A stretch of DNA of 31,314 nucleotides from a virus. Below, piece by piece: positions 1-31,314 of this stretch. Location of the stretch: positions 1 to 31,314 of the IMG/VR virus record IMGVR_UViG_3300020179_001525; one strand, written 5' to 3'. The notes below the pieces were generated by a model. It searched no databases, was not told where the DNA came from, and was given only the letters and a program-made list of their open reading frames with translations. Every line of letters starts with the position of its first letter. Position 1 is the first letter of the stretch. A program made the translations under genes and the position numbers.

Positions 1-1
1 G

Positions 2-721
2 AACGTCGCGCTCGACAATGACCCGCTTGAGTTTGGTCCCAAGCGGCTGAACAACAAGGTCGCGGAGAGCCGTGATCATTTGACGCGCTGCGAGCAATTG
101 TTCGTGCGCGTGAGCCATTGGCTTCAGCTTTACAAGCGCGCCCATCGCGCCGCGCAACTCGATTTTGACCTCGCCATGCAGGATATGTTGGCGAACGATC
201 CCGAAGTGCGTGCGGGCCGCAACGTCAAAGACCGTGACGCGATTGCGACCGTCAAGATGCGCGAACGCCGTGAAGAACTAGATCGCCTTGCGATCACGAT
301 TCAGGATTTGGAAGCCCTGATGACCGTGATCAAGTCCAAGCGCACCGATCTGAAAGATTCGCAAGGTCGCCTGAAGGATCAGATTCGCCTCTGCCAAGAG
401 GAAGTCGGCTTGGGTGCGAAGTGGGGGTCTAAAGCGGGCAATAGCGCGCAGATTTTGGACTCGGCTCCTGCGGTTGACGCGGTGACCATGCGCGACATCA
501 ACGATTTGCTTGAGGGCAAGGCCGAATCCGACTTGGGCAAGATTCAGCCGAAGGCCGTGGGCTTTGAGAAGCCTGAGCCTTTGCCCGTCAATGACGCTTT
601 CAAGGGCACGTCCGGCGATCAGACGGATTTGGACGCGCTGCTTGAGGACGTCGATCCTTCGGAACCCGCGCCCGCGAAGAACACAGACGTATCTATCGAC
701 GACCTGCTCGATTTTATCTGA
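2..721 (+). CDS. Coiled-coil protein, possibly UvsY-like recombination mediator (5' partial)
   Basis: The reading frame is open to the left edge, so the true start lies outside the window; the first full codon is at position 2. The visible 239 residues begin with a mostly helical, charged part containing a WLQLYKRAH segment and IKSKRTDLKDSQGRLKDQ, followed by a low-complexity acidic linker and a C-terminal tail SIDDLLDFI. The helical layout and the IKSK/R...K element loosely recall T4 UvsY, the mediator that loads UvsX recombinase on SSB-coated DNA. Neighbours support such a role: an SSB-like gene, a RuvC-type resolvase and RecA follow directly. The resemblance is by eye only and a plain coiled-coil protein of unknown function is equally possible. 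The acidic tail resembles tails on other proteins in this block. The gene itself is certain, its function is not. Confidence 0.6.
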   Translation, partial: NVALDNDPLEFGPKRLNNKVAESRDHLTRCEQLFVRVSHWLQLYKRAHRAAQLDFDLAMQDMLANDPEVRAGRNVKDRDAIATVKMRERREELDRLAITIQDLEALMTVIKSKRTDLKDSQGRLKDQIRLCQEEVGLGAKWGSKAGNSAQILDSAPAVDAVTMRDINDLLEGKAESDLGKIQPKAVGFEKPEPLPVNDAFKGTSGDQTDLDALLEDVDPSEPAPAKNTDVSIDDLLDFI

Positions 722-828
722 GTAGGGGGGGTGACCTGAATCCCCTTCGCGTATATCTACTTGCCCGATGCTAGTCCCGCCAATAACGGCATGACAAACG
801 GGTGTAACAACCAATAGGGAGTCTGAAG

Positions 829-1524
829 ATGAGTGACGGTTTCGTTGATTTCGGTTTCGGTGATGGCGACAAGGCTCTGAATCGCAAGACCAAGAAGTTT
901 GACCCCGAGGCGGGCAAGACTTACTTGGTTTCGTTCGTCTGGTATCGGGAATACAACGCGGACGGCACGCCGAATCTCAGCAAGAACCTGCGGTTCACGA
1001 ACTGCGAGCGTATCTACAAGGAAGGCGTCGGCTACTTTCTCTACAAGGGTCCGGCCTACGCGGAGTTCGGCAAGCCCAAGACGGCGATTGCGACGGTGAT
1101 TGCGGTGTGGCCCACGGACAATAAGGGCAACGCTGATATGTCCCGCTTGCAGGACGTCGAGGTTCTTCCGTGGATTTTCTCGTCGGACAAGTACGAGATT
1201 CTGGCCCGCGTGAATGACAAGTTCCCGCTGGTCAAGACCGACGTGCAGATCACTTGCACCGACAGCAAGTTCAAGAAGATCACCATCACGCCGGATAATA
1301 CGTCCGTGATGGACGCGCTTCGCAAGAGCGAGAAGCCGGGCGCGCAGGCTCTTCTCAAGAGCATTTACGCCGACGTGGACGCGATTGCGAACGGCATCCG
1401 TCGTGACCTTGCCCGCGACCTCTCGCTTGACGAGATTCGTGAGAAGTTGGGGATGGACGTTGCCTCTCCGAATTCCAGCCGCGTCTCTAAGGACGCTGAC
1501 GGTCTGCTCGACGACCTCGTTTGA
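829..1524 (+). CDS. Putative single-stranded DNA-binding protein
   Basis: This 231-residue protein starts at ATG 829 behind a good AGGGAG ribosome-binding site. The N-terminal two thirds is rich in beta-prone stretches, as expected for an OB-fold, with aromatic and basic residues (YREYN, LPWIFSSDKYE, KFKKITITP). It ends with a helical segment and an acidic tail, KDADGLLDDLV. A basic or aromatic core with a flexible acidic C-terminus is the usual plan of phage and bacterial SSBs, where the tail recruits partner proteins. It lies between a possible recombination mediator and a Holliday junction resolvase, which fits. The next gene starts just after its stop, so the two are probably co-translated. 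No diagnostic SSB motif was recognised; the call rests on composition, tail and context. Confidence 0.5.
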   Translation: MSDGFVDFGFGDGDKALNRKTKKFDPEAGKTYLVSFVWYREYNADGTPNLSKNLRFTNCERIYKEGVGYFLYKGPAYAEFGKPKTAIATVIAVWPTDNKGNADMSRLQDVEVLPWIFSSDKYEILARVNDKFPLVKTDVQITCTDSKFKKITITPDNTSVMDALRKSEKPGAQALLKSIYADVDAIANGIRRDLARDLSLDEIREKLGMDVASPNSSRVSKDADGLLDDLV

Positions 1525-1541
1525 TATGCGAGGGTCAGGCC

Positions 1542-2210
1542 GTGATCGTATTAGGGCTTGACCCCTCGCTTACAAACTACGGTTGGGCAGTTCACGACGA
1601 CTCCCATCCGATAGGTTCAACGTCACGATGCTCGCGCAGGGGACGCTTCCAGACGCCAGCAGATATGACGTTCGTAGACCGATACATCGCGCAACGCGAA
1701 TCCCTGCGGGCTTTGATTCGAGAAGTCAAGCCCGACAGGGTTGGCATAGAATTCCCCGTCTTCGACAATCTTTTTTCGGAGGGGATGTACGGGTTGTTTC
1801 TATACTCGTGCGAAGCCCTCAAGACTGAACGCTGCGACGTGGTTTTCTGGTCGCCCTTGCAGGTCAAGGCCCATGCCCGCGAGTCCCTTGCCCGCCCGAA
1901 AGGTTGGGTCATGGACAAGAAGGATATGGTGGATGCGTCGGTTAAAGACGCAGGTGGTTCCACTTGGAACCACAATGAGGCCGACGCCTATTTGGTCGCT
2001 CGGCTTTCGGCCCGCTTCTGGCGTCTGATTTCTTCAGAGTTGCTAGAGGGGGGCTTATCTACCGTGGAAGCCAAGTATTTCACGGAGATCAAGAAGTTCA
2101 TGCGCGGTAAGAACGCAGGCAAAGAAGTCCAGCGTGGCGTGATTTACCGCGAGGATGAACGCTTTTTCCTATGGTCACAACAGACTCAACAGGACGAACA
2201 AAATGGCTAA
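1542..2210 (+). CDS. RuvC-like Holliday junction resolvase
   Basis: The 222-residue product has the RNase H-fold pattern of RuvC resolvases: GLDPSLTNYGWAV at residues 5-17 with the first catalytic Asp at 7, GIEFPVF with Glu70, and NHNEADAYLVARL around residue 143 with Asp148 at the position of the last acidic ligand. Such enzymes cut four-way junctions symmetrically during recombination and before packaging. GTG 1542 was chosen because it places the first beta strand at the N-terminus and is preceded by AGGGTCAGG; a longer TTG start at 1521 overlaps the previous stop and lacks a good site. The 3' end overlaps the RecA start by 8 nt. The C-terminal 60 residues are charged and not recognised. 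Confidence 0.8.
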   Translation: MIVLGLDPSLTNYGWAVHDDSHPIGSTSRCSRRGRFQTPADMTFVDRYIAQRESLRALIREVKPDRVGIEFPVFDNLFSEGMYGLFLYSCEALKTERCDVVFWSPLQVKAHARESLARPKGWVMDKKDMVDASVKDAGGSTWNHNEADAYLVARLSARFWRLISSELLEGGLSTVEAKYFTEIKKFMRGKNAGKEVQRGVIYREDERFFLWSQQTQQDEQNG

Positions 2211-4698
2211 AGCATCAGCGACTCCGGTAGGTGCATTGGCGAAAGCCCGTGCTTTCGCGCTCGATAAGCGCAAGGACGAGTTCGAGAATATCCGCGTCAA
2301 GATGTCGTCCGACGATATGAAGGAATCACTCCCTCACGTCTCGTCCGGCTCGATTGTGGTCGATCATTTGATCGGCGGCATCCCGAATTCGTTTGGCGTT
2401 GCGCCGTGTCCTGGTTTCCCGCGTGGCCGTGTGAGTCAGATATGGGGACACGAGGGCGCAGGTAAATGCCTGCCCGCAGACACCCTCATCCATACCCCTC
2501 AAGGGATTCTCACGGTTGGAGAGATTTTTTCAAGTCAAGGGCTCGAACCTTTTTGTAAGTCGCAGACTACCGAAAAAACTTTCCCCCTCTTTAATCGTGA
2601 TGGAGAAGTTGAGACTACGACTCACTTCACGCACAACAATCGGAAAACAACGTATAAGATCCAGACTTTTTCAGGTAGTGCCGTTCGAAGTACGGCAAAC
2701 CACCCACATCTGGTGATGAGTCCCAACGGTTTTTGGGGTTGGAAGCACACTAGCAGGATCGAGCCTGGTGACTATCTCGTCACGTCTCGAAAGTTTGCTA
2801 AGGGTGAGGGTTCCTCTACGGACCTTGACACGCCATATATGCTTGGTCTCATCGTGGCAGACGGCCACTTGGACCCCGCTCGTGTGTCCGTCACGAATAA
2901 TGACGCTGACATTAAGCATTTCATCGAAAACCGTATGCCCGTTCTTTTGGGTATCCCCGCGCTGGCGTACCCAAATGAGCGCAGTCCTGGGTCCGTGAGC
3001 TATAACTTCAACGGCAAGGAATTCGTCCAGACTTTCTATTCGGACCTTGGTTGGGTCCCTTGTAATAGTCCTGAAAAGCATCTTGGTCGGAAGATTCGAT
3101 GCTTTGATGATCGAAGCATGATTGCTTTTCTTCAAGGCTACTTTGATTGCGAGTGCTCAGTCGATCATAGTGGTATTGAAGTTTCCTCTGCAAGCCGCTT
3201 ACTCTTGGATGAAGTAAAGATGGTTTTGCTTGGCCTGGGGATCATCAGCATCTTGCGCGAGAAAAAAGTCGCCGCTTACCCCGACAATGATTATTGGGTC
3301 TTGCGGGTTGATGGCGAAGAGGCTCGTAAGTTCATTCGTAAGATTGGCACCCGCTCGAAATCTCGTGCGGGACAGCATGAGACTTTCATGTGTCAACCTG
3401 CATCCGGAGGGGGCACTAATCACGACTCTATCCCCAATGTCGGTGGCTTACTTCAGGACCTTTACAGGTCGTTGTCGTCAACGACTCGTGAAGACCATCA
3501 TTTGATGGCCGATTACATGGGTCCGAATCCCCGTGCAAGACTCACTTATAATCGACTTGACCTGATTCTCTCGGCTTTAGAGGGTCGTGGTGATCGTATT
3601 CTTTTGGCTCGCCTTCGTGAGATCCAACACGCAAACTATTACTATGATCGTGTTGAGTCGGTGACTGAGAATGATCCAGAGCCGACTTTTGATTTTGCAA
3701 TGAGCAAGTCTGCTTCTTTCATCGCTAATGGGTTTGTGACGCACAATACCTCGATTGCGCTCTCGGCTGCGGCTCAGGTTTGTCGTGAGGGCGGCACGGT
3801 TCTCTACATAGATTGGGAAAACGACATTGTGCCCGATTACGCCATGGCCCTTGGCGTGCCCGTCACCGATGAGACCAAGTTTGAGTTGCTTCAGCCGGAC
3901 AATCTCGAAGACGGTATCAAGTACGCGCTGATTTACGCCGCCGCTGGTGTGGACTTGATCGTGTTTGACTCGGTGGGTGCGGCGATCCCACGGCGTTTGA
4001 CTGACCGTGACCTGAACGACGCCGCCGAGCAAGGCAAGGTCGGTGAAGTGCAAGCCGTTTGGTCACAGGAATTGCCCAACCTGAAGCGCATCATCGCGCG
4101 TTCGGGTACGGCGGTCATCGGCATCAGCCAAATCCGTGCGGAAATCGGCAAGATGGGGCATGGCCCGAGCACCAAGCCCCAAGGTGGTAACGCTTGGAAG
4201 TTCTACGCCAGCGTTCGTCTTGAATTGCGTCGCGTGCAATACGAGAACACGAAGGAAATGAACAACCTGACGCACAAGGTCGAAGATAAAGTCTCCGGCT
4301 CCGTCGTCAAGGTCAAGGCCGTCAAGTGCAAGATGTCTCGGTCGCAGGGTCGTGAGGAAATCTTCTACCTGCGTGGCGGTCAAGGCGTTGATAATATCAG
4401 GTCGATTCTGGAAATCGCCATCTCGCACGGCTTCATTAAAAAGCAAGGCGCGGGCTGGTTCACTTGGACCAAGCCCGATGGTTCTGCGATCAAGTTGCAG
4501 GGCATTGAGAAAATGCGGCAGCACATGGTCGATAACGCCGCCGATTTCAAGTTGATCGACTCGATTGTTCGTCCGGTGCTCGGCAGCGGTGAATCGGCCA
4601 AGCAGTTTGTCGAGGACGAGGATTACGAGCCCGTCGTTGGTGAGGACGAGCCGCAAGGCGACCTCATGGGCGAAGTTAGCGGTCTTTTGGACGAGTGA
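2203..4698 (+). CDS. recA: RecA/UvsX-type recombinase precursor with intein
   Basis: The precursor is 831 residues; removal of the intein leaves a 404-residue recombinase. Walker A (GHEGAGK/T) is split between Lys88 and Thr516 by the intein. After it come LYIDWEN, QPDNLEDGI, the Walker B strand LIVFDSVGAAI, ISQIRAEIGKMG, and QGGNAWKFYASVRLELRR, which is the bacterial RecA pattern rather than T4 UvsX. RecA forms filaments on single-stranded DNA and drives strand exchange. ATG 2203 is used because AGGA lies 9 nt upstream and it overlaps the RuvC-like stop by 8 nt, which suggests coupled translation. An acidic tail ends in LMGEVSGLLDE. An 8-bp hairpin lies near the start of the coding region. 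Confidence 0.93.
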   Translation: MAKASATPVGALAKARAFALDKRKDEFENIRVKMSSDDMKESLPHVSSGSIVVDHLIGGIPNSFGVAPCPGFPRGRVSQIWGHEGAGKCLPADTLIHTPQGILTVGEIFSSQGLEPFCKSQTTEKTFPLFNRDGEVETTTHFTHNNRKTTYKIQTFSGSAVRSTANHPHLVMSPNGFWGWKHTSRIEPGDYLVTSRKFAKGEGSSTDLDTPYMLGLIVADGHLDPARVSVTNNDADIKHFIENRMPVLLGIPALAYPNERSPGSVSYNFNGKEFVQTFYSDLGWVPCNSPEKHLGRKIRCFDDRSMIAFLQGYFDCECSVDHSGIEVSSASRLLLDEVKMVLLGLGIISILREKKVAAYPDNDYWVLRVDGEEARKFIRKIGTRSKSRAGQHETFMCQPASGGGTNHDSIPNVGGLLQDLYRSLSSTTREDHHLMADYMGPNPRARLTYNRLDLILSALEGRGDRILLARLREIQHANYYYDRVESVTENDPEPTFDFAMSKSASFIANGFVTHNTSIALSAAAQVCREGGTVLYIDWENDIVPDYAMALGVPVTDETKFELLQPDNLEDGIKYALIYAAAGVDLIVFDSVGAAIPRRLTDRDLNDAAEQGKVGEVQAVWSQELPNLKRIIARSGTAVIGISQIRAEIGKMGHGPSTKPQGGNAWKFYASVRLELRRVQYENTKEMNNLTHKVEDKVSGSVVKVKAVKCKMSRSQGREEIFYLRGGQGVDNIRSILEIAISHGFIKKQGAGWFTWTKPDGSAIKLQGIEKMRQHMVDNAADFKLIDSIVRPVLGSGESAKQFVEDEDYEPVVGEDEPQGDLMGEVSGLLDE
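2239..2258 (+). other. Hairpin in the 5' coding region of recA
   Basis: A perfect 8-bp inverted repeat GCGAAAGC/GCTTTCGC encloses a 4-nt loop (CCGT), 36 nt after the recA start codon. It could slow early elongation or could be chance in Ala/Lys/Arg-rich coding sequence. Confidence 0.4.
2467..3747 (+). mobile_element. Intein with LAGLIDADG homing endonuclease inside recA
   Basis: The 427-residue intein runs from Cys89 to Asn515 of the precursor. Splicing blocks are visible: block A starts with CLPADTLIHTPQG; block B has TANHPHL with the expected Thr-x-x-His; block G ends in FIANGFVTHN followed by Thr, the extein nucleophile. The endonuclease domain lies between, with two LAGLIDADG-type motifs, YMLGLIVADGHLD and FLQGYFDCECSV, each keeping its acidic residue, so nuclease activity is plausible. 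The element occupies codons for the ATP-binding P-loop, so RecA can work only after splicing. By eye the DNA is more AT-rich than the flanking RecA coding sequence, with different codon choice, in line with horizontal arrival. Boundaries are set from the conserved Cys and His-Asn/Thr junctions. Confidence 0.92.
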
Positions 4699-4701
4699 CC
4701 T

Positions 4702-5067
4702 ATGCCCGACTTGACGCTCGCCGAAGAACTCAACACGCCTGAAGGCCGTGCCGCCGTTGGGAATCTGCTCGCCGTTCTAAACGGCGACGGTGGGCATCAT
4801 TTGGCGAAGGTCGGTTTGGTGCAGGCCGCTAAAGACGCCGAGGCCCATTATCACGACGCCTTGCTTCGTTTCGATGCGTTGGCTTTCGACGTGGAAGCCT
4901 TCGTCGATACGGTCGAGCGTGCGGACGCGCATTGGAATAGCGACCGTGGTGGTCAACAGGTGCCGTTTCATGGCGACTTCGCTTACGTCCCGCCGAGCAC
5001 GCAAAATCGTCTGCGATGGTGGGCCGCGCGTCTAAAGAGGGCACGTTCCGGCAACGCATCGGCGTAA
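4702..5067 (+). CDS. Hypothetical protein, 121 residues
   Basis: ATG 4702 lies 3 nt after the recA stop, so the gene is probably in the same operon. The protein is mostly helical, with alternating acidic and basic segments, a His-rich stretch (GGHHLAKVG, AEAHYHDALL) and a basic C-terminus (LRWWAARLKRARSG). No family was recognised. Codon use matches the neighbours. Its place between RecA and the SbcC N-terminal half suggests an accessory role in recombination, but nothing in the sequence proves it. Confidence 0.75.
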   Translation: MPDLTLAEELNTPEGRAAVGNLLAVLNGDGGHHLAKVGLVQAAKDAEAHYHDALLRFDALAFDVEAFVDTVERADAHWNSDRGGQQVPFHGDFAYVPPSTQNRLRWWAARLKRARSGNASA

Positions 5068-5075
5068 TATAGTCC

Positions 5076-6254
5076 ATGCCTTTCCGTGTTCGTGTCCGAA
5101 ACTTTCAGTCGATCAAAGACGCCACGATTCGTGTTTCCGGCCTGACGGTAATCACAGGCCCGAACAATTCTGGCAAGACGGCGGCTTTGCGCGCCGTTCG
5201 TGGTGCGTTCACGAACGCACCCGCTGGCCCACTCGTCCGTAAAGGCGAGGCCCATTTGACCGTTGACCTGTCGTTCGACGATGGGCATACGCTCACTTGG
5301 GAAAAGGGCAACGAAAAACCCGAGGGCAAGGGCAAGGCGATCAATCGCTATGTCCTAGACGGCAAGGCGCTCGAAGGCGTCGGTCGTGGCGTGCCCCCCG
5401 AGGTTGAGGCTTTGGGCGTGCGCGAGATTAGCGCGGGTTCCGATGGCCTATGGCCGCAGATTGCTCGTCAGTTTGACGGCACGCTGTTTTTGGTAGACCG
5501 TCCGGGTTCCGTCGTGGCCGAGGCTCTTTCGGACGTGGAGCGCGTGGGCAAGTTGTCTGACGCGCTTCGGGCGAGTGAATCCGACCGCAGGACCATCGCT
5601 TCGGAAATCAAGGTGCGCCGTGCGGATATGACCCGCTTGCAAGAGCGTGCTCAGAAGTTCGACGGCTTGGACACCGTGTTAGAGGGCATCAACACGGTGG
5701 ACTTGAACGCGCTGCGAAATATGGCCCGCGAGATCGCCAGCCTGAAAGATTTAGCCGAAAGGCTCCGTAAATCCCGCGAGGATTTAGCGCCAATCGCGGG
5801 ATTTACGGCTAAAAGCGTCCCTGATTCGAGCGCGTGCTCGGCTAAAACCGCCGCCGACGAATCTCACGCCGCCGCCGCCCTCGCTGCCCGCCTCAAAAAC
5901 GCGCGTAGTAACTCACATAAGTATAATCTTCACGTCACGACGCCGCTTTTTTCTTTTTCTTTGTCCGGTTTGGAAGACTTGCGACGTCGCGCCCTCCTGA
6001 AAAAGACTCTGGAAAAAGACGCGCAGGATTTAGATTTACCGCCGTTGCCGAGTGCCGAGCGGATCGCCAAGTACCCTGCGGGCGTCGCCAAGATTCGGGA
6101 TTGGTCGATGCGATATGCGTCTGGTTTGACCGACGTGAATCTCTTGACGGATTCGTTGTCCGCATCCCGAGAACAACACGCCAACGCGGTGCAAGAAGCA
6201 CATGACGCTTTGCACGCGATGGGCGAGTGCCCGACTTGTGGGCACGCGACGTGA
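5076..6254 (+). CDS. SbcC/Rad50-like ATPase, N-terminal half ending at the zinc hook
   Basis: The 392-residue protein opens with the ABC-ATPase N-lobe typical of SbcC, Rad50 and RecF: FQSIKDATIRVSGLTVITG, then Walker A GPNNSGKT at 28-35. A charged coiled-coil region follows from about residue 160. The protein stops four residues after a CPTC pair (Cys385, Cys388), the Cys-x-x-Cys zinc hook found at the coiled-coil apex in SbcC/Rad50. There is no ABC signature, Walker B or H-loop; these are in a separate gene at 13971-14612. The split at the apex is the natural break for an antiparallel coiled coil. SbcD/Mre11 is encoded at 10632. The middle of the coil (residues about 250-300) is Ala/Ser-rich and poorly coiled-coil-like, and a 14-bp inverted repeat lies just before it. 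Confidence 0.85.
   Translation: MPFRVRVRNFQSIKDATIRVSGLTVITGPNNSGKTAALRAVRGAFTNAPAGPLVRKGEAHLTVDLSFDDGHTLTWEKGNEKPEGKGKAINRYVLDGKALEGVGRGVPPEVEALGVREISAGSDGLWPQIARQFDGTLFLVDRPGSVVAEALSDVERVGKLSDALRASESDRRTIASEIKVRRADMTRLQERAQKFDGLDTVLEGINTVDLNALRNMAREIASLKDLAERLRKSREDLAPIAGFTAKSVPDSSACSAKTAADESHAAAALAARLKNARSNSHKYNLHVTTPLFSFSLSGLEDLRRRALLKKTLEKDAQDLDLPPLPSAERIAKYPAGVAKIRDWSMRYASGLTDVNLLTDSLSASREQHANAVQEAHDALHAMGECPTCGHAT
5765..5808 (+). other. 14-bp perfect inverted repeat inside the SbcC N-half gene
   Basis: CCGTAAATCCCGCG at 5765-5778 is the exact reverse complement of 5795-5808, with a 16-nt loop. The surrounding sequence also repeats GATTTAG (5749 and 5781). It lies in an AT-richer coding patch and encodes part of the coiled coil. 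Such a stable stem inside a gene could affect translation or be a remnant of inserted sequence. Confidence 0.6.
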
Positions 6255-7441
6255 TTACTTGGGAATCCCTAGTAAGGGGACAAGAGTTCGATATCGACGA
6301 GCCTTTGTGGTCCGATTTGAACGCCACGCTCACTCAGGATCAAATCATCGACCTGCTTCAAGAAGCAGTCGAGAAGTCTGGTATGCCATATCCGATGCGG
6401 CATACGACGATTGAACAGGCTACGACTGATTTCTTGCGGCTGCGAAGTCTTGATACGCGGCTATTGTTGAAGCGCGAGCCATGGGAAACTGATTTCCCCT
6501 ACTCGTATCACAAACAGGATTTGTATATCGACCGTAGCAACGTCGGCGCACGTTCTTCTGACTACTTTCATCAGGCAAACAGAAACGCTACTGATCTTTC
6601 TTCATCACCTTCTGCTTTGCGGAGTTGGGCGACACCATCGCTGCGGAGGGGTTTATTCAAGGCTTTGTTTTCTTTCGGGGTAACAAAGATAACCCCTTCT
6701 GAGATCAGGACCGCAGGCTCTATTAGGAAGTATGTCGCCGCGCAGTTCCGGCCTTCGGCTGCGAAAGCCGTGTATGACCTTTATGGTGGTGGCCGTGTGC
6801 TGGACTTGTCTGCGGGTTGGGGTGATCGGTTATCAGCGGCGCTCGCGTGCGACAAGGTTACGCACTACACGGGCATTGATCCGAACTTCCGTCTGCATGG
6901 CGGCTATGCGGCCCAAGTCGAAGCCTACAATAGAAACCTCGACGGTGACCTGTTCGATTGGTTCAGCACGTTCACACCAAAGACGTGCAACCTGATATGC
7001 AGTCCTGCCGAGGACTTGACGCAGTTGGACGGGCCGTTCGATATTGCTTTCACTTCGCCGCCCTATTTCGACAAAGAACGCTACACCAAAGATCAAACGC
7101 AATCATGGATCAGATACAAGCGTTTGGACGCATGGTTGCAGGACTTTCTTTTCAAGACCTTAGCACTTGCTTGGGATAACTTGAAAGTTGGCGGGCACTT
7201 GTGCGTCAACATTGCAGACGTCCGTGCAGATGAGCGTGAAGAAGGCGGGTTTATCCGTTTGATAAACAGCATTTGTGATCCCATGAACGACTTTATCACA
7301 ACGCTGCCCAATGCCGTTTATCAGGGTGCGGTTGGATTGCGCTTACCTGTTCGTCCTAGTGATCGGCAAGCAATAGGCTCCGACGCCCTGTTTAGCAGTT
7401 TTTGCGAGCCGATTTGGGTCTGGAAAAAATCGGAGCCATAG
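6251..7441 (+). CDS. DNA methyltransferase with SPPY motif
   Basis: This 396-residue protein carries the SAM-binding motif I VLDLSAGWGDRL (residues 183-194), a motif-II-like acidic strand end THYTGIDPN, and the catalytic motif IV TSPPYF (Ser269-Tyr272), typical of enzymes that methylate exocyclic amino groups of adenine or cytosine. About 170 residues ahead of motif I are unrecognised and could hold target recognition or docking functions. GTG 6251 overlaps the preceding TGA by 4 nt and is preferred; an in-frame GTG at 6227 would add eight residues. It lacks the ESVFDLFGDS tail of the next three methyltransferases. Likely role: modification of phage DNA against host restriction. Target unknown. 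Confidence 0.8.
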   Translation: MITWESLVRGQEFDIDEPLWSDLNATLTQDQIIDLLQEAVEKSGMPYPMRHTTIEQATTDFLRLRSLDTRLLLKREPWETDFPYSYHKQDLYIDRSNVGARSSDYFHQANRNATDLSSSPSALRSWATPSLRRGLFKALFSFGVTKITPSEIRTAGSIRKYVAAQFRPSAAKAVYDLYGGGRVLDLSAGWGDRLSAALACDKVTHYTGIDPNFRLHGGYAAQVEAYNRNLDGDLFDWFSTFTPKTCNLICSPAEDLTQLDGPFDIAFTSPPYFDKERYTKDQTQSWIRYKRLDAWLQDFLFKTLALAWDNLKVGGHLCVNIADVRADEREEGGFIRLINSICDPMNDFITTLPNAVYQGAVGLRLPVRPSDRQAIGSDALFSSFCEPIWVWKKSEP

Positions 7442-7464
7442 AACCGCTCGAAAAACTTTCAAGT

Positions 7465-7486
7465 GATCTGCGCTATCGCGCAGATC
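7465..7486 (+). other. Intergenic hairpin before the Dam-like gene
   Basis: GATCTGCG and CGCAGATC form a perfect 8-bp stem with a 6-nt loop in the 88-nt gap between two methyltransferase genes. No T-run follows, so it is not a standard terminator. Both ends are GATC, the site of Dam-type enzymes, so methylation-sensitive control of the downstream gene is conceivable. Confidence 0.45.
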
Positions 7487-7529
7487 GCGTATTGAAACCG
7501 CACCCAAAAAATGCCCGAGGGTAATTCCA

Positions 7530-8546
7530 TTGAGCAACACGTTAGAAGCCCCTTTCCCATACTTCGGTGGGAAGAGTAAAGTAGCCGCTGAAGTGTGGCG
7601 TAGATTCGGGGATGTTCGATCTTACGTTGAGCCTTTTTTTGGCTCGGGTGCCGTTCTTCTAGGGCGTCCTTTACCGTTTCATGGCATTGAAACGGTCAAC
7701 GACAAAGATGCCCTATTATGTAACTTCTGGCGGGCTGTTCAGGCAGACCCCGCAGCGGTGGCGCATTTTGCGGATTGGCCCGTAAATGAGTGCGATCTCC
7801 ATGCTCGTCATTTATGGCTTGTTGAGCACAAAGAGGACATTACAGATCGGCTCATCCTCGATCCGGAATGGTTCGATGTGAAAGCCGCAGGTTGGTGTGT
7901 TTGGGGTATCTCCGCATGGATTGGCACGGGTTGGTGTACGGGTAATGGCCCTTGGACTCGTAAGGGGGATGGTTTTGGGAAAGTTAGTGGCGGCACGCAA
8001 GGCATAAAACGCCAGATTCCCCGTTTGAGCGGTACGCAAGGCATAAATTGCCAGATCCCCCAATATGGGGGATCTGGTAAAGGCGTTCTTAGATCATATA
8101 TGGGTAAAGACGCACTAACTCTTTACTTTAATGAGCTTGCCGCTCGATTGCGTAAGGTTCGCGTTTGCTCGGGTGATTGGACTCGTGTTACCGGAGATTC
8201 CGTCCCATTTGGTATGGGGGTTTGCGGGGTTTTCCTCGATCCACCCTATGACACGGGCACTATGGATTATGGTTCGGGTGGGATGGGCAATGGTATTGCA
8301 TCCCAAGTTCGTGATTGGGCCATAAAGTCCGGCACGCGGGATGATATGCGTGTCGCTCTTTGTGGATATGATGAGCACGATTCCCTGCTACGAGAAGGTT
8401 GGGTTCCGTATCGTTGGAAGGCTTCAGGCGGGTACGGGAATCAAAACAAAAAGGGGTACGAGAACGCAACCAAAGAGGTTATATGGTTCTCCCCGCATTG
8501 CATCAAACCGGAAGAATCCGTGTTCGATTTATTTGGTGATTCGTGA
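7530..8546 (+). CDS. D12-class (Dam-like) N6-adenine DNA methyltransferase
   Basis: The 338-residue protein shows the alpha-class order: PFPYFGGKSKVA at residues 8-19, the SAM motif YVEPFFGSGAVLL near residue 32, and catalytic DPPY at 237-240. D12-class enzymes such as Dam transfer a methyl group to adenine N6. The start is TTG 7530 with GAGGG about 9 nt upstream; no ATG or GTG fits the conserved N-terminus. Residues about 155-180 contain a two-copy repeat (GTQGI...QIP), a region that in this family lies in the variable DNA-recognition part. The protein ends in EESVFDLFGDS, shared with the two following methyltransferases but not expected in the family. The stop overlaps the next start (GTGA). 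Confidence 0.88.
   Translation: MSNTLEAPFPYFGGKSKVAAEVWRRFGDVRSYVEPFFGSGAVLLGRPLPFHGIETVNDKDALLCNFWRAVQADPAAVAHFADWPVNECDLHARHLWLVEHKEDITDRLILDPEWFDVKAAGWCVWGISAWIGTGWCTGNGPWTRKGDGFGKVSGGTQGIKRQIPRLSGTQGINCQIPQYGGSGKGVLRSYMGKDALTLYFNELAARLRKVRVCSGDWTRVTGDSVPFGMGVCGVFLDPPYDTGTMDYGSGGMGNGIASQVRDWAIKSGTRDDMRVALCGYDEHDSLLREGWVPYRWKASGGYGNQNKKGYENATKEVIWFSPHCIKPEESVFDLFGDS
7993..8061 (+). repeat. 39-nt tandem repeat encoding GTQGI...QIP units
   Basis: Two imperfect copies, 7993-8023 and 8032-8061, have a 39-nt period and encode 13-residue units GTQGIKRQIPRLS and GTQGINCQIPQYG. They fall in the recognition region of the D12 methyltransferase, where unit number could change by slippage. Confidence 0.7.
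8051..8077 (+). other. 11-bp perfect hairpin in the Dam-like gene
   Basis: CCAGATCCCCC and GGGGGATCTGG pair perfectly around a 5-nt loop (AATAT), directly after the tandem repeat. It encodes residues of the recognition region. The stem is strong enough to matter in mRNA or to promote slippage of the adjacent repeat. Confidence 0.6.
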
Positions 8547-8728
8547 CCCAAATCAGCAACAAAATCACTTTGAGTCATGGTTTCGGTGATAATCGAAACT
8601 CAGCGACGATCTACATCGGGGATTGCATCGAGTCTCTAAAGTCGATGCCCGAGAAATCAGTTCATACTTGCGTGACGTCCCCTCCGTATTGGGGTTTGAG
8701 AGATTACGGTCACGATGGTCAAATCGGC
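8514..8728 (+). repeat. Left-end repeat of methyltransferase pair, copy 1
   Basis: These 215 nt match 9584-9798 with three mismatches that I can see (8611, 8677, 8680). The unit covers the last codons of the upstream gene, the GTGA overlap and the first 62 codons of the methyltransferase. Confidence 0.95.
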
Positions 8729-9616
8729 TTGGAGGACACTCCGGAAGACTACGTCGCTAAGATAGTCGAGGTGTTCCGCGAAGTGCGGCGCGTTCTGCGG
8801 GATGATGGGACGCTGTGGTTGAATTTGGGGGACTCGTATGCAAGCAACTGGGGAATGGGCGCAAAACGCAAAAGTTCATGGTGGTCAACTCGCAGCGAGG
8901 ATTTAGAAGGCAAGGGTTGGGGAACCGTGGAAACCGCTATTCCGCCCAACTCGTTCAAGCCGGGCAGGCCAGATAGGTTGAAAGTCAAAGACCTCGTAGG
9001 CATCCCGTGGCGTGTTGCCTTCGCGTTGCAGGCTGACGGCTGGTATCTGCGGCAGGACATCATCTGGCACAAGCCGAACCCGATGCCGGAAAGCGTGACC
9101 GACCGCTGCACGAAGGCGCACGAGTACATCTTCCTGCTGGCGAAGTCGGCGCGGTACTACTACGACGCGGAGGCGGTGAAGGAAAGCGCCTCAAGTGCGC
9201 CGACGAAGCCGAGGGATAAATCCTCTGAGGGGTGGCACGACGGGTGCGGCACTAACAATTGCCAAACAGGAGAGCGCATCTGGGGCGACACGGGAACCCG
9301 CAACCGCCGCTCCGTGTGGACGGTCACGACCAAGTCCTATAAAGGCGCGCACTTCGCTACTTTCCCCGAAGAATTAATAGAGCCGATGATTCTCGCTGGA
9401 AGTTCAAATGACGGACTCGTGCTAGACCCATTTTCGGGTTCGGGCACGACGGGGGCGGTAGCCCTCCGTCTTGGCCGTAACTTTGTTGGTTGTGAACTAA
9501 ATCCTGAGTATGTAAAGTTAGCCGAATCTAGGATTCGTGGTGAATCCCCTCCGGTTTCTTCGGGTGAATCAGAGGAATCTAGTGAATCCGTGTTCGATTT
9601 ATTTGGTGATTCGTGA
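8543..9616 (+). CDS. Beta-class DNA methyltransferase, paralogue 1
   Basis: This 357-residue enzyme has catalytic TSPPYWGLRDYG (Ser46-Pro-Pro-Tyr49) ahead of the SAM-binding DPFSGSGTTG (295-304), the motif order of beta-class N4-cytosine or N6-adenine methyltransferases. Conserved intermediate blocks include GTLWLNLGDSY, DLVGIPWRVAFALQADGW and RQDIIWHKPNPMPESV. Two variable segments, about residues 98-145 and 210-265, differ from the next gene and probably set target specificity. GTG 8543 overlaps the previous stop by 4 nt. The C-terminal linker is Ser/Glu-rich and ends in SESVFDLFGDS. The first 62 codons and last 87 codons are almost identical in DNA to the next gene, while the middle has a different, GC-richer codon style. 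Confidence 0.92.
   Translation: MTQISNKITLSHGFGDNRNSATIYIGDCIESLKSMPEKSVHTCVTSPPYWGLRDYGHDGQIGLEDTPEDYVAKIVEVFREVRRVLRDDGTLWLNLGDSYASNWGMGAKRKSSWWSTRSEDLEGKGWGTVETAIPPNSFKPGRPDRLKVKDLVGIPWRVAFALQADGWYLRQDIIWHKPNPMPESVTDRCTKAHEYIFLLAKSARYYYDAEAVKESASSAPTKPRDKSSEGWHDGCGTNNCQTGERIWGDTGTRNRRSVWTVTTKSYKGAHFATFPEELIEPMILAGSSNDGLVLDPFSGSGTTGAVALRLGRNFVGCELNPEYVKLAESRIRGESPPVSSGESEESSESVFDLFGDS
9353..9616 (+). repeat. Right-end repeat of methyltransferase pair, copy 1
   Basis: These 264 nt match 10372-10635 with a single mismatch (9548 against 10567). The unit encodes the SAM-binding DPFSGSGTTG motif, the Ser/Glu linker and the SVFDLFGDS tail. Confidence 0.95.
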
Positions 9617-9798
9617 CCCAAATCAGCAACAAAATCACTTTGAGTCATGGTTTCGGTGATAATCGAAACTCAGCGACGATTTACATCGGGGATTGCATCG
9701 AGTCTCTAAAGTCGATGCCCGAGAAATCAGTTCATACTTGCGTGACTTCGCCTCCGTATTGGGGTTTGAGAGATTACGGTCACGATGGTCAAATCGGC
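9584..9798 (+). repeat. Left-end repeat of methyltransferase pair, copy 2
   Basis: Second copy of the 215-nt unit at 8514-8728. It overlaps the end of the right-end repeat copy 1, so the tail-coding 33 nt belongs to both repeats. Confidence 0.95.
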
Positions 9799-10635
9799 CT
9801 TGAGGACACGCCGGAAGACTACGTCGCCAATCTGGTCGAGGTGTTCCGGGAAGTGCGGCGGGTGCTGCGGGACGACGGGACGCTGTGGCTGAATCTGGGG
9901 GATTCGTATGCGAACACTGGCGCGGGAGATTTATCAAAGGTTGGAGGGTTCACCGGCCAGCGGATTCGAGCGCGATCAATCCCTGCTGGCCTCAAACCCA
10001 AAGACCTCGTCGGCATCCCGTGGCGCGTAGCATTCGCCCTGCAAGCGGACGGTTGGTATCTGCGGCAGGACATCATCTGGTCGAAGCCGAACCCGATGCT
10101 GGAAAGCGTGACCGACCGCTGCACGAAGGCGCACGAATACCTGTTTCTTTTGGCGAAGTCCGAGCGGTACTACTACGATGCCGCCGCTATTGCAGAGCCT
10201 GCGATCCACGCGGGCGCGACGGTTCTAAACAACAACGGTAAGAACGCGCAGATGGGCAAGCATGGACAGACACGCAGAGGGTTCTTGCGGCCGGATGGTG
10301 TGACCGTTGCCGAAACGCGCAACCGCCGTTCCGTCTGGACGATCACGACGAAGCCCTATAAAGGCGCACATTTCGCTACTTTCCCCGAAGAATTAATAGA
10401 GCCGATGATTCTCGCTGGAAGTTCAAATGACGGACTCGTGCTAGACCCATTTTCGGGTTCGGGCACGACGGGGGCGGTAGCCCTCCGTCTTGGCCGTAAC
10501 TTTGTTGGTTGTGAACTAAATCCTGAGTATGTAAAGTTAGCCGAATCTAGGATTCGTGGTGAATCTCCTCCGGTTTCTTCGGGTGAATCAGAGGAATCTA
10601 GTGAATCCGTGTTCGATTTATTTGGTGATTCGTGA
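9613..10635 (+). CDS. Beta-class DNA methyltransferase, paralogue 2
   Basis: The 340-residue enzyme is a tandem paralogue of the preceding gene, with TSPPYWGLRDYG at 45-56, DPFSGSGTTG at 278-287 and the same SESVFDLFGDS tail. Both catalytic motifs are intact, so both enzymes should be active. The variable segments are different: residues about 98-128 (GAGDLSKVGGFTGQR) replace a longer unrelated stretch, and residues about 195-240 (GATVLNNNGKNAQMGKHG) replace another. This points to a different recognition sequence. GTG 9613 overlaps the previous TGA. The next gene, SbcD-like, starts inside its stop codon in the same way. Methylation target cannot be told from sequence. Confidence 0.92.
   Translation: MTQISNKITLSHGFGDNRNSATIYIGDCIESLKSMPEKSVHTCVTSPPYWGLRDYGHDGQIGLEDTPEDYVANLVEVFREVRRVLRDDGTLWLNLGDSYANTGAGDLSKVGGFTGQRIRARSIPAGLKPKDLVGIPWRVAFALQADGWYLRQDIIWSKPNPMLESVTDRCTKAHEYLFLLAKSERYYYDAAAIAEPAIHAGATVLNNNGKNAQMGKHGQTRRGFLRPDGVTVAETRNRRSVWTITTKPYKGAHFATFPEELIEPMILAGSSNDGLVLDPFSGSGTTGAVALRLGRNFVGCELNPEYVKLAESRIRGESPPVSSGESEESSESVFDLFGDS
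10372..10635 (+). repeat. Right-end repeat of methyltransferase pair, copy 2
   Basis: Second copy of the 264-nt unit at 9353-9616. Its last 33 nt (10603-10635) are the third occurrence of the tail-coding sequence also found at 8514-8546 and 9584-9616. Confidence 0.95.
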
Positions 10636-11597
10636 TTCGACTCGTGTGGCGAACTGACGTGCATTTGTCTGACCGCCCGCCCGCATCTCGCACCGATGAT
10701 TGGGCGAACACGGTGTTCGACAAGTTAGGCCAAGTGCGAGACGTAGCGCGCAAGGTCAACGCCCACGCCATTATCGACGGTGGTGACTTCTTCCATATCA
10801 AGTCGCCTACTCGAAACTCGCATGAACTCGTCCGGCGCACCGTCGAGCACCATGCCGATTATCCGTGTCCGGTTTACTGCGTTCCTGGCAATCACGATTC
10901 GATTTACGGCGACTATGCGTTCTTGCCGCAACAGCCCCTTGGCGTCCTTTACGCCGCAGGGGTTTTTCGTCCGCTGTACGACCAACACGAAGTTGTTTTC
11001 TTCCAAGACGGTTTGAAGGTCCGTGTTGTCGGTATTCCCTATCACGGCACGACGTATGACCTGACCCGCTTTACGTCGATTCAGCGGGGCGACGAGGACT
11101 TTTTGATCTGCATCGCCCATGTGCTCGCGTCAAAGCAAGGCGGCACGATGTTCGAGGGCGAGGACATTATCAAGTACGCCGACTTGCTCGACACCGCGCC
11201 TGACTTATACGCCTTCGGACATTGGCATAAAGACCAAGGCGTTGAGCATATCGGCGGCAAGACATTCGTGAACATCGGGAGCCTGACCCGAGGCTCGCTG
11301 TCCCAAGACGACCTGAGCCGTGTTCCTGCTTGCGCGATTTTCACCTGCGAAAAGGGCAAGCCGCTAGAGGTCACGACTGTTCGATTGCGCGTGGCAACGC
11401 CCGAGCAGATTTTCGATCTTGAGAAGCGTGACCGCCAAGTTCGTCGACAAGAAGAAATGGACGCTTTCGTGGGCCGCATTCGGGACGCGCTTCAGCCGTT
11501 GGACGGCGCGAAGTCCGTAGCCGATAGCGTGCGCGAAATGCCGGACATTCCTGAAAACGTCCGTGAGCGGGTTCTCTCTTATTTGGAAAAGGCGTAG
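10632..11597 (+). CDS. SbcD/Mre11-like exonuclease subunit
   Basis: The 321-residue protein has the calcineurin-type metallophosphoesterase motifs of SbcD/Mre11: TDVHLSD (8-14), GGDFFH (50-55), GNHD (86-89), a later His in CIAHVL, and GHWHK near residue 197, followed by NIGSLTRGS. With its SbcC/Rad50 partner this nuclease processes DNA ends, hairpins and recombination intermediates; T4 gp47/gp46 is the phage counterpart. It starts at GTG 10632, overlapping the methyltransferase stop. The C-terminal 80 residues are helical and charged and may form the capping or partner-binding region. The matching ATPase is encoded in two separate genes, one upstream (5076) and one downstream (13971). Confidence 0.9.
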   Translation: MIRLVWRTDVHLSDRPPASRTDDWANTVFDKLGQVRDVARKVNAHAIIDGGDFFHIKSPTRNSHELVRRTVEHHADYPCPVYCVPGNHDSIYGDYAFLPQQPLGVLYAAGVFRPLYDQHEVVFFQDGLKVRVVGIPYHGTTYDLTRFTSIQRGDEDFLICIAHVLASKQGGTMFEGEDIIKYADLLDTAPDLYAFGHWHKDQGVEHIGGKTFVNIGSLTRGSLSQDDLSRVPACAIFTCEKGKPLEVTTVRLRVATPEQIFDLEKRDRQVRRQEEMDAFVGRIRDALQPLDGAKSVADSVREMPDIPENVRERVLSYLEKA

Positions 11598-11605
11598 AAT
11601 ACGCC
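11591..11605 (+). other. Small hairpin at the SbcD stop
   Basis: GGCGTA-GAA-TACGCC is a 6-bp palindrome spanning the stop codon and ending 1 nt before the ATG of the next gene. It would cover the ribosome-binding area and could couple translation of the two genes. Confidence 0.4.
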
Positions 11606-11606
11606 T

Positions 11607-12524
11607 ATGAACGAGAATAGCACGATCTATTGGTCGAGTTTCGCGCTGTACGAGACGTGCCCGCAGAAGTTCCTGTGGTCGCGCGGGTGGGATGGGATCG
11701 ATTGTGGTGGTGGGCCAGGCAAGCCTAAGCCCATGACGGAAAAGCCGAGTCCGCGACATCACGCGGTCATGGGCACCGTGATTCAGTACGCCATTGAGCG
11801 TATGTATAATGATGAACTCTACAAAGACCCGAAAACGCTTTCGGCCACTTTGCTGAACATCGTCGACCGTGAATGGGAGCGGCAAGAGTCTGACCCGCGA
11901 AACTTCATGGACTACCGTGAGATGGAGTTGACCCGTTCTGAGATGCTTCAGCATTGTAAGGACGCGGTTCTCGGTTATCTCAAGACGATGAAGGCTCACA
12001 AGTTCATTGGCCCTTACGCGAAGGCCGAGGTTGGGCTAGTCGGGTGGATTGACCAATACACGCAGGTCGGTGGCCGTGCCGACTTGATTATTCGCCGTGA
12101 CGACAATGGGCTTACCATTCTCGACGGCAAGAACACGAAGCGCAAAGACCCCGATCCCGATCAGTTGCGGTGGTACGCGCTCCTTTTCAAGTTGTCCTAT
12201 AAGCAGGTGCCTGAGCGCATTGGCTTCGTCTGGTACAGGTTTCCTTTCAACGACGAGACGGGCGAATCCGGCATTGAGTGGATTCCCTTTACCGACGAGG
12301 ACTTGGAGGGTATCGCGCAGCGCGTCGTGCAGGCTCGGCTTTCAATGCGTAAGGGCAAGTTTGACCCGACGCCTACTCCGACGAATTGTAAATACTGCGA
12401 CTTTGAGACGGTTTGCGAGGCGCGTAAAACTCAGCGCGAGTTCAACGCCGCGAGACGCAAGCCGAAAGAAGAAAAGCCGAAAGAAGCCGCTGGTCCGGAC
12501 GGATTTGGCGATTTGATCCTGTAA
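11607..12524 (+). CDS. Cas4/AddB-type PD-(D/E)XK nuclease with Fe-S cluster cysteines
   Basis: The 305-residue protein has a RecB-family nuclease core: GRADLII with Asp159, then LTILDGKNTK with Asp173 and Lys175 forming the D...DxK signature. Four cysteines are placed as in Fe-S nucleases: Cys18 in TCPQKF near the N-terminus and Cys261, Cys264, Cys270 in NCKYCDFETVC near the C-terminus. The opening YWSSFALYETCPQKFLW is typical of this superfamily. Phages use such single-domain exonucleases in recombination and end processing. A Lys/Glu-rich linker leads to a terminal DGFGDLIL, similar in character to tails on other proteins in the block. ATG 11607 follows the SbcD stop closely. Confidence 0.85.
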   Translation: MNENSTIYWSSFALYETCPQKFLWSRGWDGIDCGGGPGKPKPMTEKPSPRHHAVMGTVIQYAIERMYNDELYKDPKTLSATLLNIVDREWERQESDPRNFMDYREMELTRSEMLQHCKDAVLGYLKTMKAHKFIGPYAKAEVGLVGWIDQYTQVGGRADLIIRRDDNGLTILDGKNTKRKDPDPDQLRWYALLFKLSYKQVPERIGFVWYRFPFNDETGESGIEWIPFTDEDLEGIAQRVVQARLSMRKGKFDPTPTPTNCKYCDFETVCEARKTQREFNAARRKPKEEKPKEAAGPDGFGDLIL

Positions 12525-12526
12525 AA

Positions 12527-12542
12527 TAGGGGGTGCCCCCTA
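12527..12542 (+). other. GC-rich palindrome after the PD-(D/E)XK gene
   Basis: TAGGGGG-TG-CCCCCTA lies just after the stop codon. No T-run follows, so it is an atypical terminator at best; mRNA end protection or pausing is possible. Confidence 0.4.
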
Positions 12543-12566
12543 ACTGCTTTGGGTGTATTGGCAAAC

Positions 12567-12830
12567 ATGGATTTAGACGCACGCTTGAAGCAGGCCCTCG
12601 CAACGCGCGACCGCCTTGCGGACGAAGTGAACAAGATTGAAGCGCGCCGTGAACTCGCCCAAAAGAATCTAGCCGAGGTTGAGGCTGAGATTCGTGCGAA
12701 GGGCATTGACCCCGATCAAATCGACGGCAAGGTGCGCGAATTAGAGGAATCCTACGCTGCGGCTTTGAGCAAGTTTGAAGCCGAGATTGACGCTCTCGAC
12801 AAGGCACTTTCGCCTTATCGGTCCCTGTGA
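12567..12830 (+). CDS. Small coiled-coil protein, 87 residues
   Basis: ATG 12567 gives an 87-residue, almost wholly helical, highly charged protein with heptad-like spacing (LKQALATRDRLADEVNKIE, LEESYAAALSKFEAEID). An in-frame TTG at 12549 would add six residues. The gene ends 7 nt before the sliding-clamp gene, within the replication operon. It may be a small partner or assembly factor for a neighbour such as the split SbcC ATPase, whose C-terminal half has only a short coil, but this is a guess from context. No family was recognised. Confidence 0.7.
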   Translation: MDLDARLKQALATRDRLADEVNKIEARRELAQKNLAEVEAEIRAKGIDPDQIDGKVRELEESYAAALSKFEAEIDALDKALSPYRSL

Positions 12831-12837
12831 GGAATCA

Positions 12838-13983
12838 ATGAAGATTGAAGTAGCCAAGATTGATCTTGAGGCCGCACTCGCGGTGTCCACGCTGACGGTT
12901 GGTTCTGGCACCGACTTGTCCTCGCATTACCTGTTCCGCAAGACGGGTTCAGGAGTCGAGATTTTGTCCTACGATATGCGTACTTTCAGCGGCATCCCGC
13001 TGAAGTGCGTGTCCGAAGGCGAAGATGCTTTCACCGTCGAGGCTTGGCGTCTGGACAAGTGGCTGTCCGGTGTGGCCGACGGTTTGCTGACGATTACGTC
13101 GGACGCAAACGGCGAAGTGACCGCTAAGGGCACGAAGGGCCGGATTCGTTTGCGCTCGCTCGACCCGACGAAGTTTCCATATTGGGATCGCCTTTACTCT
13201 GACGCGAAGGTAGACGGGACCATCGTGCCGTCTACGCTGAATCGCGCGATTAACGTGTCGAAGTGCTTTGTGTCCACCGACGACACGCAGAAGCCCGAGA
13301 TTTGCCAAATCGAGGCAATCAACGGCACGCTCTGGTCGACTGACCGCCGCGCGTTGTCGCACGTTCGCGTTGCCATGCCCGAGTTGAATATGCGGATTCC
13401 GGGCAAGGATATCCCGACCCTCACGAAGTTCCTGTCGCTTAAAGACACGCTCAACGGTGACGTGACGCTGCTTACGTCGGAGCGGTCTGCGAACGATGGT
13501 GGTGGCGCGTGTGCGTTCATTCGCCGTGTTGACGGCGGCTACATCGGCATCAGCCGCCCGAACGCGCCGTTCCCCAAGCTCGACGTGAATCCGGACAATG
13601 ACGACGAATCCTCATTCGTGTTGGATTTGGTGGACTTCAAGGCTGCGGTCAGCGTGCTTTCTGCGTCCGCGCCGAAGAACCACGAGACGATTCGTTTGCG
13701 GTATCTCGACGGTCGTGTGATCGCTTCTATGCCTTCCGATGCGGGCGGTGAGGACGATTACCCGATCACGGTCAAGGGCGATATCGTCAACGGTGACGCT
13801 TTCGCCGACGGCTTCACCGTTGGGCATAACTACCTGAAGTCGATTGCCGACGCTTTCGGGGTAGCCGAGTTGAAGTTGGGTGTAAACCGTCGTGGTAAGG
13901 GTGGCTTTATCGGCGTGCGTCATAAGGACCCCGCCGAGGTGGGTGCCACCGACTACTTCGCGGTTTTGGTGTGGAAGAACTAA
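12838..13983 (+). CDS. dnaN: DnaN-like sliding clamp
   Basis: The 381-residue protein resembles bacterial beta clamps in length and layout: three repeats of the processivity fold, with clamp-like segments such as YFRKTGSG-type strands near the N-terminus, EAWRLDKWLSGVADGLLTI, GTLWSTDRRALSHVRVAMP in the middle and a C-terminal part rich in beta strands. The clamp encircles DNA and tethers polymerase and other proteins through short peptide motifs. A DnaX-type loader is encoded at 17007, giving a self-contained bacterial-type clamp system rather than the T4 gp45/gp44-62 type. ATG 12838 has GAGG just upstream. The 3' end overlaps the next gene by 13 nt. The match is by pattern, not alignment. 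Confidence 0.75.
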   Translation: MKIEVAKIDLEAALAVSTLTVGSGTDLSSHYLFRKTGSGVEILSYDMRTFSGIPLKCVSEGEDAFTVEAWRLDKWLSGVADGLLTITSDANGEVTAKGTKGRIRLRSLDPTKFPYWDRLYSDAKVDGTIVPSTLNRAINVSKCFVSTDDTQKPEICQIEAINGTLWSTDRRALSHVRVAMPELNMRIPGKDIPTLTKFLSLKDTLNGDVTLLTSERSANDGGGACAFIRRVDGGYIGISRPNAPFPKLDVNPDNDDESSFVLDLVDFKAAVSVLSASAPKNHETIRLRYLDGRVIASMPSDAGGEDDYPITVKGDIVNGDAFADGFTVGHNYLKSIADAFGVAELKLGVNRRGKGGFIGVRHKDPAEVGATDYFAVLVWKN

Positions 13984-14612
13984 TCCAAAAACTCGACGCC
14001 CTTCGCTTGGACGCCGCACGAGTCTCAGGGATTCGTGCGGCGTCTTTGTCTGAAATGGGGCAGGTCGAGGCGCGCATCGCTCACTTGGAATCCGAGGATC
14101 AAATCCTCTCCCGAGTCGCGGACGTGCTTCGTGCATTGATCGACCGCGAGGTCGTGGACAACGCAAAACTCGCTCAAGACCTGCTCACCGAAGGTTTGGG
14201 CGCGGTGTTTGACGACCTGCATTTGTCCGTCCGTTCCGAAGTGGACGTGCAGCGGGGTAAGGTGTCCGTAGACCTAATCACCACTCAAGTTGATGCAGGG
14301 GGGATGATTGAAGGGTCTAGCGTAGATGCCTATGGCGGTTCCATCGCCACCGTTCAGTCCGTTTTGCTACGAATCGTCGTCACCCATCGGCGGGGGCTTC
14401 GGCCCTTGATCTTGCTCGATGAATCCCTAGCCGCTGTTGCCGAGCATTACGTTCCGAGAGTTGGGCGTTTCTTACGCTTGCTCTCTAAGCGTCTTGGAAT
14501 CGACATTCTGGCGGTTTCCCATAGCCAAACGCTTGTCGAAGAAGCGGACTTGGCTTATCGGATTCACAAAAAAGACGGCGAGGCGACCTTTAAGGAAGTT
14601 GTGCGCCGATGA
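13971..14612 (+). CDS. SbcC/Rad50-like ATPase, C-terminal half
   Basis: This 213-residue protein carries the parts missing from the ATPase at 5076: an ABC signature SSVDAYGGS (116-124), Walker B LILLDES (146-152) with catalytic Glu151, and an H-loop AVSHSQ with His184. Only about 60 residues of helical, coil-like sequence precede the ATPase lobe and no Cys-x-x-Cys is present. It cannot bind ATP alone because it has no Walker A, so it should pair with the N-terminal half. GTG 13971 lies inside the clamp gene (13-nt overlap), so translation is probably coupled to the clamp. The stop overlaps the next ATG. An alternative is a RecF/SMC-like lobe, but the SbcD gene between the halves favours SbcC. 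Confidence 0.83.
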   Translation: MEELIQKLDALRLDAARVSGIRAASLSEMGQVEARIAHLESEDQILSRVADVLRALIDREVVDNAKLAQDLLTEGLGAVFDDLHLSVRSEVDVQRGKVSVDLITTQVDAGGMIEGSSVDAYGGSIATVQSVLLRIVVTHRRGLRPLILLDESLAAVAEHYVPRVGRFLRLLSKRLGIDILAVSHSQTLVEEADLAYRIHKKDGEATFKEVVRR

Positions 14613-15313
14613 AAACCGAAGCCGAGATTGCCCACAAACTCAAGCAGGTTCAGTTTCGGCACGCCAAGCGTGAGATCGAGGACTTGCTGGCAATCAAGCC
14701 CTCTAACTGCGCGCACAATCGCCAATTAGAACTCGCCGGATTCGGCAAGGTTGGTTTCTGTGCATCGTCGGATTGTCCGAAGAAGGGCAAATCCTGTGAC
14801 ACGCGCTTTGCTGATCGGGCCGTGGGCTGTTCGTTCTACGAAGCCCTGCACACGCCGGACAATGCCCGTAATCAGGTCAAGTCGTTTTTCAAGAAATCCC
14901 CGCCGAGTGAAATCGCCGCCAAGTATAGCGACGTAGCCGCGTTGATTTGGTCGCTTGACGATGATCGTGCCGAATACCCCGACCCCTATTCTGCGGGTGA
15001 GGTCGAAGGCGTACCCATTTGGGTTACGAGCGTTAGTGACGCCGACGTGGTGAAAAGCGCACTAGAAGACCGTTTAGCGGATCACGGAGAAATGGCCGCT
15101 GATCTAAAAGCACAAGCCGAAGAAATCGTCGTGCTCGAAGAAGATTTGAGTCTGGCGAATAAGCAAGTGCGATCAAAGCAAGCCGAGATTGACGCGCTCA
15201 AGTCCGAGGTTGCCCGCCTTTCCGTGCCGAAGCCTAACGCTTTTATGGCTTGGCTGCGTCCGATAGCGTTGGTTTTCACGGCGTTCATAGATCGTATCTG
15301 GAAGAAGTCGTGA
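14609..15313 (+). CDS. Cys-rich protein with coiled coil and hydrophobic C-terminus, unknown
   Basis: The 234-residue protein begins at ATG 14609 in an ATGA overlap. Residues 34-74 hold five cysteines and one histidine (Cys34, His36, Cys51, Cys56, Cys63, Cys74), a likely metal-binding site. A coiled coil spans about 160-205 (LEEDLSLANKQVRSKQAEID). Residues about 211-229 (FMAWLRPIALVFTAFIDRI) are hydrophobic, followed by WKKS, and could anchor the protein to the membrane or form an amphipathic helix. No family was recognised. A membrane-tethered metal-binding protein inside a replication operon would be unusual. Confidence 0.75.
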   Translation: MKTEAEIAHKLKQVQFRHAKREIEDLLAIKPSNCAHNRQLELAGFGKVGFCASSDCPKKGKSCDTRFADRAVGCSFYEALHTPDNARNQVKSFFKKSPPSEIAAKYSDVAALIWSLDDDRAEYPDPYSAGEVEGVPIWVTSVSDADVVKSALEDRLADHGEMAADLKAQAEEIVVLEEDLSLANKQVRSKQAEIDALKSEVARLSVPKPNAFMAWLRPIALVFTAFIDRIWKKS

Positions 15314-15792
15314 ATCCAGCGTTGCTGCACATTGAGCCTTTGGCTTTTGGCGGCAAAGGGCGACGTCCTTTATTTCTTGAGGCTCCTGTTCCTCAAGAGT
15401 CCGGCCCTTATCTGATTTCTACGACTAGGGCATTCGCTTGGGTTGCTCAGGCTTTCCCAAAGACCGGATGCGTTCGTGCTGCCCTTCGGCAATCCACGCC
15501 AACGGCGTTGTTTGCCGAGGTTGTAGACGCCGTACTCAAGGCATCGGACGAAAACGAATGGGGCTGCGCCGTAAAGACGTTAGCCGAGGCCGAAGCACGT
15601 TTGGCCGAGTATGACTTTACGGAGTACGACGTGTTGGACCGTGAAAACGCGCCGTGGCTTCCTGAATCCGTCACGCACGTCTTTGTGCCCGCAGACCGTA
15701 AATACTTGGGCACGGCATTTGTTTGCGAAGGCGATTGGGCGGCAATAGTCGTTCACAATGCCTCACGGGGAATGGGCATCGTTCGCCCGTGA
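15310..15792 (+). CDS. Hypothetical protein, 160 residues
   Basis: GTG 15310 overlaps the preceding stop by 4 nt and its own stop overlaps the primase start in the same way, so it is firmly part of the operon. The protein has an N-terminal Gly/Arg/Pro-rich section (FGGKGRRPLFLEAPVP), a helical middle (ALFAEVVDAVLKASDEN, LAEAEARLAEYDFTEYD) and beta-prone C-terminal strands (THVFVPADRKYLGTAF). No family was recognised. Tight coupling to the TOPRIM primase suggests a replication-linked job, for example a primase partner, but this is inference from position only. Confidence 0.7.
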   Translation: MNPALLHIEPLAFGGKGRRPLFLEAPVPQESGPYLISTTRAFAWVAQAFPKTGCVRAALRQSTPTALFAEVVDAVLKASDENEWGCAVKTLAEAEARLAEYDFTEYDVLDRENAPWLPESVTHVFVPADRKYLGTAFVCEGDWAAIVVHNASRGMGIVRP

Positions 15793-16529
15793 TCTGGTTG
15801 CAACAGGCACTTATTAACTCGGCGTTTGAAATGCCCGAGGAAGCCGAAGGCTATTGCCTTGGCCGTGGGTTGCCGCAATCCATATTGGAAGAGTGCAGGG
15901 TGGGCGTCTGGATTCCACCTGAAGAACCGAGTCCGGACGCGGAGTTTACTCGACGCTTTGGCGCGCATGGTGACGCCGTGGCGGGTTGGCTCACGATTCC
16001 CTTGTGGGCACCTTCGGGCAAGTTACTTGGCGTTGAGTTTCGCAAGTGGCAGGGTGAAAAGGCGGTGATGAAGCATTATCTCCCGCCGTCGAAATGGACC
16101 GCGACGTTTTCGGGCATGAATCATACGGCCATGCAACGTATCTGGTCCGGCGCTGACGTCTGGTTAGTCGAAGGTATTTTCGACCTCGCAATCGCGCACG
16201 TCACGCAAGGTGTGGCTTTGGCTTGCGGCGGTGCCCGATTGTCTTATTCGCACGCTCAGTTTCTATCTCGATTTTTGCAACGTGGCGCGACGGCTTACTT
16301 GTGCTTCGATGAAGACTCGACCGGACGTGGCATGGCCGAGGGCCGTGTTGATAGCACGGGCGCGTTTCATAAGGGGGCAAAGCAGATGCTAGAGCGTGTA
16401 AATGTCAACGTCCGCGTCGTGCGATATCGAGGCGGCAAAGACCCAGGCGAGATTTGGGACTCTGGTGGCCGTGACGCTTTGCGTTCGGCCTTTTCTTCAT
16501 ACTTGAATGGGAGTTTGACTCATGGCTGA
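15789..16529 (+). CDS. TOPRIM-domain DNA primase core
   Basis: The 246-residue protein has the TOPRIM signature of DnaG-type primases: VEGIFDLA with Glu128, then CFDEDSTGRG with Asp174 and Asp176, and RGGKDPGEIW near residue 217. The N-terminal 110 residues match the RNA-polymerase-like subdomain pattern (EEAEGYCLGRGL, GWLTIPLWAPSGKLLGVEF). There is no zinc-binding domain and no helicase domain; full DnaG is about 580 residues. It should make RNA primers, with template recognition provided by another protein. GTG 15789 is fixed by the GTGA overlap. The next gene starts 8 nt before its stop. Confidence 0.8.
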   Translation: MIWLQQALINSAFEMPEEAEGYCLGRGLPQSILEECRVGVWIPPEEPSPDAEFTRRFGAHGDAVAGWLTIPLWAPSGKLLGVEFRKWQGEKAVMKHYLPPSKWTATFSGMNHTAMQRIWSGADVWLVEGIFDLAIAHVTQGVALACGGARLSYSHAQFLSRFLQRGATAYLCFDEDSTGRGMAEGRVDSTGAFHKGAKQMLERVNVNVRVVRYRGGKDPGEIWDSGGRDALRSAFSSYLNGSLTHG

Positions 16530-16989
16530 TTTTTGGAAAGCAGGCGAGGACGTTCACGAGATTATCAAGCGGCTGGTGGCGAACAATCACCCTGACTTGG
16601 TTCTCGTAGTCGATGAGATTGTGGTCGTGTTCCGCGATAAGGCGGGCAAGTCGGGCGGCAAGGTGACGCTCGGCACGAGCCGCAAGGTTGCGCCGATTGC
16701 GAATGCCATCGGCAACACGTCTTACAAGTTTATGCTCGAAATCGGCGCGGACGTTTGGGAGAACGAGTTGGACAATGTGAAGCGCGAGGCTTTGCTTGAC
16801 CATTTGCTTTGTTCTTGCCGCTGCGAAGAAGACCCCAAGACCGCCGAGCCGAAGTGCTCGATTGCCAAGCCTGACATCGCTGCGTTCCGCGACAACATCG
16901 AGCGGTACGGTATGTGGTTCCCGAAGGACGAGGGCGATGGTGGGGACAAGTCCTCGCCCGTCGAAGAAATCTTCGGTTCCGACGACTGA
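16522..16989 (+). CDS. Putative phage metallopeptidase-fold protein lacking HExxH
   Basis: The 155-residue protein matches the plan of the putative phage metallopeptidase family: NNHPDLV near residue 22, DEIVVVFRD, GKVTLGTSRK, then an acidic strand and REALLDHLLCSC at 89-99, where active members have DHELCH. Here only His94 remains; Glu is Leu95 and the second His is Ser98. The later zinc-ligand region reads AKPDIAAFRDNIERYGMW without His. It is therefore probably not a peptidase and may act as a binding protein. The C-terminus is acidic and ends in PVEEIFGSDD. ATG 16522 has GGGAG upstream and overlaps the primase stop. Family assignment is by recalled pattern. Confidence 0.6.
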   Translation: MADFWKAGEDVHEIIKRLVANNHPDLVLVVDEIVVVFRDKAGKSGGKVTLGTSRKVAPIANAIGNTSYKFMLEIGADVWENELDNVKREALLDHLLCSCRCEEDPKTAEPKCSIAKPDIAAFRDNIERYGMWFPKDEGDGGDKSSPVEEIFGSDD

Positions 16990-17006
16990 CCTGAACGGAG
17001 CCCTTT

Positions 17007-18356
17007 GTGGCCCTTGATACCCGTTATAGGCCACGCAAATACAGCGACGTACTCGGTCAAGAGTCGTCGGTTCTGATTCTGCGCCAACTGCTCAAAGAGG
17101 GTAAGGGCTACCATCAGTCCTACGTCTTTTGCGGGCAGCATGGGTCCGGCAAGACGACCATGGGGCGCATCCTTGCACGCGCCCTTTTGTGCTCTGCACC
17201 CGTGGACGGTGAACCGTGTGACGCTTGTGAGTCCTGCCTTGCGATCTTGCAGGGCAAGCAGCACGAGTGCTTCACCGAACTCGATGCGGCCACGAAGTCC
17301 ACCAAAGAGGATATGCTGAAGATCACCGAGGATATTCAGTATTCATCTTTTTCGGGCAAGCGGCGCATTTATCTCTTTGACGAATCCCATCGGTTGAGCA
17401 AAAGCGCGTTGGACGCGGTGCTCAAGCCGATGGAAGATTGCATTTCGGGCACGGAAGATAAGCAACTCGTCTGCATCTTCTGTACGACCGAGCCTGAAAA
17501 GATGCAGCCGACCATCTTTTCACGTTGCGCTCCGGCTTTCGTCATCAAGGCCGTCACGCCCGAGGGCATCGCGGATCGGCTGGCGTGGGTTTGTGCTCAA
17601 GAGGGCATTACCTATGAGCACGATGCTTTGGTGACGATTGCCGAGGTTACGGAATGCCATATTCGGGACGCGCTCAAGACGCTTGAGGGTGTTTCCGTGC
17701 TTGGTTCTGCCACCCGCACGAACGTCACGTCATATCTAGGCTTGGGTTCAAATGATCTGGTCCTAGACTTGCTCGACGCGATAGGGCTGGACCAAGCAGC
17801 GGTCGCTCGTGCTGCGTCGGCACTTGCGGATTCGACTAGCCCGACTTCGGCGTATGAGCGATTGGCCGAGGCTTCTTTAACGGCGTATCGCGCGCATTTG
17901 GGCGTCGGTAAGATTCAGGCGCATTGGGCGCAGGACCGAATCAAAGCCCTTGCCGAAAAGGGCGCGCAGTTACTTGCGATCAGTTCACGCTTTTCGGCAC
18001 CACCGAAACGTCCGACCCCGCACACGCTTCTTTTGGATGCTGCGGCTGTTCACAACGGCATCGTTCATGGCGTTTCTTCTGAGGCGGTTGTCGTTACCGT
18101 CGCCAAAGCCGCGTCCACTTTTACAGCGGTGCCCGAAAAAGTTATGCCTGCGGGTAATGTAGGCATAAATGCACCAAAGCCCTCTGCAAACGCTGTTGTT
18201 CAAGTCGATCCGCGTGCTGTTGGCGGCGGTGCATCAAAGCGTCGCACGCAATCTACGGCCACGATTCCTGTATCGGCACTTGACGCCGATGCTTTCCGCA
18301 ACCTCGTCGGTTTCCATTATCGGAGATTAACGGGTGCGGGAACGGGATCAACGTGA
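17007..18356 (+). CDS. dnaX: DnaX-like clamp loader ATPase
   Basis: The 449-residue protein opens with TRYRPRKYSDVLGQE, the classic DnaX start, then Walker A GQHGSGKTT (43-51), four zinc-binding cysteines (Cys62, Cys71, Cys74, Cys77), the Walker B/DExH box YLFDESHRLS and the sensor/arginine-finger region TIFSRC. It loads the sliding clamp encoded at 12838. DnaX homologues have DEVH; DESH here is a conservative change. Residues beyond 300 are helical and then Ala/Pro/Val-rich linker, as in tau. GTG 17007 has CGGAG upstream. No gene for delta or delta-prime is visible in the window, so the loader may be a homo-oligomer or borrow host subunits. It overlaps the NusG-like gene by 23 nt. Confidence 0.9.
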   Translation: MALDTRYRPRKYSDVLGQESSVLILRQLLKEGKGYHQSYVFCGQHGSGKTTMGRILARALLCSAPVDGEPCDACESCLAILQGKQHECFTELDAATKSTKEDMLKITEDIQYSSFSGKRRIYLFDESHRLSKSALDAVLKPMEDCISGTEDKQLVCIFCTTEPEKMQPTIFSRCAPAFVIKAVTPEGIADRLAWVCAQEGITYEHDALVTIAEVTECHIRDALKTLEGVSVLGSATRTNVTSYLGLGSNDLVLDLLDAIGLDQAAVARAASALADSTSPTSAYERLAEASLTAYRAHLGVGKIQAHWAQDRIKALAEKGAQLLAISSRFSAPPKRPTPHTLLLDAAAVHNGIVHGVSSEAVVVTVAKAASTFTAVPEKVMPAGNVGINAPKPSANAVVQVDPRAVGGGASKRRTQSTATIPVSALDADAFRNLVGFHYRRLTGAGTGST

Positions 18357-18972
18357 CGATCTTACTTGGGTCGTCGTAGAACTAACAGACGCAGGGGAAC
18401 GGCTCGCGGAAGAAGGCGGTTTAGAATCGCACCTCCGCAGCGTTTTGGATTGTCCCGACGACCATCCTATATTCGTCCCCTACACGGTGATCGTTCGGCA
18501 CAAGCGTCGTTCGGTCATCAATGTAATCGAAGGCTATGCTTTCATTGCTACGGGACTACCTGACACGACGTACTTCGGGCTTCACAATAAAAGCCCGAAC
18601 GTAAAAACCGTCCTGTCTCAGAATCGTCCCGGCGTGATCCGCGTATTAACGCCCGTGCCGAATAAGTCCGTGTTGGACCTTCAAACACGACTTCGCCAGA
18701 TGATCTCGCGCGAGATCGAAATCAACAGCGAAGTTCGCGTTCACGACGGACTGCATCGTGGGTTAACTGGCAAAGTCATAGATATACACGGTGACGACGC
18801 TTTCGTGCTTATCAAAATGCGGACAATAGAGACGATCCGCGTTTTCCCCCGCTATTCACTTCGTCCCGCTGACGGTGTGTTGGGTTTTGACTCACCTTCA
18901 GACATTTATCCCAACTACTATGAACAGGATTCCGACGCGGACCCGTTATATAGGGGGTACGACGATGAGTGA
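18334..18972 (+). CDS. NusG-like transcription elongation/antitermination protein
   Basis: The 212-residue protein has the two-domain plan of NusG/RfaH. Residues 10-105 fit the NGN domain, with TWVVVELTDAGERLAEE, IFVPYTVIVRHKRRS and the diagnostic EGYAFI at 66-71. Residues 133-176 form a KOW domain, EVRVHDGLHRGLTGKVIDI. NusG-type proteins bind RNA polymerase and alter pausing and termination; specialised paralogues such as RfaH act on selected operons. A 35-residue acidic, Tyr-rich tail (NYYEQDSDADPLYRGYDDE) follows the KOW domain. GTG 18334 lies inside the dnaX 3' end with GGAG upstream. It overlaps the next gene by 8 nt. A phage NusG could modify host polymerase for late genes. Confidence 0.78.
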   Translation: MRERDQRDDLTWVVVELTDAGERLAEEGGLESHLRSVLDCPDDHPIFVPYTVIVRHKRRSVINVIEGYAFIATGLPDTTYFGLHNKSPNVKTVLSQNRPGVIRVLTPVPNKSVLDLQTRLRQMISREIEINSEVRVHDGLHRGLTGKVIDIHGDDAFVLIKMRTIETIRVFPRYSLRPADGVLGFDSPSDIYPNYYEQDSDADPLYRGYDDE

Positions 18973-19579
18973 TAGTTTCTGGAATAGCCATGTGATCATG
19001 GACCCCGCTGACATTGAAGCGGTGTTCTCCAATGACGACGCACTCTCCGCTTCGGATTTAACCTTCGTCGAGGCGTTGCGTGAAGACCGCGCCGCTGACT
19101 TTTCAAAGGTGCGAGACGCGCTGGCCTATCTGCACCCGCGAGAAGCCGACTACCTAGAGCTTTATTTTTTTCAACGCCTGCGCCAATCTGCAATCGCTGA
19201 TCTTTTCGGTGTGAGCCAACCGACTGTTTGCTATCGTTTACGTCGGGCGGCTACACGCATTAAGTATGTGCTTACGATGCCCGAGTATGACAAGGATCGA
19301 ATCGAGTTCGATCTTCGATCCGTAATCTCGGACCCCGTTGACGTTCGCATTATGCTCGAAATGATCGAGTCAACGTGCCAAAGCACGGTTGCTCGCAGTT
19401 TGGATGTGACTCAAGGTTATGTGCGCCATCGGTTCTTCCGTACTTTGCGTGCGCTTGAGGGAATGCGAGGCATGGATAACTATGTGCTGCTTTTCAAGCA
19501 CGTCGCCGCGCACTTGAACATTATGAAGCAGGTTCAACGTGGTGCTTGGAATGATCCGATGATTTACGTCATCGCCTAA
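18965..19579 (+). CDS. Sigma-region-4-like helix-turn-helix protein
   Basis: The 204-residue protein starts at ATG 18965 behind AGGGGG. Residues 54-103 (LHPREADYLELYFFQ, then IADLFGVSQPTVCYRLRRA) match the helix-turn-helix of sigma-70 region 4, which reads the -35 promoter element. A second, weaker helix-turn-helix lies at about 121-165 (TVARSLDVTQGYVRHRFFR). There is no clear region 2, so it may be a partial sigma factor, a co-regulator or a small DNA-binding activator. It is translationally coupled to the NusG-like gene and lies at the border between replication and virion genes, a good position for a late-transcription switch. Confidence 0.7.
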   Translation: MSDSFWNSHVIMDPADIEAVFSNDDALSASDLTFVEALREDRAADFSKVRDALAYLHPREADYLELYFFQRLRQSAIADLFGVSQPTVCYRLRRAATRIKYVLTMPEYDKDRIEFDLRSVISDPVDVRIMLEMIESTCQSTVARSLDVTQGYVRHRFFRTLRALEGMRGMDNYVLLFKHVAAHLNIMKQVQRGAWNDPMIYVIA

Positions 19580-19609
19580 CGCTAGACCGTTTATTGAATC
19601 GCGGATAGC

Positions 19610-19921
19610 GTGAAAGATGAAGCCCCTACTAAAGTAGTAGACCTCGCCCGTAAGATCGCCTCCCGTTGGCTAGATTCAAACGTGCGCGATGAATATAGGC
19701 TCACGGTCTACCAGCCTGCGAACCCAATCAAGAATCTTCCGACCATGCTCCGGTCATTTCGGGATGGGCGTTTGAAACTCGGTTCGGTCAAACCGATTAC
19801 CGATTTGGGCGTGAAGGTCGGCTTCGACCGTCTTGAAGTCTGGTCGTCCAATCGTGACGGCTTGATTGAACTTGACGCTTGGTTCCAGAAACACGGCTGC
19901 GAAACGTCGGGGATTTGGTGA
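19610..19921 (+). CDS. Hypothetical protein, 103 residues
   Basis: GTG 19610 gives a 103-residue protein of mixed helix and strand, with a basic N-terminal helix (KVVDLARKIASRWLDS) and a C-terminal end KHGCETSGIW. No family was recognised. Its stop is immediately followed by the ATG of the next gene. Codon use is that of the neighbouring genes, which supports it being real. Start is uncertain because the ribosome-binding site is weak. Confidence 0.6.
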   Translation: MKDEAPTKVVDLARKIASRWLDSNVRDEYRLTVYQPANPIKNLPTMLRSFRDGRLKLGSVKPITDLGVKVGFDRLEVWSSNRDGLIELDAWFQKHGCETSGIW

Positions 19922-20353
19922 ATGTCCGCGTCACTCGTCATATCGGAGTTCGTGTATCGGTCGGGTGTGCCCCCCGAGTATTTCACGTTCACGATTGGCG
20001 CGGACGCGACCACAGGCCGCGTGTACGTTCGTGAAATCACGGATCGCTACGGCATGGTGGTCAGCCCTTACACTCGATTGCCGCAATCAGTCACCGACGA
20101 CATTTGCGCGGCGACTTCTGAAGTGGAGTCGATCTTGGCCCTCGTAAGTGCAATCAACGGCATCCTAACTTTCACCGCCGAGACTTACAAGGACGTCGTA
20201 TTCGCCACGCCTTTGTCGAATACGAACTACCGCGTTCAACTCTCGCCGAGCATCTTCGCTCCGCTTCGTATCACTAACAAGACTATCACGGGATTCACCG
20301 TGCAGGCTGGCGCGACCATCACGGGTCAGGTCGGCTACGACGTCTTTATCTAG
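19922..20353 (+). CDS. Putative virion or fibre-type protein, 143 residues
   Basis: The C-terminal 65 residues (LTFTAETYKDVVFATPL, YRVQLSPSIFAPLRITNK, ITGFTVQAGATITGQVGY) are beta-strand rich and match a pattern common at the ends of phage tail fibres and decoration proteins, where a strand set ends in a GY/W-D-V strand. The N-terminal 70 residues (EFVYRSGVPPEYFTFTIGA) are unrecognised. It is the first gene with structural character after the replication block. ATG 19922 follows the previous stop directly. Assignment rests on a general pattern, not a specific family. Confidence 0.5.
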   Translation: MSASLVISEFVYRSGVPPEYFTFTIGADATTGRVYVREITDRYGMVVSPYTRLPQSVTDDICAATSEVESILALVSAINGILTFTAETYKDVVFATPLSNTNYRVQLSPSIFAPLRITNKTITGFTVQAGATITGQVGYDVFI

Positions 20354-20362
20354 GAGATTCGC

Positions 20363-20725
20363 ATGAAACTTCCCATTGAGATTGCTGCGCGCCGCCGTGC
20401 TAACTTTGACGCTCACGAAATCGGTCAGCCTGTTCGTGGCCCGCTTGAGACGTTGGATAGCGACGAGCCGTGGATGGACGACCATTTCACGCAGGAAAAC
20501 TTCGAGCAACTTCAAGACGCTCAGATGGATGGGGAACTCGGCCCCCCGCTCGATATGACCCGTATGGCGATGCTGAAGAAGTGGCGCTTTGCCAATCGCC
20601 GTGAGGCTCGTTTCGCCGAGGGCGATACGGCGGGTTTCGAGAAGTGGCTTAAGACGCAGCCCAAGTCCGTTCAAGACGATTGGGCCGCGAATAAAGAGAA
20701 GTACGGCGACAAGTTCAAGGGCTGA
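20363..20725 (+). CDS. Hypothetical protein, 120 residues
   Basis: ATG 20363 has a good AGGAG site. The protein is highly charged and probably helical, with an acidic middle (SDEPWMDDHFTQENFEQLQD) and a basic/acidic C-terminal part (KWRFANRREARFAEGD). No family was recognised. It sits directly before the Dps-like gene, so the two may be expressed together. Confidence 0.7.
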   Translation: MKLPIEIAARRRANFDAHEIGQPVRGPLETLDSDEPWMDDHFTQENFEQLQDAQMDGELGPPLDMTRMAMLKKWRFANRREARFAEGDTAGFEKWLKTQPKSVQDDWAANKEKYGDKFKG

Positions 20726-20745
20726 TACTTTCTAAGGGATGTGAA

Positions 20746-21591
20746 ATGAAGCGCAAGGCTTATCTCGATCCTGCGATCCGTGAGGAAGTGCTGCCGATGC
20801 TCCGCATTGTGCTGGCGATTCTTCGCGCGCAGTATTTGTCATACCAGACGAGCCATTGGCAGACTCGTGGTCCCGCGTACTACGGCAACCATTTGCTCTT
20901 TCAACGGCTTTATGAGGGCGTGCAGGAAGAGATCGACGCGATTGGCGAAAAGCTCGTGGGCTATTTCGGCATTGAGGCCGTTGACCTCGAAGTCTCTCTC
21001 AACATGATCTGCGATATGGTCGGTCGTTGGTGCTCGCACGAGTGCCACTTCCAGCGCGGCTTGACGTCCGAGGGCGAGTTGCAAGACGCACTCTCAATCG
21101 TGAGCAACAGTTGGCCGAACGAGAGATATCCGATGCCTTTGGGTTTGGACGATTGGTTGGCGGCTACGGCTAACGCCCACGAGTCGAATCAATATCTGCT
21201 TCAGCAGGTGTTGGGTGCGCCCGCTTCCGCGTGGCCTGCGGTCATGGGACGTCGCGCGGCTCATCCTGTCGCTCCCTCTGCCGAGGGACAATTCTTCGAC
21301 AATCCGCAAAAGCGCGAAACCCGCGAGTTCGCCGAATCAGGTGCGCCGACGAACGTGCCCTCTGTCGGCAAAGATTTCGCCAAGGAACACGGCGACGGTA
21401 AAATCATGCGCCAAGTACGCAAGACCCCGCCGACGCCTGCGGAGATTTTAGAAGAGCAGCCTGGTGCGGAGGGTGCGGCTACACTTAGCCGTTTGGTCGT
21501 AAAGTCCGAAGAGCCCAATATTGCGCCTGCCGCGAAAGCGAACCGCGCGCTCATGGCTTCTTGGCTGCGGGAAATCAATAGCCGCCGATAA
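20746..21591 (+). CDS. Dps/ferritin-like protein with long C-terminal extension
   Basis: Residues 15-75 carry the ferroxidase pattern of Dps proteins with exact spacing: His37, His49, Asp64 and Glu68 (separations 12, 15 and 4, as in Dps H31-H43-D58-E62), within SHWQTRGPAYYGNH and YEGVQEEIDAIGEKLVGYFG. Dps forms 12-subunit cages that oxidise iron and shield DNA. Helices continue to about residue 165 and include YLLQQVLGAP. From about 170 to 270 follows a Pro/Ala/Glu-rich, probably unstructured extension not found in ordinary Dps (about 160-190 residues), ending in RALMASWLREINSRR. ATG 20746 has AAGGGA upstream. Its place among structural genes raises the chance that it is a virion component or acts on packaged DNA. 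Confidence 0.8.
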   Translation: MKRKAYLDPAIREEVLPMLRIVLAILRAQYLSYQTSHWQTRGPAYYGNHLLFQRLYEGVQEEIDAIGEKLVGYFGIEAVDLEVSLNMICDMVGRWCSHECHFQRGLTSEGELQDALSIVSNSWPNERYPMPLGLDDWLAATANAHESNQYLLQQVLGAPASAWPAVMGRRAAHPVAPSAEGQFFDNPQKRETREFAESGAPTNVPSVGKDFAKEHGDGKIMRQVRKTPPTPAEILEEQPGAEGAATLSRLVVKSEEPNIAPAAKANRALMASWLREINSRR

Positions 21592-21605
21592 AAGCGGGTG
21601 TCTGA

Positions 21606-22832
21606 ATGTTCGCTAATCTGACGGAGGCGGTTAAACGCCGCATCTTGCAGGAGTTACGTTCGTTCTGGTCTTTGGACCCGATCTACCGTGATTCGTTAGT
21701 GCCGAACATTCAAGGCCGCTACTCGTTTCGAGAACGCCCCCAACAGGCGATCATCGTCAAGGGCGCGAGCGCGAACCCGCAAATCCTGAGTGCCGATCAC
21801 TATCAGGGTGTCGTCGTTTCGTACTGCAATCTTGCCCGCGTACTCGGCAAGAACGGTACGTCAATCGAATGGGTGCGCGAAGATGCGCTCGCTATTCAGC
21901 GCAACAACGGCGTATTCCCTTCGTTGCCCGGTGTCTACTACATAGAAATCAGACGTGAACTCTACGGCGAACCCACGCCTTCGGAGCAATACGTTTTTTA
22001 CGTTGACCCGCTGATTGAAATCCTCGATGAACGCCCACTAACGATGAACCCGCGTTTGTATGAGGTCGCGCAGGGGTCTTTTCATCCGGGAAGCCTTCGC
22101 GTTTATGAAATGCCCGGCAATATCTTGCTCTACGAAGGCATTAACTACACAGCAGACGCGACTAACGGCCAAATCACGCTCGCTCAACCGATTGCCTCCA
22201 ATACTTACTTATCCGTTGATTACCGTTATGCGGGCGAAAGCCGTGGACCTTTTCTGATCACGCAGAACGGCTCGAACAATCATGCAATTCCTGGCGTGGT
22301 GCTGGCCTTTGGCCGAAGGGTTCAAGACGGCGACATTATGACCGTCGTGGTTGGACGTACCCGCGAGGCTTGTGCCTTGGAGTACGGCGGGCGTTGGGAA
22401 CTCAACGTCGATATGGACCTGATGACCCGCGACGTTCTCGCTACGGGTGAGGTCACCGACCGGACGCTTTTGTTCCTGTATGCAGATTTGCGCGGGCGTT
22501 TATCCGGCGAGGGTATCGAGATCATTAACGTCAGCATGGGCGGCGAGGCCGAAGAAGCCTACGACGAAAATGCCGACGATTACTTCTACACGGCGTCGAT
22601 TAGCATGACCATCCAAACGGATTGGTCCATGCACTTCCCTCTGAATTGGGAAGCGAACCGCGTTATTCCCGGAACCGTAGCCGAGGACCAAGCCGTTGCG
22701 GGCTTGACCGACGATCAATTGTTCGATACCGGATCGCCGTCGCAGTTCTTCGTGTACCAGAACTTAAATCTCGTCGCCATCCGAGACCCGTTCTTTGCGA
22801 ACCGGAATCAGGCTTTCGAGATCATTCGATAA
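21606..22832 (+). CDS. Putative virion structural protein, 408 residues
   Basis: The N-terminus (RRILQELRSFWSLDPIYRDSLVPNIQ) resembles head-tail or baseplate-associated proteins that start with a helix. The body is beta rich. Residues about 163-206 (YEMPGNILLYEGINYTAD, NGQITLAQP, LSVDYRY) repeat the layout of modules in the sheath protein at 23989: strand, turn, Gly-x-Ile/Val-x-Leu, then a closing strand with Tyr-x-Tyr. The C-terminal half includes SISMTIQTDWSMHFPLNWE. No enzymatic motif was seen. It is the last + strand gene before the reversed cassette and its 3' end overlaps the minus-strand gene there by 11 nt. A neck, connector or baseplate role is likely but unproven. Confidence 0.6.
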   Translation: MFANLTEAVKRRILQELRSFWSLDPIYRDSLVPNIQGRYSFRERPQQAIIVKGASANPQILSADHYQGVVVSYCNLARVLGKNGTSIEWVREDALAIQRNNGVFPSLPGVYYIEIRRELYGEPTPSEQYVFYVDPLIEILDERPLTMNPRLYEVAQGSFHPGSLRVYEMPGNILLYEGINYTADATNGQITLAQPIASNTYLSVDYRYAGESRGPFLITQNGSNNHAIPGVVLAFGRRVQDGDIMTVVVGRTREACALEYGGRWELNVDMDLMTRDVLATGEVTDRTLLFLYADLRGRLSGEGIEIINVSMGGEAEEAYDENADDYFYTASISMTIQTDWSMHFPLNWEANRVIPGTVAEDQAVAGLTDDQLFDTGSPSQFFVYQNLNLVAIRDPFFANRNQAFEIIR

Positions 22833-23076
22833 CGAACTCTCGCATTAGTCGAAGCATGGCATTCAGGCGGGCTTTCCGCGACTCCATGCTTTCGATGAGG
22901 TCGAGCAACGCCTCTTGCGGCGTAGCCCCATGGCCCATCACCGACGTCACCGGATCGACGGCCTCCCATTCCCGCCCGTCCAAATACGGACGGACGTGAA
23001 TGCGATAAGGCCCTATGTCCCCCTGATAGCCTGAGCCATGGGGGACGAAACCTTTTCGCGCCAGCCAATCCCTCAC
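22822..23076 (-). CDS. Hypothetical protein, 84 residues (reversed cassette)
   Basis: GTG at 23076 begins a small protein with basic N-terminus (RDWLARKGFVPHGSG), a beta-prone centre (YRIHVRPYLDGREWEAVDP) and a helical end (EALLDLIESMESRKARLNAM). It overlaps the upstream minus-strand gene by 4 nt (GTGA), which shows co-translation and supports both. Another minus-strand frame of similar length here was rejected as a shadow. No family was recognised. Confidence 0.65.
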   Translation of the reverse strand: MRDWLARKGFVPHGSGYQGDIGPYRIHVRPYLDGREWEAVDPVTSVMGHGATPQEALLDLIESMESRKARLNAMLRLMREFVIE

Positions 23077-23249
23077 GGCAAGACTTCGCCCGTCTTGCGG
23101 TTGACCAGAATCACGCCGCTCGGCGTGATCAGCGCCTCATGCTCCACGCCGTCCACGAGGACGACGTGGCGGGGCTCGCGGGGTGCCGCTGCGAACGCCG
23201 TGAAGCCTATGGTTAGTAGGACAAAGCCCACCATGAATCGAGTGCTCAT
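23073..23249 (-). CDS. Small signal-peptide protein, 58 residues
   Basis: ATG at 23249 has AAGGAG (23263-23258) eight bases upstream; an in-frame GTG at 23255 is too close to that site. The first 23 residues (STRFMVGFVLLTIGFTAFAA) form a typical signal peptide with a likely cut after AFAA, leaving a mature part of about 35 residues (EPRHVVLVDGVEHEALITP). Export points to an envelope or periplasmic role, for example exclusion of other phages or host envelope change. A large inverted repeat lies 23 nt upstream of the start codon. Confidence 0.65.
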   Translation of the reverse strand: MSTRFMVGFVLLTIGFTAFAAAPREPRHVVLVDGVEHEALITPSGVILVNRKTGEVLP

Positions 23250-23272
23250 ATCCACCGCTCCTTGAGATTCTG

Positions 23273-23281
23273 CTTATACCA
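23273..23281 (-). promoter_or_regulatory. Possible extended -10 promoter for the signal-peptide gene
   Basis: On the minus strand, TGGTATAAG matches an extended -10 element (TG-N-TATAAT) about 24 nt before the start codon. No good -35 is visible. It lies inside the left arm of the inverted repeat, so melting or cruciform formation would affect it. Confidence 0.3.
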
Positions 23282-23303
23282 TCCAAACGGTTTCGTGGCG
23301 TGC

Positions 23304-23341
23304 AAAAAACCGAAAAAGTGAATGTCGATTTCCGGTTTTTT
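23304..23341. terminator. Inner A/T-flanked hairpin, possible bidirectional terminator
   Basis: AAAAAACCG at 23304-23312 pairs with CGGTTTTTT at 23333-23341, extended inward by AAA/TTT across one bulged C. It may end transcription of the FmdB-like gene on the minus strand. It also works on the plus strand because of the symmetric A and T runs. Confidence 0.5.
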
Positions 23342-23429
23342 CAGGGCGTGCTAACCGTTTGGATGGTGTAAGCGGCATTAGGCGTCGATTACACCCCGTC
23401 GATAAGGCGGCGAAGGCGGCAAAGGCCGC

Positions 23430-23885
23430 TTAAGGCTTCTTGCCTTTCGTGGACAACGCCTTGTTAACCTCGTTGGCGACGGCCCGATTCTGATTGGCGG
23501 CTACTCGTTCCGGTTCAGTAATCGGGCGGTAGCCGCCTTCAGCCGTTCCGACTAACTGATCGCGCGACGTGACGTTCTTGCCTTCGCGTCGAGCGTCACG
23601 AATGGCCTCGTCTTTGGCCTTGTCGCGCTGCTCAATCACCTTCCACTTTTGCTCGGCATCGCGCCCGATCACTTTGTCGTAATTGTAATCGACGCTATGC
23701 ACGCCTGTATTTTGCGGCACAGGTCCGTTCACAGGTTTGTGGGCAAACGCGAATCCGAACGTCGAAAGTAACCTCTCGGCTTCGGTGCCGCACTCGCATT
23801 TGGCTTTTTCGCCGGACTTAGAGATTGGCATCGTCCGCTCAAACTTCAAGCCACAGGATTTGCAGATGAATTCGTAAATGGGCAC
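23430..23885 (-). CDS. FmdB-type zinc ribbon protein
   Basis: The 151-residue protein starts PIYEFICKSCGLKFERT and continues to AKCECGTEAERL, the FmdB-family zinc ribbon with one Cys-x-x-Cys and one Cys-x-Cys pair. GTG 23885 is fixed by the conserved start and by AAGGAGG five bases upstream (23897-23891). A perfect TATAAT lies just before it. The rest is charged and helical (EQKWKVIEQRDKAKDEAIRD) with a basic end (LSTKGKKP). FmdB ribbons are thought to bind nucleic acid or regulate expression; several phages carry them. It lies opposite in orientation to all surrounding virion genes. Confidence 0.8.
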   Translation of the reverse strand: MPIYEFICKSCGLKFERTMPISKSGEKAKCECGTEAERLLSTFGFAFAHKPVNGPVPQNTGVHSVDYNYDKVIGRDAEQKWKVIEQRDKAKDEAIRDARREGKNVTSRDQLVGTAEGGYRPITEPERVAANQNRAVANEVNKALSTKGKKP

Positions 23886-23912
23886 TCGGGCCTCCTTCAT
23901 CACGTTAGCCTT

Positions 23913-23918
23913 ATTATA
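23913..23918 (-). promoter_or_regulatory. TATAAT -10 element upstream of the FmdB-like gene
   Basis: A perfect TATAAT reads on the minus strand, 28 nt before the GTG start and about 16 nt before its ribosome-binding site. A convincing -35 was not found at 16-18 bp, so phage- or activator-dependent use is possible. It would give the reversed cassette its own promoter. Confidence 0.4.
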
Positions 23919-23988
23919 CGCGGATTTGATTGACGCCCGGTGCGGCGACAAATCACCTGCTTGCACTCGAACGTGATGGAGTCCCCGA

Positions 23989-26900
23989 ATGGCTTTCCCT
24001 AACGGTATCTACGCGCCTCCGGGCGTTTACACGCAGACCAATCTTCAGCCGCCGAATCAGGGCGCGGGTGCTGCTGCACGCCTGCCGCTGATCATCGGTC
24101 CTGGCTCTGAAATCCTCACGCAATCCTCATTGGAAATCGTGCGCGGTTCTTCCGCGTCGGTTGACCAGCGTGTTGTGCAGGAGGACGAGTCGGGTCGCGC
24201 TGTTGTAAATATCAGCCCTGCGGGACAAATCACGCTCGGTGCTTTCGACGGCACTTTAGACCGCGTTCAGGTCCGCAACTATCCCATCGTCTCCGGCAAC
24301 GGCTCGGGCACGACGGCGACCGATACGGCTTCTGTCGCCGTCACCGTCAACGGCATTCCCGTTGTCGTGCTCAACCTCGACGGTGCGCGCGGCATCCTTC
24401 GCCTGAGCGTGAAGCCTACGGCGACGGACGACGTGCGGGTGACGTATTATTTCAATCGCACGGACACGCTGATTACGGACACCGTAAGCGATCAGGTCAC
24501 GCCTGACGCTGGCGTGCTTTACGGCGCGGTCGGTCAAAACTACGACGTGGTAACGGGTTCTAACGATGAACTCGTCCTCACCGTGGACGATGCCACGGCG
24601 TTGACTGTTACGGTCGCGGCTTCTCCGGTCGGTGGTTGGACGGCGGCTCAAATCGCGGCGTTCGTCAATGGCGCGGCGACGGGCACGAGCCTTGTGGCGA
24701 GCACGGCGATCAACAACTTCGGCGTGACGGTCCTCAAACTCACCGCTGACCGCAACGTCTTGATCGGCAACGGTTCGCTGAACGCCACGCTCGGTTTCAC
24801 GACGGGTGCGTACACGGCGCGAAACAAGGTGTTCTACGTCTTCCAGCGTCCCATCGTGGACGGCTCGAATGGCGGTATCACCACGACCGATCCGGCTGAC
24901 GTGACGGTGAAGGTCAATGGCACGCAGGTCATCCCGACCGCCGTTGATGGTCAGTCCGGTGCCGTAACCCTCCCATTTGCTCCCCAAAGCGGCGCAACGG
25001 TCACGGTTCAATACCACTTCAACTCTTGGCAGGATACGTTCGACTATCTCGCCAATCGCGGCGTGACCGAAGTTACGCTTTGTGGCATTACGCCGGATCG
25101 TGATGATTACGTTGAGAACGTGGACTTCGTGCTTCAGGATGACCAAATCCTGTGGGGCACGGCGGTCACCGTTGCTTCCGAAGAGCACACGGCTGGCGGC
25201 GCGCTTTTCGGCGAGTCGCAGGTTCTCCCGACGTTGGTTGACGTTCGTGAGTATCTGGCCCCTTGCGAGGCTTTCGTCAATACGAGCGTAAATCCTGCGG
25301 TTGAGGATCGCGTTCAGTTCGTACTGCCGCTGACTCCTACGACGGGCAACGGTCGTAACAGCCCGCTCGGTTCGACGACGTTCAATCAGGTCGCTAATGG
25401 CCGCGTCGATTTGCCCACGAATCGTCCGGACCTCGTTTTCGCGTATTGGGGCTTTTCGCTTCAGGACGCGATTGAGCGTGGCCGTGTGACGGTCACTAAG
25501 GTCGAATCGGACACGGCGACGATTACGCTGTCCGAGCCTGTACCTGTCGGCGCGACGGTTTACGCGACGTTCTATTACAACACGATTCAGGACGTCGAAT
25601 ACACCGTCACGGCGCAAACGGCGGGTCCGTCCGGCGTCGGCACCTATTCGATCACGAATCAGGACGGCGCGCAGGTTTTGATTCCGTCCTTCGGTTCCAA
25701 GTCTGCGGGCTTGGCGACCGTGCAGATTCAGTTCCCCTCTGGCAGCGAGCGTTTGCCTGACGTTCGCTTCGAGACTCCCTACACGGCGACTGATTTTGAA
25801 GGTCCGGTTGCCGAGGATGTGACCGTCGAGTTCGCGCAGCGTGCGGCGACTCCGGCGAAATACACAGTCCCCTCGCACGGCCCTTACTACCCCGTCACGA
25901 CTGATTCTGACGTGTTCGATGTCGCGGTTGACGGCGGCACGGTTTCGGTCAATTTGAGCGACCCGACCGGAGCGGGCTGCGGCTTCTTCGCTCAGATCGT
26001 GGGCAATGAGATTTCCTACGATCCGGCGACGGGCGGCGCGACGTTTGAGATTGACGCGACGAACGACGCGATTGACTTGCTGGTTGACGGCGTTTTGATT
26101 CAGGCTTCGGCTGCCGCTAATGCCGCCGCTACGGTTGCCAATTACGTCACGGCGATCAACTCGGCTGCGTTGCTTGAGCCTCCCGTGCTGAAGGCGGTCA
26201 CGCGGTTCTCTAGCCCGCTGACGGTTTCGGTCAACGAGTACGACCAAATCACCGTTCACTACACGGGCGACGTATCCGGCGCTTCCGGCAATCTGACGGC
26301 GACGATTGCTGTGGGCACTTACAACACGGCGTCCGCTTTGGCCGCTGCTGTAAATGCGGCGCTTGTTGCGGCGATTGGCGTTGGCACCTTCAGCGTTGCG
26401 GTCACGGCGAATACGTCGAGTCAGTTGGAGTTCGCTCTTACGCTTGACCCCGTTGATGGCAATGGCTTCTTGGAGTTCATCACGACCGCCGCTGCCCGTG
26501 ATTTCTGCATCACCGCAGGCTTGAGCACGGCTGCGGCGGCTCTTGGAAATCAGACCAAGTTGTTCCAAGGCGAAATCGCTCGTGCGGTTTCCATCGGCGT
26601 TGCCCCGCTGCTTTATGACCGGATCGTGCTGCGTAACCGCATTGTTCCGGGTTCCGGCTCCATCGACGGCAAGTCCCAACTCGATCAATGTGAGTTGCAG
26701 ATTGTCGGCGGCACGGGCGCGAATCAGGCGGGCTTGGTTCCCCAAGAGCGCGGCTACGCGGGCCTTCGCGCTACGATCTTGGAGGCGACGGCTTTTGGCC
26801 GCGTGAGTTACGCTTCTCAGGCGGCGAATAGCCAGCCCGAATTGACGTTCTACGCGGCGGGCGGCGTCAACGACCAGAACAACGTGTTCAAGTTCACGAT

Positions 26901-28860
26901 GGACGGCCAGCCGTACACCGTGGTCTTCACGGATGCGGCGGGTGTGGCGATTCCGGTCGGCGGCTCTGCGGACGTTCCGTTCGGCCCCATCAGTCTTGTC
27001 AATTCGGTTCTTTGGCAGATTGACGATGCGATCACGGGCACGGGTTCCGTTCGACAGGAAGGCGCGGGTATCCGCTTCCGTTCCGGTTCTTCGGAAGCCT
27101 CGGCGCAAATCGTCATTGGCGACGGCAACGCGAACAGCACGCTCGGCTTCACGACGAACGCGGCTTTCAGCCGGACGGTCCTCACGCCGCAGGTTCTTGT
27201 TTCCGGCCTCATGGCGAACGCGAACGCGACTGTTGACCTCTACCTGCTGACTTTCGCAAGTCCTGACGCGGGTTACTTCACGGAGTTGGCGATTGCCAAG
27301 ACCGTGAGCGATCAGGCGGGCGCGGATTACCTCTATCTGCAAAGCCTCACGTTGGGCACGGCTTCCAGCCTTGCCTTTGAGTCTTGCACGGCGTTGCGTC
27401 CGGGCGTGGGCCTTGGCGTGGTCGTCGGTGACGGCAACGTGGGCGAAGCGGCTATCGACGGCTTCTTCGTCACGTCGAGCGATCCGGCCAACGGTTCCGG
27501 CTCGGTCAATAACTCGCTGCTCAACTCCGGCGACGGTCAAGACGGTCAGGTTGGTCAGACCTACCGCGACCTCGTGACGGGCCTGACTTTCACGGTTTTG
27601 GCTCGTGCGGGCGGCGCGGATTATCCTGCGGGCCAGAGCTTCACGTTCAAGGTCCGCGTCAATGCGACGTGTGACTCGAACCTGCCGAACTACGCCGTGC
27701 CGGGCATTCAACTCATCGTGGCGAACACGACGGGTGTGGCGGTGGGCGACACGGCGTTGGTCACGACGCACAATCGTAGCGGCGCGCAGCCTGCGGTGGG
27801 CGACGTTTACTACGTCACCTACAACTTCCGCAAGCAGGACTTCTCGGCGCAGTTGTATACGCGGCTTTCGGCGATTGAAGCCGCCTACGGCCCGAACAGC
27901 CCGACGAACCCTGTTTCGCTGGCGTCCTATTTGACGCTCTTGAACGGTGCGGTGTTGGTCGCGGTCAAGCAGGTTCCGAAAGACCAAGACAGCAACGCGG
28001 ACGGGACGAACGATTCTTCGTCCACGGCGGCGTATATCGCGGCGATTGACGATTGCGAAGGTGCGCTTCCGGGCGGCGTGTACCCTGATATTTTGGTCCC
28101 GCTCAAGGGTGACGACGCGACGCTGTTCTCGTATCTTGCCAAGCATTGCGACATTCAGTCGAGCATCCGTTACCGTGCGGAGCGCACGGCGATTTGCGGT
28201 TTCTCGGCGGGTACGCAGCCGCGTGACGCAGGCAACATCGCATCGAGTATCGCCCGTACCCGTATGCGTATGGTCTACCCCGACATCGCTACGTTGACGG
28301 TTTCTCGCGCCGATGCGACGACCGACTCCTACTTGGTGGACGGTACGTTCTTGGCCGCTGCTACGGCGGGTACTCGCGTGGCCTCGACGGTGGACGTTGC
28401 GACGCCTTGGACCAACACGCGCATCTTTGGCTTTGACCGTTTGGCCCGCCCGCTCGACGCGGTGGAGCAGAATCAGGTCGCGGTCAAGGGCGTGACGGTC
28501 ATTGAGAACCTCAACTCGGTGATCCGCATCCGTCAAGGCTTCACGACGGATATGAGCAACATCCTGACCAAGACGCCGACGGTGATTCAGATTGCCGACG
28601 AGGTTCAAAAGCAGGCTCGCGCGACGCTGGATCGTTTCGTCGGCGTGAAGTTCTTGCCTGGCATCACGAGCCAAATCGAGGGCCAACTTTCTTCCACGCT
28701 CAAGGACTTGGTGGCGGCGCAGATTATCACGGGCTTCACGGGCGTTTCGGCGCGGGTCAGCCCCGATGACCCCACGGTCTGCGAAGTCACGGCGGCAATC
28801 GCTCCGGTCTTTCCGTTACTTTACGTCGTCGTCACTTTCAACCTGCGCTCTTCGATCTAA
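23989..28860 (+). CDS. Giant tail sheath protein, 1623 residues
   Basis: The N-terminus (NGIYAPPGVYTQTN) and the C-terminal 240 residues (IASSIARTRMRMVYPDIATL, DGTFLAAATAGTRVAS, GVTVIENLNSVIRIRQGFTT, RATLDRFVGVKFLP) have the pattern of contractile tail sheaths. T4 gp18 is 659 residues, so this one has roughly 1000 extra, inserted between the ends. The insert is beta rich and repetitive: modules ending in Tyr-x-Phe/Tyr-Asn at about 116-160, 305-346 and 500-532, and flagellin-like TLGFTT motifs near 268 and 1051. These probably decorate the tail surface. ATG 23989 has GGAG 7 nt upstream. The coding strand seems to avoid TTA, CTA and TCA codons over 4.4 kb. A terminator follows directly, so the gene may be transcribed alone. 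Confidence 0.9.
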   Translation: MAFPNGIYAPPGVYTQTNLQPPNQGAGAAARLPLIIGPGSEILTQSSLEIVRGSSASVDQRVVQEDESGRAVVNISPAGQITLGAFDGTLDRVQVRNYPIVSGNGSGTTATDTASVAVTVNGIPVVVLNLDGARGILRLSVKPTATDDVRVTYYFNRTDTLITDTVSDQVTPDAGVLYGAVGQNYDVVTGSNDELVLTVDDATALTVTVAASPVGGWTAAQIAAFVNGAATGTSLVASTAINNFGVTVLKLTADRNVLIGNGSLNATLGFTTGAYTARNKVFYVFQRPIVDGSNGGITTTDPADVTVKVNGTQVIPTAVDGQSGAVTLPFAPQSGATVTVQYHFNSWQDTFDYLANRGVTEVTLCGITPDRDDYVENVDFVLQDDQILWGTAVTVASEEHTAGGALFGESQVLPTLVDVREYLAPCEAFVNTSVNPAVEDRVQFVLPLTPTTGNGRNSPLGSTTFNQVANGRVDLPTNRPDLVFAYWGFSLQDAIERGRVTVTKVESDTATITLSEPVPVGATVYATFYYNTIQDVEYTVTAQTAGPSGVGTYSITNQDGAQVLIPSFGSKSAGLATVQIQFPSGSERLPDVRFETPYTATDFEGPVAEDVTVEFAQRAATPAKYTVPSHGPYYPVTTDSDVFDVAVDGGTVSVNLSDPTGAGCGFFAQIVGNEISYDPATGGATFEIDATNDAIDLLVDGVLIQASAAANAAATVANYVTAINSAALLEPPVLKAVTRFSSPLTVSVNEYDQITVHYTGDVSGASGNLTATIAVGTYNTASALAAAVNAALVAAIGVGTFSVAVTANTSSQLEFALTLDPVDGNGFLEFITTAAARDFCITAGLSTAAAALGNQTKLFQGEIARAVSIGVAPLLYDRIVLRNRIVPGSGSIDGKSQLDQCELQIVGGTGANQAGLVPQERGYAGLRATILEATAFGRVSYASQAANSQPELTFYAAGGVNDQNNVFKFTMDGQPYTVVFTDAAGVAIPVGGSADVPFGPISLVNSVLWQIDDAITGTGSVRQEGAGIRFRSGSSEASAQIVIGDGNANSTLGFTTNAAFSRTVLTPQVLVSGLMANANATVDLYLLTFASPDAGYFTELAIAKTVSDQAGADYLYLQSLTLGTASSLAFESCTALRPGVGLGVVVGDGNVGEAAIDGFFVTSSDPANGSGSVNNSLLNSGDGQDGQVGQTYRDLVTGLTFTVLARAGGADYPAGQSFTFKVRVNATCDSNLPNYAVPGIQLIVANTTGVAVGDTALVTTHNRSGAQPAVGDVYYVTYNFRKQDFSAQLYTRLSAIEAAYGPNSPTNPVSLASYLTLLNGAVLVAVKQVPKDQDSNADGTNDSSSTAAYIAAIDDCEGALPGGVYPDILVPLKGDDATLFSYLAKHCDIQSSIRYRAERTAICGFSAGTQPRDAGNIASSIARTRMRMVYPDIATLTVSRADATTDSYLVDGTFLAAATAGTRVASTVDVATPWTNTRIFGFDRLARPLDAVEQNQVAVKGVTVIENLNSVIRIRQGFTTDMSNILTKTPTVIQIADEVQKQARATLDRFVGVKFLPGITSQIEGQLSSTLKDLVAAQIITGFTGVSARVSPDDPTVCEVTAAIAPVFPLLYVVVTFNLRSSI

Positions 28861-28881
28861 TCCCGCAGGTTGATTTAGCCC

Positions 28882-28921
28882 AAGGCCCCGTACACAAATT
28901 GTGTGCGGGGCTTCGTTTTTT
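28882..28921 (+). terminator. Rho-independent terminator after the sheath gene
   Basis: An 11-bp stem (28885-28895 with 28901-28911, one T-G pair) and a 5-nt loop AAATT are followed by TTCGTTTTTT. It starts about 20 nt after the sheath stop codon. Confidence 0.9.
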
Positions 28922-28962
28922 CGGCTATACCTGTTTGTTTGCAGCACTTCTTCGGTGGTCTA

Positions 28963-30147
28963 ATGAACCGTAAAGCCCGAGCCGCTGTTCCTGGTTTGCG
29001 ACAAGAGACGCAGTTCACTTGTTGTGCGACCTCTATCGCGGCTTGCTTACAGGCTCACGGTAAAGACCAAACCGAAGCCGACGTGAATAAGATTTTGGGC
29101 GCGAGTCCAATGTCCGGTGCGTCGTGGGAGTCTATTCTCGCCACGCTGCAATACTTCGGACTTCGTGGCAGTTTAGTCGTTCCCGCCACGGTCACCATGC
29201 TCAAGCAATGGACCGACGCCGGAACGCCCGTGATTATCGCTTGGAATCCCGAGGGTCGTCCGTGGTCGCACGCTTCAGTCGTCGCCGACGTGACTGATGG
29301 GCCGGACGGTCGTTACGTTCACGTCATGGATTCGAACATCCCGAATCCAGACAAGACGTTTCGGATTTTGCACGAGGACGAGTTTTGCGCGAAGTGGGGC
29401 GAAAAAGTCAGCGATAGCCTGATCGTTCGTCGCCCTGCTTGTGCGGTCGAGCGAGAGATTACGGTGGAAGGTCGTCAGGTTCGTGCTTCCAAACAAGCGG
29501 GCTTCTTAGACTTTTTCCGCAAAAAGCCTGAAATCGAAGAATCCCCCAAGTATCAGTTTAAGACTACTTCTAATGCCGTGCTGAATTCGGCGCTTGTTCA
29601 GAAGTTTACGCAGAAGTTCAAGAGCATGATAAATCCTTCGAGCGAAGGGTTTTCATTCAACCGCTATTACTTTAAGCGGTACGGCGACAAATGGTACGTC
29701 AGTTGGGAGCGTGAACCTGGCGCTCAAGGCGAATTCGCCAAGATGCTTCGTTCATTAGGTGGTGAGGAAGTTCGATCTATGCTCGCATCTGCTAGTCGTG
29801 TTCTCGCTCGCAAGGCCGGACTTGAAAACGGCGTTGTAGACCGCAAGACGATTCAGTTTGCCAATGACGTGATGCAGCGCAAGGGCTTGGACGGCAATGG
29901 CCGTTTCGAGAAGCCTACTCGCGGGTACACGCTGGCGCTTGATCTTCTAGCCGACTTTGGGATTGAACTCGGTGAGGTCGTGAGTTCGCATTTGTTCAGC
30001 CGTGAAAGCGGTTCGCTCAATGTCGAACTCGCCTTCACGAATCCGGCTAATTCATTCTCGCCCGTGCAGATTCGCAACACGATGCTGCACTTGCAATACT
30101 CGCGCTTAGATAATGACAAGTATGAAGTTCTGGCGTACTTGACCTAA
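28963..30147 (+). CDS. C39-like cysteine peptidase with unknown C-terminal domain
   Basis: The first 170 residues have the papain-like C39 pattern: VPGLRQETQFTCCATSIAACL with oxyanion Gln14 and catalytic Cys20, PWSHASVVADV with His103, and VHVMDSN with Asp about 123. C39 peptidases cut leader peptides at double-glycine-type sites. After a short basic linker (RASKQAGFLDFFRKKPE) comes a 220-residue domain (FKTTSNAVLNSALVQKFTQK, FSFNRYYFKRYGDKWYVSWE) that was not recognised. ATG 28963 was chosen because the conserved domain begins right after it. The gene stands alone after the terminator. A role in virion protein maturation or in the lysis/entry stage is possible. Confidence 0.75.
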   Translation: MNRKARAAVPGLRQETQFTCCATSIAACLQAHGKDQTEADVNKILGASPMSGASWESILATLQYFGLRGSLVVPATVTMLKQWTDAGTPVIIAWNPEGRPWSHASVVADVTDGPDGRYVHVMDSNIPNPDKTFRILHEDEFCAKWGEKVSDSLIVRRPACAVEREITVEGRQVRASKQAGFLDFFRKKPEIEESPKYQFKTTSNAVLNSALVQKFTQKFKSMINPSSEGFSFNRYYFKRYGDKWYVSWEREPGAQGEFAKMLRSLGGEEVRSMLASASRVLARKAGLENGVVDRKTIQFANDVMQRKGLDGNGRFEKPTRGYTLALDLLADFGIELGEVVSSHLFSRESGSLNVELAFTNPANSFSPVQIRNTMLHLQYSRLDNDKYEVLAYLT

Positions 30148-30201
30148 TGTTAATCCCACTATACGTTATCCTTTGCTGTAACCTGAATAGGGACAAGCCC
30201 C

Positions 30202-30867
30202 ATGCGTAAACTTGCTTCTAGTGACCGTTCGGCGTTGATCCGCTTGGCCTCGACGATGCCTGTGGGTGATGAAACCCGCCGCGCGATTCTTGCGGGCTTG
30301 ACTCAAACTGACGTATTCAAAGACTACTTCGATGAAGTTTGGGACGGCGGTAAGAAGAAAGTCTCGAACCCGAATTCTAAGACCAGAGACAAGTACCCTG
30401 AAGTATCCGTGTCTACGGCGATGAAAGATAAGAAGTCCTCTACCTACAAGCAGGTGATGGACGGTTTCAAGAAGTGGAACGAAGAGAGGAAGGGTGTAAA
30501 TAAGGAGCTGAAAAAAGATACTGCATCTAAAGCAATAGCTTTAGTCGATAAGGATTTGAAGAGTTTTATCTCGGAGAACCCTAATCCTAAGAATAAATAC
30601 AGCGCGCTTAAAAATATGCAAAAGAACTACATCAAGTTACAAAATAATAAGAAAGATCGTGGTGCGCTAATAGCGTATGTAGATGCCGTTGAGAGCGACT
30701 TAAAAGAACTAATGGATGATGTATCTCGTAAAAAAAACAATTATTCCCAAAGGGAGTCGCTTAGAAAAAGGGTAAGACTCACACTCGGCAGGGTGATTGA
30801 TGAGTATTCCGATAGAAGACCGGAACCGGAACCGGAACCGGAACCTGATTGGCGTACCAAATTCTAA
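30202..30867 (+). CDS. Protein with RKLAS...RRAILAGL N-terminal segment, AT-rich chimeric C-terminus
   Basis: The 221-residue protein starts at ATG 30202 with AGGGA upstream. Residues 1-33 (RKLASSDRSALIRLASTMP, then RRAILAGL) recur in the next gene, as does the block VWDGGKKKVSNPN and STAMKDKKSSTYKQVMDGFK. From about codon 95 the DNA turns distinctly AT-rich, with AAA/AAT/TTA codons, and the protein becomes Lys-rich and helical (KGVNKELKKDTASKAIALVD). The end is an EPEPEPEP run from a 6-nt repeat, then DWRTKF. The front half therefore seems native and the back half acquired. Short basic N-terminal segments of this kind occur on phage virion proteins, which suggests packaging or prohead targeting, but this is inference. 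Confidence 0.75.
   Translation: MRKLASSDRSALIRLASTMPVGDETRRAILAGLTQTDVFKDYFDEVWDGGKKKVSNPNSKTRDKYPEVSVSTAMKDKKSSTYKQVMDGFKKWNEERKGVNKELKKDTASKAIALVDKDLKSFISENPNPKNKYSALKNMQKNYIKLQNNKKDRGALIAYVDAVESDLKELMDDVSRKKNNYSQRESLRKRVRLTLGRVIDEYSDRRPEPEPEPEPDWRTKF
30820..30845 (+). repeat. CCGGAA hexanucleotide repeat
   Basis: Four CCGGAA copies plus CC encode Pro-Glu dipeptides near the end of the preceding protein. Slippage could change tail length in steps of two residues. Confidence 0.85.
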
Positions 30868-30951
30868 ACCGAGATCATCTGAGTACCGCTAACACGGCTA
30901 TCGCATGGACGATGGTTAGTGCTGTTGAAATCTCCGAAACCAAAAGGTTTC

Positions 30952-31314
30952 ATGCGTAAACTTGCTTCCCATGACCGTTCTACGTTGATCCGCTTGGCAT
31001 CGACGATGCCGAAGGGCAACGTCACTCGCCGCGCGATTCTCGCGGGCTTGTCCCGCCTCGCTGAAGAAGGCGAGGGCGAAGCCAAGCCCAAGGGCAAAGG
31101 TCCGGGCAAGGACTTCATTGAATACATGAAGGAAGTTTGGGACGGCGGTAAGAAGAAAGTCTCGAACCCGAATCCTGATTCTCGAAAGACCTATCCTGAA
31201 GTCGCCGTGTCTACGGCGATGAAGGATAAGAAGTCCTCTACCTACAAGCAGGTGATGGACGGCTTCAAGAAGTGGACTGAAGAGAAGAAGAACAAGGATA
31301 AGTCTGAAGGTAAG
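30952..31314 (+). CDS. Paralogue of the preceding gene (3' partial)
   Basis: ATG 30952 follows AAAGG and the frame stays open for 121 codons to the window end. The first 33 residues (RKLASHDRSTLIRLASTMP, RRAILAGL) and the block after residue 64 (VWDGGKKKVSNPN, VSTAMKDKKSSTYKQVMDGF) repeat the gene at 30202 with few changes. Between them lies an extra 20-residue Glu/Gly/Lys-rich stretch (EEGEGEAKPKGKGPGK). Codon use stays GC-rich throughout, unlike the back half of the first copy, so this copy looks closer to the ancestral form. The block VWDGGKKKVSNPN...YPEVAVSTAMKD resembles small phage or viral DNA-binding (HMG- or YL-type) sequences only vaguely; no family is claimed. Confidence 0.8.
   Translation, partial: MRKLASHDRSTLIRLASTMPKGNVTRRAILAGLSRLAEEGEGEAKPKGKGPGKDFIEYMKEVWDGGKKKVSNPNPDSRKTYPEVAVSTAMKDKKSSTYKQVMDGFKKWTEEKKNKDKSEGK

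Follow-up and report, generated by a model that had tools for sequence, protein, structure and literature searches.

The DNA considered here is a stretch of 31,314 nucleotides from an uncultured, large tailed phage (hereafter, the window), for which no close known phage was found, a megablast search against 50,697 phage records giving zero matches. On its plus strand it contains an open reading frame of 281 aa (20746-21591, with the ATG at 20746 and the stop at 21591), which a preliminary description, made from the letters alone, had read as a Dps/ferritin-like protein with a long extension. The locus raises the question of whether this protein is a Dps-type ferroxidase and, if it is, what could join it to the assembly of the phage particle.

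Identification of the Dps domain

Residues 1-158 of the protein are a Dps-type miniferritin domain, by homology, fold and conserved metal ligands, and the Dps/ferritin-like identity first proposed is one on which phmmer, the profile search, PHROG, AlphaFold and Foldseek agree. Precisely, the similarity of the domain to the PDB Dps 2vxx was above chance (phmmer, E 4.9e-8), the profile search against solved structures returned a Dps match at E 7.7e-10, and the 281-aa protein matched the Dps-like PHROG family phrog_3636 at E 2.4e-9. The Pfam Ferritin family scored 14.2 bits against the same protein, under the cut-off of 24.5 bits, and matches 14 of the 16 members of the phage Dps family. The sole match to the Dps domain in the genome collection was L045, a phage contig in an Actinomycetota MAG.

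A single-chain AlphaFold model was built from 12 homologues. In this model the helices A, B, BC, C and D correspond to residues 9-39, 43-74, 81-95, 101-122 and 134-157, hence a four-helix bundle in which a further short helix lies between B and C, and the pLDDT of the domain is mostly 85-94, with lower values in the A-B turn. The preliminary description had set the four-helix bundle beforehand as the check on its own assignment, and the bundle was present in the AlphaFold model and in the Foldseek comparison. The best 50 Foldseek matches in the PDB were all Dps, with a TM-score by target of up to 0.79 and a probability of 1.00 throughout, although the best E was only 1.9e-3; these modest E-values are probably due to the 120 query residues that are poorly modelled. 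The coordinates of the gene, of its parts and of its neighbours are reported in Table 1.

Table 1. Features at and around the Dps-tail gene, in positions of the window
Feature	Position	Strand	Evidence or remark
Upstream gene, weak tail-fibre-like match	19922..20353	+	phrog_3484, E 7.7e-5
Gene directly upstream, 120 aa, carrying a repeatable FEKWL module	20363..20725	+	
Ribosome-binding-like AAGGGA (AGGGA-type), 6 bases 5' of the ATG	20734..20739	+	read from the sequence
CDS: Dps domain, linker and conserved tail module	20746..21591	+	homologues with the same architecture
Dps domain, residues 1-158	20746..21219	+	AlphaFold, Foldseek PDB, phmmer
His37 codon, ferroxidase ligand (equivalent to E. 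coli Dps His51)	20854..20856	+	invariant, 16/16
His49 codon (equivalent to E. coli His63)	20890..20892	+	invariant, 16/16
Gln53 codon, fifth canonical ligand position, non-acidic	20902..20904	+	
Asp64 codon (equivalent to E. coli Asp78; His in the closest solved relatives)	20935..20937	+	invariant, 16/16
Glu68 codon (equivalent to E. coli Glu82)	20947..20949	+	invariant, 16/16
Variable linker, residues 159-175	21220..21270	+	dN/dS 0.36; insertions in relatives
Conserved tail module, residues 176-281	21271..21588	+	APSAEGxFxDNP...PPTPxEI...EPGG...STLNR...MAAWL; also on non-Dps proteins
Next gene, 408 aa, no family match, syntenic with Dps	21606..22832	+	61-89% identical in relatives
Tail sheath protein, 1623 aa	23989..28860	+	phrog_2839, E 1.1e-22

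Ferroxidase site

His37, His49, Asp64 and Glu68 do lie at the positions and with the Dps spacing attributed to them, and these four residues, together with the adjacent Trp38, are unchanged in all the 16 homologues found. The loose pattern H-x11-H-x14-D-x3-E has a single occurrence, at His37-Glu68, in the 21,689 residues of all the window ORFs of at least 60 aa. The wording "complete ferroxidase centre" was, however, too strong. In fact, a fifth, acidic ligand belongs to the canonical Dps centre (Asp or Glu, residue 67 by the customary Dps numbering; PMC6675082), and the corresponding residue is here Gln53, so that four of the five canonical ligands are present. Across the 16 homologues this position is occupied by Q in six cases, E in five, A in three, D in one and N in one, and it is hence acidic in 6/16.

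To judge from these residues, site A of the phage ferroxidase centre looks intact and site B looks weakened. Since the fifth ligand is Gln, the catalysis of Fe(II) oxidation by the phage Dps domain is uncertain; the invariance of the four ligands and of the adjacent Trp in 16 homologues argues that the metal site is kept. Other residues are also invariant: E109, Q113, D135, D136, T141, H145, E146 and Y150.

Linker and conserved tail module

A disordered extension of 110 residues had been proposed after the Dps domain. The extension is indeed modelled by AlphaFold with low confidence (pLDDT 32-59), but most of it, residues 176-281, is a conserved module, kept in every fused homologue found and with invariant F, P, N, PP, EI, PG and TL positions in an alignment of 11 sequences. 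Between the window and an 85%-identical relative, dN/dS was ~0.09 for the tail module, 0.06 for the Dps domain and 0.36 for the 17-residue linker, values to be read as rough, with dS near saturation. By these ratios, the tail module is under strong purifying selection and the linker evolves fast. With zero matches to the module in Pfam or in PHROGs, it appears from the sequence comparisons to be a previously undescribed, phage-specific and strongly conserved module.

Within the linker, L012, L013, L014, L016 and L051 carry domain insertions of roughly 70-280 aa, for which there was no confident Pfam match; one inserted domain is common to L014 and L016, and another has a copy on a different protein. 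The prohead-protease families S77 and S78 were not found in the relatives, in a search part of which had no positive control, and a putative prohead-protease motif ([ST]xE, then G) at the boundary between linker and tail is absent in L009 and L011.

Fused and separate forms

The fusion of Dps domain and tail module was found in 14 distinct phage homologues. We searched the whole records of 13 relatives and of the window with a tail profile, and each record contained exactly one copy of the tail module. In these searches and in a wider scan with a four-row tail alignment, all the records of at least 100 kb that have the tail also hold a Dps domain (G005, G008, G010, G011, G013, G014 and G016; G009 and G012, near-duplicates of G010 and G008, respectively, were seen as fused loci).

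The two parts also occur separately. In a 485-kb phage (LR745208, G013) the tail belongs to a protein of 244 aa that begins with another domain in place of Dps (L033:7797-8531), and a free Dps gene of 161 aa lies ~93 kb from it. In the 266-kb contig G014 the tail is likewise on a non-Dps protein, with a separate Dps, bearing a different extension, ~87 kb distant. A 5-kb contig fragment encodes a tail protein of 155 aa that lacks any Dps part. Such a pattern, in which Dps and tail are either fused or separate, is a usual sign of a functional partnership.

In the Dps tree all the fused forms fall to one side of a branch that has weak support; in the tail tree the fused L045 clusters with the unfused tails, and because of this neither a single fusion event nor its direction can be claimed. 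We also considered the tail as a general capsid-targeting cargo tag, of the type of the T4 internal proteins, and this was ruled out in its simple form by the one copy per record. Being single-copy, the tail resembles a fused partner protein more than a general cargo tag.

Gene neighbourhood

In the window the Dps-tail gene is located between clamp-loader and sigma-factor genes, on one side, and the tail sheath gene, on the other, and ends 14 bases before the gene for the 408-aa protein, whose AlphaFold model has a mean pLDDT of 37.8. The order clamp loader, sigma factor, Dps, 408-aa protein and tail sheath is kept in ~10 relatives. To place the gene among structural genes, as the preliminary description did, was hence roughly right; in relatives, the gene has terminase and portal genes beside it.

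Several genomes have the Dps-tail gene within the morphogenesis cluster. In G010 the genes run terminase, 187-aa protein, small protein and portal, with Dps-tail directly after, and in L045, the phage contig from an Actinomycetota bin, terminase and portal come within 6 kb after Dps-tail. The distance between tail and portal is ~7-22 kb in G005, G011, G013, G014 and G016 (7 kb in G016), and Dps-tail is ~20 kb from the terminase gene in G005 and G011. As for G013 and G014, ~19 kb separate the portal gene from the gene of the tail protein without Dps, which directly precedes that of the 187-aa protein, while 65-70 kb separate the free-standing Dps from the terminase gene. What follows the assembly cluster is therefore the tail module rather than the Dps domain, since in these two genomes the tail is near the portal gene and the free Dps is far. 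In G008 a contig of 297 kb has the tail at one end and the assembly cluster at the other, and the two would be near to each other only if the genome were circular.

Two other observations concern these neighbourhoods. The free Dps genes of G013 (L034) and G014 (L066) are near GroEL-like chaperonin and tail-fibre-like genes, which were identified by eye. A family of proteins of 187-188 aa (L054, L033 and L045), without any PHROG match, is encoded either immediately downstream of the tail protein that lacks Dps or in the interval from terminase to portal.

Comparison with known Dps proteins

The closest solved structures, by both sequence and fold, are the cyanobacterial DpsA/Dps4 proteins (2vxx of T. 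elongatus, 5hjh of N. punctiforme and 6lkp of Thermoleptolyngbya), which have the same helix order as the phage Dps and, like it, His and Glu ligands. The fifth-ligand position is non-acidic in both, being Asn67 in Dps4 and Gln53 in the phage. The cyanobacterial proteins have a His-type centre, with His78 instead of Asp (PMC6675082), whereas the phage protein retains the canonical Asp64 and adds the 120-residue extension.

Free-standing Dps proteins are already known in phages, namely in Gratiaviridae and other gut phages (PMC8008677), in Lactobacillus phages (PMC6669764) and in the Campylobacter phage CPT_0123 (PMC2853527). The Dps proteins of GAP52 (Cronobacter) and LAh_9 (Aeromonas) have the early helices and the ligands in common with the Dps of the window. 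Unlike the latter, the free-standing phage Dps proteins that we examined are short and single-domain, are encoded in regions of nucleotide or DNA metabolism and are without the tail module. Among the BFVD models, large proteins of uncultured Caudovirales matched the Dps model with a Foldseek probability of 1.00, among them entries deposited as "Prohead protease" (A0A6J7WPK9, A0A6J7XDU5) and "ParB/Sulfiredoxin" (A0A6J5LAB8); on these fold matches, there may be other phage Dps proteins with several domains. The open-access literature searched contained no phage Dps that is associated with the virion or fused to an assembly module and, although phage Dps proteins as such are known, their fusion to the tail appears to be undescribed.

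Like the cargo ferritins of encapsulins, the phage protein joins a ferritin-like enzyme to a C-terminal element, a putative means of directing the enzyme to an icosahedral shell. The phage tail differs from the cargo element in being ~105 aa in length, single-copy and present also on other proteins.

Proposed role and alternative explanations

We consider the chances about even that a Dps-type ferroxidase has been recruited to virion morphogenesis by means of the fused, phage-specific tail module. By homology, the Dps domain is predicted to form the usual 12-subunit cage and, where two subunits meet as a dimer, to oxidise Fe(II) with either H2O2 or O2. The tail module, as its location, its conservation and its fused or split occurrence suggest, would dock Dps to a component of the assembly machinery or of the virion, and through this docking iron and peroxide would be removed where the phage DNA is packaged or carried. 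An association of the Dps-tail protein with the virion is suggested by the gene and the tail tracking the head/tail cluster, and by the presence of the tail also on a non-Dps protein there. More tentatively, and as something possible rather than probable, a family of large tailed phages would build a miniferritin cage into or onto its virion via the fused docking module, in such a way that the particle carries an iron-oxidising antioxidant protecting the packaged DNA or acting at entry.

The neighbourhood fits a virion part as well as it fits a late non-virion protein, and gene position alone cannot separate the two. The protein could thus be a soluble Dps that detoxifies iron and peroxide in the host cytoplasm, with a tail that binds a host factor or a non-virion phage factor and a gene position reflecting late expression only. 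This is the explanation suggested by the Dps genes of Cronobacter phage GAP52 and Aeromonas phage LAh_9, which sit among nucleotide-metabolism genes, by the proposal that other phage Dps proteins help the host to tolerate oxidative stress (PMC8008677; PMC6669764), and by the two relatives in which Dps is free-standing and ~65 kb or more from the terminase gene. We hold it nonetheless somewhat doubtful, as 14 phages have the fusion to a strongly conserved module that tracks the head/tail cluster.

It is unlikely, in our view, that the protein is a structural or assembly protein that has taken over the Dps cage or helical bundle for its scaffold and in which the metal chemistry is secondary or lost. 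Gln53 in place of an acidic fifth ligand, at a position that varies, a linker with room for inserted domains as long as ~280 aa and a gene placed within the morphogenesis cluster would all suit a scaffold, but the four remaining ligands and the neighbouring Trp are unchanged throughout the 16 homologues. Least probable is a Dps that condenses the phage DNA, for packaging or in the cell, a help in DNA condensation having been one of the roles first suggested for this protein. Apart from the membership of the Dps family and the position of the gene beside packaging genes in L045 and G010, the data are against it: the Dps domain is acidic (pI 5.0 and net charge -8 in the window, with charges from -9 to +2 among relatives), it has just a short basic N-terminus and no long lysine-rich arm, and the tail has a charge of +1 in the window and of +2 in the closest relative, against -9 to -15 in the other relatives measured. 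The suggestion is hence poorly supported.

As regards the proposed recruitment to morphogenesis, phage Dps proteins have so far been read as aids to host stress tolerance, and the Dps domain is here joined to a module of the assembly region. The fused or split pattern makes a possible functional link between an antioxidant cage and phage assembly directly testable, and the tail is a new module to seek in the virions of large phages.

Other features of the window and of its relatives

A module of ~30 aa (LTxSDRKALIRLASTLPxGSxERRAILAGL) is encoded in the window within 30202-30867 and 30919-31314 and was found in 29 proteins of related loci, near the start, the middle or the end of many otherwise unrelated proteins; a similar module, LIRLAHxxPELRxxLLPLLKEA, is present in G010, G013, G014 and L045. 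This recurrent module could be a shared sorting tag. Two copies of it are in a 476-aa protein (L036:3824-5254) that matches the Fusellovirus VP2 capsid family at E 1.1e-7, a match possibly due to low-complexity basic sequence.

The window also encodes a RecA/UvsX-like recombinase split by a LAGLIDADG intein (2155-4698), and an intein-like insert is present in the L045 terminase too. Four consecutive DNA methyltransferase-like genes are located at 6227-10635, and the family matches of two of these closely resemble each other. The open frame of 1476 aa antisense to the tail-sheath gene (24256-28686, minus strand) is probably a by-product of composition. Lastly, a C39-like cysteine peptidase, whose C-terminal half is mostly unshared, is encoded at 28903-30147, and has homologues close to Dps in several relatives, the 485-kb phage among them.
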